Part shown: positions 1 through 64,000 of the stretch, in pieces
How the letters are laid out: every line of letters starts with the position of its first letter
How positions within the stretch are numbered: the stretch's first letter is position 1
Assembly: GCF_947492535.1 (NCBI RefSeq)
Contig: NZ_CANLNH010000001.1
Span: 248,001 to 312,000, forward strand
Direction: 5' to 3'
DNA: 64,000 nucleotides
From: an uncultured Dokdonia sp.
GTDB lineage: Bacteria; Bacteroidota; Bacteroidia; Flavobacteriales; Flavobacteriaceae
The notes under the pieces: generated by a model
Seen by the model: only the letters and a program-made list of their open reading frames with translations
Database searches by the model: none
Told to the model about the DNA's origin: nothing
Translations under genes and position numbers: made by a program

Positions 1-1
1 A

Positions 2-1180
2 CCTGAAGCAAATGGAAAACCACTATTCTTAAATACCTTAAAACAAGTAACAAACCAGATGGAAACTGTGAAGATTCCTTCTGGAACCTCTGTCGCATTA
101 TCTAGTATTAATCAAGCAGGACTAGATGCTGTTTTGCAGACAGTCCCAGAATATAGCGCAGATGGTAAAACATCTGATACGGTCTACTATTCTATACATA
201 TTAATGCTACGCTAGAAACTGCTATTACCAAGTATGTAGATAGTATAAAAAAGGGAACGCTGTCTAGGAATAACAATGCAACCTTCCCGATAGGATCTCT
301 AGAAACTAAGGTTTCATGGGTGCCCGTAACATCATTACCAAGTGAGGATATTGCCAAAAACAACTATTATACAACCATGGCTGCTGTGACACAAGGAGAT
401 GGAACAGTCGTAAAAGAACAAGTAGCTTTATTAGGAATGCATGTAGTAGGCGTTGTCATTAATCACCCAGAATTTATCTGGGCAACTTTTGAGCATAATT
501 CTTTAGCTCCTGTATTTGATGTACCATCAAATACAGCAAGTTCAGATGTCAATACACTTATCTTTAAGAAAGGAAGCGTTACAGGTGTTGATGGTATACG
601 TTGGAAATCTGGAAAAGCAGTAAAAGCAGAACAAACTTTCGGTCTGTTTAAATATGGAGTAGCTGCAAAAGGACCTAACAACTATGTGAAAACGAGTCAG
701 CCAGAGCCAGATAACTATAATAAAATAGATAGTCTTAATATGTGTGTATCTGCTAATCTTAAGAAAGAAAGCGATGTATGGCAAAATTACCAATATGATG
801 GTGCTATTTGGCTAAATATGGATGGTTTAACAACGACACAACAAGCCGATACTATTGTGTCATTGTATAGACATATTAAAGATGCAACACCAGGATCGAT
901 GGCAAGAGGATCACTAGCTTCGGCAAATCTAACGATGGAAACATTTACGCAGACGTATCAAACAACTACAGATGAAATTACAGATGCATCAAAACTAATA
1001 AATTGCTTTAGCTGTCACCGTGGAGCTCCAGATACAGGAAGTGATACGATACGATCTCCGTTGTATTTAAGTCATGTGTTTAGTGGAAATGTTTCTCTTA
1101 TTGTAGACGAGCAAACGCCAACAGAAATTGAAGCTAATAAACTAAAAGCCTTTATGAAAGTAATGTCTAAATCTAAATAG
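2..1180 (+). CDS. Partial secreted-type protein with one CXXCH haem c site
   Basis: The reading frame is open from base 2, so the gene starts upstream of the window; the first internal ATG is at 59. About 392 residues are visible. Near the C-terminus lies C-F-S-C-H (bases 1004-1018), the covalent haem-binding motif of c-type cytochromes, so the protein is probably exported to the periplasm or cell surface. The remainder is polar and I recognise no named family. The strand is well supported because the frame is long and the only strong terminator follows it. Haem attachment is inferred from the motif alone. Confidence 0.7.
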   Translation, partial: PEANGKPLFLNTLKQVTNQMETVKIPSGTSVALSSINQAGLDAVLQTVPEYSADGKTSDTVYYSIHINATLETAITKYVDSIKKGTLSRNNNATFPIGSLETKVSWVPVTSLPSEDIAKNNYYTTMAAVTQGDGTVVKEQVALLGMHVVGVVINHPEFIWATFEHNSLAPVFDVPSNTASSDVNTLIFKKGSVTGVDGIRWKSGKAVKAEQTFGLFKYGVAAKGPNNYVKTSQPEPDNYNKIDSLNMCVSANLKKESDVWQNYQYDGAIWLNMDGLTTTQQADTIVSLYRHIKDATPGSMARGSLASANLTMETFTQTYQTTTDEITDASKLINCFSCHRGAPDTGSDTIRSPLYLSHVFSGNVSLIVDEQTPTEIEANKLKAFMKVMSKSK

Positions 1181-1236
1181 GTGTAGAAATTAGTTTTATA
1201 AGGTGTAATAGGATTCGTTCGCATTTATAAAATAAG

Positions 1237-1323
1237 AAAGAGGCTGTCTAAAAAGATGTAACTATCGTCAAACTGAAATGAATTCAGAATCACGTATTAA
1301 GTTGCTTTTTAGACAGCCTCTTT
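1237..1323. terminator. Long inverted repeat between convergent genes
   Basis: A perfect 19-bp inverted repeat (arms 1237-1255 and 1305-1323, core AGAGGCTGTCT) surrounds a 49-nt spacer and ends in a T-run. It lies between the convergent haem protein and argH and would end transcription from both sides. The long spacer and perfect arms are also compatible with a small mobile palindromic element. Confidence 0.7.
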
Positions 1324-1326
1324 TTT

Positions 1327-2610
1327 TCATATGCTAGTTTCATTCATTTTCTTCTGAATTTTATCCAAACACAAATTCCCCATACTTCCTATATGTGTAT
1401 GCTCTTTTGCAGATTCAGGACTATACATTCCAGATTGTACTTGAGATCCTATCTGTTGATAGGCATCCCTAAAAGAATGACCATCTATAACTAAAGTATT
1501 AATACTATCTACAGTATATAAATATTGATACTTTTCATCCTGTAGGTCAATATCTTTGATAATAATCTGTTTGATCGCATAATTAAAAATGTCTAGGATG
1601 CTTTCTACTTCTTGAAAAGCAGTTATACTATGTTCTTTCAATAGTTGAAAATCTCTATGATAGCCACTTGGAAGGTTATTTGTGATGAGAAGCATCTCTG
1701 TATGTAACGCCTGAATTTTATTGCATTTTCCTCTAATGAGTTCAAATACATCAGGATTCTTTTTATGTGGCATAATACTACTTCCCGTTGTTAATTGATC
1801 TGGGAAGGAAATAAATCCAAAATTCTGACTCATATACAAACAAATATCCATAGCAAACCTTCCTAAAGTATTACATAAACTACCTAAAGCACTTGCAATA
1901 GTACGTTCATTTTTTCCTCTACTTAATTGCGCTGCAATGACATTGTATTTAAGGGTAGAAAAACCAAGTTCTTTTGTGGTGAAATTTCGATCAATAGGAA
2001 ACGAACTCCCATAACCTGCCGCCGATCCTAGTGGGTTTTGATCGACGGTTTTTAAAGCAGCATTTAGAAGATATATGTCATCTATCAACACTTCTGCATA
2101 GGCAGAAAACCACAAGCCAAAGGAAGATGGCATCGCTACTTGTAAATGAGTGTAGCCTGGAATTACTGCATTTTTATGCGTTTCGGCGAGTCCTAAAAGT
2201 GTGTCAAATAAGGTTTCAGTTTTTGAAACAACCTCTTGTAAATGCTCTTTGTAAAATAACTGTAAAGCCACCAAGACCTGATCATTTCTAGAACGTGCTG
2301 TATGAATCTTTTTGCCTACATCCCCATATCTAGAAGTAAGTTCATATTCTATCTTAGAATGCACATCTTCAAATTGCGTTTCTATAGTAAACGTTCCTTC
2401 TTCTATATCTTTTGCAATGTCGTGTAATCCTTTTTCTAGAAGTTGTAATTCTTCCGAAGAAATGATCCCAATGAACGCTAGCATTTTTGCATGAGCTACA
2501 GAAGCTTGTACGTCATATATTGCAATATGAAGGTCGATTTCTCGGTCATTTCCTACCGTAAATTGTTCTATTTGTTGATCTATTGTAATTCCTTTATCCC
2601 AAAGTTTCAT
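1327..2610 (-). CDS. argH: Argininosuccinate lyase
   Basis: Splits argininosuccinate into arginine and fumarate, the last step of arginine synthesis (cytoplasmic). The 427-residue protein carries the fumarase/aspartase-superfamily signature GSSIMPHKKNPDVFE and the N-terminal HTARSRNDQV block that binds substrate. It is the last gene of the minus-strand arginine operon, 105 bp after argE; that gap contains a split palindromic repeat. The start ATG at 2610 gives a family-typical N-terminus (MKLWDKG). Confidence 0.95.
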   Translation of the reverse strand: MKLWDKGITIDQQIEQFTVGNDREIDLHIAIYDVQASVAHAKMLAFIGIISSEELQLLEKGLHDIAKDIEEGTFTIETQFEDVHSKIEYELTSRYGDVGKKIHTARSRNDQVLVALQLFYKEHLQEVVSKTETLFDTLLGLAETHKNAVIPGYTHLQVAMPSSFGLWFSAYAEVLIDDIYLLNAALKTVDQNPLGSAAGYGSSFPIDRNFTTKELGFSTLKYNVIAAQLSRGKNERTIASALGSLCNTLGRFAMDICLYMSQNFGFISFPDQLTTGSSIMPHKKNPDVFELIRGKCNKIQALHTEMLLITNNLPSGYHRDFQLLKEHSITAFQEVESILDIFNYAIKQIIIKDIDLQDEKYQYLYTVDSINTLVIDGHSFRDAYQQIGSQVQSGMYSPESAKEHTHIGSMGNLCLDKIQKKMNETSI

Positions 2611-2633
2611 ACTACTATTTTTAAGGTGTTTTA

Positions 2634-2697
2634 TACGCTTTCGCGAAATGAAATGAAGCAGAAGTTTATGCTGAGTTCATCGAAGTACGAAAGCGTA
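2634..2697. repeat. Palindromic repeat split by a second repeat
   Basis: The outer arms TACGCTTTCG (2634-2643) and CGAAAGCGTA (2688-2697) are the two halves of the window-wide palindrome. Between them sits, on the minus strand, a copy of a second repeat of the form CTTCGA-N4-6-CTCAG-N-ATAAACT (2663-2685), whose other copy in the window is at 50662-50686. The arrangement reads as one repeat inserted into another in the argE-argH gap. Confidence 0.6.
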
Positions 2698-2715
2698 CTC
2701 AATATTATTCGTGTT

Positions 2716-3807
2716 TTATATAATCGCTTTTTCTAATAAAGCAGTGTATAGTTGAATCGCCTCTTCAATTTCGGCGATATAAATAAATTCATCTGCGGTA
2801 TGTGATCGTTTGCTTTCTCCTGGACCTAATTTTAAAGAAGGACAGGTTAATATCGCCTGATCAGATAAAGTTGGAGATCCATAGGTCTTTCTACCTAATG
2901 AAATTCCTGCTTGTACAAGTACATGTGCTGGTGAAATGGAAGACGAATTTAAGCGTGTGCCACGAGGTGTGATTTGTGTACACGGACTCTCTCTTTCTAA
3001 AATATCACAGATTTCCTGATTAGAATATGCGTCATTCACACGCACGTCAATCACTAAGTTTACTTCTGCCGGAATTGCATTATGCTGTATGCCTGCATTG
3101 ATTTGAGTGACCGTCATTTTCACATCTCCTAATACCTCTGACGTTTTTTTGAATTGATATTCTTGAAACCATTTCAAAACTTCAATAGTGTTGTAAATAG
3201 CATTGTTGTTATTAGGATGTGCTGCATGACTAGGAGTACCTTTTACGACAGCATCAAATACAACCAATCCTTTTTCGGCGATAGCGAGTTGCATATTTGT
3301 AGGTTCTCCTACAATTGCAACATCTATTTTTGGAATTTGGTTAAGGATACTATGTAACCCTTGAGGTCCGCTATTTTCTTCTTCCGCCGAAGCGACAAAT
3401 AGTAGATGATACTGTAGGTCTTCTCTATGATAATAATAGGTAAATGTAGCAAGCAAAGAAACCAAAGCACCTCCTGCATCATTACTGCCTAAACCATATA
3501 ATTTTCCATCTTCAATAATAGCTTTAAATGGATCTTTCGTATATCCTTTATTCGGTTGTACGGTATCATGGTGTGAGTTTAATAATAAGGTAGGCTTGCC
3601 TTTGTCTACCGACGAGGTAGTTTCGCGAAAGCTTTTATTAACCGCCCAAATATTATTATTGATCTTGTTATACGGAATCTTATATTTAGTAAACCATGCT
3701 ATAATAAGTGCAGCCGTATGATTTTCTTCTCCAGAAAATGAAGGTGTCTCAATTAAGCTTTTGAGAAGTGTAATGGCATTTGTTGTAAGCTGTTCTAGTG
3801 TTTTCAT
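2716..3807 (-). CDS. argE: M20-family N-acyl-ornithine/citrulline deacylase
   Basis: Zinc-dependent M20 peptidase of 363 residues. Metal-ligand motifs are visible: SHHDTV (first metal His-x-Asp), the GLGSNDAGG block and the catalytic EEE of ASAEEENSG. In an ArgF'-type pathway this enzyme removes the N-acyl group from N-acylcitrulline rather than from acetylornithine. It overlaps argB by 4 bp, indicating translational coupling. Whether the acyl group is acetyl or succinyl cannot be read from this protein alone. Confidence 0.88.
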   Translation of the reverse strand: MKTLEQLTTNAITLLKSLIETPSFSGEENHTAALIIAWFTKYKIPYNKINNNIWAVNKSFRETTSSVDKGKPTLLLNSHHDTVQPNKGYTKDPFKAIIEDGKLYGLGSNDAGGALVSLLATFTYYYHREDLQYHLLFVASAEEENSGPQGLHSILNQIPKIDVAIVGEPTNMQLAIAEKGLVVFDAVVKGTPSHAAHPNNNNAIYNTIEVLKWFQEYQFKKTSEVLGDVKMTVTQINAGIQHNAIPAEVNLVIDVRVNDAYSNQEICDILERESPCTQITPRGTRLNSSSISPAHVLVQAGISLGRKTYGSPTLSDQAILTCPSLKLGPGESKRSHTADEFIYIAEIEEAIQLYTALLEKAII

Positions 3808-4580
3808 TTTTGTATAGAAGTATAAATAGTGTTGGTAGTAAATAACATATCAGATAAACCAATAGATACGCTATGTACATTGTGGTTAAGTGCATAAAAG
3901 CAGTTGTCAATTTTTGGAATCATACCTTCTGTGATAATTCCTTGATCGATAAGTGTTTTATAGTTGTTTTGATCTATCGTTTGAATCACAGAGTCTTCAT
4001 CTTCGATAGATTGTAACACTCCTTTCTTTTCAAAACAGTAATACAACTCAACTTTGTATTTGTTTGAAAAAGCAATGGCTAATGCTGACGCTATGGTATC
4101 TGCATTCGTATTTAATAACTGTCTTTGGGTATCATGAGTAATAGCACAAAAAACGGGAGTGATGTTATTCTTTATAAGAAGTTCTAACGTCCTTGTATTC
4201 ACTTGTGAGACATCGCCTACATATCCAAAGTCTATTTCTGTGATGGGTCTTTTTGTAGCAATGATAGTATTTCCATCAGCGCCAGAAAGTCCAATGGCAT
4301 TACACTGATGTGCTTGTAAAAGAGCAACTATATTCTTGTTGATTTTACCAGCATAGGTCATCGTGATAATGTCTAATGTATCTGCATCCGTAATACGTCT
4401 TCCTTGATACATTTTTACCTCAATATTTAGCTGTTGGGCTAGGGAAGTAGCTAATTTCCCTCCTCCATGAACTAATATCTTTGGACCTTGTAAAGAAGCA
4501 AATTTCTCTAAAAATGGTAGTAATTTTTTAGTATCATTAATGATATTGCCTCCTATTTTTATAACCTTAAGTATTTTCAT
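3804..4580 (-). CDS. argB: N-acylglutamate kinase
   Basis: Phosphorylates N-acylglutamate using ATP, the second step of arginine synthesis. The 258-residue amino-acid-kinase fold protein has the N-terminal KIGGNI loop and the LVHGGGK motif that binds ATP and substrate. It overlaps argF' upstream (4 bp) and argE downstream (4 bp). No separate N-acetylglutamate synthase domain is fused to it, so the acyl donor step must be done by another protein, probably the GNAT at the head of the operon. Confidence 0.93.
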   Translation of the reverse strand: MKILKVIKIGGNIINDTKKLLPFLEKFASLQGPKILVHGGGKLATSLAQQLNIEVKMYQGRRITDADTLDIITMTYAGKINKNIVALLQAHQCNAIGLSGADGNTIIATKRPITEIDFGYVGDVSQVNTRTLELLIKNNITPVFCAITHDTQRQLLNTNADTIASALAIAFSNKYKVELYYCFEKKGVLQSIEDEDSVIQTIDQNNYKTLIDQGIITEGMIPKIDNCFYALNHNVHSVSIGLSDMLFTTNTIYTSIQK

Positions 4581-5518
4581 GACGATAGCTGTTCTAATAG
4601 GTTTTTTAATACAATTTGAGCTGCAAAGGTTCTATTGTTTGCTTGCGGTATGACAATAGAATTTTCACTGTCTAAAACAGCGTCTGCGATCACCATGTTT
4701 CTACGTACAGGTAGACAATGCATACAGGAGGCATTTCCTATCTTTTCTTTTGTGATCATCCAATTAGGATCTTGACTTATCACCTGTCCGTACTGATCGT
4801 AACTACTCCAATTTTTCACATAGACAAAATCGGCATCTTGTAGAGCTTTTTTTTGATTGTAGAAAACAGGCGTGTCTTTTATAATCTCAGATGCTAGATC
4901 ATATCCTTTAGGATGTGTAACCGAAAGATCTACATCTAGTAATTGCATGGTTTTTATAAAAGAGTTTGCAACAGCATGTGGCAATGCTTTAGGATGTGGT
5001 GCCCATGACAAAACTACTTTTGGTTTCTTTTTGATCGCATGTTCTGTAATAGTGATGGCATCAGTAAGTGCTTGCAACGGATGTGCGGTAGCACTTTCCA
5101 TATTAACAATTGGAACCGAAGCATACGTTTTAAAGCTATTCAAGATATACTCAGAGGCATCTTCTTCTTTGTTTTTTAAACTAGGAAAAGCTCTTACAGC
5201 GATGATGTCTGCATACTGAGAGATGACTTGCGCTGCTTCTTTGATATGTTCGGCGGTTTGTAAATTCATTACCGTACCATCTTTAAATTCTAGATTCCAC
5301 GTATTACTGATGTCTAAGATCATCACATCCATACCTAAGTTTTTTGCTGCTTTTTCTGTACTTAATCGGGTACGTAAACTAGAATTAAAGAATAACATCA
5401 CTAGTGTTTTATGTTTTCCTAGGGTGTCAAATTGAAACGGATTTGCTTTCAGTGTAATGGCTTCCTGAATGGTTTTAGATAGGTTTTTGATGTCGTGTAT
5501 AGAAGTATAGTTATTCAT
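4577..5518 (-). CDS. argF': N-acetyl/N-succinyl-ornithine carbamoyltransferase
   Basis: Carbamoylates an N-acylated ornithine to N-acylcitrulline. Length (313) and motifs identify the Bacteroidota/Xanthomonas type rather than ordinary ArgF: FFNSSLRTRLST (carbamoyl phosphate site), WAPHPK and HCLPVRRN. At the position that decides acetyl (Glu in the Xanthomonas enzyme) versus succinyl (Pro in the Bacteroides enzyme) preference, this protein reads Q-T-A-E-H, i.e. Ala. By my recall, small residues there favour N-succinylornithine. The 46-bp gap to argD holds a small GCCCAT-T-ATGGGC hairpin. Confidence 0.9.
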   Translation of the reverse strand: MNNYTSIHDIKNLSKTIQEAITLKANPFQFDTLGKHKTLVMLFFNSSLRTRLSTEKAAKNLGMDVMILDISNTWNLEFKDGTVMNLQTAEHIKEAAQVISQYADIIAVRAFPSLKNKEEDASEYILNSFKTYASVPIVNMESATAHPLQALTDAITITEHAIKKKPKVVLSWAPHPKALPHAVANSFIKTMQLLDVDLSVTHPKGYDLASEIIKDTPVFYNQKKALQDADFVYVKNWSSYDQYGQVISQDPNWMITKEKIGNASCMHCLPVRRNMVIADAVLDSENSIVIPQANNRTFAAQIVLKNLLEQLSS

Positions 5519-5564
5519 CTATTTTTAGTTTATTCAAAATATTGTCAAATGCCCATTATGGGCC

Positions 5565-6689
5565 TCATAATTCCTGTTGTAATGCGTGTATAAGTTGATC
5601 TACGTGTTCTTTCTGTATGGTTAAAGGCGGAAGAATTCGTAATAGGTTTGGATTTTTAGAATTCCCTGTGAATATGTGATGTTTATGAATGAGTGTTTTT
5701 CGAAGTTCTGCAATTGGAAAATCAAACTCTAAACCTAGCATGAGTCCGCGACCTTTAACTGTTTTAAGTTTAGAAAGTGACTGTGCTTTTTCAATAAAGT
5801 AGGTAGAAAGCGCTTTTACGTGTTGCATCAATTGCTGTTCTTCTATAATAGCTAGTACTGCAATAGAAGCAGCACACGCCAAGTGATTTCCACCAAACGT
5901 AGTTCCTAACATTCCAAAAGAGGCTTTTAGATTCGGATGAATCAAAATACCTCCTACAGGAAATCCATTTCCCATCCCTTTTGCTATGGAAATAATATCT
6001 GGCGTGATGCCATGCTTTTGAAAAGCAAAGAAATCGCCTGTTCTCCCAAAGCCTGATTGTACTTCATCAGCAATAAATAAGGTGTTATATTCTTTACAAA
6101 GTTTCGCGACAGCGGTATAAAACGCCGTAGGCATTTCATCCAGACCCCCAACTCCTTGAATACATTCAACAATCACAGCACAAGTCTTGTCTTGTTTTAA
6201 AATAGCTTCAACCGTTTGAAGATCTCCTAACGTCACAAAATCTACTTCTTGTTGTGCATTAATCGGAGCAACAATTTTAGGATTGTCTGTTGCTGCAACG
6301 GCGGCAGAAGTTCTTCCGTGAAACGAATTTTTAAAGGCAAGGACTTTTTTCTTTCCAGTATAAAAAGAGGCTAGTTTCAATGCATTTTCATTGGCTTCGG
6401 CTCCAGAATTACAAAGAAATAGTTGATAGTCCTGACAGCCTGATAATAGCCCTAGCTTCTTTGCTAATTTTTGCTGTAATGGATTCTGTACCGAATTACT
6501 ATAAAATCCGATTTTTTGTAATTGCTCACTAATAGATTGCACGTAATGTGGATGTGAGTGGCCGATAGAAATAACAGCATGGCCTCCATACAAATCGAGA
6601 TATTTCACACCCTTCGTATCATACACAAAGACATCTTTCGCGGAAGCGGGAGTAATATCAAAGAGTGGATATACATTAAATAAACTCAT
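5565..6689 (-). CDS. argD: N-acyl-ornithine aminotransferase (class III, PLP)
   Basis: Transfers an amino group from glutamate to N-acylglutamate semialdehyde to make N-acylornithine. The 374-residue protein shows SGAEANENALK, the DEVQSGFGRTG block and SIAKGMGNGFPVG containing the Lys that binds pyridoxal phosphate. It overlaps proC by 4 bp. The related glutamate semialdehyde and ornithine aminotransferases are less likely in this operon. Confidence 0.93.
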   Translation of the reverse strand: MSLFNVYPLFDITPASAKDVFVYDTKGVKYLDLYGGHAVISIGHSHPHYVQSISEQLQKIGFYSNSVQNPLQQKLAKKLGLLSGCQDYQLFLCNSGAEANENALKLASFYTGKKKVLAFKNSFHGRTSAAVAATDNPKIVAPINAQQEVDFVTLGDLQTVEAILKQDKTCAVIVECIQGVGGLDEMPTAFYTAVAKLCKEYNTLFIADEVQSGFGRTGDFFAFQKHGITPDIISIAKGMGNGFPVGGILIHPNLKASFGMLGTTFGGNHLACAASIAVLAIIEEQQLMQHVKALSTYFIEKAQSLSKLKTVKGRGLMLGLEFDFPIAELRKTLIHKHHIFTGNSKNPNLLRILPPLTIQKEHVDQLIHALQQEL

Positions 6690-7486
6690 AACTGTTCTTT
6701 TTTTATAGTGTTGATTTTATTGAAAGATGCTACCATTCCTTGAATGAGAGAAGAACTCAATCCTTTATGCTCCATCTCATTTAATCCTTCGATGGTGCAT
6801 CCCTTTGGTGTAGTCACTCGGTCTATTTCCTGTTCTGGATGTCGTTTGTTTTGAATCAATAAACTGGCAGCGCCTTCACTCGTATACATAGCGAGTTGTT
6901 GCGCTTCTTCAGCATCAAACCCTAATTGAATAGCAGCCTGAGTAGTCGCTCTAATCAAACGCATCCAAAAAGCAATCCCACTCGCGCAAACTACTGTTGC
7001 AGCTTGCATTTGAGGTTCTGGGATTTGTAATGAGTGTCCTAGTTGATTGAATATCGTTTCGGCTATTTTAATATGTTGTTTTCCTTGTGTATTACTGCAT
7101 AAACATGTCATCGATTTTCCTACAGCAATAGCAGTATTAGGCATGGCTCTTATGATCGCTTTGTCTTGACCAATACTATGTTCTATAGCTGCTATTGAAA
7201 ATCCAGTGATGGTGGAAATGATACTGTGATTTTTAGTTAATAATGGTTTTGCATCGATGAGTATTTGTGCAGCTTGGGCTGGTTGAACTGCTAGTAGGAT
7301 AACATCAGATTTTTGAATCGCCAAGGCATTGTCTTGCGTTATAATAACCTGTTTGTTATCTTCAAATTCTTTGAGTTCTTGTATGTTTCTTTTTGTGAGG
7401 TAAAGACTAGTTACATCTTGATTGCTTAGCAACCCTTTTGCAATAGACTTCCCTAAATTCCCTGTTCCTATAATGGCTATTTTCAT
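6686..7486 (-). CDS. proC: Pyrroline-5-carboxylate reductase
   Basis: NAD(P)H-dependent reductase that makes proline from pyrroline-5-carboxylate. The 266-residue protein has the N-terminal Rossmann motif GTGNLGKSIAKG, the RAMPNTA motif, and the C-terminal signature with TTPKGCTIEGL. It sits inside the arginine operon, 12 bp after argC and overlapping argD, so proline synthesis is co-transcribed with arginine genes. A role on an acylated intermediate is conceivable but nothing in the sequence demands it. Confidence 0.9.
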   Translation of the reverse strand: MKIAIIGTGNLGKSIAKGLLSNQDVTSLYLTKRNIQELKEFEDNKQVIITQDNALAIQKSDVILLAVQPAQAAQILIDAKPLLTKNHSIISTITGFSIAAIEHSIGQDKAIIRAMPNTAIAVGKSMTCLCSNTQGKQHIKIAETIFNQLGHSLQIPEPQMQAATVVCASGIAFWMRLIRATTQAAIQLGFDAEEAQQLAMYTSEGAASLLIQNKRHPEQEIDRVTTPKGCTIEGLNEMEHKGLSSSLIQGMVASFNKINTIKKEQL

Positions 7487-7498
7487 ATCTGTTATTTT

Positions 7499-8476
7499 TT
7501 AAAAATGAGACCCTTTTAAGAGTAGTCCATCTGTTTCTACAAGACCAAAAGCTACATTCATATTCTGAATTGCTTGTCCTGAAGCGCCTTTTAATAGATT
7601 GTCAAGCGTACTTGTAATTAATAATTTGTCTTGATGCTTTTCTATATGGAGGACACATTTATTGGTGTTTACTACCTGTTTTAAGTGAATACTATTATCG
7701 GATACGATGGTAAAAGGAGCTTCTTGATAATAGGTTTTATATATACTGGTTGCTTCTTCTAAGGTTCCTTTAAAATGGGTGTACGCTGTCGCGAAAATGC
7801 CTCTCGAGAAATTCCCTCGGTTAGGAATAAAATGAATTTCACTATTAAAGTTAGACTGTAAATGCTTCACCGTCTGGTAGATTTCTCCTAAATGCTGATG
7901 GTTAAATGCTTTATAGTGAGAAAAATTATTATCTCTCCATGTAAAGTGTGTTGTTTGTGAAAGGGAAACTCCAGCGCCAGTCGCCCCAGTAACTGCATTG
8001 ACATGAATATCTGATGTTAATAGATTCTGAGATGCTAAGGGAGCAATGGCTAACTGAATCGCCGTCGCAAAACATCCTGGGTTTGCAATATGTTGCGCCT
8101 TTTGAATACTCTTTTTATTTACTTCTGGTAAACCGTATGTAAACTGCTTTGCTTTATAATGTGCATCTTCAGAAAGTCTGAAGTCATTGCTTAGATCAAT
8201 GATTTTTGTGTCTTGAGAAAAAGAATGTGTGTCTAAAAATTCTTTTGATTTCCCATGACCTAAACATAGAAATACGACATCTACCTGTGGATTGATTGTA
8301 TTTGTGAATACTAGATCTGTATACCCTAAGAGGTCTTGGTGGACTTTATGTACATTATTTCCAGCATTAGATGTGCTAAAAATAAAATCAATACTTGTTT
8401 TAGGATGATGTAATAAGACTCTTATGAGTTCTCCAGCAGTATAGCCAGCACCTCCTATGATTCCTGCTTTGATCAT
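7499..8476 (-). CDS. argC: N-acyl-gamma-glutamyl-phosphate reductase
   Basis: Reduces N-acylglutamyl phosphate to the semialdehyde with NADPH. The 325-residue protein begins with the dinucleotide-binding GGAGYTAGEL and has the catalytic NPGCFATA (active-site Cys) and a late His-rich region. It is the short (type 1/2 boundary) bacterial form. It overlaps argG by 4 bp, consistent with a tightly coupled operon. Confidence 0.94.
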   Translation of the reverse strand: MIKAGIIGGAGYTAGELIRVLLHHPKTSIDFIFSTSNAGNNVHKVHQDLLGYTDLVFTNTINPQVDVVFLCLGHGKSKEFLDTHSFSQDTKIIDLSNDFRLSEDAHYKAKQFTYGLPEVNKKSIQKAQHIANPGCFATAIQLAIAPLASQNLLTSDIHVNAVTGATGAGVSLSQTTHFTWRDNNFSHYKAFNHQHLGEIYQTVKHLQSNFNSEIHFIPNRGNFSRGIFATAYTHFKGTLEEATSIYKTYYQEAPFTIVSDNSIHLKQVVNTNKCVLHIEKHQDKLLITSTLDNLLKGASGQAIQNMNVAFGLVETDGLLLKGSHF

Positions 8477-9669
8477 GATGTTGTGTGTATTTGTTGGTAT
8501 ATCTTGTTTTGATTTCCATTAATTTTTATAAATCCCTTTGCTTCTTCGGCAGTCCACTGTGTGTTCATTTCGCCATAACTACCAAACTTAGAACTCATTA
8601 AATCATTCTTAGAAATGATGCCTTCTAAGAAAAAGTGATATGGTTGTAATGTTACAATCACTTCTCCAGAAACTTTGTCTTGACTATTCGTTAAGAAAGC
8701 TTCCATATCTCTCATTACGGGATCTAAGTATTGGCCTTCGTGTAAATGCATTCCATAGAAGTTTGATAGGTATTCTTTATGTTGTAATTGCCACTTGGTA
8801 AGCGTGTGTTTTTCTAATAAATGATGAGCCTTAATAATGATGAGTGCAGCAGCAGCTTCAAACCCTACACGTCCTTTAATACCCACAATCGTATCACCTA
8901 CATGGATATCTCTTCCTATAGCATACGGAGAAGCTAGGTTTTGTAAGAGTTCAATGTTTTTTTCTGGAGTTTGTTTATTTCCATTGATAGCGATGAGTTC
9001 TCCTTTTTCAAAGGTTAGGATAACATTCTCTTTTCCATCTTTGGTGAGTTGGGAAGGGAAAGCTTTTTCTGGTAATCCTTTTTCTGAAGTTAATGTCTCT
9101 TCTCCTCCTACACTGGTTCCCCAGAGACCTTTATTTATAGAGTACTTTGCTTTTTCCCAAGAGGCATCTATATTGTGTTTTTGTAAATAGGCTATTTCTT
9201 GTTGTCTAGAAAGCTGTTGGTCTCTAATAGGTGTGATGATTTCAATTTCTGGAGCAAGTGTTTGAAAAATCATATCAAATCGTACTTGATCATTTCCAGC
9301 ACCAGTGCTTCCATGTGCAATATGTGTTGCTCCGACACTTTTTGCATATTCAATAATCTCAATGGCTTGAACAATACGCTCTGCACTTACAGATAAAGGG
9401 TAGGTATTGTTCTTTAAGACATTTCCGAAAATCAAATACTTTATTACTTTTTCGTAGAATGAAGTAATAGCGTCTATATTTTTATATGTGGTTACTCCTA
9501 ATGTATATGCCGTTTTTTCTATACTATTGATTTCATCAGAAGTAAAACCTCCTGTATTAATACTTACTGCATGTACTTCAAATCCTTTTTCTTTTGATAA
9601 GTGAACGGCACAATAGGATGTGTCTAAACCGCCACTGTATGCAAGTACTATTTTTTTTGATGTATTCAT
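8473..9669 (-). CDS. argG: Argininosuccinate synthase
   Basis: Joins citrulline and aspartate with ATP. The 398-residue length is typical; the N-terminal AYSGGLDTS is the ATP pyrophosphatase P-loop, and HGSTGAGNDQVRF is the family signature. It overlaps the GNAT gene upstream (4 bp) and argC downstream (4 bp). In this operon the deacylase would act before this step so that free citrulline is available. Confidence 0.96.
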   Translation of the reverse strand: MNTSKKIVLAYSGGLDTSYCAVHLSKEKGFEVHAVSINTGGFTSDEINSIEKTAYTLGVTTYKNIDAITSFYEKVIKYLIFGNVLKNNTYPLSVSAERIVQAIEIIEYAKSVGATHIAHGSTGAGNDQVRFDMIFQTLAPEIEIITPIRDQQLSRQQEIAYLQKHNIDASWEKAKYSINKGLWGTSVGGEETLTSEKGLPEKAFPSQLTKDGKENVILTFEKGELIAINGNKQTPEKNIELLQNLASPYAIGRDIHVGDTIVGIKGRVGFEAAAALIIIKAHHLLEKHTLTKWQLQHKEYLSNFYGMHLHEGQYLDPVMRDMEAFLTNSQDKVSGEVIVTLQPYHFFLEGIISKNDLMSSKFGSYGEMNTQWTAEEAKGFIKINGNQNKIYQQIHTTS

Positions 9670-10283
9670 TTCTTTTTGTTTTTTAAAAACAAGGTTTGTT
9701 TGATGCTTTTTAGTCTTGTGAACGCTTTTGTTGTTATCTTTTTAGGTGTTGTACTTACCTTGTTATTTGGATCGTATAACATTCCTGTACAAAGACACAT
9801 TGATTGATTGGTGCGTTGGAGTACATCATAATTTTTACACGTTTGACAGCCATCCCAAAAGGTTTGATCTTTGGTGAGTTCAGAAAAAGTAACAGGCGTA
9901 TATCCTAGATTGCTATTTAATTTCATAACGGCAAGTCCTGTAGTGATGCTAAATATTTTTGCATCAGGAAACTTACTTCTTGAATGTTCAAAAACATGTT
10001 TTTTGATTTGTGTGGCGAGTCCTTGACCTCTATAATCTGGATGGACAATCAAACCAGAATTTGCAACAAACTTTCCATGACTCCATGTTTCTATATAACA
10101 GAAGCCTGCAAATTTATTTTTGTCAAGGGCAATAACAGCATTCCCTTTTTTCATTTTTGAAATGATATATTCAGGCTTTCGTCTTGCGATACCTGTGCCT
10201 CGTGTTTGTGCTGCTTTTTCTATAGTCTCACATATGACTTTTGCATATGCGATGTGTGTTTGATCAGCAATAATGATTTCCAT
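9666..10283 (-). CDS. GNAT acyltransferase heading the arginine operon, Cys-rich tail
   Basis: A 205-residue GNAT-fold protein with the acyl-CoA-binding motif VHPDYRGQGLATQIKK (about residues 79-94). The C-terminal third is unusual: C-Q-T-C followed by C-L-C-T-G, four cysteines that could bind a metal, then a very basic Lys-rich end. It is the first structural gene of the operon, and no argA or argJ lies in the cluster, so it is the best candidate for the missing first step (N-acylation of glutamate). Family and position support this; substrate is inference. Confidence 0.8.
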   Translation of the reverse strand: MEIIIADQTHIAYAKVICETIEKAAQTRGTGIARRKPEYIISKMKKGNAVIALDKNKFAGFCYIETWSHGKFVANSGLIVHPDYRGQGLATQIKKHVFEHSRSKFPDAKIFSITTGLAVMKLNSNLGYTPVTFSELTKDQTFWDGCQTCKNYDVLQRTNQSMCLCTGMLYDPNNKVSTTPKKITTKAFTRLKSIKQTLFLKNKKK

Positions 10284-10517
10284 TGTTGTTGATTTAAAAA
10301 GTTAAAATGTATTGTGATGAATTTTGAAAGAAGAACCGGACTCACCTAAGTTCCATAAATAGAAGTGCACCCTTACGGGCGGCGAAAGAAAAAGGGGCGT
10401 ACCAACCGTGTGCTATTGTTTAAAATAGCATTGGTGATAAAATAAGATTTGAAATTTAAATGGTACACAATAAAAAAATAAAAACGTAATGAATATAACT
10501 CGTCGAACTAAAAAGAA
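10284..10517 (-). promoter_or_regulatory. Structured leader RNA of the arginine operon
   Basis: The 234-nt stretch between the leader peptide and the GNAT gene holds several pairings when read on the minus strand: TGCTATT/AATAGCA nested within ACCAA/TTGGT, a CCC-GTAA-GGG hairpin, and GGGTGC, which could pair back with GCACCC inside the leader peptide codons. That long-range option would give mutually exclusive folds, as expected for attenuation. I see no strong GC-stem plus U-run terminator, so the exact switch is unresolved. Confidence 0.5.
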
Positions 10518-10583
10518 TTAGCGTCGGCGTCGCACGGGGGGTGCGATTGTTATAATACGTGTTTTATTTTTTGAAGTATTCAT
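10518..10583 (-). CDS. Leader peptide of the arginine operon (attenuator)
   Basis: A 21-codon ORF that starts at ATG 10583 and ends at TAA 10518-10520. Five of its 21 residues are Arg and the last four codons before the stop are CGA CGC CGA CGC. The peptide ends I-A-P-P-V-R-R-R-R. The codon run overlaps a small hairpin, CGCAC-CCCCC-GTGCG. It lies 234 bases before the GNAT start codon, on the same strand, directly behind a -7 box. This is the layout of an amino-acid attenuator in which ribosome stalling on Arg codons senses charged tRNA-Arg. Confidence 0.8.
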   Translation of the reverse strand: MNTSKNKTRIITIAPPVRRRR

Positions 10584-10587
10584 ACTG

Positions 10588-10595
10588 CAAATGTA
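10588..10595 (-). promoter_or_regulatory. -7 box of the arginine operon promoter
   Basis: TACATTTG on the minus strand is a perfect match to the Bacteroidota -7 consensus TAnnTTTG. Only four bases separate it from the leader ATG at 10583, so the transcript would begin at or next to the start codon (leaderless). No clear -33 TTG was seen. Confidence 0.65.
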
Positions 10596-10725
10596 GTACA
10601 TTTTTGAAATAATAACAGGGTTGAATATGTTTTTTCATGAAATAACTGAAAATTCATGATAAGTGACTCTTCAGTTAGCAAATGGTGTTATATATTTTTG
10701 AAGGATATTTTGAATCATATAAAAT

Positions 10726-10760
10726 AAAAAATAGCGACCTGTTCGGGACCGCTATTTTTT
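10726..10760. terminator. Terminator downstream of the 103-residue gene
   Basis: Arms AAAAAATAGCG (10726-10736) and CGCTATTTTTT (10750-10760) form an 11-bp stem with GC core and a T-run on either strand. It ends the minus-strand gene at 10863 and separates it from the arginine promoter. Confidence 0.8.
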
Positions 10761-10862
10761 TGAATAATAAAACATACTTTAAGAATGAAGTACCAGTTTA
10801 TTCTTATTGTACTATTTTAAACTAAACTAATTTATATAGAATGTTGCTTAATTCAATATGAA

Positions 10863-11174
10863 TTAATCTTCAAGAGTGATTTGAATAACACTTTCCATTC
10901 GTACTTTTTTTCCTTCAATTTTTGCTTGTAGGAAGATATCTTCTGCTTTTATTTTAGCAGCTTCTAGTTCTACAATTCTATCTCTGTCTGATGCACAAGA
11001 ATCACTGTGATCTGTTTCAAAGAGCGACATACGCTTTATTTGGTGAAAGTTTATTTTTTTAGCAATCATAGGCGTAAGGATATCTTGTGCTTCTGATGCT
11101 GTAAAACAACCATCTATCAAATTAATCTGATGTTTGTCTTTTGCTACTTCTGGAGATGATACTAATGTATTCAT
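10863..11174 (-). CDS. Conserved hypothetical protein, 103 residues
   Basis: A small soluble protein of unknown function. The core INLIDGCFTASEAQDIL is followed by a region ending HQIKRMSLFE and a Glu/Lys-rich helix; no signal peptide or membrane segment is visible. The length and regular codon use suggest a real gene. It has its own terminator downstream. The DNA upstream (about 11228-11258) shares an 18-bp AT-rich string with the region upstream of the LysR gene, hinting at common control. Confidence 0.6.
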   Translation of the reverse strand: MNTLVSSPEVAKDKHQINLIDGCFTASEAQDILTPMIAKKINFHQIKRMSLFETDHSDSCASDRDRIVELEAAKIKAEDIFLQAKIEGKKVRMESVIQITLED

Positions 11175-11279
11175 AGGTGTTTATTTTAAACTGCATTAAT
11201 TTTATAGTACAAATGTCTTATTAATTATTTATATATTTTTATTTATATATTTAATGTATGTTATAAATAAAAATTATGA

Positions 11280-12239
11280 TCATTGAATGAGGTGTAAATA
11301 TAATGGCATTCCAAGAGTGATATTGAAAGGAAAGGTAATTGCTAATGCCATGGGGATGTATAAACTTGGATTTGCTTTTGGTGCAGCAAGTTTCATCGCT
11401 GCGGGAACTGCAATGTAAGATGCACTGGCAGCTAGTATTGCAAATAAGAGTCTGTTTCCTTCACTTTCTATAAATAAACCACTAATTATTGCGACAGCAC
11501 ATCCATTTATTATGGGGATTGCAATAGCAAATATGAGGGCAAACCAACCTTTCTTTATGAGGTCTGATAATTTTCGTCCACTTGTAATTCCCATGTCTAG
11601 TAAAAATACAGCTAGAAAGCCTTTGAAAATATCCGTAGTGAATGGTTTTATGCCTTCGGCTTGGGCTTCACTGGTTAAGAATCCGATAATTAGACTTCCT
11701 ATAATAAGGAGTACACTCCCATTTGTGAGTGCATGATGAATTACCTTTTTCATGGGGACTCTATCTTTCTTCTTGTTTTTTGCAAAAATGGTAATAAGTA
11801 ATAACCCAACCATAATAGAGGGTGCTTCCATAAGCGCCATAACGGCTACCATATGCCCATTAAAAGCAATTTGCTCCATCTCAAGAAACGAAATGGTAGT
11901 CACAAAGGTTACGGCACTTACAGACCCATAAGCTGCAGCAATAGCACCAGAGTTTTCTAAAGAAAACTTTTTTCGTAAGATGAAAAAAGTGTAGCAAGGA
12001 ATTACGATGGCGAGTAACATTCCAAATAATAATGACCATAAAATTTCATTGTTAAATGTACTGTGAGCTAATTCTTGACCTCCTTTAAATCCGATACATA
12101 AGAGTAAATAGAGGGATATGAATTTTGAAGAATTTCCTGGGATGCTTAAATCACTTTTTACTTGTACTGCGATGATTCCTAGAAAGAAAAAAAGTAATGC
12201 AGGGTTAGTTAAATTGTCAAATAATAAATGTAGATCCAT
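11280..12239 (-). CDS. SbtA-type sodium-dependent bicarbonate transporter
   Basis: A 319-residue polytopic membrane protein with two repeated five-helix halves and the glycine-rich KGGQELAH and AAAYGSVSAVTFVT segments typical of the PF05982 family. It would import bicarbonate with sodium, feeding anaplerotic carboxylases in a heterotroph. It is transcribed divergently from a LysR regulator, the usual partner for carbon-uptake genes, with a small membrane-protein gene between. Family assignment is from recognised sequence features; substrate is by family. Confidence 0.82.
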   Translation of the reverse strand: MDLHLLFDNLTNPALLFFFLGIIAVQVKSDLSIPGNSSKFISLYLLLCIGFKGGQELAHSTFNNEILWSLLFGMLLAIVIPCYTFFILRKKFSLENSGAIAAAYGSVSAVTFVTTISFLEMEQIAFNGHMVAVMALMEAPSIMVGLLLITIFAKNKKKDRVPMKKVIHHALTNGSVLLIIGSLIIGFLTSEAQAEGIKPFTTDIFKGFLAVFLLDMGITSGRKLSDLIKKGWFALIFAIAIPIINGCAVAIISGLFIESEGNRLLFAILAASASYIAVPAAMKLAAPKANPSLYIPMALAITFPFNITLGMPLYLHLIQ

Positions 12240-12270
12240 TTTAAATATGTACTATTTGTAGTTGTATTGT

Positions 12271-12489
12271 TTACTGTTCTTTTTTAAATAATAATAACAT
12301 GCATATAATACTGGATCCAATTAGTATTTCTTTTAGGAATAGATGATTGCTAATTAAGGATAGCCCTATAAAAAAACTAAATATTAATAGTATTGCTATG
12401 TTGCTTAAAGATACTTTAGAGCCCTTTTTGTTAGATTTTTTTAATCTTGTGATTCTTACTTGATCCTGTGTGTAATTTTTATGTTTCAT
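12271..12489 (-). CDS. Small two-helix membrane protein
   Basis: A 72-residue protein with a basic N-terminal tail (Lys/Arg-rich, about 25 residues) and two hydrophobic segments separated by a short polar loop. It sits between the bicarbonate transporter (31 bp downstream) and the divergent LysR gene, so it is probably the first gene of the transporter transcript. No family recognised. Confidence 0.6.
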   Translation of the reverse strand: MKHKNYTQDQVRITRLKKSNKKGSKVSLSNIAILLIFSFFIGLSLISNHLFLKEILIGSSIICMLLLFKKEQ

Positions 12490-12577
12490 AGGTATATGTA
12501 TTTTGTGTAGGCAAAGATTATTTCTTTAATTCATATATTTTTATTTATATTTATTATAAAATACATAATCATTAATT

Positions 12578-13501
12578 ATGAATTATACATTACATCAATT
12601 AGAGATTTTTCATAAAATAACAGTGCTTAAAAGTGTTACAAAGGCTTCTGAAGAACTGTTTTTAACACAGCCTGCTGTTTCTATTCAGCTCAAGAAATTT
12701 CAAGATCAATTCCAGAACCCTTTATTTGAGGTAGTAGGAAGAAAAATCTATATCACTGAATTCGGAGAAGAAATTGCAAAAGCAGCAGCAAATATTTTAG
12801 AAGAAGTACATGCGCTTAATTATAAAGCACTTTCTTTTCAAGGAGAATTAGCTGGGAAGTTAAAAATAGCTATTGTTTCTACTGCAAAATATGCAATACC
12901 TTATTTTTTAACTGATTTTATAAAAGAACATGCGGGCGTAGATCTGATAATGGATGTGACTAATAAAGCAGAGGTAGTACGTTCTTTAGAAAATAATGAT
13001 GTAGATTTTGCTATGGTATCTACAATCCCTAAAAACCTTAAGATAGATCGTGTCCAACTTATGGAGAATAAATTACACTTGGTAGGTGGGAAACAGTATC
13101 AACATACAGGTGATAATTTAAATTCAAAAATATTTGAACAATTACCTCTTATATATAGAGAACAAGGGTCTGCTACTCGTAATGCCATGGAACGATTTAT
13201 AGCTTCTAATAAGATATCTACCTATAAGAAAATGGAACTAACCTCTAACGAAGCAGTTAAGCAAGCAGTGGTTGCAGGTTTAGGGTTTTCTATTATGCCA
13301 CTTATTGGTATTAAAAACGAACTCAATAATGGGGATTTACAGATCATTCCTGTAAAGGATTTACCAATAGTAACTAATTGGAATCTCATATGGTTAAGTT
13401 CCAAGAACCTTTCTTCTATAGCAAAACACTTCGTAGCACATATTAATGAAAATAAATCTACTATTATGAAGGACCATTTTAATTGGTTTAATGATTATTA
13501 A
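12578..13501 (+). CDS. LysR-family transcriptional regulator
   Basis: A 307-residue regulator: winged helix-turn-helix in residues 1-60 (FLTQPAVSIQLKKFQDQF is the recognition region), then a periplasmic-binding-like effector domain. Divergent from the SbtA transporter, like the CbbR/CmpR/CcmR regulators of carbon uptake, so it probably controls that operon. The AT-rich 80-bp intergenic region would carry its T-N11-A operator. Confidence 0.88.
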   Translation: MNYTLHQLEIFHKITVLKSVTKASEELFLTQPAVSIQLKKFQDQFQNPLFEVVGRKIYITEFGEEIAKAAANILEEVHALNYKALSFQGELAGKLKIAIVSTAKYAIPYFLTDFIKEHAGVDLIMDVTNKAEVVRSLENNDVDFAMVSTIPKNLKIDRVQLMENKLHLVGGKQYQHTGDNLNSKIFEQLPLIYREQGSATRNAMERFIASNKISTYKKMELTSNEAVKQAVVAGLGFSIMPLIGIKNELNNGDLQIIPVKDLPIVTNWNLIWLSSKNLSSIAKHFVAHINENKSTIMKDHFNWFNDY

Positions 13502-13643
13502 TTTTTTGGTATTTATATAGGTAGAGATGGGTAATAAAAATATTTTTTGAATAGACGTTAATGTTAATATTTTAATAAATAAAGTTAGATTGTTTAATAT
13601 TTATGTAATTTGGTTGAACAAAATATAATTTTAACTATCCATC

Positions 13644-14474
13644 ATGAAATTAATTTTATTCAAAATCAGCACCTTAGTTCTTCTATTATTGTTGTCAGTA
13701 AGCCCTAATCCGGTTCAAGAATTTCAAGGTCAAGCCTATTATTCTTCCAAATCTACCATGGAGCTTGGTAACTGGGGAGCACGATTAAGTGAGGCTCAGA
13801 AAAAAGATGTTCAAGCACGTCTTAAGAATAGATTAGAAAAAACGTATGTATTAAATTTTAATAAAGAAGAATCTCTATTTATTGAAGAAGATAAACTAGA
13901 TGCCATGTCTGGTGCTACAGATTCTTGGGGGCAAAATTTTACCCAAGGCAGACAATATAAAAATGTGAAGGAAAATGCCTTAGTACAGAGCCAAGAATTT
14001 TATGGAAAGCAGTTTTTAGTAAAGGATAAACTGCAAGCTATAGATTGGAAGATGGGGACAGAATCTAAACAGATTGGCAAGTATATGTGTTTTAAAGCTA
14101 CGGCTTCTATCCCAACAGCTGAATTAACATGGTACAATTTTTCTTGGGGCGAATTAAGGCAATCAGATTCAAAAGAATCAGACTTAGCCGATGGAGAGCC
14201 AGAGGTCAACATGACCGAAGTTGAAGCATGGTACACTCCTCAAATTCCTGTAGGACATGGTCCTAGTGAATATTGGGGACTTCCAGGACTTATCCTAGAA
14301 GTGAGCGCTGGGAATACAACATTACTATGTTCTAAAATTGTGATGAACCCTAAAGAGACTATCAAAATTGAAGCTCCTAGCAAAGGAAAAGAAATTACTA
14401 AAAATGCTTACAAAGAAACGATTACAGGTAAAATGAAAGAAATGCGAAACAATAGAGGCCGAAGAAGAGGCTAA
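13644..14474 (+). CDS. GLPGLI-family secreted protein
   Basis: A 276-residue exported protein with an N-terminal signal segment (hydrophobic residues 10-20) and the diagnostic YWGLPGLILEV near residue 210. The function of this Bacteroidota family is unknown. It is followed after 47 bp by a TonB-type outer membrane barrel on the same strand, the common pairing. The basic RGRRRG tail is normal for the family. Confidence 0.85.
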   Translation: MKLILFKISTLVLLLLLSVSPNPVQEFQGQAYYSSKSTMELGNWGARLSEAQKKDVQARLKNRLEKTYVLNFNKEESLFIEEDKLDAMSGATDSWGQNFTQGRQYKNVKENALVQSQEFYGKQFLVKDKLQAIDWKMGTESKQIGKYMCFKATASIPTAELTWYNFSWGELRQSDSKESDLADGEPEVNMTEVEAWYTPQIPVGHGPSEYWGLPGLILEVSAGNTTLLCSKIVMNPKETIKIEAPSKGKEITKNAYKETITGKMKEMRNNRGRRRG

Positions 14475-14521
14475 TATTGATGTGTTCAGAATACCCATTT
14501 AACAAGTAAGCAACTCATACC

Positions 14522-17236
14522 ATGAAATATATTTACTGTATACTACTATTCTTTATAGTAGCTATTTCTTACGCTCAAATAGAAGTAAAGGGGGTTGTCA
14601 CAGATAGCTTAAATACGCCATTAGAACTAGCCAATGTTATTGCAATAAATCAGGCAACAACAGGATTGGAATCTTTTAGTGTGACTAATGTGAATGGAGA
14701 GTATACATTAGAATTAAGCCCAAACACAACGTATAAAATCCAAGTGAGTTATATAGGTATGAAATCCTCCGAAGAAATCCTTACTATAAAAGAAAGTGGA
14801 TTGACTAAAAATTATAGCTTAGTATTTGATAATTCATTAGATGAAATTGAGCTTACCTATGAAATGCCAGTGACTGTAAGAGGTGATACATTGATTTATA
14901 ATGCAGATTCATTTAAAAATGGATCTGAACGAAAATTAGAAGATGTACTAGAAAAACTCCCAGGTGTAGAAATTAATGAAGATGGACAGATAGAAGTAGA
15001 GGGGAAGGTGGTGAGTAAATTGATGGTCAATGGGAAAGATTTTTTTGATGGAGACACCAAATTAGCTACAAAAAATATTCCCTCCAAGGCAGTTGATAAA
15101 GTACAAGTACTCCGTAATTATTCGGAAGTAAATCAATTAAGAGGCGTTACCAATAACCAAGATAATGTAGCTTTAAATATAAAACTCAAAGAAGGCAAAG
15201 AAAACTTCTGGTTTGGTAATGTGACAGCTGGAGCAGGAACTTCTCCAGATAATGAACTCTATTTAGTACAACCTAAGTTGTTTTATTATAATCCAAAATA
15301 CAGCCTTAATTTTATTGGAGATATTAATAATATAGGAGAAGCGGCTTTGACTCGACGTGATATCCGAAATTTCGGAGGAGGTTTTAGAGCGCCTAGTAGA
15401 AGCAGTGGTACTAATATTAATTTAGGAAATAATAGTCTTAATTTCTTGACAACTCAAGGAAATGCGTTAGAAATTGAGAATAAATTGGCTACAGGAAACT
15501 TTAGTTACTCTCCAAATAAAGCATTGGATTTAAGTGGGTTTCTTATTTATAATAGTAGTCGTATTCTTTCTAGAGAAACAAGTCTTATACAATATACAGA
15601 TCCTAGCTTAGGCATTCCAGATGAAGCGACTGAACAATCAAGTAGAGAACGATCCGATCAAGGACTATTAAAATTGAGTGCATCCTACCAACCTAACATT
15701 AATAATCAATTAGATTATGATGTATTAGCTCGGATATCTAACGATACGCAAAATCAAAATGTTTTTTCTTCCGTTATTGGAACTACCAATCAACTAGATG
15801 AAGTAACTCCCTATAGTATTAATCAAAATCTAAATTATTACTATACGCTTAACGAAACCAATATATTCTCATTTGAAGCTCAGCATTTAATCAAAAATGA
15901 AGATCCATTTTATAATGCTATTCTAACAAATGATCCTAACGATGAAGATGCGTTTGATACTACAGCAGATGCTTTAGGATTAGATACCTCTTTAGCGACC
16001 TATGATTTAGGACAGAATAGACGTATTAGATCTAATCAAGTAGATGCCAAGCTAGATTATTTCAATATCCTTAATGCAAAAAGTAATTTGAATGTGACTT
16101 TAGGTACGATCTTAAGTCGTCAGCAATTTAATTCTTCAATTTTTCAATTTTTAGGAGATGGCTCTCAACTCAATCCAACACCAACATTTAATGATGGACG
16201 CGCAGTCAATGATGCCGAGTATAATTTTAGTGATGTCTACCTAGGATTACATTACCGTTTGAAAACTGGTAAGTTTACCATTACACCAGGTTTTTCAGTA
16301 CATGCTTATGGAAATAAAAACACACAGTTTGGAGAAACCTTTGAAGACAATTTCTTTAGATTGTTACCAGATTTCGAAACCCGAATCCAGTTTAAGAAAA
16401 GTGAAGCCTTGACATTGCGATATGATATGCGTAATCAATTTACAGACATAACACGACTGGCAGAAGGACTCGTATTGAATAACTTTAATAGCATTCAATT
16501 TGGAGAATCAGATTTACAAAATGCCTTGTCTCATAATGTAAGTTTAATCTATAGTAGTTTCAATCTATTCAATTATACCAATGTTTTTGCCAGAGCATCC
16601 TATTCAAACAATATAGATCAGATACGAAATCTAACTAATTTTGAAAATGTGATTAGAACGAGTACGTTCTTCAATTCAAACTTTGCGGATGAAAATGCTA
16701 CTGTTTTTGGGAGAGTACAACGTACTTTTGGTAAAATTAGAGCGACATTAAATGCTAGTTTCAATTATAGTAAAATCAATCAATTTATTCAAGAACAGCA
16801 ATCACTTAATGAAGGGTATACACAAACCTATACACCAGGCATACGAACAAACTATAAAGTAGCACCTAATGTAAGCTTGAGGTATCGTTATAGCGTGACA
16901 GATAATATTCAGGGAGGACGTAAAACAACATTTACGACCAATTCACCGTCTGTTGAGGTAGATGCCTATATCTGGAAGTCTGTTACCTTTCGTACTAATT
17001 ATAGCTATACCAATCAAAATCTGGGAAATGGAAATTCTCAGTCATTTCAAAATTGGGATGCTACCCTTTCGTATAGAAAAAATAGAGATGCCAAATGGGA
17101 ATATGAAATTAAAGCTACTAATATTTTAGATATAGATTCTCAAGTACGAAATAGCGCAAATAATCTTTCAGTGTTCTCATCAGAAACATTTATCCAACCA
17201 CGATTTGTAACCTTTAGGTTTGTGTATACGTTATAA
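14522..17236 (+). CDS. TonB-dependent-receptor-like outer membrane barrel
   Basis: A 904-residue protein with signal peptide, an N-terminal carboxypeptidase-regulatory-like domain (about residues 20-105), a plug-like region (KLEDVLEKLPGVEINEDGQIEVEG) and a long beta-barrel ending in F-R-F-V-Y-T-L with a C-terminal aromatic strand. It is co-transcribed with the GLPGLI gene. The partner suggests a peptide or metal uptake or surface role, but the substrate is unknown. Confidence 0.87.
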   Translation: MKYIYCILLFFIVAISYAQIEVKGVVTDSLNTPLELANVIAINQATTGLESFSVTNVNGEYTLELSPNTTYKIQVSYIGMKSSEEILTIKESGLTKNYSLVFDNSLDEIELTYEMPVTVRGDTLIYNADSFKNGSERKLEDVLEKLPGVEINEDGQIEVEGKVVSKLMVNGKDFFDGDTKLATKNIPSKAVDKVQVLRNYSEVNQLRGVTNNQDNVALNIKLKEGKENFWFGNVTAGAGTSPDNELYLVQPKLFYYNPKYSLNFIGDINNIGEAALTRRDIRNFGGGFRAPSRSSGTNINLGNNSLNFLTTQGNALEIENKLATGNFSYSPNKALDLSGFLIYNSSRILSRETSLIQYTDPSLGIPDEATEQSSRERSDQGLLKLSASYQPNINNQLDYDVLARISNDTQNQNVFSSVIGTTNQLDEVTPYSINQNLNYYYTLNETNIFSFEAQHLIKNEDPFYNAILTNDPNDEDAFDTTADALGLDTSLATYDLGQNRRIRSNQVDAKLDYFNILNAKSNLNVTLGTILSRQQFNSSIFQFLGDGSQLNPTPTFNDGRAVNDAEYNFSDVYLGLHYRLKTGKFTITPGFSVHAYGNKNTQFGETFEDNFFRLLPDFETRIQFKKSEALTLRYDMRNQFTDITRLAEGLVLNNFNSIQFGESDLQNALSHNVSLIYSSFNLFNYTNVFARASYSNNIDQIRNLTNFENVIRTSTFFNSNFADENATVFGRVQRTFGKIRATLNASFNYSKINQFIQEQQSLNEGYTQTYTPGIRTNYKVAPNVSLRYRYSVTDNIQGGRKTTFTTNSPSVEVDAYIWKSVTFRTNYSYTNQNLGNGNSQSFQNWDATLSYRKNRDAKWEYEIKATNILDIDSQVRNSANNLSVFSSETFIQPRFVTFRFVYTL

Positions 17237-17260
17237 TTCTATACATAATATACTTTATAT

Positions 17261-17288
17261 ATAGCATCTAGTGCTAGCTAGATGCTAT
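17261..17288. terminator. Terminator after the barrel gene
   Basis: Perfect 11-bp arms ATAGCATCTAG / CTAGATGCTAT around a 6-nt loop, followed by TTTTG, 25 bp after the barrel stop codon. Confidence 0.75.
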
Positions 17289-17379
17289 TTTGTATAAAAT
17301 ACCTAAAGATGACAAAAGTCATCTTTTTCTCGTCTTCCATATCATAGTTTTGACCTGTAATTAAAAAACAGATACAACT

Positions 17380-17667
17380 ATGAGCACACTATATGCAAAA
17401 ATCAGTACCGATTGGCAAGAGAACTTTTTACTATACGCAGCTTCTGCTATTATTGTTTCTACGTGTTTAGGAGGCATTACCGTATTGTCTATTTTTCAAA
17501 ACGGTAGCGGGTTATTACAAATGATTCAACTATTTATAGTCGTTGTATTATGTAATGCTGTTTTAGCTTCCATACTGACAGTGCAAAAACCAGAAGTTGT
17601 TTTAAAAGCATCTATTGCTAGTCTTTCTATATGTTCATTACTAGCGACTATTAATTTTATTTTCTAA
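17380..17667 (+). CDS. Three-helix membrane protein, unknown
   Basis: A 95-residue protein with three hydrophobic stretches (about residues 17-38, 47-66, 72-94) and no recognised family. It sits 182 bp before a Crp/Fnr regulator. The reading frame and start are clean, but function cannot be inferred. Confidence 0.6.
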   Translation: MSTLYAKISTDWQENFLLYAASAIIVSTCLGGITVLSIFQNGSGLLQMIQLFIVVVLCNAVLASILTVQKPEVVLKASIASLSICSLLATINFIF

Positions 17668-17848
17668 ACACTGTGTGTACACTCATTTCAAAATATAATG
17701 TCGCAGGACCTAGATATACAAGCTATGCTATAGGACTATATTGATACATGAGTTACTTTTATTTAAGTAAATCAATACAGGAACATTGTTTTTAACTCTT
17801 TGTCTTTGGTTACGATATCGAGTATCTTTATATCATTATACGAAAGGG

Positions 17849-18550
17849 ATGGAGGACCACCATGAAGGGAGATGTGAAAACTGTATTATACGGCAGTTAA
17901 ATGCACTAAAAGCCTTAAGCAAAGAAGAGCTTAAAAAGATATCAGATAGTAAAGTCACAAAGTCTATAAAGAAAGGAGATGCTCTTTTTGAAGAAGGCGA
18001 AAAACTCAATGGTGTTTTTTGTGTGCGTAATGGTGTGTCTAAACTTTCTAAAATGAGTGATAATGGCAAAGATCAGATTGTAAAAATTGCTACAAAGGGT
18101 GAAATACTTGGACAACGTTCTGTAATTACGGAAGAGAGTACCAATTTAAGTGCTGTAGCACTTAATGATATGGAGGTGTGTTACATTCCTAAAAATCATC
18201 TTACAGATACTATTAGTAATAATGTTGCTTTTATAAAAGCAATCTTAGTACACATGGCAAATGATTTAAAATTTGCCGATGACGTGATTGTAAATATGGC
18301 ACAAAAAACGGTGCGTCAACGTATAGCAGAAACATTACGATACTTAGATAAGAATTTTGGAGTAGATCAGGATGGGTATATTGCGATGACGCTTACGCGA
18401 GAAGATATTGCAAATGTTGTAGGGACAGCTAAAGAAGCCTGTATACGTACCCTTACTTCGTTTAAAAAAGAAGGATGGATCACCACAGATGGGAAACGTA
18501 TTAAGATAGAAGATGACAAAGCCCTCCATAAATTGATAGAAGGCTTGTAA
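17849..18550 (+). CDS. Crp/Fnr-family transcriptional regulator
   Basis: A 233-residue regulator when started at ATG 17849 (MEDHHEG); upstream in-frame codons lack a good start. It begins with a C-x-x-C pair (CENC), then a cyclic-nucleotide-binding-type domain and a C-terminal HTH (TREDIANVVGTAKEACIRTL). The recognition helix differs from those of the two Crp/Fnr paralogues at 28 and 32 kb, so it should bind another operator. The Cys pair may relate to oxygen or redox sensing, but an FNR-like four-Cys cluster is not evident. Confidence 0.85.
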   Translation: MEDHHEGRCENCIIRQLNALKALSKEELKKISDSKVTKSIKKGDALFEEGEKLNGVFCVRNGVSKLSKMSDNGKDQIVKIATKGEILGQRSVITEESTNLSAVALNDMEVCYIPKNHLTDTISNNVAFIKAILVHMANDLKFADDVIVNMAQKTVRQRIAETLRYLDKNFGVDQDGYIAMTLTREDIANVVGTAKEACIRTLTSFKKEGWITTDGKRIKIEDDKALHKLIEGL

Positions 18551-18588
18551 TCATATTTATCTACTACTTCAACAACGTCAGTATTTTA

Positions 18589-18601
18589 TTTCGCGAAAGC
18601 G
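18589..18601. repeat. Palindromic repeat copy (one end eroded)
   Basis: TTTCGCGAAAGCG, a shortened copy of the CGCTTTCGCGAAAGCG family, in the gap between convergent genes. Confidence 0.7.
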
Positions 18602-18627
18602 AGAATAACAAAAATCTTTTGTAATAT

Positions 18628-18658
18628 AAAGAAGCCTGATAATATATCAGACCTCTTT
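18628..18658. terminator. Bidirectional terminator between convergent genes
   Basis: An imperfect stem, AAAGAAGCCTGATA paired with TATCAGACCTCTTT, lies between the Crp/Fnr gene and the convergent serine hydrolase. Confidence 0.6.
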
Positions 18659-18686
18659 GAAATATTGAATATTTAAAAAGTGAAGA

Positions 18687-19787
18687 CTACTCCATATTTT
18701 TCTTATGCCATTGCGCCCATTTTTGTAGACATGGAAATAATACATTCTTTCCGTTGGAGCCATTTGTGAGCATAATGATGCCTGAATTAGTTTCAAAGTT
18801 GAACATCATTCCCGATTGCCATCCATCATTAGAACCTGCATGTCCTATAATTCTAAAACCAAAACGATCCATAACCATATATCCTAAGCCATAATCGTTA
18901 TTAGCCACTTCTGTAGGGGTAATGAGTGTGGTGAAACTTTCTGAAGACAAAATTGGATTTTTAGAAAACGAAGCTTTAGAAAATAAAATTAAATCATCTA
19001 GTGTTGTATGTAAGCCCGCGGCTGCTTGTGCGGTAAAACGCACAAGATACATTTCGTTCCCTTCTTCATCATAAGGCGTTGCAGAGTCTTGAAGGATATG
19101 TGAACTTAAATTAAAGCTAGTATGCTTCATTTTTAAAGGTTTAAAAATTGCCTTATCCATATATGCCGAAAAAGACATTCCAGTAACCTCTTCTATCACT
19201 AATTGCAAGATTGTATACCCTCCTCCAGAATATTTGAATTTAGTTTGAGGTTCTAGTATAATGTCTACCTTTTCGTTTTCATTTGCAGGTCCGTTTTCTC
19301 CATTAAGGGACGCTTCTAGTGTAGGTAAGTTTTTGGCAGATGAGAAGCCAGGATATCCATGTACAGACAGCCCGGCTGTATGATTTAAGATGGCTCTTGT
19401 CGTTACTTTATCAGTATCATATTTTGAGGCCGGAAATTGCCATCTGGTTAAGTATGTAGTGACTGGAGTATCAAGATTGAGCTTACCTTGCTCCACGAGT
19501 TTCATAACGCCCCAAGCGGTAAATGTTTTAGAAATAGATCCTATATTAAAACCTGTATGAGTACTAATCACCTCTTGTTTTTGAGTATTTCCATATCCAA
19601 ACCCTTTCTTGTAATAGACCTTTCCATTTTTTAAAATGGCAATAGCAATTCCAGGTGTTTTATGCTCTTTTAAAAGTATTGGGATTTGTGCTTCAAGAGT
19701 AGCTTTAATATCATGTTGACTAGAAGTCTGTCCATATACTTGTGTGAGTATACAAGCTAATAGAATATTAAAAATAAACTGTTTCAT
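18687..19787 (-). CDS. Beta-lactamase-family serine hydrolase
   Basis: A 366-residue exported protein (signal peptide ending VYGQ) of the class C beta-lactamase/DD-peptidase-like family. The catalytic S-x-x-K is at residues 84-87 (SISK), the Tyr motif is YSGGGY and the third motif is HAGSNDG. These enzymes act in the periplasm as esterases, peptidases or carboxypeptidases; the exact substrate cannot be told. Single gene, convergent with the Crp/Fnr gene. Confidence 0.87.
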   Translation of the reverse strand: MKQFIFNILLACILTQVYGQTSSQHDIKATLEAQIPILLKEHKTPGIAIAILKNGKVYYKKGFGYGNTQKQEVISTHTGFNIGSISKTFTAWGVMKLVEQGKLNLDTPVTTYLTRWQFPASKYDTDKVTTRAILNHTAGLSVHGYPGFSSAKNLPTLEASLNGENGPANENEKVDIILEPQTKFKYSGGGYTILQLVIEEVTGMSFSAYMDKAIFKPLKMKHTSFNLSSHILQDSATPYDEEGNEMYLVRFTAQAAAGLHTTLDDLILFSKASFSKNPILSSESFTTLITPTEVANNDYGLGYMVMDRFGFRIIGHAGSNDGWQSGMMFNFETNSGIIMLTNGSNGKNVLFPCLQKWAQWHKKNME

Positions 19788-20007
19788 TTTTATGTTTTTT
19801 GATGAATATGAGGCAAACGTATAGGGAGTGAAAACGATAACATATTTTTTTTGATGAATCTTATGTTTCTATGGATGATTCCTTCTTTTAAAAGGATCAA
19901 TAGGGTTATCAGGTAGTACGATTTGTTTATAATAGGAAATGACCAGTTGATCAAATAAATGAGGCGATCGCCCATAACTACGTATATTTTTGAATTTCAA
20001 TATTTAA

Positions 20008-20015
20008 TACATTTG
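20008..20015 (+). promoter_or_regulatory. -7 box abutting the histidine kinase start
   Basis: TACATTTG, a perfect TAnnTTTG match, ends four bases before ATG 20020, giving a predicted leaderless transcript. A second match, TATTTTTG, is at 19985-19992 and is an alternative promoter with a normal leader. Confidence 0.45.
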
Positions 20016-20019
20016 AATT

Positions 20020-21012
20020 ATGAATTTTAAAAAACAAGTGATTATTGCGGGTATTGGCGTTGCTATACTTCTTATTTTAAGGGTTGTTTTTGCAAATGCG
20101 CAAAGTGAGTTGCCTATTTTTATTACGCTTTTAATAGGAAGTACACTGGCATATATCATTTTTTTATACCTATTTAAAATTGGGAAGTTGAAAGGGGAAA
20201 CCCATTGGAACTGGAGACGATTTATGGTATATGCCATAGGAATTATCTTGTTAAGCGTAGCATTAGATTATACGTCAAAGATTCATAATCATGAGTTGAG
20301 CGATAGTATATGGATAGATGCTCATGGAAATGCTTGGATAAAGGATGTATTTGGTGCGCTTCTAGCACTATTGATTTTTTATATTATTTTTTCTTCGTTA
20401 TACGAGCATTTTAAAGGAATTCAGAAACTAAAGTATCAGAAATCGACGGCAGAACTAGCCTTATTGAAAAATCAAATGAACCCTCATTTCTTTTTTAATA
20501 CATTGAATAATCTATATTCTTTAATAAAAAAAGACCCAGAAATTGCTCAAGAATATGTATTGAAACTTTCTGATGTCATGCGATTTACAATAGAAAAAGG
20601 CCAAAATGATATGGTAAAACTAAAAGATGAAATCAGTTATTTGAATAATTATATAGAACTTCAAACATCGCGGTATCATAGAGATATACGTGTTAATTTT
20701 GAGCATTCAGTAAAAAATCCTTCTTATGGAATTGCGCCATTACTTTTTATTAATCTTGTAGAAAATGCATTTAAACATGGGGTAGAAAAAATGACGCATG
20801 ATGCGTTTATACATATTACATTAACTGAAGATGATATGACTGTTCGTTTTAAAATCGAAAATAATTTTGACCCAGAAACTATAGAAAAGAAAGAAGGGAT
20901 AGGTTTGATAAATTTAAAAGAACGACTTCATTTGTCATATCCTGATACGCATGAATTATGTATTTCTAATAAAAATGAAATATATTCAGTGTATGTAACA
21001 CTTTTTAAATAA
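20020..21012 (+). CDS. LytS/YehU-like sensor histidine kinase
   Basis: A 330-residue membrane sensor with four hydrophobic segments in residues 6-130, then a His_kinase domain (PF06580 type) with NQMNPHFFFNTLNNL (phospho-acceptor His156) and the N-box NLVENAFKHG. It overlaps the response-regulator gene by one base (TAATG). No periplasmic sensor domain of note, so it probably senses within or near the membrane. Confidence 0.92.
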   Translation: MNFKKQVIIAGIGVAILLILRVVFANAQSELPIFITLLIGSTLAYIIFLYLFKIGKLKGETHWNWRRFMVYAIGIILLSVALDYTSKIHNHELSDSIWIDAHGNAWIKDVFGALLALLIFYIIFSSLYEHFKGIQKLKYQKSTAELALLKNQMNPHFFFNTLNNLYSLIKKDPEIAQEYVLKLSDVMRFTIEKGQNDMVKLKDEISYLNNYIELQTSRYHRDIRVNFEHSVKNPSYGIAPLLFINLVENAFKHGVEKMTHDAFIHITLTEDDMTVRFKIENNFDPETIEKKEGIGLINLKERLHLSYPDTHELCISNKNEIYSVYVTLFK

Positions 21013-21716
21013 TGATTAGATATATCATAGTAGATGATGAAATTGCTGCTCACGAGATTATTACTGAGTATGCTAAAGAATTGCCTCAATTACATTTTGT
21101 GAAGAGCTGTTATAATGCATTAGAAGCCATTACCTATTTACATACGCATGAAGTTGATTTGATCTTTCTAGATATTAACATGCCAAAACTTTCTGGATTT
21201 GATTTTTTAAAAACGCTAAAGACATATCCCAAAACGATTGTAACATCGGCATATTCTGAATATGCCCTGGAAGGGTATGATCTTAATATTTCAGATTATT
21301 TATTAAAACCATTTAGTTTTCAGCGGTTCTTGTCTGCTATTCAGAAAGTTTCAGAATCAATGTTAAAAGTGTCTTATGATAAGAATATGACAAAGAGCGA
21401 AGAAACCCCTTCTCATATTTTTTTAAAAGATGAAAAAAAGCACATCCAAGTAAAAATAACAGATATTTTATTTCTAGAAGCTTATGGGAATTATGTGAAA
21501 GTTCATTTTGATGATCAGGTTATTATAACACACCAGACACTATCTTCTTTTACGGAGGTTCTTCCAACGCATCAATTTATGCGCGTACATAAATCGTTTA
21601 TGATAGCTATACACAAAGTAACATTGATTGAAGGGAATAGGATAACGATTGCAGAGCATAAGATTCCTATTGGACAAACGTATAAAAATGCTGTAAGTAC
21701 ATTATATCATTATTGA
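21012..21716 (+). CDS. LytTR response regulator
   Basis: A 234-residue protein with a receiver domain (phospho-accepting Asp54 in IFLDINMP, conserved Lys in LLKPFS) and a C-terminal LytTR DNA-binding domain (ILFLEAYGNYVKVHF). Partner of the adjacent kinase. Targets are unknown; the next genes on the opposite strand are sulfur transporters and cydAB. Confidence 0.93.
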   Translation: MIRYIIVDDEIAAHEIITEYAKELPQLHFVKSCYNALEAITYLHTHEVDLIFLDINMPKLSGFDFLKTLKTYPKTIVTSAYSEYALEGYDLNISDYLLKPFSFQRFLSAIQKVSESMLKVSYDKNMTKSEETPSHIFLKDEKKHIQVKITDILFLEAYGNYVKVHFDDQVIITHQTLSSFTEVLPTHQFMRVHKSFMIAIHKVTLIEGNRITIAEHKIPIGQTYKNAVSTLYHY

Positions 21717-21717
21717 G

Positions 21718-21737
21718 TACGCTTTCGCGAAAGCGTA
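21718..21737. repeat. Perfect 20-bp palindrome copy
   Basis: TACGCTTTCGCGAAAGCGTA, the longest perfect form of the window-wide palindrome, three bases after the LytTR stop codon (between convergent genes), where it may also help end transcription. Confidence 0.9.
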
Positions 21738-21757
21738 TAAAGCAACATCTAAATCAT

Positions 21758-22171
21758 TTAATGTGGTAATTTATCTTTAAGTAAACCATATAAAAAAGTG
21801 CCTAAGACAGCTGCAATAATAACAACCAAAATAGGTGTAAAGCCAGCTCCTATAAGTGTAAACATAGGGCCTGGGCAAGCACCTGTTAATGCCCATCCTA
21901 ATCCAAAAATAATTCCACCAATTAAATAACGTTTCCACCCTTTTTCTTTAGAAGGAATCTGTATTTTCTCCCCATAAAATGATGAAATATTAAAACGCTT
22001 TATGAGGTAAGTAATCGTAATACCAATACCTAACGCCGATCCTATAATCCCATACATATGAAATGAATCAAAGGAAAACATCTCATAGATTCGAAACCAA
22101 GAAGCCGCTTCAGATTTGTACATGGTAATTCCAAATAAGATGCCTATACATAAGTAAGTGAATGTTTTCAT
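21758..22171 (-). CDS. YeeE/YedE-type half transporter (DUF6691-like)
   Basis: A 137-residue membrane protein with about four helices and the motif LTGACPGPMFTLIGAG, whose Cys matches the conserved cysteine of thiosulfate-transporting YeeE/TsuA proteins. It overlaps the larger half gene by 4 bp; together they equal one full-length YeeE. Predicted to import thiosulfate or a related sulfur species. Confidence 0.85.
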   Translation of the reverse strand: MKTFTYLCIGILFGITMYKSEAASWFRIYEMFSFDSFHMYGIIGSALGIGITITYLIKRFNISSFYGEKIQIPSKEKGWKRYLIGGIIFGLGWALTGACPGPMFTLIGAGFTPILVVIIAAVLGTFLYGLLKDKLPH

Positions 22172-22731
22172 AGTGTAAATACTAAAGGGAAAAGAAGATG
22201 AATCATGATAAGTCCTCCTATAAAGAAACCTATAACAGCAATAAGGGAAGGGCGTTGTAAATTACTTAAACCAGAGATCGCATGTCCTGAAGTGCATCCT
22301 CCTGCATATCGAGCGCCAAACCCCACCAATAATCCTCCGATACTCAGTAAAAGAAGTGTTTTTGGGTTTGTGAAAATAGCATTGTCAAATAGCTCTGTAG
22401 GAAGGTAACTACTTCCTGCGCTTTCAAAACCCATGTTTTTTAAATCCGTAATTGTATCAGGATGGATAGCTACCACTTCATTGTTTGATAGCAAATGTGC
22501 ACCTATATAGCCTCCTATGACGGCACCTATCACAACGATAAGATTCCAACGGTGTGCTTTCCAATCAAACTTAAAAAAAGAGGATGCATTGCCTGCACCA
22601 CATAGTGTACAAAACGTTCGTAGGTTAGAAGACATTCCGAAGTTTTTACCAACCATAAGGAGTAAAAACAAAATCAAAGCAATCATAGGTCCTCCTATAT
22701 ACCAAGGCCAAGGATCATATATCCAATTCAT
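22168..22731 (-). CDS. YeeE/YedE-type thiosulfate transporter half
   Basis: Membrane protein of 187 residues from ATG 22731 (MNWIYDPW). An in-frame GTG at 22758 is rejected because it lies inside the predicted -7 box. It contains ARYAGGCTSGHAISG with the conserved substrate-relaying cysteine. It pairs with the DUF6691-like half downstream. An operator dyad (22778-22791) sits at the activating distance upstream, tying it to the Crp/Fnr regulon. Confidence 0.86.
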   Translation of the reverse strand: MNWIYDPWPWYIGGPMIALILFLLLMVGKNFGMSSNLRTFCTLCGAGNASSFFKFDWKAHRWNLIVVIGAVIGGYIGAHLLSNNEVVAIHPDTITDLKNMGFESAGSSYLPTELFDNAIFTNPKTLLLLSIGGLLVGFGARYAGGCTSGHAISGLSNLQRPSLIAVIGFFIGGLIMIHLLFPLVFTL

Positions 22732-22747
22732 GTATAAAGTGTTTTTA

Positions 22748-22791
22748 CAAAAAAACACCTTTTGATCATGATACTTGGTAACCTAAGTTAC
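22748..22791 (-). promoter_or_regulatory. Crp/Fnr-type promoter of the YeeE operon
   Basis: The operator GTAAC-CTAA-GTTAC (22778-22791) lies 36.5 bp (centre to last base) upstream of the -7 box TTTTTTTG (22755 to 22748, minus strand; one mismatch to TAnnTTTG). The spacing is identical to four other promoters in this region. Confidence 0.75.
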
Positions 22792-22827
22792 ATAGCGAAA
22801 AGATAAAAAGAATACGATCTATGTTTC

Positions 22828-23850
22828 TTAATGACGCTCTAGAATTTTAATCATTTTAAAAGACTTTAATAAATGAAAAAGACCCGGCAAAATGACACAG
22901 CCGCCTATCAAAAGCGATATGCCTAAAACCTTAATCACACTATCTGGTGCGATATTTTCTAAAATACTGATACCTCCGTCTGTGGTAAATAAAATCATTG
23001 GGTAATGTGGTATAAGCGCCGCTATTAAAATAAGAAGTACTTGACTGCCAGCAAATAATCGACTAAGAACTCTACGTCCTTTACGTATACTAGACCATAA
23101 TGGGATAAGCAAGATAGCAGATATTAAAATAATTGTCATTGCATAGAGATTAGATACAAAATCAATCACAAACTGTATTTCAGAAATATACCCATACAGT
23201 ATGGTGATAAATCCAAAGAGAACCACAACAATAGTCGCAATAGTTGCTTTTTTTACATATATTTTTTTATCTCCATAAGAAGCTTCTCCAATAAGTAATA
23301 CCGCCGATAAAAAAGCACATAATGCAGCAAAAAAGAATCCGGTTAGTATTGAAAATATATGCAGCCAAGAGTCTATATATAAGATCTTAAAGCTATAATC
23401 TATAGGTGTAGTCGTATGAATAATTTTACCGCTAATCATAGCGCCAAAAGTGATTCCTAAAAAGATAGGAGTGACTAAACTGGAAATTTTAAACATCCAG
23501 TCATATAAGATTTGAGATTTGTCTTTATAAGCATCATAATGTCTAAACACAAAAGCAACGCCTCGTAATGTAATACCTAGTAACATAAGCGTAAGCGGAA
23601 TGTGTAAATAGATCACTATAATGTTATAATATACAGGAAATGCCACCCATAATATGACAATCATAATAATGATCCAGATATGATTTGCTTCCCATACAGG
23701 TCCCATGACTCTATACACTGTTTTTTTAGTAATTGCTTGATTCTTTTTAGAAGAAAACAATTCGATAATGCCTGCGCCAAAATCGGCACCAGCTAAAAGG
23801 ACATATAGTACTAACGAAAAAGCTAGAAAAAAGAGAACGACATAAATCAT
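22828..23850 (-). CDS. cydB: Cytochrome bd oxidase subunit II
   Basis: A 340-residue polytopic membrane protein of the CydB/CioB family (GADFGAG start, GPVWEANHIWII motif). With CydA it forms a quinol oxidase that reduces oxygen at high affinity. It overlaps cydA by 4 bp. No cydX-type small subunit was seen after it. Confidence 0.94.
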   Translation of the reverse strand: MIYVVLFFLAFSLVLYVLLAGADFGAGIIELFSSKKNQAITKKTVYRVMGPVWEANHIWIIIMIVILWVAFPVYYNIIVIYLHIPLTLMLLGITLRGVAFVFRHYDAYKDKSQILYDWMFKISSLVTPIFLGITFGAMISGKIIHTTTPIDYSFKILYIDSWLHIFSILTGFFFAALCAFLSAVLLIGEASYGDKKIYVKKATIATIVVVLFGFITILYGYISEIQFVIDFVSNLYAMTIILISAILLIPLWSSIRKGRRVLSRLFAGSQVLLILIAALIPHYPMILFTTDGGISILENIAPDSVIKVLGISLLIGGCVILPGLFHLLKSFKMIKILERH

Positions 23851-25160
23851 ACTGCTACAGATGTTGGGTTATTCAATGCTTTTATTTGTCTAGCCATAAG
23901 CCAAGTCACTGCAATGGTTAGCATACTATATAAAGCCACATACATATAAAAGCTATATACAATACCCGGAACAGGTGTAACGGCATCTTTGGTTTTCATG
24001 ATATTATGAATAATCCAAGGTTGTCTTCCTACCTCAGTGACTATCCACCCAGCTTCTAAGGCTATAAATCCCATAGGCGCCAATACGATAAATAATAACC
24101 AAAACTTTGGGGAGTTAAGCCATGTACGCTTTCGCGAAAGCGTAATAAAAAACAATACTCCTGCGAGTAATAATAACGTTCCTAAACCAATCATCACCTG
24201 AAAAGCGTAATGAACAATGGCTACATTGGGATGTTCGTCTTCTGGGAAGTCATTGAGTCCTTTTACCTCAGCATCAAAATCTCCAAAAGCTAAAAAAGAC
24301 AACGCCTTAGGAATAGCTATTTTATGAGTAACCTCTTGTGTTTCTTGATTTACAATGCCTCCTATATATAAAGGCGCTCCTTTAGACGTCTCAAAATGCG
24401 CTTCCATCGCGGCAAGTTTTACAGGCTGTCTTTCGGCAATGTCTTTTGCAGATAGATCCCCACTTATAGGCTGCAAAATAGCAGCAATAGCTCCAAATGT
24501 AATGGCAATTTTAAACGCCTTTTTATGAAGCGCTACATTTCGTTTTTTAAATACCTGATAGGCATGTATTCCAGCTACAGCAAATCCTGTAGCTGTAAAT
24601 GCAGCAAGTGTCATATGCAATGCTTGTGTAAACCAAGCAGGATTAAATAATGCTTTTATAGGATCTATATTTAAAAACTCTCCGTTGATATAATCAAAAC
24701 CAGACGGGGCGTTCATCCATCCATTTGCAGAGACCACCAAAATCCCAGAAGCAACTCCGGAAATACCTACAATTACACCTGTCCACCAGTGAAACTTTTC
24801 AGGTATTTTATTCCATCCGTAGAGATAAAATCCAAGCGCGATAGCTTCTACAAAGAAGGCGGCGCCTTCTAGTGAAAAAGGCATTCCAATGATAGGGCCT
24901 GCATGTTTCATGAATTCAGGCCATAAAAGACCCAATTCAAAGGAAAGTGCAGTGCCAGAAACAGCTCCTGTAACAAAGAAAATAGCAACACCTTTTTGCC
25001 ATGATTTTGTAAGTGTTAAGTAAATTTGATTTCGAGTATTTAGCCATTTTTTATGTGCGACGACCATAAAAAAAGGCATTACCATACCTACGCAGGCAAA
25101 TACGATATGAAAGATAAGAGTAAACGCCATTTGAAGTCTTGCAGCATCTAAATTTTCCAT
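23847..25160 (-). CDS. cydA: Cytochrome bd oxidase subunit I
   Basis: A 437-residue, short Q-loop form of CydA (the E. coli long-loop form is over 500). Haem/quinol landmarks are visible: an N-terminal His in FHIVFACVGM, the GRQPW motif and conserved Glu residues in early helices. The codons for T-L-S-R-K-R are encoded by a perfect copy of the window-wide palindrome (24125-24144). Unlike its neighbours, it lacks a GTRAC-N4-GTTAC operator at the correct spacing. Confidence 0.95.
   Translation of the reverse strand: MENLDAARLQMAFTLIFHIVFACVGMVMPFFMVVAHKKWLNTRNQIYLTLTKSWQKGVAIFFVTGAVSGTALSFELGLLWPEFMKHAGPIIGMPFSLEGAAFFVEAIALGFYLYGWNKIPEKFHWWTGVIVGISGVASGILVVSANGWMNAPSGFDYINGEFLNIDPIKALFNPAWFTQALHMTLAAFTATGFAVAGIHAYQVFKKRNVALHKKAFKIAITFGAIAAILQPISGDLSAKDIAERQPVKLAAMEAHFETSKGAPLYIGGIVNQETQEVTHKIAIPKALSFLAFGDFDAEVKGLNDFPEDEHPNVAIVHYAFQVMIGLGTLLLLAGVLFFITLSRKRTWLNSPKFWLLFIVLAPMGFIALEAGWIVTEVGRQPWIIHNIMKTKDAVTPVPGIVYSFYMYVALYSMLTIAVTWLMARQIKALNNPTSVAV
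24125..24144. repeat. Perfect 20-bp palindrome inside cydA
   Basis: TACGCTTTCGCGAAAGCGTA within coding sequence, encoding T-L-S-R-K-R in a loop of CydA. The frame is kept intact. Confidence 0.9.
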
Positions 25161-25245
25161 ACGATATCGTCTTATAAATGTAACATAGTAAAGATACGAT
25201 ACACTAAAAGATTGTATAGGACCCTATAGGTTCTAAAAAGAACGA

Positions 25246-25704
25246 TCAACGGTTTATTTTTGGTAAAAACCGACCTGTTCTTTTTTTATAGCGAAGATAG
25301 TTCTTAAAGGTGTATGTTAACCGCTGTTCTTCATACCGAGATTTGAAAACAAATAGAATGTAAAGGAGGAGTGTAATCAATACTTTATATCCTGATGAGG
25401 TGTAGAGGCTATATCCTGAAAAAACAAATAAAATACCTGTGTAAATAGGATGACGTATGTATTTGTAAAGTCCACTTTGAATAAGTTGCGAACCTGATTT
25501 TGGAGATGGGAAAGGAGATAGATTTTTATTGAGTTGAAGTAACGCAATACCAATAATGACACTTCCTAAGATAGCAATGCTCAATCCTACGAGTGTAACT
25601 ATATACGGAAGTTCTAATTGTAATTGAGAGATGTCAAAAATGAATAGAAAAAACAATACGAATTGAATTAACACAAAAGTAATATCAGCGGTTTGTAATT
25701 TCAT
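25246..25704 (-). CDS. ICMT/PEMT-like membrane methyltransferase
   Basis: A 152-residue membrane protein with four hydrophobic segments and the signature YIRHPIYTGIL of the isoprenylcysteine carboxyl methyltransferase superfamily, which binds S-adenosylmethionine. In bacteria these proteins methylate lipids or other small hydrophobic molecules; the substrate is unknown. Lies 86 bp upstream of cydA on the same strand and could share its transcript. Confidence 0.8.
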   Translation of the reverse strand: MKLQTADITFVLIQFVLFFLFIFDISQLQLELPYIVTLVGLSIAILGSVIIGIALLQLNKNLSPFPSPKSGSQLIQSGLYKYIRHPIYTGILFVFSGYSLYTSSGYKVLITLLLYILFVFKSRYEEQRLTYTFKNYLRYKKRTGRFLPKINR

Positions 25705-25726
25705 AATGACAAGATACTATAAACAT

Positions 25727-25797
25727 GCTTTATGCATTAGAAAATCTATTGCGTATTGAGTTTTCAATCCTCATAACGAATCCCTAATGCATAAAGC
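25727..25797. repeat. 14-bp inverted repeat with long loop
   Basis: Perfect arms GCTTTATGCATTAG (25727-25740) and CTAATGCATAAAGC (25784-25797) with a 43-nt loop, just upstream of the methyltransferase gene. Could be a terminator for the DUF2892 transcript or an operator. Confidence 0.55.
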
Positions 25798-25800
25798 GGG

Positions 25801-25835
25801 TTAAAAGCTCGGTTGTCAATAACACGAGCTTTTAA
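25801..25835 (-). terminator. Hairpin downstream of the DUF2892 gene
   Basis: Arms TTAAAAGCTCG and CGAGCTTTTAA (11 bp) 32 bp after the DUF2892 stop codon; the T-run is short. Confidence 0.55.
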
Positions 25836-25866
25836 GATAAATTATATGTATTGTTTCTCGACCTAA

Positions 25867-26082
25867 TTAATTGTCTTTAGGAGTTTCTTTTGTGGTCTTC
25901 AATCCAACTAAAGCATACAGAGGACAAAAACTAATAAAACTTGTAAGGAGGAATATAGCAGAAGCAGCAAGAAGCACATATGCTAATGTACCGCTGATTA
26001 TATTTTGCCAGTAAAGTATTCCAACTACGGCAGCAATTAAAATTCGAACAACACGATCTGTAGCACCCATATTCTTTTTCAT
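25867..26082 (-). CDS. DUF2892 (YgaP-like) membrane protein
   Basis: A 71-residue protein matching the YgaP C-terminal membrane domain: the N-terminal KNMGATDRVVR, two helices and the SFCPLYALVGLKT end. This domain is often next to or fused with rhodaneses and sulfur genes, consistent with the surroundings. It is probably co-transcribed with the 28-residue ORF 18 bp upstream from a Crp/Fnr-type promoter. Confidence 0.85.
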   Translation of the reverse strand: MKKNMGATDRVVRILIAAVVGILYWQNIISGTLAYVLLAASAIFLLTSFISFCPLYALVGLKTTKETPKDN

Positions 26083-26100
26083 AGGATATATGTTTATATA

Positions 26101-26187
26101 TTATACGTTTTCTATTACGAAATAAGCTATTGCAAATATGCTTGAACATATCAAACAGACAAGTAGTAACTTGATTCCTTTCTTCAT
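26101..26187 (-). CDS. 28-residue membrane mini-protein
   Basis: ATG 26187 to TAA 26101: starts M-K-K-G-I-K, then one hydrophobic helix (about 18 residues with two Cys), ending V-I-E-N-V. It lies between the predicted promoter (operator 26222-26235, -7 box 26199 to 26192) and DUF2892. The ATG is four bases after the -7 box, so the mRNA would start at or next to it. Coding is supported by position and composition only. Confidence 0.5.
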   Translation of the reverse strand: MKKGIKLLLVCLICSSIFAIAYFVIENV

Positions 26188-26191
26188 TGTG

Positions 26192-26235
26192 TAAATGTAT
26201 TCTATGGAGATATCAATTCCTGTGACATATGTTAC
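26192..26235 (-). promoter_or_regulatory. Crp/Fnr-type promoter of the mini-ORF/DUF2892 operon
   Basis: The operator GTGAC-ATAT-GTTAC (26222-26235) is centred 36.5 bp upstream of the last base of the -7 box TACATTTA (26199 to 26192; one mismatch). A direct copy of GTTAC follows at 26240-26244. Confidence 0.75.
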
Positions 26236-26302
26236 ATGTGTTACTTGATAGAAATGATGCATGAGTTTTTCCGACTAGTTGGGAATAATAATACTATGAT
26301 TG

Positions 26303-26346
26303 GTGACTTTTGTTACATAATAGCTAATTACTTATTAGTATTTTTG
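26303..26346 (+). promoter_or_regulatory. Crp/Fnr-type promoter of the lipoprotein/sterol desaturase operon
   Basis: The operator GTGAC-TTTT-GTTAC (26303-26316) is centred 36.5 bp upstream of the last base of the perfect -7 box TATTTTTG (26339-26346). Transcription would start near 26352, six bases before ATG 26358. Confidence 0.8.
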
Positions 26347-26357
26347 GAATAAACTAT

Positions 26358-26849
26358 ATGTTAGGAAGAATGAAAATGGTTGTATTCATAGTTGCGATGT
26401 TATATATGGGTGCTTGTAATCAAGATGATCGTTCAGGAGCATCTGAAGTTATAGCTCCAGAAAATGAAGTAGAGGCAGCTGTTGTAAGTGTTGTAGTTTC
26501 AGGAGAAGGAGATACCTATACATTTAATGTAGGTGTTTCAAGTCCGGATACAGGTTGTGATCAATATGCCAATTGGTGGGAAATCGTCTCTGAAGATGGA
26601 ACATTAATGTATAGAAGGATTTTAGCGCATAGTCATGTAAATGAACAACCTTTTGTACGTTCAGGAAGTACAATGAATATAAATGCAAATCAAGAAGTTA
26701 TTGTCAGAGTGCATATGAATACGACAGGCTATAGTGTAAAAGGCTATAAAGGGTCTGTTGCTAATGGATTTGCTGAATTTCTGATTTCAGAAGATTTTGC
26801 AAGTGAATTAGCAAACCAATCACCACAACCAGATGGTTGTGCTTTTTAA
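26358..26849 (+). CDS. Small lipoprotein of the Crp/Fnr regulon
   Basis: A 163-residue protein with a lipoprotein signal (hydrophobic run ending L-Y-M-G-A-C, lipid-bearing Cys20) followed by a compact, mostly beta domain. No family recognised. The start at 26358 fits the promoter; M5 is an alternative. The gene is followed after 9 bp by the sterol desaturase gene. Confidence 0.7.
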   Translation: MLGRMKMVVFIVAMLYMGACNQDDRSGASEVIAPENEVEAAVVSVVVSGEGDTYTFNVGVSSPDTGCDQYANWWEIVSEDGTLMYRRILAHSHVNEQPFVRSGSTMNINANQEVIVRVHMNTTGYSVKGYKGSVANGFAEFLISEDFASELANQSPQPDGCAF

Positions 26850-26858
26850 AACAAAAGA

Positions 26859-27740
26859 ATGATGATGAAGTACGTAGATGCATTTATAAACGCTTTTTTA
26901 GGAACGATAGATTGGACGTGGAAATCTATCCTGTTTGAAGTGCCTTGGTATACCAATTACTTTTATGGACTTATCCTAATTTCTGTTGTTATATGGGGAT
27001 TGGAAATTGTATTCCCTTGGCGAAAAGAACAATCTATATTTAGAAAAGACTTTTGGCTAGATGGATTTTATATGTTCTTTAATTTCTTCATTTTCTCTAT
27101 TGCAATTAGTGGGTTTTATAAAGTACTAGAAGTATTATTTAGCGATATTTCTATCACTGCGAAAAGTCTAGCGGTCATAGATCCATCAGGCTGGCCAATG
27201 TGGTTACAGTTACTCGTGTTTTTTATAGTACTAGACTTTGTACAATGGTTTACACATACATTACTTCATAAGTTTCCATTGCTATGGAAATTTCATAAAG
27301 TACATCATAGTGTGAAAGAGATGGGCTTTGCAGCGCATTTACGATATCACTGGATGGAGAATGTACTTTACAAGCCTTTAAAGACTTTTGGAATTATGAT
27401 TTTAGGAGGCTTTGAGCCAGAGCAAGCCTATATTGTTCACTTTATAGCTATTGTAATAGGTCATTTTAATCATTCCAATATTAAGATTACGTGGGGACCT
27501 TTAAAGTATATTATCAATAATCCAGTAATGCATTTGTATCATCATGCATATGTATTGCCAGAAGGAAAATACGGAGTCAATTTTGGGATTAGTTTAAGTC
27601 TTTGGGATTACCTGTTTAAAACAAACTATATCCCTGAAGATAGTGGACAAATTACATTAGGTTTTGAAGGAGATGAGAATTTTCCAAAAGATTTTATAGG
27701 ACAAAATACCTATGGTTTTCGGAATAAGGAAGCTAAGTAA
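26859..27740 (+). CDS. Sterol desaturase/fatty acid hydroxylase-family membrane protein
   Basis: A 293-residue di-iron membrane hydroxylase. The His boxes are H-T-L-L-H (133-137), H-K-V-H-H (146-150) and a late H-L-Y-H-H. Four to five helices surround them. It inserts oxygen into lipid substrates and so needs O2. Co-transcribed with the lipoprotein from a Crp/Fnr-type promoter. Substrate unknown. Confidence 0.87.
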   Translation: MMMKYVDAFINAFLGTIDWTWKSILFEVPWYTNYFYGLILISVVIWGLEIVFPWRKEQSIFRKDFWLDGFYMFFNFFIFSIAISGFYKVLEVLFSDISITAKSLAVIDPSGWPMWLQLLVFFIVLDFVQWFTHTLLHKFPLLWKFHKVHHSVKEMGFAAHLRYHWMENVLYKPLKTFGIMILGGFEPEQAYIVHFIAIVIGHFNHSNIKITWGPLKYIINNPVMHLYHHAYVLPEGKYGVNFGISLSLWDYLFKTNYIPEDSGQITLGFEGDENFPKDFIGQNTYGFRNKEAK

Positions 27741-27742
27741 TA

Positions 27743-28384
27743 TTAGGCGTATGATACTATTTCTATAGTACCTTGTTTTAATTTGACCATCCCTTCATTT
27801 TCTAGCTTTTTGAGTAACCTAGAAATCACTTCTCTTGATGATCCTAATTCATAAGCGATCTGTTGATGTGTGGTATGTAAAATAGCACTCCTTTTAAGAG
27901 CCACTTCTTTTTTTAAGTATTCTAGTAATCTGATATCTTTATTTGAAAAAGTAAGAATTTGTATAACCGTAAGTAACTCTTCAAACTTTACATTAAAGAG
28001 ATCATAAATAAACTCATTCTATTTAGGATATTTTTTAGCAATTTCCATGGCTTTATCTGAAGGAATCACAACGACCTGTGCATCTTCTTCAATAACTGCT
28101 TTTACTTGACTAGCTTCATTGCGTACCATGGTAGTAACAGACATCACACAACTCTCACCAGGTTTGATATAGTATAGAAGTACCTCATGACCATCTTGGT
28201 CTTCTTTAAATACTTTTGCGAGTCCAGAAAAAAGTAAAGGGATGAGCTTAACATATGCACCTTGTTTTAAAATAACAGTTCCAGCTTCGAGTGTAACAAC
28301 CTTACTTATTGCAATAATATCTTGCTTAAGTTCTGGCATGGTTGCTAGTTTAGGAAAGTATGTATCTAATGCTTTTGCAATCAA
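27743..28384 (-). pseudogene. Crp/Fnr regulator broken by an in-frame TAG
   Basis: ATG 28384 opens a Crp/Fnr sensor domain that stops at TAG (28019-28021, codon 122). The same frame then continues without further stops through a complete HTH (HQQIAYELGSSREVISRLLKKLE) to TAA at 27743. Total length with the stop read as sense is 213 residues, matching the intact 210-residue paralogue at 31750-32382. In the alignment the TAG stands at Trp120 of the paralogue, so a single TGG to TAG change explains it. The N-terminal piece alone could be made but cannot bind DNA. Confidence 0.85.
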
Positions 28385-28389
28385 TGATT

Positions 28390-28971
28390 TTACTTTTTAA
28401 ACATTTTTATAAATAACTCTCTTTCTGCCCTACTAGTAACAGAATTTGTAGCAGGTTCCATAATTTCAATATCAAAATAAGGACTGAATAATGCCTGATA
28501 TTCTTTTTTGTTTCCACCAAAAGGCGGATGGTCTTCATACAAAGGAGCATCAAACAATAGTCCTACAATTTTCCCATTAGGGACTAATACGCTATGCATT
28601 TTTTTTACATACGCAGGTCGTAAACTAGGTGTTAATGCGCAAAAGAACGTCTGCTCAATAACAAGATCAAATGTCATATCTAGTTCAAAAAAATCAGCTT
28701 GAATCAATTGGTCTTTTGGAAAGTCAGGAATTCGCTGTTGAATATTTTCCAAAGGTGATGTTGCAATATCAATGACATATACATTTTTGAACCCATTGTT
28801 AAATAGATATTCAGCTTCGTGAGAATTGCCACCTCCAGGAATTACAATTTTTAATTCTTTATCCTCTAATTGATCTATATATTCTTTTATGGGTGTAGAA
28901 ATTCTTCCTAAATCCCAACGGGCAGTTTTCTCTTGGTATCTGTTTTCCCAATAATCTTCATTAAGTTCCAT
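28390..28971 (-). CDS. TPMT-like SAM-dependent methyltransferase
   Basis: A 193-residue class I methyltransferase of the thiopurine S-methyltransferase family: an N-terminal DYWENRYQEKTARWDLG, the SAM motif VIPGGGNSHEAEYL and acidic VIDIA. Such enzymes methylate thiols or selenols, fitting the sulfur neighbours. Fifth from the promoter side in the order persulfide dioxygenase, rhodanese, this gene, broken Crp; the gap to the rhodanese is 17 bp. Confidence 0.85.
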   Translation of the reverse strand: MELNEDYWENRYQEKTARWDLGRISTPIKEYIDQLEDKELKIVIPGGGNSHEAEYLFNNGFKNVYVIDIATSPLENIQQRIPDFPKDQLIQADFFELDMTFDLVIEQTFFCALTPSLRPAYVKKMHSVLVPNGKIVGLLFDAPLYEDHPPFGGNKKEYQALFSPYFDIEIMEPATNSVTSRAERELFIKMFKK

Positions 28972-28988
28972 AGTAGATACTGTCGGTT

Positions 28989-29357
28989 TTATTGTCTATT
29001 CCATGCACTCCAACCTCCTTTAAAATCATAAATAGTTGTAAATCCTAGTTCAGTCATCAGTTTACTAGCTCTATGACTACGTACGCCTGCATGACAATAA
29101 ATGTAAACAGGTTTTGTTTTATCCAGTTTTTGAATTTCTTTTGAGAATGTAGCCTTATCGGCAATATTAATATTAATTGCATCATCTATATGGCCTTGAC
29201 TGTATTCTTTTTCGGATCTAACATCTACGAGTTGTACATCTTTACCAATCACATCTGTTTTTAGTGTTTGGAGACCTATGATATGAGCGTCTTTACTTTT
29301 TTGCGCATTACAAGAAAGGCATAGTATAAACAGGGGTATGAAAAATAAGTTTTTCAT
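28989..29357 (-). CDS. Rhodanese-domain lipoprotein
   Basis: 122 residues from ATG 29357 (MKNLFF); the in-frame codons upstream overlap the previous gene. A lipoprotein signal (ILCLSC) is followed by one rhodanese domain with active-site YCHAGVRS. It would transfer sulfane sulfur at the inner face of the outer membrane or in the periplasm. It directly follows the persulfide dioxygenase gene. Confidence 0.88.
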   Translation of the reverse strand: MKNLFFIPLFILCLSCNAQKSKDAHIIGLQTLKTDVIGKDVQLVDVRSEKEYSQGHIDDAININIADKATFSKEIQKLDKTKPVYIYCHAGVRSHRASKLMTELGFTTIYDFKGGWSAWNRQ

Positions 29358-29359
29358 GG

Positions 29360-30775
29360 TTATTTTTTTATAGTTGTTGGACATACATACGAAGTTACAG
29401 GAATTTGAGCATCTTTAATAGCTTTAAAACCACCTGCAATATCAATACTATTATGAATCCCTCTACTTTTTAATATAGAGATGGCAATCATACTGCGATA
29501 ACCTCCTGCACAATGTACATAAAAGGTAGTATCATTAGGATATGTATCTAAATAATCATTTAAAAAGCTCAAGGGTGTGTGATGTGCATTTTCAATATGT
29601 TCTGATGTGTATTCTCCTTGTTTACGTACATCAACTATAGGAACCTCTTTTTCTTCTATAATCTTTTTGAATGCTGTAGCTGTGATAGAAGTCACAGTAT
29701 CGTATTCCATAGCAGCTTTTTTCCAGCTATCAAATCCGCCTTTTAAATATCCTATAGTGTGATCAAACCCTACACGAGATAATCGGGTGATGGTTTCTTC
29801 TTCTCTACCTTCAGGAGTGATTAATAATATAGGCTGCGTTACATCACCTATCAAAGCGCCTACCCAAGGTGCAAACCCTCCATCTATTCCTATAAAAATA
29901 GAACGAGGAATATGGCCCGCTGCAAAGTCTTTTTGATGACGAACATCTAATAGTATGGCACCAGTTTCATTAGCGGCAGTTTCAAACTCTTTTGGAGAAA
30001 GTGCATGCGACCCTCTTTGGATAACCGTTTCTATATCTTCATATCCTTCTTTATTCATTTTTACATTGAGCGGAAAGTATTGAGGAGGAGGCGTTAATCC
30101 ATGTGTAACTTCTTTGACAAACTCAGCTTTTGTCATATCTGCCCTTAATGCATAATTACTTTGTTTTTGACCACCTATCGTTCCTACAGTTTCTTTACTT
30201 AAGTTTTTTCCACAGGCAGAACCAGCTCCATGTGCTGGGTATACAATAACATCATCAGCAAGCGGCATAATCTTGGTGCGTAAACTATCATACAACGTTT
30301 CAGCAAGTTGCTCTTGTGTCATGGAAGCCGCTTTTTGAGCAAGATCTGGACGTCCAACATCTCCTAAAAATAAAGTGTCTCCGCTAAAAATAGCATGATC
30401 TTTTCCCGAGGTATTCCTTAAAAGGTAGGTCGTGCTTTCTATTGTGTGACCTGGTGTGTGAAGTGCTATTATGGTAATGTCTCCTAGTTGAAATTCTTGG
30501 CCGTCTGTAGCAATAATGGCATCAAAAGAAGGATTGGCATTTGGACCATAAACAATCGGAGCACCTGTTTGTTTTGACAGCGTGACATGACCACTCACAA
30601 AATCGGCATGAAAGTGTGTTTCAAAAATGTATTTGATCTTTGCATTTGCTTTATTTGCTTTTTCAATATAAGGTTGTGTTTCACGTAAGGGATCTATAAT
30701 AGCTACTTCTCCATTACTTTCAATGTAGTAGGCTCCTTGGGCTAAACACCCTGTGTAGATTTGCTCGATTTTCAT
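29360..30775 (-). CDS. Persulfide dioxygenase fused to two rhodanese domains (CstB/ETHE1-like)
   Basis: 471 residues from ATG 30775 (MKIEQIY); a longer frame to 30850 is only repeat DNA. The N-terminal metallo-beta-lactamase domain of ETHE1 type has H54-x-H56-x-D58, HTPGH (106-110) and SGDTLF (Asp133). The first rhodanese (about 270-350) lacks its Cys (ITPEGREE); the second has it (HCAGGYRS, Cys422). This matches the CstB layout, which oxidises persulfide and passes the second sulfur to form thiosulfate. The 5' UTR contains the nested repeat. Confidence 0.9.
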   Translation of the reverse strand: MKIEQIYTGCLAQGAYYIESNGEVAIIDPLRETQPYIEKANKANAKIKYIFETHFHADFVSGHVTLSKQTGAPIVYGPNANPSFDAIIATDGQEFQLGDITIIALHTPGHTIESTTYLLRNTSGKDHAIFSGDTLFLGDVGRPDLAQKAASMTQEQLAETLYDSLRTKIMPLADDVIVYPAHGAGSACGKNLSKETVGTIGGQKQSNYALRADMTKAEFVKEVTHGLTPPPQYFPLNVKMNKEGYEDIETVIQRGSHALSPKEFETAANETGAILLDVRHQKDFAAGHIPRSIFIGIDGGFAPWVGALIGDVTQPILLITPEGREEETITRLSRVGFDHTIGYLKGGFDSWKKAAMEYDTVTSITATAFKKIIEEKEVPIVDVRKQGEYTSEHIENAHHTPLSFLNDYLDTYPNDTTFYVHCAGGYRSMIAISILKSRGIHNSIDIAGGFKAIKDAQIPVTSYVCPTTIKK

Positions 30776-30793
30776 GATATATATGTTTATGAG

Positions 30794-30830
30794 TACGCTT
30801 TCGCGCCTGCCTGCCGGTAGGCAGGAAAGC
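30794..30830. repeat. Window palindrome interrupted by a CCTGCC palindrome
   Basis: TACGCTTTCGCG (30794-30805) and AAAGC (30826-30830) are the halves of the common palindrome; between them is a 20-bp near-palindrome CCTGCC-TGCCGGTA-GGCAGG. A similar insert is at 48368-48388. Here it falls in the predicted 5' UTR of the persulfide dioxygenase mRNA and would form a strong hairpin. Confidence 0.8.
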
Positions 30831-30873
30831 AAAATTAGTACGCTTCCCATTGGTATGCAGTAACATTAGTTAC
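30830..30873 (-). promoter_or_regulatory. Crp/Fnr-type promoter of the persulfide dioxygenase operon
   Basis: The operator GTAAC-ATTA-GTTAC (30860-30873, perfect dyad) is centred 36.5 bp upstream of the last base of the perfect -7 box TAATTTTG (30837 to 30830). Confidence 0.82.
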
Positions 30874-30877
30874 AAAA

Positions 30878-31678
30878 CTACTTCGTAAATTCTTTGAAGA
30901 TGATATAAATTCCCATAATGAGGACAAACCAGCCAAATCCTTTTTTTAATTTCTTGCCGTTTATAAAGTTTGTAAGCCACATCCCAATAAAAATACCTGC
31001 GATAGAAATACTCGTAAAACTTAATAAAAAGGACCAATCTATTGTTAAGTTTTCAATATCACCTATAAATCCTATTAATGATTTTATGGCGATGATTAAT
31101 AGGGAAGTAGCTACTGCTTTTTTCATAGGAAGCTTTGCTAGTAATACAAGTGCAGGGATAATAAGAAAACCTCCTCCAGCTCCTACAATGCCTGTGAGTA
31201 CTCCTACAGCAATACCTTCTATAAAGATAATGGGATAATTATAACGAATCGCGGTCTCTTCTTGTTGCTTTTCACGTTTTGTAATGATCATTGAAATAGA
31301 TGCTAATAGCATGATTACAGCAAAAAAAGTCATAATCCCAACATCTTTAGTAACGACATAATCTCCTATAGAAAATAGCCTTTCAGGAATAGTAGGAACA
31401 ATAAACTTTCTAGTCGTATATACAGCTAGTAATGCTGGAATAGCAAATACAATAGCAGTTCTAAAATCAACGAGTCCTTTTCTTATATTATGGATAGCGC
31501 CTACCAGTGCAGATACACCCACCACAAAAAGAGAGTATGCGGTAGCGATTACAGGATTAAAATAGAGAAGGTATACTAAGATTGGTACCGTTAATATAGA
31601 ACCTCCGCCTCCTATAAGACCCAATATAATACCTATGCATAAGGCACCAATGTAACCAAAAATTTGGATGATATCCAT
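30878..31678 (-). CDS. TauE/SafE-type sulfite/sulfoacetate exporter
   Basis: A 266-residue membrane protein with seven or eight helices and glycine-rich IGGGGSILTVPIL and GVVGAGGGFLIIPALV-like repeats, one per half, as in TauE. It would export sulfite or another sulfonate or thiosulfate, the product side of the persulfide dioxygenase. It starts 71 bp after the intact Crp/Fnr gene and is probably read through from its promoter. Confidence 0.88.
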   Translation of the reverse strand: MDIIQIFGYIGALCIGIILGLIGGGGSILTVPILVYLLYFNPVIATAYSLFVVGVSALVGAIHNIRKGLVDFRTAIVFAIPALLAVYTTRKFIVPTIPERLFSIGDYVVTKDVGIMTFFAVIMLLASISMIITKREKQQEETAIRYNYPIIFIEGIAVGVLTGIVGAGGGFLIIPALVLLAKLPMKKAVATSLLIIAIKSLIGFIGDIENLTIDWSFLLSFTSISIAGIFIGMWLTNFINGKKLKKGFGWFVLIMGIYIIFKEFTK

Positions 31679-31749
31679 TTAATATTAGTAGGAGTAGTTT
31701 GTTGTAAATGTACTAATAGTTTTCATAATCAGATTTAGGAAATTTGCTT

Positions 31750-32382
31750 TTACAATGATTTTATATGTATACTGTTTCTATGTAATTCTATTTTACCTTG
31801 ATTCTCTAAGTTTTTTAAAAGTCTAGAGATGACCACTCGTGATGTATGAAGTTCATAGGCAATTTCTTGATGTGTACTATGAATTATGCTACTATCATTT
31901 ACTTTAGATTTGTCTTTAAGGTACTTTAGTAAACGTTCATCCATTTTTAAAAAAGCAATACTATCAATAGTTTCTAGCATTTCCATGAGACGTGTATGAT
32001 AACTTTCAAAAACAAAATTCCTCCAGCTTTTATAGGTTGCTGTCCAGGTTTCCATTTTTTCTATAGGAACCATAATGAGTTTCGTATCGGTTTCTGCAAT
32101 AGCACGTATTTGACTTTTTGTTTCTCCAAGACAACAACTCAATGTCATTGCGCAAGTATCTCCTTTTTCTAAAAAATATAATAATAATTCATCCCCATCT
32201 GAGTCATCCCTTAAAATCTTAATAGCACCACTTATTAATAAAGGCATAGATTTTACATATTGGCCTATTTCTATCATCTTAAAACCTTCAGGTATTTCTT
32301 TAAAAGTACCTACTCTAGATATTTCTTCAAGAAGCGTTGCTTCAAAAAGATGCCCGTAACTATTTTTTAGTTCTTGAATCAT
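31750..32382 (-). CDS. Crp/Fnr regulator, candidate master of the GTRAC regulon
   Basis: A 210-residue regulator: cyclic-nucleotide-binding-type domain, dimer helix, then the HTH HQEIAYELHTSRVVISRLLKNLE. It has cysteines at 77, 83 and 84 (a C-C pair) in the sensor domain, two of which are missing in the broken paralogue; a thiol or persulfide sensor is possible. Its own promoter carries the GTRAC-N4-GTTAC operator, implying autoregulation. It lies among its likely targets. Confidence 0.88.
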   Translation of the reverse strand: MIQELKNSYGHLFEATLLEEISRVGTFKEIPEGFKMIEIGQYVKSMPLLISGAIKILRDDSDGDELLLYFLEKGDTCAMTLSCCLGETKSQIRAIAETDTKLIMVPIEKMETWTATYKSWRNFVFESYHTRLMEMLETIDSIAFLKMDERLLKYLKDKSKVNDSSIIHSTHQEIAYELHTSRVVISRLLKNLENQGKIELHRNSIHIKSL

Positions 32383-32446
32383 CTTGTGAATTTACAGTTT
32401 TTGTGGACCATATTTTCCTTTAAAAATAAATCTAATGTGTTTTAAA

Positions 32447-32490
32447 CAAAAGTAAAATGATCTATATGTTCATACAGTAACAATAGTTAC
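32447..32490 (-). promoter_or_regulatory. Crp/Fnr-type promoter of the regulator gene itself
   Basis: The operator GTAAC-AATA-GTTAC (32477-32490, perfect dyad) is centred 36.5 bp upstream of the last base of the perfect -7 box TACTTTTG (32454 to 32447). No box occurs at this spacing on the plus strand. Confidence 0.82.
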
Positions 32491-32556
32491 ATAAGTAAAA
32501 TAATAGGAGAACTATCATCAAAAGAATAGCTCTATATCATAAAAGGATGTGTAGCT

Positions 32557-32802
32557 TTGCAAGTCCAAAATAATATGATGATAGCATTTAATTCAGTAGA
32601 GGTAGTAGGGTATTTAGCTAGTTTATTTGTATTACTATCTTTTTTTAGAAAAGATATAAGACAACTCCGAATTGTAAATTCAATTGGATGTGCATTTTTT
32701 GTAGCGTATGGAATCTTACTCACAAGCATCCCAATTATTATTACAAATGTGGCCATTTTAATAGTAAATGGATATTATCTTTTTATGAAGAAACCGTCTT
32801 AA
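32557..32802 (+). CDS. Small membrane protein, YgjV/SemiSWEET-like
   Basis: An 81-residue protein (possibly from M at 32578) with three hydrophobic segments: VVGYLASLFVLLSFF, IGCAFFVAYGILL and ITNVAILIVNGYYLF. The pattern resembles the three-helix PQ-loop/YgjV unit. Transport substrate cannot be told. Divergent from the Crp/Fnr regulator. Confidence 0.65.
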   Translation: MQVQNNMMIAFNSVEVVGYLASLFVLLSFFRKDIRQLRIVNSIGCAFFVAYGILLTSIPIIITNVAILIVNGYYLFMKKPS

Positions 32803-33179
32803 AGAAGGAATAAAAGCACTCCAAAAGGTAAGATATAGCCATTTTTCTGATGTATTTTTGTTTATAATTTGAGGTGATTAATTCTTTAAATCTCCATGTT
32901 TTGTTAAACAAAAAATGGATTATAGTCACTATTTATTGACTATAATAGGAAAATTAATAGTTTTTTTATGATTAAAAGAAGCTATTTGATTACTATCTTA
33001 TTTGAAAATAAGTATTTGAAAAACAGTTACTTAATAATAAATTTATGTATCATTGTATAATAGTGTATATAAACAAAATGTTAACATAAACATAATCAAT
33101 AGATCTTTTTTGTCTAATAAACTTTGTTTATTTACATTTACAAACTTTCAAACAACTATTGAATAAACAAATAATAAGT
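32803..33179. other. Intergenic region with two dyads, no gene seen
   Basis: No convincing ORF. It holds a hairpin CCAT-G-TTTTGTT-A-AACAAAA-A-ATGG (32894-32918) followed by a 10-bp inverted repeat ATTATAGTCA/TGACTATAAT (32919-32946). Either could be an operator or a terminator. A near -7 match TACATTTA is at 33133-33140, 40 bp before the next start. Confidence 0.5.
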
Positions 33180-33404
33180 ATGGATATTTTAACTGAAGCG
33201 GAAGCTTTTGAAAATTCCAAAATGAGTCATATGTCGACAAGTGATCGTGTGGTAGCTTCAAGAGAAGCGAAACGACTCATTTTAGCAATTAATGAAATTT
33301 ATAAGGAAACAAAAGAACCGGAGCTGATGGATATGATGAAGAGGCTTACAGAAAAAAAACGTAAGATAGAAAAGCGTCTTAAAGGACGTCCAGATACTGC
33401 TTAA
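33180..33404 (+). CDS. Small basic helical protein, conserved-type hypothetical
   Basis: 74 residues from ATG 33180 (MDILTEAEAF); an upstream TTG is unlikely. Mostly helical, with an acidic first part and a basic C-terminal half (KKRKIEKRLKGR), a pattern seen in small nucleic-acid- or membrane-associated proteins. No family named. It is followed immediately by a strong terminator, so it is a single-gene transcript. Confidence 0.6.
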   Translation: MDILTEAEAFENSKMSHMSTSDRVVASREAKRLILAINEIYKETKEPELMDMMKRLTEKKRKIEKRLKGRPDTA

Positions 33405-33411
33405 ATATACA

Positions 33412-33440
33412 ATGGCTCGCAATCGCGAGCCATTTGTTTT
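33412..33440 (+). terminator. Rho-independent terminator
   Basis: Perfect 9-bp arms ATGGCTCGC/GCGAGCCAT with loop AATC, followed by a T-rich run. Confidence 0.88.
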
Positions 33441-33563
33441 TTAATGAAATTCTACATTGAGAAGTCTGTAAAACGAACTCAATATAGCATATTGAATTAA
33501 TCTTGTAGAAAAGCAAGACGTAAACGTATTACGATTTATAAGAAATTTGCAACCTTTTGGATG

Positions 33564-34616
33564 CTATTTCTTCTTTAGAGATAATAATTCTTGTGCTGCA
33601 CTAAAAGGTGATATCGTATTTTTAGATAGCTGTGCTAATACTTTAGGTAAATGCTCTTTTACTGTAGCGTCTCTATAGAAATTTTCTTTTAAGCTATTTT
33701 CAATAGTTTGTAATAACCAGTAGGTGTTTTGCTTATGGCGTTTTGTTGTAAAATACTCATTTTCTTGTGTGAGTTCTTTATAAGAAAGAATGAGCTCCCA
33801 TATTTCTGAAATTCCTTTGTGTTCTAGCGCACTACAGGTACTTACTTTAGGCGTCCAGTTGCTATCTTTTGGTGGGTATAAGTGTAACGCTTTCGCGAAA
33901 GCGGTCTTAGCCAGTTTTGCAGCTCTTTCATTTTTACCATCAGCTTTATTAATGACGATAGCATCTGCCATTTCAATAATTCCTCTTTTAATTCCTTGTA
34001 GTTCGTCGCCAGCTCCTGCCAATTTTAAAAGTAAAAAGAAATCTACCATAGAGTGTACCATAGTTTCGCTTTGGCCTACTCCCACAGTCTCTATAATAAT
34101 GGTGTCAAAACCTGCGGCTTCACATAAAATAATAGCCTCTCGGGTTTTACGTGCCACACCACCTAAAGAATCTCCAGAGGCAGAAGGTCTTATAAATGCA
34201 TTTTTATCTTGAGAAAGTTCTGCCATTCTCGTTTTATCACCTAGGATACTTCCATGAGATAATGAACTAGAAGGATCTACTGCGAGGACCGCTACTTTTT
34301 TTCCTAAACCTGTAAGATAGTTTCCAAAAGACTCTATAAATGTGCTTTTTCCAACCCCAGGAACACCTGTAATACCTATACGGATAGATTCGTTGGTCTG
34401 TGTTAGGCATTTCTCTATAAGCAATTGTGCTTGGTCTTGATGCGTAGCGACAGTGCTTTCTACTAACGTAATTCCTTTAGATAGCGCTGTGTGATTACCA
34501 GCAATAATATTTTGAGCAAGAAGAGGTATATCAAGAGCAGGTTTTGCCTTTTGTCTATTCCCTCTTGTAAAGGCAGGATTGATACTTCTGTGTATATCAG
34601 ATTTCTTAACTGTCAT
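33564..34616 (-). CDS. meaB: MeaB/ArgK-type GTPase
   Basis: A 350-residue G3E GTPase that protects and loads methylmalonyl-CoA mutase with cobalamin. P-loop GVPGVGKST, switch region VDPSSSLSHGSILGDKTRM, ETVGVGQSE and the guanine-specificity NKAD are visible. The segment T-A-F-A-K-A is encoded by a palindromic repeat (33888-33903). The mutase genes are not in the window. Confidence 0.93.
   Translation of the reverse strand: MTVKKSDIHRSINPAFTRGNRQKAKPALDIPLLAQNIIAGNHTALSKGITLVESTVATHQDQAQLLIEKCLTQTNESIRIGITGVPGVGKSTFIESFGNYLTGLGKKVAVLAVDPSSSLSHGSILGDKTRMAELSQDKNAFIRPSASGDSLGGVARKTREAIILCEAAGFDTIIIETVGVGQSETMVHSMVDFFLLLKLAGAGDELQGIKRGIIEMADAIVINKADGKNERAAKLAKTAFAKALHLYPPKDSNWTPKVSTCSALEHKGISEIWELILSYKELTQENEYFTTKRHKQNTYWLLQTIENSLKENFYRDATVKEHLPKVLAQLSKNTISPFSAAQELLSLKKK
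33888..33903. repeat. Perfect 16-bp palindrome inside meaB
   Basis: CGCTTTCGCGAAAGCG in coding sequence, reading A-F-A-K-A on the gene strand. Confidence 0.9.
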
Positions 34617-34716
34617 AAGAAAAGCTAAGGTACAATTTTACTGTTTTAAAAAATAATGGGTAAGAAATATGATAAGGCATAACATAAGAGTATAAAAACT
34701 TTTAAAAATTAATATT

Positions 34717-35415
34717 ATGAAAAAAATTATTTTAACATCAATGTGCCTTTTAACAGCTTTACTAAGTTATGGACAATGGGCAGGAAGTACAAGTACGTCA
34801 GGAAACACCTATAGGTTTGGAAATGTAGGAATCGGAACTAGTAACCCTCAAGCGAAGCTTCAAGTTGGAACGGGTATATTTTTTCACAATGGAGGAACAC
34901 AGCAAATAGGTTTTCGATTTAATCCAGATACAGGTTTAGATACAGATTCATCTAGATATGGGGGAGCTATTAGGTTTGATCCAACTTCAGGACAGTTTAG
35001 CCTTGGGGTTTCTTCTACGTTTACAAATACTCCATCAAGAATTTTAGTTGCTACCAGAACACTACGTGTAGGAATACGTACAGCACTTCCTGATGCAACG
35101 TTAACTGTAAACGGTGATATTCACGCAAAAGAGGTGCGTGTGGATTTAAATATTCCTGCAGATTATGTATTTGAAAAATACTATACAGGGGAATCTACTT
35201 TAAAAAGTGATTATGTGATGCCAACATTAGAAGAAGTAGCTGCCTATACTAAAGAGAATAATCATTTACCAGGTGTTCCATCTGCACAAGAGATCCAAGA
35301 AGAAGGATTGCATCTTAAAGAAATGACAAACTTGTTATTACAGAAAATAGAAGAGTTAACACTCTATACAATTGAGCAGGAGAAAAGAATTCAAGAATTG
35401 GAAGCTAAACTATAA
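34717..35415 (+). CDS. Secreted tail-fibre-like protein, copy 1
   Basis: A 232-residue exported protein: signal peptide, then the VGIGTSNPQAKLQV repeat-type beta region and a second VGIRTALPDATLTV copy, ending with a conserved C-terminal block (PTLEEVAAYTKENNHLPGVPSAQEI) and a coiled coil. This pattern is common in Bacteroidota surface proteins and resembles phage tail-fibre ends. Copy 2 (37337-38038) is almost identical from about 12 bp before the ATG. It is followed after 4 bp by a T9SS protease gene. Confidence 0.8.
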   Translation: MKKIILTSMCLLTALLSYGQWAGSTSTSGNTYRFGNVGIGTSNPQAKLQVGTGIFFHNGGTQQIGFRFNPDTGLDTDSSRYGGAIRFDPTSGQFSLGVSSTFTNTPSRILVATRTLRVGIRTALPDATLTVNGDIHAKEVRVDLNIPADYVFEKYYTGESTLKSDYVMPTLEEVAAYTKENNHLPGVPSAQEIQEEGLHLKEMTNLLLQKIEELTLYTIEQEKRIQELEAKL

Positions 35416-35419
35416 GATT

Positions 35420-37192
35420 ATGAAAAGTTATACTATACAACTATTCATAGTTTTGTTTTTAATTTCTCATGTAAGCAAAGCACAAGATTCTTTTTTTAGA
35501 GCTTCAACTAATTCTGAATTTGAAATAGATGAAGAAACTAGAGAGGCGATGACGCGTTTTACTACTAGTGAAGATAAGACGACTAATATTAATAGAAGTT
35601 ATGTTTTTAATATAGAGGAAGATATTTTCAATAAACGTACTATTTCTTTTCAAATTGAAGGCACAACTATTTCTGCCAGTCTTCTAAAGCAAAATGTTAG
35701 AGGCGGAAATGGCGATTTCACGTGGTTTGGAAAAACAAGTAATGGGCAAGGCATCTTTTTTAGGATAAAAAATGGATCAGTGGTGTCTTACTTCTCAATC
35801 AATGGGTTTAACTATGTATTAACCCCAGTTTCTGGAAAAAATAAAATGCACATACTTTATGAAGTTGCAGATAATGACGAACATAATGAATGTGGAACCA
35901 TAGGGGAAGTAACACGAGAACGTGTACCTTCAATTCCACCACCTTTACCAAGTCTTGATGATGAAAATTGTACGTTAAGACTACTGGTTGCTACAACACC
36001 AAGTGTACGAAATGCCCGAACTGATTTTGAAATACGTAATAGAATAAATACGAGGATAGATTATGCAAATATGGCTTATATTTTAAGTGGAATTGATCTT
36101 ACTGTCGAATTAGCTGTTTTAGTTTCTACAAATTATCAAGAAGTTACGACATCTAGCGGAGATGGAAATATATTTCAAGATTTAACAAATTTCCGAAATG
36201 GTTCTGGGGTGTTGCAAATAGTTCATGAGTATCGTGAGAGATATCAAACCGATTTAAACATGCTCTTGACTAATACAGATACACCCGGTTCAGATGGTAT
36301 GGGTACTATTGTTGGTCTTGCAAATGGCTTACAAGGCGCTCCTTTTTTGACTAATGCTGCACGAGGATTTTCTGTATTGGGACAAAATGCATTTGTTTTT
36401 GGAACTAATGTAACTACGTTTACTCACGAATTGGGACACAATCAGGGAGCATTTCATGATAACAATTCACCCAATCCCTCTTTTGCAAGAGGATTTAGAT
36501 CTGATGCTTCTTCGGAAAGTACTATTATGGCAGTTTTTCAAACAGGATTTTCGAGAATTCAGTATTTCTCTAACCCTAATATTTCTGTTAGTGGCGTTAC
36601 TATTGGCACATCAAGTAGAAATAATGCTAGAAGACTCAATAACACAGGAAGATTTATCAGAGGTTATAGGATAGTTCCTGTAAATAATAATTTAGATAAT
36701 GAAATTATACCCTCTGGTTTCATTTCTAATCATTTAGGAAAAAATACTGTGAGTACTACAGGCAGTACGATTACCTATAGGAATGGAAGTGTTGGAGAGA
36801 TACGAGCTTCAGAAGAAGTTATACTTTCTCCAGGGATTACTATCGAATCAGGGTCAGAATTCAGAGCTTACATTGACAGAGAGTCTTGTTTGGTGAATAC
36901 AAGGAGTAATATTGAAGTAGAAGTTCCTTCATCTCAAGTACTAGATGAAACAATTAAAACAGTCTCTCTATTTCCAAACCCTGCACAGGATATTCTCCAT
37001 ATTGAAAGTGATGAAGACATAATAGGGATAGAAATCATGAGTCAAATTGGTGTTCTAAAAGAACGTAGAGAGTCATTTATAGATCCTAGAAAAGGAGAGT
37101 TTGATGTGAGTAGGTACAAAACAGGTATTTATTTTATAGTCATCACTTTTAAAGATGGGAGTACCTTGAATAAAACAATGATTAAGAAGTAG
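35420..37192 (+). CDS. T9SS-exported reprolysin-like zinc metalloprotease
   Basis: 590 residues from ATG 35420 (MKSYTIQ), five bases after the preceding stop. Signal peptide, propeptide region, then a metzincin domain with zinc site HELGHNQGAFHD (the classic H-E-x-x-H-x-x-G-x-x-H) and a following STIM Met-turn. The C-terminus is a type A T9SS sorting domain (VSLFPNPAQDILHIE to MIKK). Secreted to the surface and probably cut and attached there. Paired with the tail-fibre-like protein. Confidence 0.9.
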   Translation: MKSYTIQLFIVLFLISHVSKAQDSFFRASTNSEFEIDEETREAMTRFTTSEDKTTNINRSYVFNIEEDIFNKRTISFQIEGTTISASLLKQNVRGGNGDFTWFGKTSNGQGIFFRIKNGSVVSYFSINGFNYVLTPVSGKNKMHILYEVADNDEHNECGTIGEVTRERVPSIPPPLPSLDDENCTLRLLVATTPSVRNARTDFEIRNRINTRIDYANMAYILSGIDLTVELAVLVSTNYQEVTTSSGDGNIFQDLTNFRNGSGVLQIVHEYRERYQTDLNMLLTNTDTPGSDGMGTIVGLANGLQGAPFLTNAARGFSVLGQNAFVFGTNVTTFTHELGHNQGAFHDNNSPNPSFARGFRSDASSESTIMAVFQTGFSRIQYFSNPNISVSGVTIGTSSRNNARRLNNTGRFIRGYRIVPVNNNLDNEIIPSGFISNHLGKNTVSTTGSTITYRNGSVGEIRASEEVILSPGITIESGSEFRAYIDRESCLVNTRSNIEVEVPSSQVLDETIKTVSLFPNPAQDILHIESDEDIIGIEIMSQIGVLKERRESFIDPRKGEFDVSRYKTGIYFIVITFKDGSTLNKTMIKK

Positions 37193-37222
37193 TAGGTTTT
37201 TTGAACCTAAGATATGCTGAAT

Positions 37223-37252
37223 GAAAATCCAGATGTAAAAACCTGGATTTTC
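37223..37252 (+). terminator. Terminator after the first protease
   Basis: Arms AAAATCCAG/CTGGATTTT with a 10-nt loop, followed by CATTT, 30 bp after the stop codon. Confidence 0.7.
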
Positions 37253-37336
37253 ATTTAATAACTACTGAAATAGAATGTGTATTCTAACAATACATGGTAA
37301 TAAAAAAGAATTAGTAACTAATTGAAAATTAATATT

Positions 37337-38038
37337 ATGAAAAAAATTATTTTAACATCAATGTGTCTTTTAACTGCTTTACTAAGTTATGGACAATGGG
37401 CAGGAAGTACAAGTACGTCAGGAAACACCTATAGGTTTGGAAATGTAGGAATCGGAACTAGTAATCCTCAGGCTAAGCTTCAAGTTGGAACGGGTATATT
37501 TTTTCACAATGGAGGAACACAGCAAATAGGTTTTCGATTTAATCCAGATACAGGTTTAGATACAGATTCATCTAGATATGGAGGAGCTATTAGGTTTGAT
37601 CCTACTTCAGGACAGTTTAGCCTTGGGGTTTCTTCTACGTTTACAAATACTCCAACAAGAATTTTAGTAGCAACAAATACATTACGTGTAGGAATACGTA
37701 CAGCACTTCCAGATGCAACGTTAACTGTAAATGGAGATATTCATGCAAAAGAGGTGCGTGTGGATTTAAATATTCCTGCAGATTATGTATTTGAAAAATA
37801 CTACACAGGGGAATCTACTTTAAAAAGTGATTATGTAATGCCAACACTAGAAGAAGTAGCTGCATATACTAAAGAGAATAATCATTTACCAGGTGTTCCA
37901 TCTGCACAAGAGATCCAAGAAGAAGGATTGCATCTTAAAGAAATGACAAACTTATTATTACAGAAAATAGAAGAGTTAACACTCTATACGATTGAGCAGG
38001 AGAAGAGAATTCAAGAATTAGAAAATAAGCTTAAATAA
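37337..38038 (+). CDS. Secreted tail-fibre-like protein, copy 2
   Basis: 233 residues from ATG 37337 (MKKIILTSM). Nearly identical in DNA and protein to copy 1: differences are mostly synonymous third positions plus a few changes such as S-R to T-R, R-T to N-T and the final E-A to E-N. Identity starts just upstream of the ATG and ends at the stop; the proteases that follow are much more diverged, so the pair was homogenised or duplicated recently. Confidence 0.8.
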   Translation: MKKIILTSMCLLTALLSYGQWAGSTSTSGNTYRFGNVGIGTSNPQAKLQVGTGIFFHNGGTQQIGFRFNPDTGLDTDSSRYGGAIRFDPTSGQFSLGVSSTFTNTPTRILVATNTLRVGIRTALPDATLTVNGDIHAKEVRVDLNIPADYVFEKYYTGESTLKSDYVMPTLEEVAAYTKENNHLPGVPSAQEIQEEGLHLKEMTNLLLQKIEELTLYTIEQEKRIQELENKLK

Positions 38039-38065
38039 TTTATAAATAATCATTTAAATATATAT

Positions 38066-39817
38066 ATGATGAAATTTATAAATTATAAACTTTTGTTGCT
38101 GTTTCTATGTATAGCTACTAGTAATACTATAGAAGCACAAGTGAGAAAAATTGACGGGATACCACAAAATAATAGAAATTATAGTGCTGTAAAAGAAAAG
38201 CTCACAGCGTTTGATGTGTATCAAATAGATACTGAAGAACTAGTATCATTTATGGGCGATAAAACAAATGCAAAGCAGTATATAGAATTTAATTTACAAC
38301 TAGGAGATAAACACAATTGGAACATTTCTTTGTTTGAAAACGATATTAGAAGTGAAGATTATAAAGTTACTTTTGGAAACTCAGGTGAAAGTTCTTATCA
38401 AGCTAAAACAAATAACATCACGTATGAAGGATATGAGAGTTCTAAAAATGAAGTGCGACTTACGATAACAGAAAACTTTATTAGTGGTTTTGTAGAAGTA
38501 AATAATCTTGTTTACTATATAGAACCTCTTGGAAATTTTACAAAGAATAATAATTCACAGAATTTATTCATAGTATATACAGGATCATCTGTAATTCCTA
38601 ATACTAAAGAGAAATGCATTTTTGAAAGTATAAAAGAGTATAACGTATCCTCTATAAACTTAGAAAATAAGAGCAGTACATCAGATTGTTTAATTGCAAG
38701 AATAGCTCTTGCAAATGATTATCAAATGTATTTAGAATATAGTTCTAATGTTCAAAATGTTATTAATCAAAATTTTGCAGTTATTAATGCGATGGGATCT
38801 AAGTTTGATGACGAATTTGACGCAACAGTAATTTTTCAATTAGTAGAGCAATATTTCAGTACGAGTCCCTTAAGCGATCCTTGGGATAGTACTATAGAAT
38901 GTATTCCTTTATTAGATTCTTTTAGGAACTGGACGATTACAAGTGGTTTTAATAATGAATTTGATTTTGCATCATTATGGACAGGAAGAGATCTAGTACA
39001 GGGGCCTATAAATGCTGGCGGATGTACTTATCCGTTTGGGTTAGTAGAAGACTGTCCTAATAGTAGTAGGCAAATGCATGTTTTAGAAAACTCAAGTAAC
39101 CTTACTTTAAATACGATTAGACAGACCCACGAAATTGGTCACAACTTTATAGGTAATGGTCATAATAGTCCTTCAGTAAATCGAATTATGGATCAGAATC
39201 TAGGTAGTAATACAAATCTTGAATGGAGTTCAAATTCAGTAAATCTTATAAATAATAGAATTGCAGTATTTGAAAATGCATTATCAGATACTCCTTGTAT
39301 CTTTGATTGTAATTGTCAAGAAGAGATTACAGTGAGTAATACAGTGACTACATCACAAAATAATCAAGCCTTTTCGCAATTGAATGTTCGTAGCAGAATA
39401 AACAATGGCGCTTCAGCTACGTATAAAGCAGGAGAGACGGTAATACTTGAACCTAATTTTCATGCTCGTCCCGGATCTACGGTAAGTGTTTCTATAGGAG
39501 AATGTACTTTTTCTACCAGAGATAGTGAGACAAAAGATCGCTTTACAAATAGGGAAGTAGAAAATGTTGATGCATTAGAGAAAGTAGTCTCTTTATATCC
39601 AAATCCGGTACAAGATATTCTTCATGTTGAAAGTGATACAGATATGGTAAGCATAGAGATTACAAATCAGATCGGTGTTTTAAAAGAACGTAGAAATACA
39701 TTTTTAGACTCTAGGAAAGGAGTATTTGATGTGAGTGATTATAAGACAGGTATTTACTTTATGGTCATCACCTTTAAAGATGGAAGTACTTTAAAGAAAA
39801 CAATGATTAAAAAGTGA
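38066..39817 (+). CDS. T9SS metalloprotease-like protein with altered zinc motif
   Basis: 583 residues: signal peptide, propeptide-like part, and a metzincin-like centre. The zinc motif reads H-E-I-G-H-N-F-I-G-N-G-H, one residue longer than H-E-x-x-H-x-x-G-x-x-H. A Met-turn-like RIMDQN follows. The C-terminal type A sorting domain is close to that of the protease at 35420, and the region before it (ETVILEPNFHARPGS) also matches. Activity is uncertain because of the spacing change. Confidence 0.8.
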   Translation: MMKFINYKLLLLFLCIATSNTIEAQVRKIDGIPQNNRNYSAVKEKLTAFDVYQIDTEELVSFMGDKTNAKQYIEFNLQLGDKHNWNISLFENDIRSEDYKVTFGNSGESSYQAKTNNITYEGYESSKNEVRLTITENFISGFVEVNNLVYYIEPLGNFTKNNNSQNLFIVYTGSSVIPNTKEKCIFESIKEYNVSSINLENKSSTSDCLIARIALANDYQMYLEYSSNVQNVINQNFAVINAMGSKFDDEFDATVIFQLVEQYFSTSPLSDPWDSTIECIPLLDSFRNWTITSGFNNEFDFASLWTGRDLVQGPINAGGCTYPFGLVEDCPNSSRQMHVLENSSNLTLNTIRQTHEIGHNFIGNGHNSPSVNRIMDQNLGSNTNLEWSSNSVNLINNRIAVFENALSDTPCIFDCNCQEEITVSNTVTTSQNNQAFSQLNVRSRINNGASATYKAGETVILEPNFHARPGSTVSVSIGECTFSTRDSETKDRFTNREVENVDALEKVVSLYPNPVQDILHVESDTDMVSIEITNQIGVLKERRNTFLDSRKGVFDVSDYKTGIYFMVITFKDGSTLKKTMIKK

Positions 39818-39858
39818 TTTATTTTAAGTAAATAGACTACTAAATATACATTTTTGTT

Positions 39859-39882
39859 AAACCCAGATTTTAAAATCTGGGT
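39859..39882 (+). terminator. Terminator after the second protease
   Basis: Perfect 12-bp palindrome arms AACCCAGATTTT/AAAATCTGGGTT followed by TTTT. Confidence 0.85.
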
Positions 39883-40041
39883 TTTTTGCATGTTCTAATT
39901 ATAAGATATATTGCCTATATTATAGGTTATTACGACATGATAGTACATTTGAATCAAACTTTTTTTATTTTTTTTGCAACATCATAAAATTCGTATCGTC
40001 TTTAGATCGAATAGCAAATAAAAAGCACCTCATTTTAAAAG

Positions 40042-40617
40042 GTGTATGCACTAACCAAAAACGACATTTTGCTTACAACTGATATAATAGAACAATGTAA
40101 ACGCAACGATCGAAAAGCACAGTTGCAACTGTACAATAAATACTGTGATGGTATGTACCACGTGGCTTTCCGATTTTTGAAAAACACATTTGAAGCAGAA
40201 GAAGCGATGCATGAAGGATTTATAAATGCCTTTGCAAAGTTACATCAGTTTACCGGTGATGTTACTTTTGGAGCCTGGTTAAAACGTATTGTGATTAATA
40301 AAAGTCTCGATATGATTAAGGCAAAAAAAGCAACCATTATCCCACTTAATGAAGAAGTGATAGGCAAAGTAGACGAAGATACCGAAGACTGGGATGTAGG
40401 AGATGAAGTCACGGTAGAACACGTCAAGAAAACAATCGCTGAATTACCTGAAAAATATCGCTATCCGCTTATGCTATTCCTTGTAGAAGGATACGATCAT
40501 CAGGAAATATCAGAAATTTTAAATATAACAGAAGTAGCTTCTCGTACCATGGTGCACCGCGGTAAGAAAAAGTTACAAGCACAATTAAAAAAAGAAAGCT
40601 ATGGCACAGGATCTTAG
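40042..40617 (+). CDS. ECF-type RNA polymerase sigma factor
   Basis: A 191-residue sigma-70 family protein with region 2 (HEGFINAFAKLHQFTGDVTFGAWLKRIVINKSLD) and region 4 HTH (YDHQEISEILNITEVASRTMVHRGKKKL). No ATG is in frame near the start; GTG 40042 or TTG 40069 would serve. A CACCT/AGGTG stem overlaps the start region. It overlaps the putative anti-sigma gene by 17 bp. Confidence 0.9.
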   Translation: MYALTKNDILLTTDIIEQCKRNDRKAQLQLYNKYCDGMYHVAFRFLKNTFEAEEAMHEGFINAFAKLHQFTGDVTFGAWLKRIVINKSLDMIKAKKATIIPLNEEVIGKVDEDTEDWDVGDEVTVEHVKKTIAELPEKYRYPLMLFLVEGYDHQEISEILNITEVASRTMVHRGKKKLQAQLKKESYGTGS

Positions 40618-41203
40618 AAAAATGCTAAAGCAGGCAAAAGATACCGAAGTAACGCAATTAAGAGAAGGGCATCAATCTCGTTTTGAAGACCGTCTTGCAC
40701 AGGCATTACCTCAACAAGAAGAGACTCGTGGTTCTAAAAAAGGAGTTTTCTTTTTTATGAAAGTAGCAGCAATGCTTATCCTAGCAACGGGTATTGTATG
40801 GGGTGTTTCTAAGTACGCTTTCGCGAAAGCGGATCCAGGAAATTCAGTAGTGTCAACAGACGTTAAGGAAGTGAAAAAAGAAAGAACCATACAGTTAAGT
40901 GAAATTTCTCCAGACTTTAAAAAAGTAGAAAATTATTACTTAGCGAGTATTAATCTAGAATTAACACGACTAGAAATTAACGATGAGAATAAAGAACTTA
41001 TCGATTCTTTCTTAAAACAGTTAAGTGAACTAGATGAAGAATACCAACGATTAAATAAAGAGATTTCAGAAAGCGGAATCAGTGAAGAGATGGTAAATGC
41101 GATGATAGATAACTTAAAGTTACGCGTAGAATTATTATCAAAACTGAAACGCAAGTTAGCCGAATTAAAAGCATCTCAACAAGATGCGATCCAAACGATC
41201 TAA
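40601..41203 (+). CDS. Putative anti-sigma factor with one membrane helix
   Basis: A 200-residue protein: about 50 cytoplasmic residues, one transmembrane helix (FFFMKVAAMLILATGIVWGV), then a Glu-rich coiled-coil periplasmic part. The position after an ECF sigma gene and the topology fit an anti-sigma factor. The end of the helix, Y-A-F-A-K-A, is encoded by the palindromic repeat (40816-40831). No zinc-binding anti-sigma motif is visible. Confidence 0.72.
   Translation: MAQDLRKMLKQAKDTEVTQLREGHQSRFEDRLAQALPQQEETRGSKKGVFFFMKVAAMLILATGIVWGVSKYAFAKADPGNSVVSTDVKEVKKERTIQLSEISPDFKKVENYYLASINLELTRLEINDENKELIDSFLKQLSELDEEYQRLNKEISESGISEEMVNAMIDNLKLRVELLSKLKRKLAELKASQQDAIQTI
40816..40831. repeat. 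Perfect 16-bp palindrome inside the anti-sigma gene
   Basis: CGCTTTCGCGAAAGCG in coding sequence, just after the membrane helix. Confidence 0.9.
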
Positions 41204-41214
41204 AAAATATTAAA

Positions 41215-42900
41215 ATGAACACAACAAAAATATATTGGTTTCTTATAGCAGTTTTTATGATGCTATCGGGAAATGTGCTAGCACAAGCCAAAAAGGAAAA
41301 ACTAAAAGAACGTTTCAACACGAATAAAGATGTTGAAATAGAAGTAGATACTCGTTATGCAGATGTGATTTTTGAAACATGGAATAAAAATGAAGTTTCT
41401 GTAGAAGCCTATGTAGAAGGAGAAGATGCAGATAGAGTTATAAGAGATTGGGATTTATCCGTAAGTGGAAATAGTGATCGTGTACGTATAAGTAGTTCTA
41501 GCGGATATAGAGGAGATGATACCGTAATTCGTTTAGAGGATTTAGACGATCTAGATTTAAATATTGATTTAAAAGAACTAGTTGGAGGAACACTTAGTAT
41601 TGTAGAGCCTGTTCTGGAAGGTGTTGTAGGTCCTGTTTTAGAAGGTCTTACAGGAACACCATTACCTGTAGAGTTTTATGAAGAATTAGGAAAAACTAGG
41701 TTTGATCATGATGCATATCGTAAAGAAGGAAGAGCATACCTAAAGCGTTATGAAAAGGAAATGGAAGATAGTTTTGGTCCTGAGTTTGATAAAGCGATGG
41801 AAAAGTGGGAGAAAGAAAATGATTTTTCTGGGGACGGATTCTTAGGAGGAGCATTACGTAGTCTTAAAGATATTCCGAGATGGCCTTTTAGTGATGATGG
41901 GAATATGAATTTTAATGATAATGAGTATCGTAAAGACAAGCAAGACTATGTAGATAAACTGAATAGAAAGTATGATACTAATGTCCGTGTACGCGAAGTA
42001 GATGCTTGGTTAGAAGATATGGAGAAATGGGGAGATAACTTTGAAGTTGATATGGAAGAATGGGGAGAAAACTTTGGAGAATCTCTAGAGAAAGTTTTTG
42101 AAAACTGGGGAGAAGAGTTTGGAAAAGACATGGAGAAATGGGGAGAAGATTTTGGAAAAGACATGGAGAAGTGGGGAGAAAACTTTGGTAAAAAGATAGA
42201 AAAATGGGTAGAAGATAATGAAGATGAATGGGAGGATAAATATGGAGATAAAAAATCTGGTATTCACTTTAACTATGATACGGATGATAAGCCTGGTCGA
42301 AATGTAAAGCGTGTCATTATTATTAAAATGCCTAAAAAGGCAGAATTAGATCTTAATGTACGTTATGGTAAAGTAAAAATGGCTGCGGTATATAATCCGA
42401 AGGCTATGATATCACATGGTAGTCTTGCGGCTACAAACATTGATGGAGGAGATACCTCCATCAATGTTTCATACAGTCCTGTTTCTATTGGAATATGGAA
42501 TGGAGGTGCTTTAGAAACAAGTCATGTTAAAGAATGTACGATTGCAAATGCAAAAGACATAGCGCTAACGTCAAACTCAAGTAATGTCGTTATTAATACA
42601 TTATCTGGAGCAGGATTGCTTACAGGCACTTTTGGTCAATTGTCAATTTCTAATGTAGTAGATGATTTTGGTTCCTTATCTATTGTTCTTGAAAATAGCG
42701 ATCTTGTTCTTAATTTGCCAGACAGTGCATTTAATTTTAATTATAGTGGAGAGTTGAATGAATTTCTAGTGCCAAGACAGTTAGAAACGAAGACTGTAAA
42801 AAGTAATAAAATGTCTATGGTAAACGGTTTTCATAAGTCTCGTAATACCGCTAATGTGATTACGATTACAGCAAAGTATAGTGATGTTGTCTTAAAATAA
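41215..42900 (+). CDS. Exported DUF4097-like protein with 11-residue repeats
   Basis: A 561-residue protein with signal peptide (ends VLAQA). N-terminal FNTNKDVEIEVDTRYADVIFETWN and the C-terminal half (from about residue 370) are the beta-helix-like, DUF4097/adhesin-type region often encoded with sigma/anti-sigma pairs. Between them is a highly charged insert with about six tandem copies of an 11-residue unit of the type D-M-E-K-W-G-E-D-F-G-K (bases 42015-42230). The third gene of the sigma operon, 11 bp after the anti-sigma gene. Confidence 0.8.
   Translation: MNTTKIYWFLIAVFMMLSGNVLAQAKKEKLKERFNTNKDVEIEVDTRYADVIFETWNKNEVSVEAYVEGEDADRVIRDWDLSVSGNSDRVRISSSSGYRGDDTVIRLEDLDDLDLNIDLKELVGGTLSIVEPVLEGVVGPVLEGLTGTPLPVEFYEELGKTRFDHDAYRKEGRAYLKRYEKEMEDSFGPEFDKAMEKWEKENDFSGDGFLGGALRSLKDIPRWPFSDDGNMNFNDNEYRKDKQDYVDKLNRKYDTNVRVREVDAWLEDMEKWGDNFEVDMEEWGENFGESLEKVFENWGEEFGKDMEKWGEDFGKDMEKWGENFGKKIEKWVEDNEDEWEDKYGDKKSGIHFNYDTDDKPGRNVKRVIIIKMPKKAELDLNVRYGKVKMAAVYNPKAMISHGSLAATNIDGGDTSINVSYSPVSIGIWNGGALETSHVKECTIANAKDIALTSNSSNVVINTLSGAGLLTGTFGQLSISNVVDDFGSLSIVLENSDLVLNLPDSAFNFNYSGELNEFLVPRQLETKTVKSNKMSMVNGFHKSRNTANVITITAKYSDVVLK
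42015..42230 (+). repeat. 33-bp tandem coding repeats
   Basis: Imperfect repeats of 33 bases, each encoding an 11-residue amphipathic unit with Trp and Phe at fixed positions (W-G-E-x-F-G). The last units are almost identical at the DNA level. Confidence 0.85.
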
Positions 42901-43271
42901 TTACCTACCTAGTTTATAAGAAAAACCTCAACAACCTTTAGTAATCCCACAACCAGTATAACAGAACAATACCCTATCTAAATTCCTTTTTTAGTTCTAG
43001 AAACCTTTATGATTTTTAGAATCTTTTTTACAGCTTCTATGAGCTGTTTTTTGTTGTAATAAATATAATACCGTTGGAGTCTTTCCAGCACAATGAAATT
43101 TTCCTCCTACAATTTTCCCAATACCATACATCCAAATTTTTGACTAGGCATAGATACAACACATATCCTCTATAATCCAATGGTGTTGTTTTATAATGCT
43201 CTTTCTTACTAAGACTGTTCTTTTGTGAATCTTGTTACGAGAGAATTCCTATTTTTGAGAAAAATATTTTC
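42901..43271. other. Intergenic region without recognised feature
   Basis: 371 bp between the DUF4097-like gene and the DUF3857 gene. No ORF, clear terminator, palindromic repeat or promoter box was recognised. Confidence 0.5.
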
Positions 43272-45224
43272 ATGAAGTTTTGTTTAAGTGTCATATTATT
43301 ATGTGTTTTTACTACTGTCTTTAGTCAAAATAAAGAACGTTTAGAGGCTACTTTTGGGAGAATTACTCAAAATGATTATGAGTTAAACGTCTATGAGAAA
43401 GATACAACAGCATCGGCAGTTGTATTATATGAAAGCGGTAAAAACACATTTGATATAATAAAAGGGCATGTGAGATTAATTAAAAATGTACATAAGAAAA
43501 TTAAAGTCTTTGATGCAAATAACTTTGATGGTACAGAAATTAGTATTCCCTTCTATCATAATGAGAGTACAAGAGAAAAAATTATAACGATTAAAGCGAT
43601 TACACATAACGGAATTGAGAAGAAAAGTATTACAAAAGACGATGTATATGAAGTAGACTTGTCTGAAAGATGGTCCGAAAAAAGGTTTGTGCTTCCAGAT
43701 GTTCAAGATGGAAGTATCATTGAATATACATATACTATAGAATCTCCATTTCTATTTAATTTTGGTAATTGGGAGTTTCAAGAAGATATCCCGAAAATTT
43801 ATAGCGAATTTAGTGCAGAAATTCCTGGTAATTATGTGTATAATAGATCGATTTCAGGAGTTAAAAAACTAGATGTAAATGAAGTTAAAATAAAAAAGCA
43901 CTGCTTTGAAGTTGAAGGAGTAGGTACTGCAGATTGTGATCATGCTATATATGCGATGTATGATGTGCCTGTTTATAAAGAAGAACCTCATATGCTTTCT
44001 AAAGAAAATTATATTTCAAGATTATCATATCAACTTACGGAAAGTATGAGTTTTGATGGAGTTAAAAAAAAATATGCAAAAACTTGGGATGATGTAGATA
44101 AAGAATTTAGAGGTGAGAAAGATATAGGTAGGCAATTAAAATATGATTCTTATTTCAAAAAGGTAATGCCAGAAGAAATTTTTCAAATGGCAAATAAAAA
44201 AGAAAGGGCAAAAGCAGTATATAACTTTATTAAAGATCATTATACTTGGGATGGAAAGTACCGTATTTTTTCTGATATTAGGGTAAAAGAAGCCTTTCAA
44301 AATAAAAAAGGGAATATTGCAGAAATCAATTTATCACTTATTAATGCATTACAAGCAGCTAATATTAAAACACATCTAGCATTATCCTCTATTCGTACAA
44401 GTAAAGTCCCATCTTCTGTCTTTCCTGTACTTACAGAATACAACTATGTTTTGGCGCATGTGGAGATAGGGAGTGAAACGTATCTGCTAGATGCTACCCA
44501 TAAATCACTTTCATTTGGCATTTTGCCTTACAAAGTTTTTAATGCAAATGCGAGAGTAATGGATTTTGATAATGGTAGTTACTGGTTTCCAATCTCTTCT
44601 AAAAGCCGTAATGCAAGTTATGTGAAAACTATTGCTACGATTAATGAAAATTTTGATATTGAAGGCAAAGTTAAAAGTTTGTACTCTGGCCAATTGGCGT
44701 ATAGAAAGCGACAGGATATAATTAATAAAGGGACAGATGTTTTAAATATTGAATCTGTGAATTTTGAGTTATTTGATGAAACTATAGAAAACCTCAACAA
44801 TGAAGAAAAAAATCTACAAGTAGAACAAACTTTATTGTCTACTGTAGATATGAGAGCAGGTGTTTTGTATATCAATCCATTTATTTTGAACACACAATTT
44901 AATACATCTCCTTTTCAAGCAGAAAAACGAACATATCCAATTAATTTAGGATACCCTTATGAAGTTACGTATGTCACGACACTTAAGCTGGATGAAAATT
45001 ATAGCGTAATTAGTGTTCCTAAAAATACAACATATATTATGCCAGGAGGTGAAGGGGAATGTAATGTCATTTTTTCTGTATCAGACACTGCTGTAGAAAG
45101 TATATTAAGGTTTCAACTTAAAAAAGAACATTTTTCTGCGGCAGATTATGTAATGTTACAATCGTTTTATGAAGGAGTTGTTAATGTAAATTCTAATAGT
45201 ATCATTTCAATAAAGAAGATGTAA
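43272..45224 (+). CDS. DUF3857 protein with inactive transglutaminase-like fold
   Basis: A 650-residue exported protein (signal peptide ends VFSQN). The first part matches DUF3857 (long beta region with RFVLPDVQDGSIIEYTYTI). The middle is transglutaminase-like (AVYNFIKDHYTWDGKY, then KKGNIAEINLSLINAL and YLLDATH), but the catalytic Cys position after G-N is Ile-Ala, so it is probably non-catalytic, as in many of this family. It ends one base before the M23 peptidase gene. Confidence 0.82.
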   Translation: MKFCLSVILLCVFTTVFSQNKERLEATFGRITQNDYELNVYEKDTTASAVVLYESGKNTFDIIKGHVRLIKNVHKKIKVFDANNFDGTEISIPFYHNESTREKIITIKAITHNGIEKKSITKDDVYEVDLSERWSEKRFVLPDVQDGSIIEYTYTIESPFLFNFGNWEFQEDIPKIYSEFSAEIPGNYVYNRSISGVKKLDVNEVKIKKHCFEVEGVGTADCDHAIYAMYDVPVYKEEPHMLSKENYISRLSYQLTESMSFDGVKKKYAKTWDDVDKEFRGEKDIGRQLKYDSYFKKVMPEEIFQMANKKERAKAVYNFIKDHYTWDGKYRIFSDIRVKEAFQNKKGNIAEINLSLINALQAANIKTHLALSSIRTSKVPSSVFPVLTEYNYVLAHVEIGSETYLLDATHKSLSFGILPYKVFNANARVMDFDNGSYWFPISSKSRNASYVKTIATINENFDIEGKVKSLYSGQLAYRKRQDIINKGTDVLNIESVNFELFDETIENLNNEEKNLQVEQTLLSTVDMRAGVLYINPFILNTQFNTSPFQAEKRTYPINLGYPYEVTYVTTLKLDENYSVISVPKNTTYIMPGGEGECNVIFSVSDTAVESILRFQLKKEHFSAADYVMLQSFYEGVVNVNSNSIISIKKM

Positions 45225-45225
45225 T

Positions 45226-45903
45226 ATGAAGCTTTTAACAATAGGATTACCGTCCTCTTTTATTCCTGTAATTAACCCCGATTTTAAACACGCCGATTAT
45301 ACCCCTTTAGATTTATCAAGGGACAATAAAGCATTAGATATAGAAGTACTAAAAGACCCGGAGAGACACCACATTCAATTACAAGAATTTCTAAAAGAAA
45401 AACAAGCGAAAGTGGCGTATGGCGGATACTTAGAACAACGTAAACTATACGATCGTTCTGACTATTTTCAAGCAACACATCCAGATGATACCCGTAATAT
45501 TCATTTGGGGATAGATTTATGGTGTGATGCAGGAACAGAAGTGATCGCTCCATTAGATGGGAAGATTCATAGCTTTCAAGAAAATACTAATTTTGGCGAT
45601 TATGGACCTACCATTATCCTTTCGCATGAAGTGAACGGTTATGCATTTCATACACTTTACGGACATTTAAGTAAAGAATCGTTAGACAAACTAGAAGTAG
45701 GTAAAGAAGTAAAAGCAGGACAACAAATCGCTACGTTAGGACGCCCTTTTGAAAATGGCGATTACGCACCGCATTTACATTTTCAAATCGTGATAGATAT
45801 GCAAGGAAATCAAGGTGATTACCCAGGTGTTTGTTCTAAGAACTCACTACCTTTTTACAAAGAGAATTGTCCAGATCCTAATATACTGTTGAACATTTAC
45901 TAA
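45226..45903 (+). CDS. M23-family peptidoglycan metallopeptidase
   Basis: A 225-residue LytM-type zinc endopeptidase: H-L-G-I-D-L-W, LYGHLS and HLHFQ carry the metal ligands. No signal peptide is obvious. Co-transcribed with the DUF3857 gene (1-bp gap). The last 17 codons, including the stop, are repeated 151 bp downstream. Confidence 0.88.
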   Translation: MKLLTIGLPSSFIPVINPDFKHADYTPLDLSRDNKALDIEVLKDPERHHIQLQEFLKEKQAKVAYGGYLEQRKLYDRSDYFQATHPDDTRNIHLGIDLWCDAGTEVIAPLDGKIHSFQENTNFGDYGPTIILSHEVNGYAFHTLYGHLSKESLDKLEVGKEVKAGQQIATLGRPFENGDYAPHLHFQIVIDMQGNQGDYPGVCSKNSLPFYKENCPDPNILLNIY

Positions 45904-46093
45904 ATCAAATAACTGGGTTACAGGGTGGTTGTTTATAATAAAGCGTAATTTTTGGTACGTTTTATTTTAAACTTTCCGTTTTATGACGTAAAATATGTTG
46001 GAATTTTACAAAGAGAATTATCCAGATCCTAATATACTGTTGAACATCTACTAAATCAAACAACTGGGTACGGGGTGGTTGTTTAGAATAAAG
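45853..46093 (+). repeat. Direct repeat duplicating the M23 gene 3' end
   Basis: Copies at 45853-45943 and 46004-46093 (period 151, about 90 percent identical by eye). Each contains the gene's last 17 codons plus stop, then a GGGTGGTTGTTT element and AATAAAG. In copy 2 one Cys codon is Tyr and one Ile codon is changed silently; the frame and stop are kept. The spacer includes ACTTTCCGTT (45970-45979), which also occurs in the DUF1569 array. Confidence 0.85.
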
Positions 46094-46108
46094 TATAGTT
46101 AGTTATTA

Positions 46109-46303
46109 ACGGACTTGTGTATGAAACGTAGCGTGTAAAAAGAGACTAACTTTTCGGATTAACACAGAGTCGAATTTTTATATTTTGTTTTTAATTTTTC
46201 TCTTTTTAAAAGCCAAATTAAAAATTTGGCGGACTTTTAAACACAGACCTTTCTGTTAAGCACTTATTAGCTATGTTTTATACACCGTGTTGGCAATAGT
46301 TAT
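46109..46303. repeat. Large imperfect inverted repeat, attC-like cassette end
   Basis: Arm 46109-46132 (GTGTATGAAACGTAGC core) pairs with 46270-46288 (GCTATGTTTTATACACC), with smaller hairpins such as GCCAAATT-AAA-AATTTGGC inside. The outer end TTTATAC-N5-GTTGGCAATA (46277-46303) recurs inverted at 47022-47046 on the other side of the hypothetical gene. Confidence 0.55.
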
Positions 46304-46306
46304 TTT

Positions 46307-46999
46307 TTAGCAGGAAGAACAACTTCCGACTTTATGTTTTATAAATAATTCTTTGTCTGTTTTGTCGGATAAATAGAATATTAATTCAATTCCAGCGTAA
46401 TGAGTTGAAGTTCCAATCAACATATCAATTCGATTATCACCGTTTAAATCTCCAATCCAATAAAGATAAATTCCACCTTCAAACCCTCCAGATTGAAAGG
46501 AAGTAATGTCCATTTTCACAATACTTTCATTAGTTTTTCCAGAAGCAACTCTTAATTCATAATTTTCTATTTTCTCAAAATATGGAAACTCGTTATTTTC
46601 AGTTTCGATTAATTTACCTTTAGCGTAAATTGAATAACCTCGGCTTTTTTCTTCGTTTTCCGAGTTAGGAACAGAAAATATTATGGTTTCTCCAGGATAC
46701 ATTTTCCTATTAATCCATCTACCATTTGTTGAGTCCTTTATTGAATTCAATCCTTTGATTAGAAACTTTGGTTGAGTGGTGCTGTCAGAATTGTATTTTT
46801 TTATTTTGAAATTAGATATTAAGTATTTTTCTTTTTCATAAACAGCAAAGTAGTCTGAAAGGTCAATTTTAGTTTCGTCCATTTCACTCCCTTCATAGCA
46901 ATTCATAAGCATTACATTTATAGACTTGTCGTTTTCTAAATTTTGAGAATAGATATTGCTGTAAATTAATAATGAAAAAATCAGAAATCTTATATTCAT
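46307..46999 (-). CDS. Hypothetical exported protein in a cassette-like unit
   Basis: A 230-residue protein with signal peptide (ending IYSQN), beta-rich, with the calcium-loop-like DLNGDNRID and a C-terminal C-S-S-C. The stop codon is only four bases from one inverted-repeat end and the start is 23 bases from the other, a compact arrangement like a mobile gene cassette. No family recognised. Confidence 0.7.
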   Translation of the reverse strand: MNIRFLIFSLLIYSNIYSQNLENDKSINVMLMNCYEGSEMDETKIDLSDYFAVYEKEKYLISNFKIKKYNSDSTTQPKFLIKGLNSIKDSTNGRWINRKMYPGETIIFSVPNSENEEKSRGYSIYAKGKLIETENNEFPYFEKIENYELRVASGKTNESIVKMDITSFQSGGFEGGIYLYWIGDLNGDNRIDMLIGTSTHYAGIELIFYLSDKTDKELFIKHKVGSCSSC

Positions 47000-47021
47000 A
47001 GTTCATTTCAGGGTTTGAGTC

Positions 47022-47046
47022 TAATTATTGCCAACGTTAGTATAAA
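47022..47046. repeat. Second end of the cassette-like unit
   Basis: TAATTATTGCCAAC followed by GTTAGTATAAA: the inverted counterpart of 46277-46303 (shared GTTGGCAATA-N-TTA and TTTATAC). Confidence 0.6.
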
Positions 47047-47216
47047 GCTAATTTACAACATTTTATGTGATAACCTGCTTTTTTATAGCTGTGACCAAAA
47101 AGTTCTTCATGTCAAAATCATAACCCCATAATGGCAGGTTATCGAAAGGTTTAAAATACGTAAAGATTGTAATAAGAAACAGTCTATGTTCTATGAGTGA
47201 AATGATTTATATTCTT

Positions 47217-47370
47217 TTATCTGATAAGAGAAATTTCTCAATCGCATCCTTTTTGTTGGTAGCATTTGCAACTGTAACATACAAAACAATACTATCTATT
47301 TCTGAGGGATCTCCCATACACAATCAATTTATGGGGCGCTCGTTGGTTTGTTTTGAAAACGAACGTGAGT
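47217..47370 (-). pseudogene. Remnant of a second HAD phosphatase gene
   Basis: Two blocks match the HAD gene at 47650-48477. Bases around 47288-47355 correspond to about 47966-48042 (shared ACAATACTATCTATTTC, CCCATACACA and GGCGCTCGTTGGTTTGTTTT). Bases around 47237-47278 match its 3' end with internal deletions. It has lost most of the gene and its frame, so it is a degraded duplicate. Confidence 0.7.
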
Positions 47371-47379
47371 AGCTATATT

Positions 47380-47631
47380 TTATCTGATCTCAATTATCCA
47401 CATCATATCATTCTTATATAACGTTTGATTTTCTTCAACGAATAATTCCGTTACGATTCCGTCAGCATCTGCAGTTAGTTTCATTTCATAATCTCCACTC
47501 GATAAGATCGCTAGTAATTCTCCTTTTTTTACTTTTTGATTTAATTTGATGTGTAGTCTATCGACAATAGAAGAATCTTTAGCATTCATTCCTCCGGGAC
47601 ATTTACAGGTAATATTATCTGGATTACTCAT
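47380..47631 (-). CDS. Lipoyl/biotinyl-like single-domain protein
   Basis: An 83-residue protein with the hybrid-motif hammerhead pattern (KKGELLAILSSGDYEMKLTADADGIVTEL and a repeated strand set). Aligned on the ADADG turn, the modified Lys position is Asp, so it may not carry lipoate or biotin, although a nearby E-M-K-L offers a Lys. It begins with a C-K-C-P-G motif. Encoded just after the HAD gene (18-bp gap). Confidence 0.65.
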   Translation of the reverse strand: MSNPDNITCKCPGGMNAKDSSIVDRLHIKLNQKVKKGELLAILSSGDYEMKLTADADGIVTELFVEENQTLYKNDMMWIIEIR

Positions 47632-47649
47632 TTTTAGTGGATGATTACG

Positions 47650-48477
47650 TTAAAGATGTACAAACTCCTCAATAGCTTTAGCTACCGCATCCTCTTTGTT
47701 AGTATATGCACTGGTGTGATTTGCAATCGCTTTGAGCTTATTGGTAGCATTGGCCACAGCAACTCCAAAACCAGCATGTTTGAGTAATTCTTCATCATTA
47801 TGATTATCGCCAAAAGCAATCACCTTGTCCATTCCAAAATCAAAGCTATGCTCTAATAAGATCTGAAGTGCTTTTGCCTTGTCTATATATTTCGGCGTAA
47901 TCTCTAGATACGTGTCTTTAGAGCGGTATAAATGGACTTCTTTGTCATGACGATCTGCGAGATAGGAAACAATACTATCTATTTCAGAAGCTTCCCCCAT
48001 ACACATTAATTTATGTGGCGCTCGTTGGTTTGTTTTTAAAAATGCATGGCTTTCGGATGCTTCTTGGTAGGTAGGCGTGACTCTGGTGTTATTTATTTCG
48101 CGTAAGCTCCAAAAATCTTCCTGATCTGTAAACCAATCATCATCTGCATAAATACTCAAGTTATACGTATGCTCTTTATGATGTGTAAGAAGATCTTTTA
48201 GGACTTGTAAAGGCATCGTATTACTTTCTATACAAATACCGTCTTTTCCTAAAATCAGTCCTCCATTATAGGCAATCAAGGATGCATTTTGAATTCCGAG
48301 ACCTTCCTGTAAATAGTGCATGGCACTTGGCATACGTGAGGAAGCTAGTATGATTGGGAAATTGGCACCTGCCTTATCGGCAGGCAGGTTCGCGAAAGCG
48401 GACACCGTAGCATCACTCAAATATCGATCTGCATTGAGTAATGTACCGTCTATATCTGTGCAAATGAGGTGATACAT
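47650..48477 (-). CDS. Cof-type HAD-IIB phosphatase
   Basis: 275 residues from ATG 48477. HAD motif I is TDIDGTLL, motif II is ILASSR and motifs III/IV are in KALQ and FGDNHNDEELL. Such enzymes hydrolyse small phosphorylated metabolites. The stretch S-A-F-A-N-L-P-A-D-K-A-G-A-N-F after motif I is encoded by a palindromic repeat interrupted by a CCTGCC palindrome (48368-48400), i.e. repeat DNA translated into the protein. Confidence 0.88.
   Translation of the reverse strand: MYHLICTDIDGTLLNADRYLSDATVSAFANLPADKAGANFPIILASSRMPSAMHYLQEGLGIQNASLIAYNGGLILGKDGICIESNTMPLQVLKDLLTHHKEHTYNLSIYADDDWFTDQEDFWSLREINNTRVTPTYQEASESHAFLKTNQRAPHKLMCMGEASEIDSIVSYLADRHDKEVHLYRSKDTYLEITPKYIDKAKALQILLEHSFDFGMDKVIAFGDNHNDEELLKHAGFGVAVANATNKLKAIANHTSAYTNKEDAVAKAIEEFVHL
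48368..48400. repeat. Nested palindromes inside the HAD gene
   Basis: TTCGCGAAAGCG (48389-48400) joined to a 21-bp CCTGCC-type palindrome (48368-48388); the same combination occurs at 30794-30830. Confidence 0.85.
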
Positions 48478-48520
48478 TTTGATGTTTAGGAGTTTTAAAG
48501 TGTATGTCTTTAAGGGAATA

Positions 48521-48817
48521 TTAATTTTCAATTTTCTGAATCATCTCTTTAAATAACCCTAATAGGAATGTTAGTTTTCCAGGATCACCAGAAGCATTGA
48601 ATTTTTGGTTCTCAATCTTAACTCCATACCAATCTTGTGCGTTCTTTTCGTTAAGTATCCATGGGATATGAATATTAGCTATGGAAGTATTGGATATGTC
48701 AATTTCTACATTCCATCCTGGATTGTCTATGGTAGTGATTTCAATACCATAGGAGTGTTCCCAATCTCCGTCACAATTACTCTTAAACCAATCCTGTATC
48801 CATTCTAAGATTTCCAT
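48521..48817 (-). CDS. Imm53-family immunity protein
   Basis: A 98-residue protein with the pattern LEWIQDWF..NCDGDWEHSYGI.I.TIDNPGW of Imm53, which protects against a polymorphic toxin. No toxin or secretion gene lies nearby, so it is an orphan immunity gene, possibly retained for protection against neighbours. Between the HAD gene and the RidA-like gene. Confidence 0.78.
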   Translation of the reverse strand: MEILEWIQDWFKSNCDGDWEHSYGIEITTIDNPGWNVEIDISNTSIANIHIPWILNEKNAQDWYGVKIENQKFNASGDPGKLTFLLGLFKEMIQKIEN

Positions 48818-48829
48818 GTATATTGATTT

Positions 48830-49246
48830 TTACAATGGCTTATACGCCATCACTTTGATTTCAACTACCAAATGTGGGTGTGGTAATTGATGTACCGCTA
48901 CGGTAGTACGTGCAGGCCCCGTTTCTTTACTGAAATACTCAGCATACACTTGATTATATCCTGCAAAATCATTCATATTTACCAAAAAGGAAGTCACATC
49001 TACCACATCTGCCATCGTTGCTCCTTCAGTAGCTAAATAATCCTTAATGTTTTCTAGGACAGCACGTGTTTGTTCTTTAATATCCAAATGCATGGTCCCC
49101 ATTTCATCTATTGTATTGACACCCGCAAACGTATTATCGGGAAGTCTACTACTCGTTCCAGAAATAAATAAAAAATCACCTGCGCGTTTTACATGTGGAT
49201 ATGCTCCTCGCGGACTCGCTTTGCCTTCTACTAAATTACTACTCAT
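48830..49246 (-). CDS. RidA-family deaminase, probably 2-aminomuconate deaminase
   Basis: A 138-residue RidA/YjgF-fold protein (substrate-binding [24 protein letters not shown]). Beside kmo and kynU such proteins commonly serve as 2-aminomuconate deaminase in the kynurenine-to-2-oxoadipate route; general RidA activity is the alternative. It starts 2 bp after kmo. Confidence 0.82.
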
Positions 49247-49248
49247 GG

Positions 49249-50646
49249 TTATAAATTTTCGACAATGGCATCATCATGCAGTATGTCATTTGTTTCTTGT
49301 TGGATTTTTTCTAGTTTCGCTTTAAGTGAAAGATCATCAGAGAGTGCCCCCTCATCGAGTAAGCTTAGTATCGCTTTGTCTTGCGCTCTTCCTCGTAACA
49401 TCGCTTCTCTATAGCCTATATCCTCATTGAATGTTACCAGACTATACTTTGAATAATAGTTGTTAGGGAAATCCTTTTCAAAAGCCGTTTCTAGCTTTCG
49501 TTTTTCTTGAAATAAAGGATTTGCCGTATGCTCTTTCATCTCATGAAAGTTATCTACAGCAAGATCTGCGATGGCATCTGTATCTTTTTTACGGGCTTTT
49601 TCATATTCTTTAAACACCGTTTCCCAATTCCCTTGATGTTTCTCAAGGACAGCATCAAAAACCACTACATCTTCAAAACTAGCATTCATGCCCTGTCCAT
49701 AAAAAGGAACAATAGCATGCGCTGCATCCCCAAGGATACACGTCTTTCCAAAGGAATGCCAAGGACTACATTTAATAGTTCCTAATGGCCCCGTTGGGTT
49801 TTCTTGAAATTCTTGGATTAAGTTAGGCATCATCGCTACCGCATCAGGAAATTGTCGGGTGAAATATTCTGTAATGGCTTCTGGCGAATTTAGAGAGGCA
49901 AAACTATCAGGTGCATCATCATAATCTAGGAATAACGTTACTGTAAAACTTCCATCTAAATTAGGAAGTGCTATAATCATATCACGACCTCTTGGCCAAA
50001 TATGTAGTGCATTTTTTTCGGTACGGTATCCTCCATCTCCAGTAGCAGGAATAGAAAGTTCTTTATACCCATGTCCTAAATATTCTTGAGAAAAACTAAA
50101 TAAGAATTTTTTACTTAGATACATACTCTTACGAAGCGAAGATCCAGCACCATCAGTGCCTAAAACAACATCTCCAGAGAATGTGTGTATTTCTTTGGTC
50201 GTATATTCTTTAAAAGTAGCAGTAGCATTTTCAAGATCTACCTCTTTACACCCTAAATTAAAATGAATCGTCAGATCATCAAATTTGTCTGCTTCATTTA
50301 ATAACATCAAATTAAGATCACTACGAGATATAGAATTGATATACTCATCTGTACGACCGCTATACGGACTAAAAAACGTATTCCCTTTTGGATCGTGAAT
50401 CATACGTCCATTCATAGGAATACATAGTTTACGAACCTCATCTTCGAGACCTACTAACTTGATACCCTTCATACCTCTATCAGAAAAAGCGAGATTGATA
50501 GACCGTCCTGCATCTTGATATACTTGCCTTGGATCTGGGCGTTTTTCTACAATAGTGACTTTATAGCCTCTTTGTACCATGCGTAATCCTAATAACGAGC
50601 CACAAAGACCAGCGCCTATAATTAATATGTGTTCTTGTTTCTTCAT
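49249..50646 (-). CDS. kmo: Kynurenine 3-monooxygenase
   Basis: A 465-residue FAD monooxygenase converting kynurenine to 3-hydroxykynurenine with NADPH and O2. It has [13 protein letters not shown] (FAD), the GSSLRK region, and [21 protein letters not shown]. The C-terminal hydrophobic or charged tail is typical of KMO rather than phenol hydroxylases. Grouped with kynU and a RidA protein on one strand. Confidence 0.94.
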
Positions 50647-50661
50647 ATTATCATTCCCGCC

Positions 50662-50686
50662 CTTCGACTATCGCTCAGGATAAACT
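50662..50686 (+). repeat. Dispersed CTTCGA-CTCAG-ATAAACT repeat
   Basis: CTTCGACTATCGCTCAGGATAAACT is a form of a short intergenic repeat common in Bacteroidota; another form is at 2663-2685 on the minus strand. Confidence 0.7.
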
Positions 50687-50714
50687 CCGGTGAGAATCTT
50701 TTTAAATTAACAAT

Positions 50715-51338
50715 TTATTTCTTCGTACTCCTCAATTTACCCATCTCTTCTGCAATAGCTTTACTCCCAGGATCACTACTTTTATGTAACTGATCTACCA
50801 CGGCTGTATGATTTTTATCGTCTCTGTTTTGAGATAATTTGTATGCTGCCTCAACTGATGTTATAGCGATTTCAAAACCTATAATCCCATTCATTTGACG
50901 TAATGTTTTCTCAGAAAGTTCCTCCATACGAACAGGATTTTCTTGGGGAGACTCATATTTGTTCATGAGTGTTTTTACAGAATTCCATAATCCCTCTTTG
51001 TCTAATAGTGTAAAAGTACCTCTTACCTGTACTGCAATATAATTCCAAGTAGGGACTTCTTCAAAATCATACCAACTGCTAGAAACATAACTATGTGGGC
51101 CATTAAAAATGCATAAGGCATCAGCGCCATCTTCTATATGTTTGCATTGGTCATTTGCTTTTGAAATGTGTGCGTGTAAAATTTCTGTGCCATCTTCTTT
51201 TTGTGCATATTCTAAAGGAATATGCGTCGCTAAAGAAACCCCCTCTTTATTGGTAATCAAAATTCCAAAACTGTTTTCTTTTAAGAAAGCTCTGATTTGT
51301 TCTGGGTTTTCATTTTTATAAATTTCAGGTATGTACAT
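50715..51338 (-). CDS. PaiB-family FMN-binding protein
   Basis: A 207-residue split-barrel flavin-binding protein (MYIPEIY start, YVSSSWYDFEEVPTWNYIAVQVRG core). PaiB in Bacillus is described as a transcriptional regulator of protease genes. Here it lies between kmo and kynU, suggesting a role in tryptophan catabolism or redox control of it. That link is inference from context. Confidence 0.85.
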   Translation of the reverse strand: MYIPEIYKNENPEQIRAFLKENSFGILITNKEGVSLATHIPLEYAQKEDGTEILHAHISKANDQCKHIEDGADALCIFNGPHSYVSSSWYDFEEVPTWNYIAVQVRGTFTLLDKEGLWNSVKTLMNKYESPQENPVRMEELSEKTLRQMNGIIGFEIAITSVEAAYKLSQNRDDKNHTAVVDQLHKSSDPGSKAIAEEMGKLRSTKK

Positions 51339-51364
51339 AGTATGCCCACGAAAGTGGGTATCTT

Positions 51365-52645
51365 TTAATTCAATACTTCTTTTAATTTCTCAACAAGCAT
51401 ATACACATCTTCATAGCTTGTGTATAAGGGTGCTGGTGCCACACGAATTACATCAGGTTCGCGCCAATCTGAAATCACGCCAGCTTTCGTCAGTTGATCA
51501 TGCAAACTACGATCTGCATTTTTTACTTGAATAGAGAGTTGGCAACCACGTTGCTCAGGATCTCTAGGAGTAATTACTGAAATACGATCATGATTAAGAT
51601 CGTCTACTAAAAACTCTAAGTATCCTGTAAGATGAATAGATTTTGCTCGTATGTTTTTCATTCCCGCTTCCGCGAAAATATCCAAAGAAGCTTTTACCGC
51701 TGCCATTGATAAAATAGGTGGGTTGGATAATTGCCATCCCTCAGCAGAAGGAATAGGGTCAAAACCATGACGCATATTAAATCGAGTATCCTTATTGTGT
51801 CCCCACCATCCTGAAAAACGGTTGAGTTTTGTATTCCTATGATGACGCTCATGTACAAAACAACCTCCTAAACTTCCGGGACCACTATTCAGGTATTTAT
51901 AAGAACACCATACGGCAAAGTCAGGTCCGTTTTTATGTAAGTCGGGCATAATATTACCTACGCCATGCGCTAAGTCAAATCCTACTTTACTTCCATTGCG
52001 ATGTCCTAATTCTGTAATTTTTTGAATCGGGTAACATTGTCCAGAATAGTAATTTGTATTTCCTATTAAGAAGAGTGCAATACTATCTCCATGTTCTTTT
52101 ACAATAGCTTCTAAATCTTCATAACGACATAATTCTTCTCCTTCTCTAGGTTGCCATAAAATAAGGCTTTCGGAAGGGTCAAATCCATGATGCTTAATCT
52201 GGCTCTCAACCGCATACCTATCTGATGGAAAGGCATCACTTTCAATAATGATTTTATGACGTGTTGCAGTAGGTCTATAAAAAGAGACCATCATGAGGTG
52301 CAAATTTGTAGTCAATGTATTCATAATAACTACTTCACTAGGAAGTGCCCCTACAATATCTGCCATTTGATTTGCAAGAAACTCATGATAGGGCATCCAA
52401 GGGTTTTCGGCTTCAAAATGTCCTTCTACACCTAGGTTTGCCCAGTCATTCAATTCCTGCTCCAGATACGTTGCAACCGATTTGGGTTGGCATCCTAAAC
52501 TATTTCCGCACATGTAAATAAGCGGATTGTCGTCTTTGTCTATTGGGAGGTGAAAACGATCTCTAAAATGAGAAAGCGGGTCTTTTACGTCTTGTTCTTT
52601 CGCGAAAGCGAGTGTATTTTGATACGTAGTTTTTGATATGGTCAT
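51365..52645 (-). CDS. kynU: Kynureninase
   Basis: 426 residues from ATG 52645 (MTISK). A PLP enzyme that splits kynurenine or 3-hydroxykynurenine to (hydroxy)anthranilate and alanine. DLAHGVGNI and WCSYKYLNSGPG carry the PLP-binding residues (Lys in SYKYLN). The N-terminal L-A-F-A-K-E is encoded by a palindromic repeat (52597-52610). Confidence 0.95.
   Translation of the reverse strand: MTISKTTYQNTLAFAKEQDVKDPLSHFRDRFHLPIDKDDNPLIYMCGNSLGCQPKSVATYLEQELNDWANLGVEGHFEAENPWMPYHEFLANQMADIVGALPSEVVIMNTLTTNLHLMMVSFYRPTATRHKIIIESDAFPSDRYAVESQIKHHGFDPSESLILWQPREGEELCRYEDLEAIVKEHGDSIALFLIGNTNYYSGQCYPIQKITELGHRNGSKVGFDLAHGVGNIMPDLHKNGPDFAVWCSYKYLNSGPGSLGGCFVHERHHRNTKLNRFSGWWGHNKDTRFNMRHGFDPIPSAEGWQLSNPPILSMAAVKASLDIFAEAGMKNIRAKSIHLTGYLEFLVDDLNHDRISVITPRDPEQRGCQLSIQVKNADRSLHDQLTKAGVISDWREPDVIRVAPAPLYTSYEDVYMLVEKLKEVLN
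52597..52610. repeat. Palindrome copy inside kynU
   Basis: CTTTCGCGAAAGCG in the first codons of kynU. Confidence 0.88.
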
Positions 52646-52773
52646 TAGATACAATTAATGACTATAAAAATACGCATTATAGTGTGATGTAAAAAGGAAT
52701 TTACGTAAACGTTTTCGTAATTAGCGGTATGATTTAGGTGTGTTATAGCATAGGATTTAGTAGTTTTAGAACC

Positions 52774-53934
52774 ATGAATTCTCTGTTGTTAATACTTTCG
52801 CGAAAGCGGTATTTTGCCCCAGTATGGGTGTTTGCTTCCATCAATATCATGGTGGGAACATGGGTGCTGTATATTCCAAGGGTAAAGGAAAAATTGATGA
52901 TAGATGATGGCGATATTGGGATTGCTTTATTTTGTTATGCTATTGGAGGGCTTTTTGCAGTTACTTTTTCATCAAAGCTTATCGATGCTATAGGAGTGGG
53001 AAAGGCCACTTTGTATGGTATTGTAGTTTTTGCGGTACTTTTTTTATTTCCTATTATAGCTCCGTCACTGGTTTTATTGTGTGTTAGTCTATTTCTGGCA
53101 GGAATGAGTAGCGCTTTTACTGATATAGCGATGAACGCTCTTGTGTCTGAATTAGAAAAAGGAGATGATGTTCATTTTATGAGTGCGGCGCATGCTTTTT
53201 TTAGTTTAGGAGGTGTTTTAGGTGCGGGAATAGGAAGTCTTGTGATTGGGTCTGTAACTGTTCCTTTTATTCATATAGTTGTTGTTACACTTGTGCTCAT
53301 AGTAACCAATCTTTTACTATCTAAAAACTTTATAGCTATTGCAAACAAGCCCATTGAAAAGGAACATACAGGGTTTTCATTAAAATTACTAAAACCCATT
53401 TTTGCGTTAACTATTATATCTTTTATTGTGATGGGTAGTGAAGGGTCATTAGAGCAGTGGAGTAAGTTATATCTTGAAGATGTTGTAGGTGTATCTCTAG
53501 AATGGCTGGCTGGTTTTGGGTTTGTTATTTTTAGTGCAGCCATGACACTAGGTAGGTTTTTTGGCGATGAGATTAGTTCACGTATCGGTTCGTATCGCAT
53601 TATTATATATGGATTGCTTATCGCAATTGCGGGATATATCGCTATTTTATCCCGATCGCAAGGTTTGAGTTTAGTTGGATTTGGTCTCGTTGGGATTGGC
53701 TTTTCTGTCATTATTCCAGAATTATTTCGAGTGGCAGGAAAAGCAAAAGGAGTTACCTCTTCTCAAGGGATTTCTATCGTTGCGGGAATGGGTTTTGTAG
53801 GATTTATGGCGGGGCCTGCTATTATGGGTTCTTTGGCAGATGCCTTTTCTTTATGGGCAAGCTATTTGGCATTGGGAATTTCAAGTGGTGTTGCACTTAT
53901 CGCTGCCATTCTATTATTTCTTAAAAGACGATAA
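52774..53934 (+). CDS. MFS transporter
   Basis: 386 residues from ATG 52774 (MNSLLLIL); the longer frame starts at GTG 52738. Twelve hydrophobic segments and the fucose-permease/YbjJ-like pattern (LYIPRVKEKLMIDDGDIGIALF). It may export or import sugars or metabolites; divergent from kynU. The first helix region I-L-S-R-K-R-Y-F is encoded by a palindrome (52795-52808). Confidence 0.87.
   Translation: MNSLLLILSRKRYFAPVWVFASINIMVGTWVLYIPRVKEKLMIDDGDIGIALFCYAIGGLFAVTFSSKLIDAIGVGKATLYGIVVFAVLFLFPIIAPSLVLLCVSLFLAGMSSAFTDIAMNALVSELEKGDDVHFMSAAHAFFSLGGVLGAGIGSLVIGSVTVPFIHIVVVTLVLIVTNLLLSKNFIAIANKPIEKEHTGFSLKLLKPIFALTIISFIVMGSEGSLEQWSKLYLEDVVGVSLEWLAGFGFVIFSAAMTLGRFFGDEISSRIGSYRIIIYGLLIAIAGYIAILSRSQGLSLVGFGLVGIGFSVIIPELFRVAGKAKGVTSSQGISIVAGMGFVGFMAGPAIMGSLADAFSLWASYLALGISSGVALIAAILLFLKRR
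52795..52808. repeat. Palindrome copy inside the MFS gene
   Basis: CTTTCGCGAAAGCG encoding L-S-R-K-R near the N-terminus; two copies are only 185 bp apart (here and in kynU). Confidence 0.88.
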
Positions 53935-53997
53935 ACTCCATTTTAAAAAGGTTACTTCGTGGGGTATAATATGTCTCGTTACTATCTTAATACTTCC

Positions 53998-54005
53998 TAT
54001 CTTTG
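53998..54005 (+). promoter_or_regulatory. -7 box of queE, seven bases before the ATG
   Basis: TATCTTTG is a perfect TAnnTTTG match, six bases before ATG 54012. The TTG at 54003, which could extend the frame, is inside this box. Predicts a leaderless queE mRNA. Confidence 0.6.
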
Positions 54006-54011
54006 CACCTT

Positions 54012-54644
54012 ATGACAAAAGAAGCCATACAATCACGTGTAGATTTAGGAGAATTACTTCCACTTATGGAAGAGTTTTATACGATTCAAGGAGAAGGATA
54101 TCACAAAGGGACTGCCGCGTATTTTATACGTATAGGAGGTTGTGATGTGGGATGTCATTGGTGTGATGTAAAAGAGAGTTGGGATGCCGCAATTCACCCA
54201 CCTACCGAGGCAGTGACGATTGCAGATAATGCGGCAAAATATAGTGATACCATTGTAGTGACAGGAGGAGAGCCTTTGATGTGGGATATGAAACCACTTA
54301 CAACCTTATTGAAAGAGAGAGGGCTCCAAGTGCATATAGAAACTTCAGGGGCTTATGACCTTTCTGGAGATTGGGATTGGATTTGCCTTTCTCCAAAGAA
54401 GCGAATGTTACCGAAATATGAGGTGTCTCAAAAAGCACATGAGCTTAAAGTTATTGTATATAACAAAAGTGACTTTGCATTTGCCGAAGAACAAGCAGCT
54501 AAAGTGTCTGCAGCGTGTATTTTATATCTACAACCAGAATGGTCTGTGAGGGATAAGATGGTACCACTTATTGTAGATTATGTGATGGCACATCCAAAAT
54601 GGAAAATTTCTTTGCAAACTCATAAGTATTTGAATATTCCTTAA
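54012..54644 (+). CDS. queE: 7-carboxy-7-deazaguanine synthase
   Basis: 210 residues from ATG 54012. A radical SAM enzyme of queuosine synthesis: FYTIQGEGYHKG and the cluster motif C-D-V-G-C-H-W-C-D (C-x3-C-x2-C), plus VTGGEPLMWD. Cytoplasmic; it makes the deazaguanine core for tRNA modification. The start is placed after the promoter box. Confidence 0.95.
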   Translation: MTKEAIQSRVDLGELLPLMEEFYTIQGEGYHKGTAAYFIRIGGCDVGCHWCDVKESWDAAIHPPTEAVTIADNAAKYSDTIVVTGGEPLMWDMKPLTTLLKERGLQVHIETSGAYDLSGDWDWICLSPKKRMLPKYEVSQKAHELKVIVYNKSDFAFAEEQAAKVSAACILYLQPEWSVRDKMVPLIVDYVMAHPKWKISLQTHKYLNIP

Positions 54645-54656
54645 TGGAATTGTATA

Positions 54657-54672
54657 CGCTTTCGCGAAAGCG
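54657..54672. repeat. Perfect 16-bp palindrome between queE and mpl
   Basis: CGCTTTCGCGAAAGCG in the 65-bp gap. Confidence 0.9.
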
Positions 54673-54709
54673 GAAACAGCAACAGTATTAAATAGATGAC
54701 AACTATTAT

Positions 54710-56062
54710 ATGAACGTACATTTTATAGCTATAGGAGGTGCAGCAATGCACAATCTAGCCTTAGCATTACATCATAAAGGATATCAAGTTACAGGAAGTG
54801 ATGATACCATTTTTGATCCTTCAAAATCTCGTTTGGAGAAATATGGGTTATTGCCAGAAACTTTTGGATGGTTTCCGGAAAAGATCACCAATGATTTGGA
54901 TGCTGTTATTTTAGGAATGCATGCTAAAGAAGATAATCCGGAATTACATAAAGCGCAAGCATTAGGGCTTACTGTGTATTCGTATCCTGAGTATTTATAC
55001 GAGCAATCAAAAAATAAAACACGTGTTGTGATAGGGGGATCTCATGGGAAGACAACCATTACTTCTATGATTTTACATGTGATGCATTATTGGGAGAAGG
55101 ATGTAGACTATATGGTGGGTGCGCAACTGGAAGGTTTTGAAACCATGGTACATCTTACCGAAGAGAATGATTTTATTGTTTTAGAAGGTGATGAGTATTT
55201 GAGTAGTCCTATAGATAGACGTCCTAAATTTCATTTATACAAACCCAATATTGCCTTATTGAGTGGCATTGCTTGGGATCATATTAATGTATTTCCCACA
55301 TTTGAAAATTATGTAGAACAGTTTCAACTATTTGTCAATAGTATGACGAATGGGGGAGCCATGGTATACAACACAGAAGATGCTGAAGTGGTAAAGGTGG
55401 TTGAGAATGCAACAGCACATATTAAGAAATATCCGTATGAAACTCCAGTATATGAAGTGGAGGATGGAGAAACTTTATTAGATACACCCGAAGGGTCAAT
55501 GCCTATTGAAATATTTGGAAAACATAATCTTAATAATTTAGCTGGCGCGAAATGGATTTGTCAGCATATGGGTGTGGTAGAAGAAGATTTTTATGAAGCT
55601 ATTGCAACGTTTAAAGGAGCATCCAAACGTTTAGAGAAAATTGCAGAGAGTACTACCAATGTTGCCTATAAAGATTTTGCACATAGTCCATCCAAAGTAA
55701 GCGCTACGACCAAAGCGGTAAAAGAACAGTATGAGAATCGTACGTTAGTGGCTTGTTTAGAATTACATACGTATAGTAGTTTGAATGCTGAATTCTTATC
55801 AGAGTATCAAGGTGCTTTAGATGCAGCTGATGTAGCTGTAGTTTTTTATTCTCCACATGCGGTTGAAATTAAAAAACTAGAAAAAGTAACTGAGCAACAA
55901 ATCGCCGATGCCTTTCAAAGGGAAGATTTAATTATTTATACAGATCCAGCTCAATTTAAAGATTTCTTATTTCAACAAGAATTTAAAAACACCGCTTTGT
56001 TATTAATGAGTAGTGGGAATTATGGTGGATTGGATTTTGAAGAGGTGAAGGAGATTATATAG
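54710..56062 (+). CDS. mpl: UDP-N-acetylmuramate-tripeptide ligase
   Basis: A 450-residue Mur ligase that recycles cell-wall tripeptide by attaching it to UDP-MurNAc. ATP loop GGSHGKTTITSM, the central EGDEYLSSP and the C-terminal domain with KDFAHSPSK are visible. Closest to Mpl rather than MurC because of the N-terminal MNVHFIAIGGAAMHNLALAL. Expected to act in the cytoplasm. Confidence 0.92.
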   Translation: MNVHFIAIGGAAMHNLALALHHKGYQVTGSDDTIFDPSKSRLEKYGLLPETFGWFPEKITNDLDAVILGMHAKEDNPELHKAQALGLTVYSYPEYLYEQSKNKTRVVIGGSHGKTTITSMILHVMHYWEKDVDYMVGAQLEGFETMVHLTEENDFIVLEGDEYLSSPIDRRPKFHLYKPNIALLSGIAWDHINVFPTFENYVEQFQLFVNSMTNGGAMVYNTEDAEVVKVVENATAHIKKYPYETPVYEVEDGETLLDTPEGSMPIEIFGKHNLNNLAGAKWICQHMGVVEEDFYEAIATFKGASKRLEKIAESTTNVAYKDFAHSPSKVSATTKAVKEQYENRTLVACLELHTYSSLNAEFLSEYQGALDAADVAVVFYSPHAVEIKKLEKVTEQQIADAFQREDLIIYTDPAQFKDFLFQQEFKNTALLLMSSGNYGGLDFEEVKEII

Positions 56063-56072
56063 TGTTTATTTA

Positions 56073-56722
56073 ATGAAGTACGTTTTATATCTAGTTTTAT
56101 GTATCCTTCCGATAACAGCACATTGTCAGGATAGTTACTTATTTGATAAGGTCTTAGAATATGAGGTTAAAGAACCTTCAGAATCTGTCGATAAGGATAT
56201 GGAAACGCGATTTTATTTTATAAATACAAAAGATAATTCTTATGTAGCTATAGTGATAGAAAGAGCAGACGGGACGTATACACTTGTTTTTAGAGATGAT
56301 AAAAAAAGAAAATAGCTGAACTTGTCGTTGATGAAAATGCAATATTTAGAATGAATAAATTATCTCTTAAAAAGAGATTTTTAAAAGATAATAGATATAG
56401 AAATCTTGTAGATGTAAACGATTATACAATCGCTATTAGTAAAAAAGATTCTTTAACTGAAGAATATACATACACATACAAACGAGGTAATTGGCAGAAT
56501 CGGTATAAAACAAAAAAACATATCATTATCGTAAATGAAAGTGTGGATTATTTTATGCCAGGTGTGGGTTTCGGAAATTATTATTCACTACTCACTTGGA
56601 AAGAAAAATTCCCTACAGGATTAGTTCAAAAATCTTTCACTGAAAAACTTGATGGGCGTATTATTTCTTACTGTACTCTTTTCAAAATATTTGATAGTGA
56701 TAAGGTTTTTGTTTTTAAGTAG
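56073..56722 (+). pseudogene. Exported hypothetical protein with a frameshift at an A7 run
   Basis: The first frame (56073-56315) has a signal peptide and ends after the poly-A run at 56301-56307. The next frame, entered by a -1 shift there, continues K-I-A-E-L-V-V-D-E-N and runs to 56722 without interruption (first internal ATG 56351). Adding one A restores a single ORF of 216 residues. Possible causes: a real mutation, phase variation or slippage at the A-run, or a sequencing error. Confidence 0.75.
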
Positions 56723-56792
56723 TAGATATAATCTGTTATCTAAAAGTTTAAATTGACTTTTAGACAACAGATTACAATACAATTTTTAGAAT

Positions 56793-56957
56793 TTATTTTA
56801 ATTTTTTGAATATTCTAAAAATTAAGACTATCAAAAATATTAGTAATAAAAAATTAATTACCTGAAAAATCAATAGAGGGAGATCAAAAGAATCTACTAC
56901 TAGTGGTTTTTTTGGTGCATTACTTATAGTTTCTTGTAATATCATGTTAAAAATCAT
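56793..56957 (-). CDS. 54-residue single-helix membrane protein
   Basis: ATG 56957 to TAA 56793. Polar first 28 residues, then one long hydrophobic helix (LLIFQVINFLLLIFLIVLIF) and a basic end. It starts seven bases after the stop of the broken lipoprotein gene on the same strand, so it belongs to that transcript. No family recognised. Confidence 0.55.
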   Translation of the reverse strand: MIFNMILQETISNAPKKPLVVDSFDLPLLIFQVINFLLLIFLIVLIFRIFKKLK

Positions 56958-56963
56958 AATGTT

Positions 56964-58366
56964 TTAATTTTCAATTTGAAATATAGAGATAGGATTTCCT
57001 GTATTTATATCAATATGTAATTCTATAATTATGGTATCTGTATAAATAGCACCAATAGATTCGATAAATAAGTTGAAGTTTCGACTTCCAAAAACAGTGA
57101 TAATAGCTTCGTTACCTACAACAGAGTGCTCTATCGAAGCTTGTTCCCAGCTAAGTCCAAGTGTTATTCCACTTAATTCTGAAGTTACTTCTACTAAATT
57201 ATAATCTTGGTTTTCAGTTGGATTATTTAAAATTTGATTTACAAATAAATCTAAATTTGTCAAACCCCAATCAACTCTAAAAGTTGTTATTCTGTTATTT
57301 CCTTGATCAATAGTTGGTATTGTTAAATCTGTTTCAAAGGTGTTTAAAAAATCGGTAAATTCATCGATAGTATTAAAATGAATTGAATTATTAGAGTCAA
57401 TACTTTCATCAAATGTATATGAGTCTCCATTACCTAATAGGTTATTAAGTGCTATTGCTAATATCTCTCTAGGAGTGAATGGTATAATATCTCCAAAAGG
57501 ACCTGTCATACCTCCGCCTGCAATACACATACCATTACCTATATCAATACCTTCTCCAGGAGGGAGACTATCACATGGAACTACTTCTTCTGTTGGTTCA
57601 TCAGGATCAACTTGGGAATCAGCACCCCCACCTCCTTCACCAGTAGTATCAGTATTAGATGTTTCATCTTGATTAGCACCACCGTCGCCAGCGCAATTAG
57701 AAATTACAGATACTGGAGTACATACGGTAGAAGTACCGTCAATTACTGTACAATTATCACCAGCAGGATGAGTTGTTCCACCATAACTACAAGTATCTAC
57801 TGTAACACAATTTTCTGTAACTGTTGTGCCACAAAAGCTTCTTGAAGTTCTTTGATTTTTATTAAGAAAACTACCACTATCAACATCCAGTAATTCTATA
57901 CTTGTTTTATCATCTAAATTTAACGCTGTTCCACTATTAATGGCATCAAGTTCATCTTGAGTTATGTCGTAAGTAACTAGATATGACTCGTAACTCCCAT
58001 CAGCTTTTAAACTGAATGTTAGATTTTGTAATGGTAGTGGATCTTCTTTATCTACAATAAATGTATAACTATGATAGTTATTAGCTTCTATATAAAGTAC
58101 TTGATCTTCTATTACTGGTATTTCTATTTCTTCTGATGATTTCGTTTTTTACTTTTCATAAAACGAGAAACATTTTTAATCAAATCTTTATTTGTTGTAT
58201 ATTCTTCAAGATTTAATCTTTTAGAATTGATACTGAAATTAGATTCTTCAATTGGTGTAACTGAATTTGTTGTTATGTCATCATCTTTTTGACATCTTAC
58301 AAAAAGTGTTACTGTCATAATAACTAGTAATATCCTTGTAATCCAAAATCCTGTTTTTGTGTTCAT
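56964..58366 (-). pseudogene. Lipoprotein-like hypothetical with a frameshift at an A6 run
   Basis: ATG 58366 opens an N-terminus with a hydrophobic signal ending L-F-V-R-C (lipoprotein-like) that stops at TAG 58124. A second frame, reachable only through the A6 run (58145-58150), continues K-S-S-E-E-I-E-I-P to 56964. One added A gives a single 467-residue protein with a Cys-rich middle and a Gly/Asp/Glu-rich linker. The 188-residue C-terminal part alone could start at 57530. Confidence 0.7.
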
Positions 58367-59044
58367 TTATTTATGGTTTTAAAATTAATATTCTCAACAA
58401 TGGTTAGGGGGTGTTTGAATATTATGTTTTGTTCAAATATGTGTTTTATACATTATTTTACATAGTCATATTGAGTGAAGTTGCCACATGAATGAGTAAA
58501 CAACTCAATGGCATGACAACCTATCTCAATAATCATATATGATTATTAATTTTCCTTTAGATACATGTGCGAGTATTGAATATAATACCAATACATACAG
58601 GTATACCTGCTGCTAATAATTTAGGGGTGGATTATTTGAGTGTTCTTGAAATAATTGTTAGTTAGACAATTTAGACAATCACCTCATATAGACAGTTTTA
58701 AAAGTATATAATAATTACTTGTAATTTATGAAAAAGTATAAAAAAGTGATGTCAAATTTTCTTAATCATATGATAATTAATACATTAAATATAATTTGTT
58801 TTTAGTAATCATAAGTTTGTTATGAGGATTAGATGAGTAAGTCTGTATCTGTACTAAGTAGATTAGGTTCAAGTTTTTGTTAAAAATAACTTTCCATGGA
58901 AATCTATTCCTTATCCATCATTCTTTATATGTATTTCTTATAATAATAATGCATCAGATTTTCAAAGTGAAAAAGAAATTGAATAAGCGAAGGAGATTAC
59001 AGTAGTATACTGTAACATTCCTTTAATAATGCCTACCTATTAGT
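58367..59044. other. Long intergenic region with two perfect dyads, no gene seen
   Basis: No convincing ORF in 678 bp. Two perfect palindromes stand out: ATAATCATATATGATTAT (58529-58546) and CAGGTATACCTG (58598-58609). They could be operators for the divergent genes on either side. No terminator with a T-run was recognised. Confidence 0.5.
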
Positions 59045-60412
59045 ATGGGTAGATTCTATATGCATAAACCACTAAGTATTTATGATTTTTCTAAAAGAAG
59101 AGCAATCATAAGCATACTATTAGCATTAGGGTCGACACTTATTTTTTACTTTTTTCAGCAGTATTTCTTTTCATTGTATCGATCAGCAATGTTATCTTTT
59201 CAATTTAATGCAAATTATCTTTTATCAGATGATGCTATATCTCTATTTGCATTTGTTTTTGCAGGAAATGCTGTAATTGTAGGGAATTCAGTAGGCATTT
59301 CTTTTTATATTTCAGGTGTATCTAAATCTGTACGACAGCGATCTAGAAGACGAAATATTTTAAATAATCAATCTTTTCTTTTAGGTAATTACCTATACTT
59401 ATTTATAAAGCTAGCTTTATAAATAGGCTTTATGCAATTTATGATGTTAAAGTATGGTTTTTTAGGTGAAAGTTGGGTTTTGTATATATTATTGTTTAGT
59501 GTGTTATTTCTTGAGAGTGTCAAAGAATTAAGAAGGTCTTTTAAAGGATATACTTTAAAAATAGTATTCTTCCATTTCACATTAGTTTTTGCCTTGATAT
59601 TTATGTGTTCTTTCCTTAAGAAATCAAATTATAATAGATTAAACGAAGTTTATAATAATTCAGATCCTTACGTAAATGTCCCTGTAACATCCTATCAAAT
59701 ACAATCATATGATGATCCTATAATATCTCCATACAATGGGTATTTGAAACTATTTGTAAAAGTGCTATCTGATTCCAGTAATAATCTTAAGTATAGGTTG
59801 TACGATAATGAGTTAACGATACATGATTTGGTAGAGACACCGTATTCAGAAGAGTATAATTATTATGGAAGGAAATATAGGAACAACCCAATACTTACCA
59901 TACATGCCGATAGAATGTTGTCTTATGCTAAACTTAAGGAATTAGAGAGTAAAGCGATTATAAGAGGAATAAGTAAATTAAATTATGTGGTTCATTCTAC
60001 TATTAATGATCAGCCATATGTGTACACAAAATATATATACCCTACAAAAGCGTTGTATGCGAATATTGAGAAATCTAAACCGCCTTCACCATTAGGAATT
60101 TTCTTTTTTGAAGATTATCTAAAGAGTAAGAAAGAGCAAATTGTAAATCTTGAAACTTTTATACTAAATGAGAAAGTAGATGAGCAGAAAGTATATACTT
60201 ATTTTCAAGAATCGGTATCTGATAGTGTATTTTTTAAATTCAAAATAAGTAAAGAGATAACACTTCAACACTATCTTGATTTTATGATTTCTTACAAGCA
60301 AAGTGTGTATGATTTAAGAGATGAGCAAAAACGTATGAATCACGCGTTAAATGAGTATATTTTAAAAGTAGAAGATAAGTATCCATTTTTGTTTATAGAA
60401 GAAGTGGAGTAG
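59045..60412 (+). pseudogene. Membrane protein interrupted by an in-frame TAA
   Basis: The frame from ATG 59045 (or 59060) stops at TAA 59420-59422, then the same frame resumes I-G-F-M to 60412 with no further stops. The stop falls inside what looks like one hydrophobic helix (YLYLFIKLAL, stop, IGFMQFMML). As one gene it would be about 454 residues with roughly five helices in the first half and a soluble C-terminal half. Alternatively two proteins are made, the second from ATG 59432. Confidence 0.6.
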
Positions 60413-60467
60413 CTGTAAAGTATACTAAATATTTGATTAACTCGTTTTTAGCATAAACATACTAGCT

Positions 60468-61151
60468 ATGAAAAAATATTTCTTTACCATTAGTCTTTTC
60501 TGTATTGTTTGTATATCCTGTAATAATGACAATAATGATACTTCTGTATCTCAAGAAGGAGTAGGTGTAGAAGTAGAAGATGCAGGGTTTTATAACTTAA
60601 GAGTTGGAAATAGTTGGACGTATGAATATTTTAGAAGGGATGAGTTTGGTAATCCTTCTAGTGAATTTAGTACAACAGGTATTATTGAAGAGCAGGAGAT
60701 TATAGCTTCTCAAGAAATTAATGGAGAACAAATTTTTACATTTCAAGTAACGGTTTCTGGAGTTGAAGAAAGTTCAAGTAATTTCCCTGCAGAAGATGTA
60801 GCTACATTTCAAGTAAAAGATTCATTAGGTTATTTAGTTCGTTTAAATGAAGGTATTATTTTCTCCAGTGAAAATGAACAAGAATACTTAAGAAATGATG
60901 ATCTTTTTGAAGGAGTTTTTGGAGTTTTACTAAATACTCAAGAGGCTGTTGAAGTTCCTGTTGGAAATTTTGAATGTGCCGTTAATGAAGTGTATGCAAT
61001 GTTAACTCAAGAGGGAGATTTATCTCTAGGACGTGACGAGTATTTATATGCTGAAGGAATAGGAGAGGTGTTATACAGAATTTCATTTGTGTTTACAGAA
61101 TTACATGTTTTTGAACAACGACTCATAGATTTTAGCTTTCAAGAGCAATAG
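60468..61151 (+). CDS. Hypothetical lipoprotein
   Basis: A 227-residue protein with a lipoprotein signal ending V-C-I-S-C, an Asn/Asp-rich linker and a beta-rich body (NLRVGNSWTYEYFRRDEFG). Proteins of this type sit on the outer membrane. No enzymatic motif seen. Single gene, 55 bp after the broken membrane-protein gene. Confidence 0.7.
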   Translation: MKKYFFTISLFCIVCISCNNDNNDTSVSQEGVGVEVEDAGFYNLRVGNSWTYEYFRRDEFGNPSSEFSTTGIIEEQEIIASQEINGEQIFTFQVTVSGVEESSSNFPAEDVATFQVKDSLGYLVRLNEGIIFSSENEQEYLRNDDLFEGVFGVLLNTQEAVEVPVGNFECAVNEVYAMLTQEGDLSLGRDEYLYAEGIGEVLYRISFVFTELHVFEQRLIDFSFQEQ

Positions 61152-61204
61152 TGTCTTTACTTCCTAAATAGCTTTTGAACTTAATTCAAATGTTTGTAAA
61201 ATAA

Positions 61205-61990
61205 GCCATAACGGAAAGTTTTTAAATATTTGAAAACAACCACCCCGTATTAAGAGAGTGTTTAAGAATTGATAAGAAGCAAAACAGTAGATCTAGGTTT
61301 TTTATTCGTTGTTTGGCATTCGGAGTTCCAACCTCATCATACATCAAACTGCCTCAAATGATGATCTAGATGTTTATAGAAGAATCTGTAACGGAAAGAT
61401 TTTCTATTTTTTGTGCTTCGCATGTTACAAAAAAATAGAAAACAACCGCCCCGTTTTAAGAGAGTGTCTAAGAATTGATAAGAAACAAAACAGTAGATCT
61501 AGGTTTTTTATTCGTCGTTCGGCATTCGTAGTTCTAACCTCATCACATACCAAACTGTCTCAAATGATGATCTAGATGTTTATAGAAGAATCTGTAACGG
61601 AAAGATTTTCTATTTTTTGTGCTTCGCATGTTACAAAAAATAGAAAACAACCACCCCGTTTTAAGAGAATGTTTAAGAATTGATAAGAAGCAAAACAGTA
61701 GATTTAGGTTTTTTATTCGTCGTTCGGCATTCGTAGTTCCAACCTCATCATACACCAAACTGTCTCAAATGATGATCTAGATGTTTATAGAAGAATCTGT
61801 AACGGAAAGATTTTCTATTTTTTGTGCTTCGCATATTACAAAAAATAGAAAACAACCACCCCGTTTTAAGAGAATGTTTAAGAATTGATAAGAAGCAAAA
61901 CAGTAGATCTAGGTTTTTTATTCGTCGTTCGGCATTCAGAGTTCCAACCTCATCATACACCAAACTGTCTCAAATGATGATCTAGATGTT
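61205..61990 (-). repeat. Tandem array of ~205-bp units built on the DUF1569 gene 3' end
   Basis: Junctions recur at 61355, 61561, 61766 and 61971 (periods 206, 205, 205). Each unit, read on the minus strand, has the last 12 codons of the DUF1569 gene (KHLDHHLRQFG), a stop, about 90 bp, a GGGGTGGTTGTTTTC element, a 15-bp hairpin (TTTTCTATTTTTTGT arm) and CTTTCCGTTACAG. The copy furthest from the gene is partial and its hairpin is replaced. It fills the space between the lipoprotein and DUF1569 genes. Confidence 0.9.
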
Positions 61991-62393
61991 TATACTCTAA
62001 CTGACCCCATTGTTCGGGAGTGAAGTTGCCAAACATTGGATGCGGTTGCCATTCAGTTTGCTCTTTTTTAGCATGAAAAGCATCGATCATTGATGCTAAT
62101 GCTTCGCGTTCTTTTGCGAATTCTCTTTGATCAGTAATCTTTGCAGGCTTAGCTGTAGGAAGCCCTTGTCTCCATGGTTTGTCATTATATAAAGACTTTT
62201 TAAATAAAAAACCAATAAGATTCCATTTGTGTTTTCTGGGTTTACTACTCAACGCAATTTTTAAAGGAAACTGACAGTGTGTAACCATTTGGCTTACGTT
62301 CATTTTACCCCATGTAGGTGTGCTTTCTTCATGCAATGCCTCAACGCGAGACTTAATTTCTGTATAGGCAGCAGGGTCAAATAGGGATTTCAT
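61953..62393 (-). CDS. DUF1569 (DinB-like) protein
   Basis: A 146-residue soluble helical protein of the DUF1569/DinB-like superfamily: MNVSQMVTHCQFPLKIAL, then PHPMFGNFTPEQWGQLEYKHLDHHLRQFG. The His residues (HC and HLDHH) match the metal-binding triad of the superfamily; its biological role is unknown. Its 3' end seeds the tandem array downstream. Confidence 0.85.
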   Translation of the reverse strand: MKSLFDPAAYTEIKSRVEALHEESTPTWGKMNVSQMVTHCQFPLKIALSSKPRKHKWNLIGFLFKKSLYNDKPWRQGLPTAKPAKITDQREFAKEREALASMIDAFHAKKEQTEWQPHPMFGNFTPEQWGQLEYKHLDHHLRQFGV

Positions 62394-62536
62394 AAACTAT
62401 TATTTTTGATAAATTAAGTATTTATTTCTAGGAAATCTTCATTCTAAAATTACTGTAAATAATTCTGATTATAAAAAACGAAGCATTTTAAACTAACAAT
62501 CTTTATTTTAGCAATGTCAGAAAAATAAGTTTTAAT

Positions 62537-63235
62537 ATGTCAGAAAAACAAACTTCGTTCTCGATCAAGAATTGGTCGGAGGATGATAGACCGCGTGAAA
62601 AATTAGTAAATAAAGGTAGATTAGCACTCTCAGATGCAGAACTTATAGCCATTCTTATAGGCTCTGGAAATCGAGAAGAAAGTGCTGTAGGATTGAGTAA
62701 ACGTATTCTCGCTTCGTCTTCAAATAATCTCTCAGAACTCGGCAAAAAATCGATTAAAGATCTCAAAAAATTTAAGGGAATTGGTGAGGCCAAAGCAGTC
62801 ACTATTGCTGCAGCGCTAGAATTAGGAAGACGGCGAAATGATAGTAGTACGCTTTCGCGAAAGCGTATAACCTCATCTTCTTCCGTTTTTGAAGTATTGC
62901 AACCTATTATTGGAGATTTATCTCATGAAGAGTTTTGGGTCGTATATCTCAATAACTCCAACCGAATTTTAGAAAAACAACAATTAAGCAAAGGCGGGAT
63001 TACAGGTACGCTAGTTGATGTGCGATTGGTACTTAAAATGGCATTAGAGTTAAATGCTGTCGGAATTATTTTAGCACACAATCACCCTTCAGGAACACTG
63101 AAGCCTAGTAAATCAGATATTCAGCTTACTCAAAAATTAAAGGTAGCTTCAGCGAGTCTAGATGTAAAAGTATTAGATCATATCATTGTAACCGAAAAGG
63201 CGTATTTTAGCTTTGCCGATGATGGCTTGCTCTAA
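62537..63235 (+). CDS. radC: RadC/JAB-family protein
   Basis: A 232-residue protein with an N-terminal helix-hairpin-helix region and a C-terminal JAMM metalloprotease-like domain (EFWVVYLNNSNRIL and H-N-H-P-S-G-x6-S-x2-D). A DNA-repair role was once proposed and is doubtful. The link between domains, T-L-S-R-K-R, is encoded by the palindrome (62848-62867). Confidence 0.93.
   Translation: MSEKQTSFSIKNWSEDDRPREKLVNKGRLALSDAELIAILIGSGNREESAVGLSKRILASSSNNLSELGKKSIKDLKKFKGIGEAKAVTIAAALELGRRRNDSSTLSRKRITSSSSVFEVLQPIIGDLSHEEFWVVYLNNSNRILEKQQLSKGGITGTLVDVRLVLKMALELNAVGIILAHNHPSGTLKPSKSDIQLTQKLKVASASLDVKVLDHIIVTEKAYFSFADDGLL
62848..62867. repeat. Perfect 20-bp palindrome inside radC
   Basis: TACGCTTTCGCGAAAGCGTA encoding T-L-S-R-K-R in the linker between the two domains. 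Confidence 0.9.
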
Positions 63236-63247
63236 TTTCTTTTTTAA

Positions 63248-64000
63248 ATGTTGCTCGTATATACCCATAAAATCACACCTAGAGTTACCTATATATTCAA
63301 ACATGTATGTACTAGAGTAATGGGGATTAAGGTGTCTTTTACTTCTAAAGTTGAAGACTTTATAGCGCATGATGGGCCTAAGTTATCATATACACAAAAG
63401 CAACTTGGGAACGAATTACATATTAGCGCTGTAGATCTTCTTTTTGAACAAGGAGTGATGGATGTAGACATCCAGTTACAAGATTGGGATGGAGTTCCTT
63501 GTTTTTTTGCATCTAAAAGTTCAGAAGCATTAGTACCCTATGATATCTTTGGAGCTGCTTTTTATATGTTGAGTAGATATGAAGAATATTTACCACATGT
63601 TAAAGATGCATTAGGGCGTTTTCCAGCAAGTGAAAGTATAGCGTATAAACATCATTTTTTAGATCGCCCCGTTGTAGATGAATGGATTAGTCGATTCAAA
63701 GAAGCTATAAGATCTTCTTTTCCTTCAGACAAAATAAAAGAATTGCAATTTGAAACCCAGGTTGTTGTAGATGTACCACAAGCGTATGCTTTTAGGAAAA
63801 TAGGATTTTTAAGAACAGTAGGAGGATATGGGCGTGATTTTATAAACTTTCGTTTAAAGCAAAATTTCATACGTACACAAGTATTATTAGGGTTACGGAA
63901 AGATCCTTTTGATATATTTAGTTGGTTAGTAAATGTACAAAAGCAATCATCATCACGATTTAAAGTATTCTTTGAGTTAGGCGATTATACAGAAGATAGT
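63248..64000 (+). CDS. Polysaccharide-deacetylase-family protein, N-terminal part
   Basis: ATG 63248 opens a frame that stays open to the window end (251 codons). It begins MLLVYTHKITPRVTYIFKH and includes DIFGAAFYMLSRYEEYLPH and GRFPASESIAYKH, a conserved N-terminal domain seen in Bacteroidota proteins annotated as polysaccharide deacetylases. The catalytic NodB domain, if present, lies beyond 64000. It starts 12 bp after radC. Confidence 0.75.
   Translation, partial: MLLVYTHKITPRVTYIFKHVCTRVMGIKVSFTSKVEDFIAHDGPKLSYTQKQLGNELHISAVDLLFEQGVMDVDIQLQDWDGVPCFFASKSSEALVPYDIFGAAFYMLSRYEEYLPHVKDALGRFPASESIAYKHHFLDRPVVDEWISRFKEAIRSSFPSDKIKELQFETQVVVDVPQAYAFRKIGFLRTVGGYGRDFINFRLKQNFIRTQVLLGLRKDPFDIFSWLVNVQKQSSSRFKVFFELGDYTEDS

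Follow-up and report, generated by a model that had tools for sequence, protein, structure and literature searches.

A Crp/Fnr-type operator at fixed promoter spacing upstream of persulfide and thiosulfate genes, and its candidate regulator, in a Dokdonia genome

In marine sediments and at vents, thiosulfate oxidation has been noted for many different Flavobacteria (PMC12345210). The window, i.e. the complete stretch of 64,000 nucleotides of an uncultured Dokdonia sp. that was analysed, contains five promoters sharing one dyad, which raises the question of which protein acts at these sites, in which direction and upon which signal. Because an equal site at an equal distance is found at all five promoters and recurs beside sulfur genes in relatives, a single regulator very probably activates a system for clearing persulfide and thiosulfate. 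No description of this regulon was recognised in the literature searched, which covers few subscription journals.

Operators, promoters and genes in the window

At each of the five promoters the dyad GTRAC-N4-GTTAC is separated by 22 bp from a TAnnTTTG-like -7 box, with 36.5 bp between the operator centre and the final base of the box in five of five (Table 1); the positions of the five dyads and five 8-mers, as well as their spacing, are thus as the sequence-only reading had given them. The boxes, which are of the Bacteroidota type, differ from TANNTTTG by 0-1 mismatches (n = 5). With at most one mismatch, TANNTTTG occurs at 1.09% of positions per strand (positions 20001-33600), which puts the chance that all five boxes share an offset, with both strands admitted, at about 5e-9, or 1.4e-7 when 30 offsets are allowed. 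The full GTAN8TAC is present in three of the five operators, and the other two have GTG in one half. The dyad at 26231-26244, an overlapping near-match, lacks a box at the 36.5 distance.

Table 1. Coordinates of genes, operators and -7 boxes in the window (operators on the - strand are given in - strand reading).
Feature	Coordinates	Strand	Remarks
YeeE/YedE half 1	22168..22731	-	PF04143; weak TsuA match; start placed at ATG 22731
YeeE/YedE half 2	21758..22171	-	weak YedE/FdhT match
28-aa mini-ORF	26101..26187	-	between promoter 2 and DUF2892
YgaP-like membrane protein	25867..26082	-	PF11127, DUF2892
Lipoprotein-like protein	26358..26849	+	no family match
Fatty-acid hydroxylase/sterol desaturase	26859..27740	+	PF04116
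Second Crp/Fnr gene	27752..28384	-	interrupted by a single in-frame TAG (28019-28021); recognition helix of E type
TPMT-family methyltransferase	28390..28971	-	PF05724
Rhodanese	28989..29384	-	PF00581
Persulfide dioxygenase-rhodanese fusion	29360..30775	-	471 aa; MBL + rhodanese
TauE/SafE sulfite exporter family	30878..31678	-	PF01925
Crp/Fnr regulator	31750..32382	-	210 aa; cNMP-binding fold, HTH_Crp_2, Cys77/Cys83/Cys84, helix TSRVVISR
Operator 1 (GTAACTTAGGTTAC)	22778..22791	-	promoter of YeeE pair
-7 box of operator 1 (TTTTTTTG)	22748..22755	-	36.5 from operator centre
Operator 2 (GTAACATATGTCAC)	26222..26235	-	
-7 box of operator 2 (TACATTTA)	26192..26199	-	
Operator 3 (GTGACTTTTGTTAC)	26303..26316	+	
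-7 box of operator 3 (TATTTTTG)	26339..26346	+	
Operator 4 (GTAACTAATGTTAC)	30860..30873	-	
-7 box of operator 4 (TAATTTTG)	30830..30837	-	
Operator 5 (GTAACTATTGTTAC)	32477..32490	-	upstream of regulator gene and TauE
-7 box of operator 5 (TACTTTTG)	32447..32454	-	

Two gene starts had to be revised, since the longer open frames begin upstream of the -7 box: the persulfide dioxygenase (PDO) start moves from 30850 to ATG 30775, and that of YeeE from GTG 22758 to about ATG 22731. The PDO chain combines PF00753 with two PF00581 stretches (Pfam), as expected of a CstB-like enzyme, and aligns with 3tp9 over residues 3-460 and with 3r2u over residues 3-453. Judged by its N terminus, the separate rhodanese is probably a lipoprotein that starts at an internal ATG. 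A peptide resembling the mini-ORF product is found in the leaders of five of eight relatives, and the counterpart of the interrupted second Crp/Fnr gene in the related locus L021 is an open frame of 214 aa. No convincing SQR was found in the Dokdonia genome, where the best match reaches 29% over 107 residues, and SQR was rejected as a partner there on this ground.

Across the 4.86 Mb of this genome, a search for GTAACN4GTTAC and GTGACN4GTTAC returned 11 and 7 sites, respectively, 18 in all. Of these, only the five promoter dyads of the window fall outside open frames of at least 100 codons, and only these have a box with at most two mismatches at the 36.5 spacing, whereas the remaining 13 lie inside such frames and their boxes have at least three mismatches. 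The bare dyad is not enriched over the whole genome (GTAACN4GTTAC, 11 vs 10 for the reversed pattern; GTGACN4GTTAC, 4 forward and 3 reverse vs 2 and 2 in the control). The rate before genes therefore favours the proposal of the sequence-only reading when position is considered, while an excess over the control in the bare count did not materialise; the signal in this genome is position plus spacing, rather than the number of dyads.

Recurrence of the promoter in relatives

The close loci surround the genes for the best relatives of the 31750-32382 protein and are the best 80 of 518 confirmed; they are linked by common descent and include some near-copies. These best 80 of 518 contain 202 dyads, as compared to 0-3 for other spacers, and exact boxes lie at 36.5 in 110 cases and at any other distance in at most 3. 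At least one such promoter is present in 77 of the 80 loci, and it is absent from L079, L092 and L097. Dyad, spacing and sulfur targets thus recur at orthologous promoters, and the arrangement is genuine and far exceeds what chance would give; a chance origin of the dyads is ruled out by spacing, position and conservation together. As for the consensus GTRAC-N4-GTTAC derived from the window, the dyad stands but the R does not, with A at position 3 in 96% and G in 3% of 193 sites, so that T-GTAAC-N4-GTTAC describes it better.

Target counts cover spacers of 21-23, with a maximum of two mismatches for spacer 22 (226 rows, including those of the window). In the best 80 of 518, such a promoter precedes PDO in 58 loci, YeeE-like genes in 28 and the regulator gene in 27, of which 8 are direct and 19 lie before a small gene just upstream of the regulator. 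A 130-aa gene before the regulator in relatives, provisionally labelled DUF983, has no Pfam family. Recurring targets are the persulfide dioxygenase-rhodanese, TauE, YeeE/YedE, sulfate permease and the regulator itself; the non-sulfur enzymes fatty-acid hydroxylase, peroxiredoxin and a cytochrome c-like protein are targets as well. The L076 protein, provisionally labelled SQR here, matches only Pyr_redox_2 above the Pfam cut-off.

Further away, 80 distant loci were picked among the matches listed, each with a regulator match (80/80). Promoters at spacer 22 number 18 with Val183 and 13 with Glu183 in the regulator, other spacers from 10 to 39 giving at most 4, and such a promoter is visible in only 29 of the 80. 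The number of dyads per Mb in 148 genomes of the family (149 searched, minus the Dokdonia genome itself) correlates positively with the best regulator homologue (Spearman 0.49, p 1.6e-10, uncorrected for relatedness), and the reversed-pattern control shows no such trend (Spearman 0.09, p 0.28). This control is noisy across genomes. Since it is noisy, and since the control was not exceeded in the Dokdonia genome, bare whole-genome counts were not used on their own. Operator, spacing, targets, conservation in Flavobacteriaceae and beyond, and the linkage to the regulator are all read from the DNA.

The -33 consensus is TTTG, of which only the TG is kept after the dyad (67% and 63% of 193 sites), suggesting that the promoter is weak without an activator. 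Activation rather than repression would follow from the operator position, taken by itself. The dyad could instead be a repressor site, with activity lost upon sulfur sensing, in the manner of CstR or BigR, and the persulfide regulators CstR, BigR and SqrR are indeed repressors in the accessible parts of the sources (PMC5480029; PMC9774590; PMC7315123); however, the fixed upstream place of the dyad at about -41.5 is that of a class II activator and the reduced -33 element points the same way, so that repression appears very improbable.

The candidate regulator and its signal

The 31750-32382 protein carries a cNMP-binding domain and HTH_Crp_2, both above the Pfam cut-off, and belongs to the Crp/Fnr superfamily; Pfam detected Crp/Fnr domains only, and no homology to CsoR, ArsR or sigma-54 activators was found in it. 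Its AlphaFold model, built from 26 sequences, has a pLDDT of 88 (a single-sequence structure with a pLDDT of 40 was discarded), and the best Foldseek matches are CRP-family regulators, with NtcA at rank 13. The NtcA equivalog is not reached (42.3 bits vs an NCBIfam cut-off of 244.95). In CRP, Glu72, Arg82 and Ser83 belong to the cAMP pocket, with Glu72 as a contact. These residues align with Met79, Lys89 and Ser90 of the regulator, i.e. Glu is lost, Arg is replaced by Lys and Ser is kept, and cAMP was rejected as the signal because the pocket Glu is lost. Residues 1-76 contain no Cys, unlike Fe-S FNR, where the cluster-binding cysteines are near the N terminus.

The dyads may well be bound by this paralogue. 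The recognition helices align as RVVISR in the regulator, RVTVTR in NtcA and RETVGR in CRP, and among five HTH_Crp_2 matches in the Dokdonia genome, two of them on other contigs, only the 31750-32382 protein has the Arg-Val...Arg helix, the other four reading AKEACIR, SREVISR, SRPTLNT and SRQTVSN. A helix code (Arg+Val for GTAAC, Arg+Glu for GTGAC) is suggested by the distant loci, where A/T-only dyads occur in 13 of 17 Val183 vs 0 of 12 Glu183 loci (Fisher 6e-5). In the close set (best 80 of 518), a G/C dyad is present in 13 of 76 Val183 loci, and L058, the sole Glu183 locus, keeps GTAAC..GTTAC (p 1.0 for the comparison). A tree of the 106 loci with a promoter (the other 54 being left out) has only 2-3 independent switches, too few for significance in the sign test; for this reason, and because L058 breaks the code, it is not claimed, and the match between helix and operator is not decisive. 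Another Crp/Fnr paralogue, be it FNR-like (17786-18550) or encoded on another contig (two cases), could bind the dyads with the 31750-32382 gene as a mere neighbour, which would fit the number of paralogues and the loose tie of the Val183 helix to the operator in L058. We regard this as unlikely, as the promoters are present in 77 of 80 loci (best 80 of 518) selected solely by this regulator, dyad density tracks its homologues, and an Arg-Val...Arg helix is absent from all four other paralogues.

Shared dyad, spacing and recurring targets thus support a class II regulon of Crp/Fnr type for sulfur genes, as first proposed from the window, and we consider it likely that this Crp/Fnr regulator acts on these genes from this operator as a class II activator. 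As a dimer centred near -41.5, the 31750-32382 protein would bind T-GTAAC-N4-GTTAC and switch on five units, among them its own gene, which would remove the sulfur of persulfide and thiosulfate. Judging from their families, YeeE would import thiosulfate or sulfur, rhodaneses would pass sulfane sulfur to a thiol, the dioxygenase would oxidise the persulfide to sulfite, and TauE would export the sulfite.

The most likely trigger would be reactive sulfur species at Cys77, assisted by Cys83 and Cys84 in this clade, with sensing in the pocket equivalent to the one that holds the cAMP phosphate in CRP; we give the Cys77 trigger slightly less than an even chance. Every homologue examined (161 of 161) has Cys77. 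The Cys83-Cys84 pair, from which the sequence-only reading had judged a sulfane-sulfur or redox signal plausible, a guess backed only in part, is kept in the close set (best of 518; C83 in 81/81, C84 in 79/81) but is not general: among 80 more distant homologues, no more than 37 retain all three cysteines, and sulfur genes lie near 31 of these 37 but also near 22 of the 43 others. L187, L197, L203, L207 and L210 adjoin PDO and TauE, and four of them also YeeE, yet lack the pair, which was therefore rejected as the defining sensor in general. The regulator might act at the dyads but sense redox state, oxygen, NO or a small ligand instead of persulfide, a prospect falling just short of even, given that Cys77 is invariant also in homologues without nearby sulfur genes, that the pair is not, that the same domain takes ligands in NtcA and CRP, and that some targets are a fatty-acid hydroxylase, a peroxiredoxin and a cytochrome c-like protein. 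Against it, the recurring targets are genes of persulfide, sulfite and thiosulfate type, and the known regulators of such genes sense reactive sulfur in the accessible parts of the sources (PMC5480029; PMC9774590; PMC7315123). With more reserve, we propose that a Crp/Fnr branch in Bacteroidota may be a direct persulfide sensor, in which a cysteine replaced cyclic-nucleotide chemistry and which uses class II promoters of NtcA type to drive sulfide/thiosulfate oxidation; in that branch Cys77 might sit in the phosphate-binding pocket, joined in many members by Cys83/Cys84. If true, this would add a further protein family to the reactive-sulfur sensors.

Comparison with known systems

The closest solved sequence is the Crp/Fnr protein of Eubacterium rectale (PDB 3dv8; E 8.9e-15; Foldseek rank 3), which has Cys at the Cys77 and Cys83 positions but a different helix, REVITR. 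NtcA shares with the regulator the Crp/Fnr fold and the Arg-Val...Arg helix, and NtcA promoters differ from those described here, which have a Bacteroidota-type -7 box. In the NtcA source, a GTAN8TAC core is centred at about -41.5, and for ilvG the -10 box follows after 22 nt (PMC3898017); core and spacing agree with the window, where 22 nt are found in five of five and the -41.5 position is predicted from the box, and the comparison with a known Crp/Fnr operator, that of NtcA, speaks for the proposal. NtcA, however, senses 2-oxoglutarate and controls nitrogen (PMC3898017), whereas the targets here are sulfur genes.

In gene content, TauE and a persulfide dioxygenase-sulfurtransferase are shared with the cst operon of Staphylococcus aureus, and an SQR-like gene is present in some relatives too, but CstR is a CsoR-like dithiol repressor (PMC5480029), and the candidate here belongs to the Crp/Fnr family and would act from an activator position. 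Comparable gene sets are controlled in Acinetobacter baumannii by BigR (yeeE-yedE-pdo2), an ArsR-family repressor, and by FisR, a sigma-54 activator of a PDO/SQR/TauE operon, in contrast to the Crp/Fnr regulator here (PMC7315123). The accessible part of a review names CstR, SqrR, BigR, PigS, PigP and FisR as reactive-sulfur regulators, none of them called Crp/Fnr there (PMC9774590). For Bacteroidota, the finding supplies an operator, a rule for its spacing, a candidate regulator and a set of targets, all concrete enough for direct testing. We read the system as a probable class II activator of the Crp/Fnr family that controls its own gene and a regulon for persulfide/thiosulfate oxidation in Bacteroidota, resembling the CstR, BigR or FisR regulons with a sensor of another family.

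Operator and box in the window and in related genomes

Genome comparison argues very strongly for a conserved class II Crp/Fnr regulon, predicted to serve sulfur clearance, in Flavobacteriaceae and relatives. The sequence-only reading had claimed five operators at one fixed spacing, and this holds: each of the five dyads (GTRAC-N4-GTTAC) is centred 36.5 bp ahead of the final base of an 8-mer that departs from TANNTTTG at no more than one position (the -7 box), on the strand of the downstream gene. Such 8-mers occupy 1.09% of positions per strand (20001-33600), and the chance of a shared offset in five of five is about 1.4e-7, with 30 offsets allowed for. The genome scan proposed in the same reading came out divided. 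Over the whole own genome (4.86 Mb) the bare dyad shows no excess over a reversed-pattern control (11 versus 10), which counts against the finding, while position and box are unique to the five. Among the 18 own-genome dyads (11 GTAACN4GTTAC and 7 GTGACN4GTTAC), 13 lie within open frames 100 codons or longer; only the window's five lie outside such frames, and only these have a box with at most two mismatches at that place.

Features in the window (dyads are given by their start)
Feature	Position	Remark
FNR-like Crp/Fnr gene	17786-18550	E-type helix; ~3.2 kb from YeeE pair
Operator 1	22778	on strand of next gene
Cytochrome bd-like oxidase genes (reading of ORFs)	22828-25160	between YeeE and DUF2892; contain none of the window's exact dyads
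28-aa hydrophobic peptide (MKKGIKLLLVC...)	26101-26187	between operator 2 and DUF2892
Operator 2	26222	on strand of next gene
Operator 3	26303	on strand of next gene
Second Crp/Fnr gene	27752-28384	ends PDO operon; broken by one in-frame TAG
Near-palindromic repeat CCTGCCTACCGGCAGGCAGG	30806-30825	in persulfide dioxygenase leader
Operator 4	30860	on strand of next gene
Operator 5	32477	on strand of next gene
Nearly identical ORFs	34717-35415, 37322-38038	each ahead of a different HExxH-motif ORF; 34717-39817 is a local duplication

The close set was built on the 80 top-ranking relatives of the regulator from named genomes (the best 80 of 518), each taken with flanks of 8 kb at most, and covers Dokdonia, Aquimarina, Tamlana, Polaribacter, Lutibacter, Maribacter and others, mostly Flavobacteriaceae. 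These loci contain 202 GTRACN4GTYAC, compared with 0-3 for the same halves at spacers 0-3 and 5-10, and among half-site permutations (n = 60) GTAAC gave 186, the next best 7 and the median 0. Exact TANNTTTG follows the dyad at 36.5 in 110 cases and at any other distance in at most three. The conservation of dyad and spacing that was to be checked at related promoters is present in 77/80 loci, which have at least one promoter (dyad plus box) of spacer 22, a single mismatch being allowed; none of this kind was found in L079, L092 and L097. The logo, built from 193 sites having a box with at most one mismatch, reads T(84%)-GTAAC-N3-T(82%)-GTTAC-T(67%)G(63%), then TA-N2-TTT-G. The -33 consensus is TTTG, and since the TG after the dyad falls where it would end, an operator overlapping the -33 region fits.

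Genes downstream of the promoters

Genes standing first behind a promoter were clustered as its targets and named from Pfam where it gave a label; the promoters counted here had spacers of 21-23, with as many as two mismatches tolerated at 22. The claimed sulfur-gene regulon is borne out by the recurrence of persulfide dioxygenase-rhodanese (58/80 loci), TauE (38/80) and YeeE (28/80), followed by a 130-aa membrane gene that matches no Pfam family (20 loci), sulfate permease (12), the regulator gene itself (8), YgaP-like DUF2892 (8), fatty-acid hydroxylase (5), an SQR-like oxidoreductase labelled in this analysis (5), a 4Fe-4S/NrfD protein (3), a lipoprotein resembling the window's (2), AhpC/TSA peroxiredoxin (2) and 13 singletons, one being a window row. 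Of the 20 cases with the 130-aa gene, 19 are placed ahead of the regulator, 418-509 bp from its start, so that, with the 8 direct cases, 27/80 loci have a promoter before the regulator gene. The persulfide dioxygenase aligns with 3tp9 and 3r2u over almost its entire length.

Peptides like that at 26101-26187 occur in the leaders of 5/8 relatives. CCTGCCTACCGGCAGGCAGG has 42 forward and 36 reverse matches genome-wide at up to two mismatches (overlapping; reversed control 0) and looks like a dispersed REP-type element. The second Crp/Fnr gene has an open 214-aa frame in a Dokdonia MAG (L021), with similar E-type-helix proteins in L030, L062 and L076.

The regulator, its recognition helix and its cysteines

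The regulator is a Crp/Fnr member by Pfam and by fold, and the case for assigning it to this regulon is strong. In a search of 149 genomes of the family, reduced to 148 by omitting the own genome, dyad density per Mb increases with the best regulator homologue (Spearman 0.49, p 1.6e-10, kinship uncorrected), from 0.76 in 10 genomes with no homologue to 2.32 in 44 with a best E of ~1e-96 or lower; the reversed control pattern shows no trend in these 148 genomes (Spearman 0.09, p 0.28). Of five HTH_Crp_2 matches in the own genome, only the regulator has the helix type SRVVISR (the others have AKEACIR, SREVISR, SRPTLNT and SRQTVSN), which aligns with TRVTVTR of NtcA and SRETVGR of CRP.

In the distant set, 80 regions chosen from the listed regulator homologue matches, a promoter is present in 29/80 loci. 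Spacer 22 (at most one mismatch) accounts for 18 promoters in 45 Val183 loci and 13 in 35 Glu183 loci; no other spacer between 10 and 39 exceeds 4. A/T-only dyads occur in 13/17 Val183 versus 0/12 Glu183 loci (Fisher 6e-5). That helix and operator may change together is only a hint, since a G/C dyad occurs in 13/76 Val183 loci of the close set, whose sole Glu183 locus, L058, retains GTAAC..GTTAC, and since the tree holds three helix changes overall (2-3 independent pairs, too few for a sign test).

The likeliest trigger would be a sulfur signal at Cys77, which is Cys in 81/81 close (window included) and 80/80 distant homologues. The Cys83-Cys84 pair, which had earlier made a sulfane-sulfur or redox signal seem plausible, is kept in the close set (81/81 and 79/81), but all three cysteines occur in only 37/80 distant homologues, and another 16 have Cys83 but lack Cys84. 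Sulfur genes lie nearby in 31/37 distant homologues with three cysteines versus 22/43 of the rest. In the CRP alignment the regulator's cysteines fall within the phosphate-binding cassette, where Glu72 of CRP has a contact role and is replaced by Met here; the structure model is least certain at residues 71-90 (block means 69 and 68).

Comparison with known regulons

A literature search yielded no description recognised as this regulon. The consulted text of a review names CstR, SqrR, BigR, PigS, PigP and FisR as reactive-sulfur regulators, none termed Crp/Fnr there (PMC9774590). The persulfide idea stays open for Crp proteins, since A. baumannii Crp is among the persulfidation targets in the abstract of PMC7315123. 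The own genome has no convincing counterpart of the L076-type SQR, so in this strain thiosulfate-derived persulfide would be more likely as the source than sulfide.

The suggested check against known Crp/Fnr operators, run for NtcA, gave a matching architecture: NtcA-activated promoters, as described in PMC3898017, have GTAN8TAC at about -41.5 plus a -10 box, 22 nt apart in the ilvG case. The regulator differs in not being NtcA by the NCBIfam cut-off. The window's gene set is predicted to function as the cst operon does, where tauE, cstA, cstB and sqr are controlled by CstR (PMC5480029), and like yeeE-yedE-pdo2 under BigR and the likewise known FisR operons (PMC7315123).
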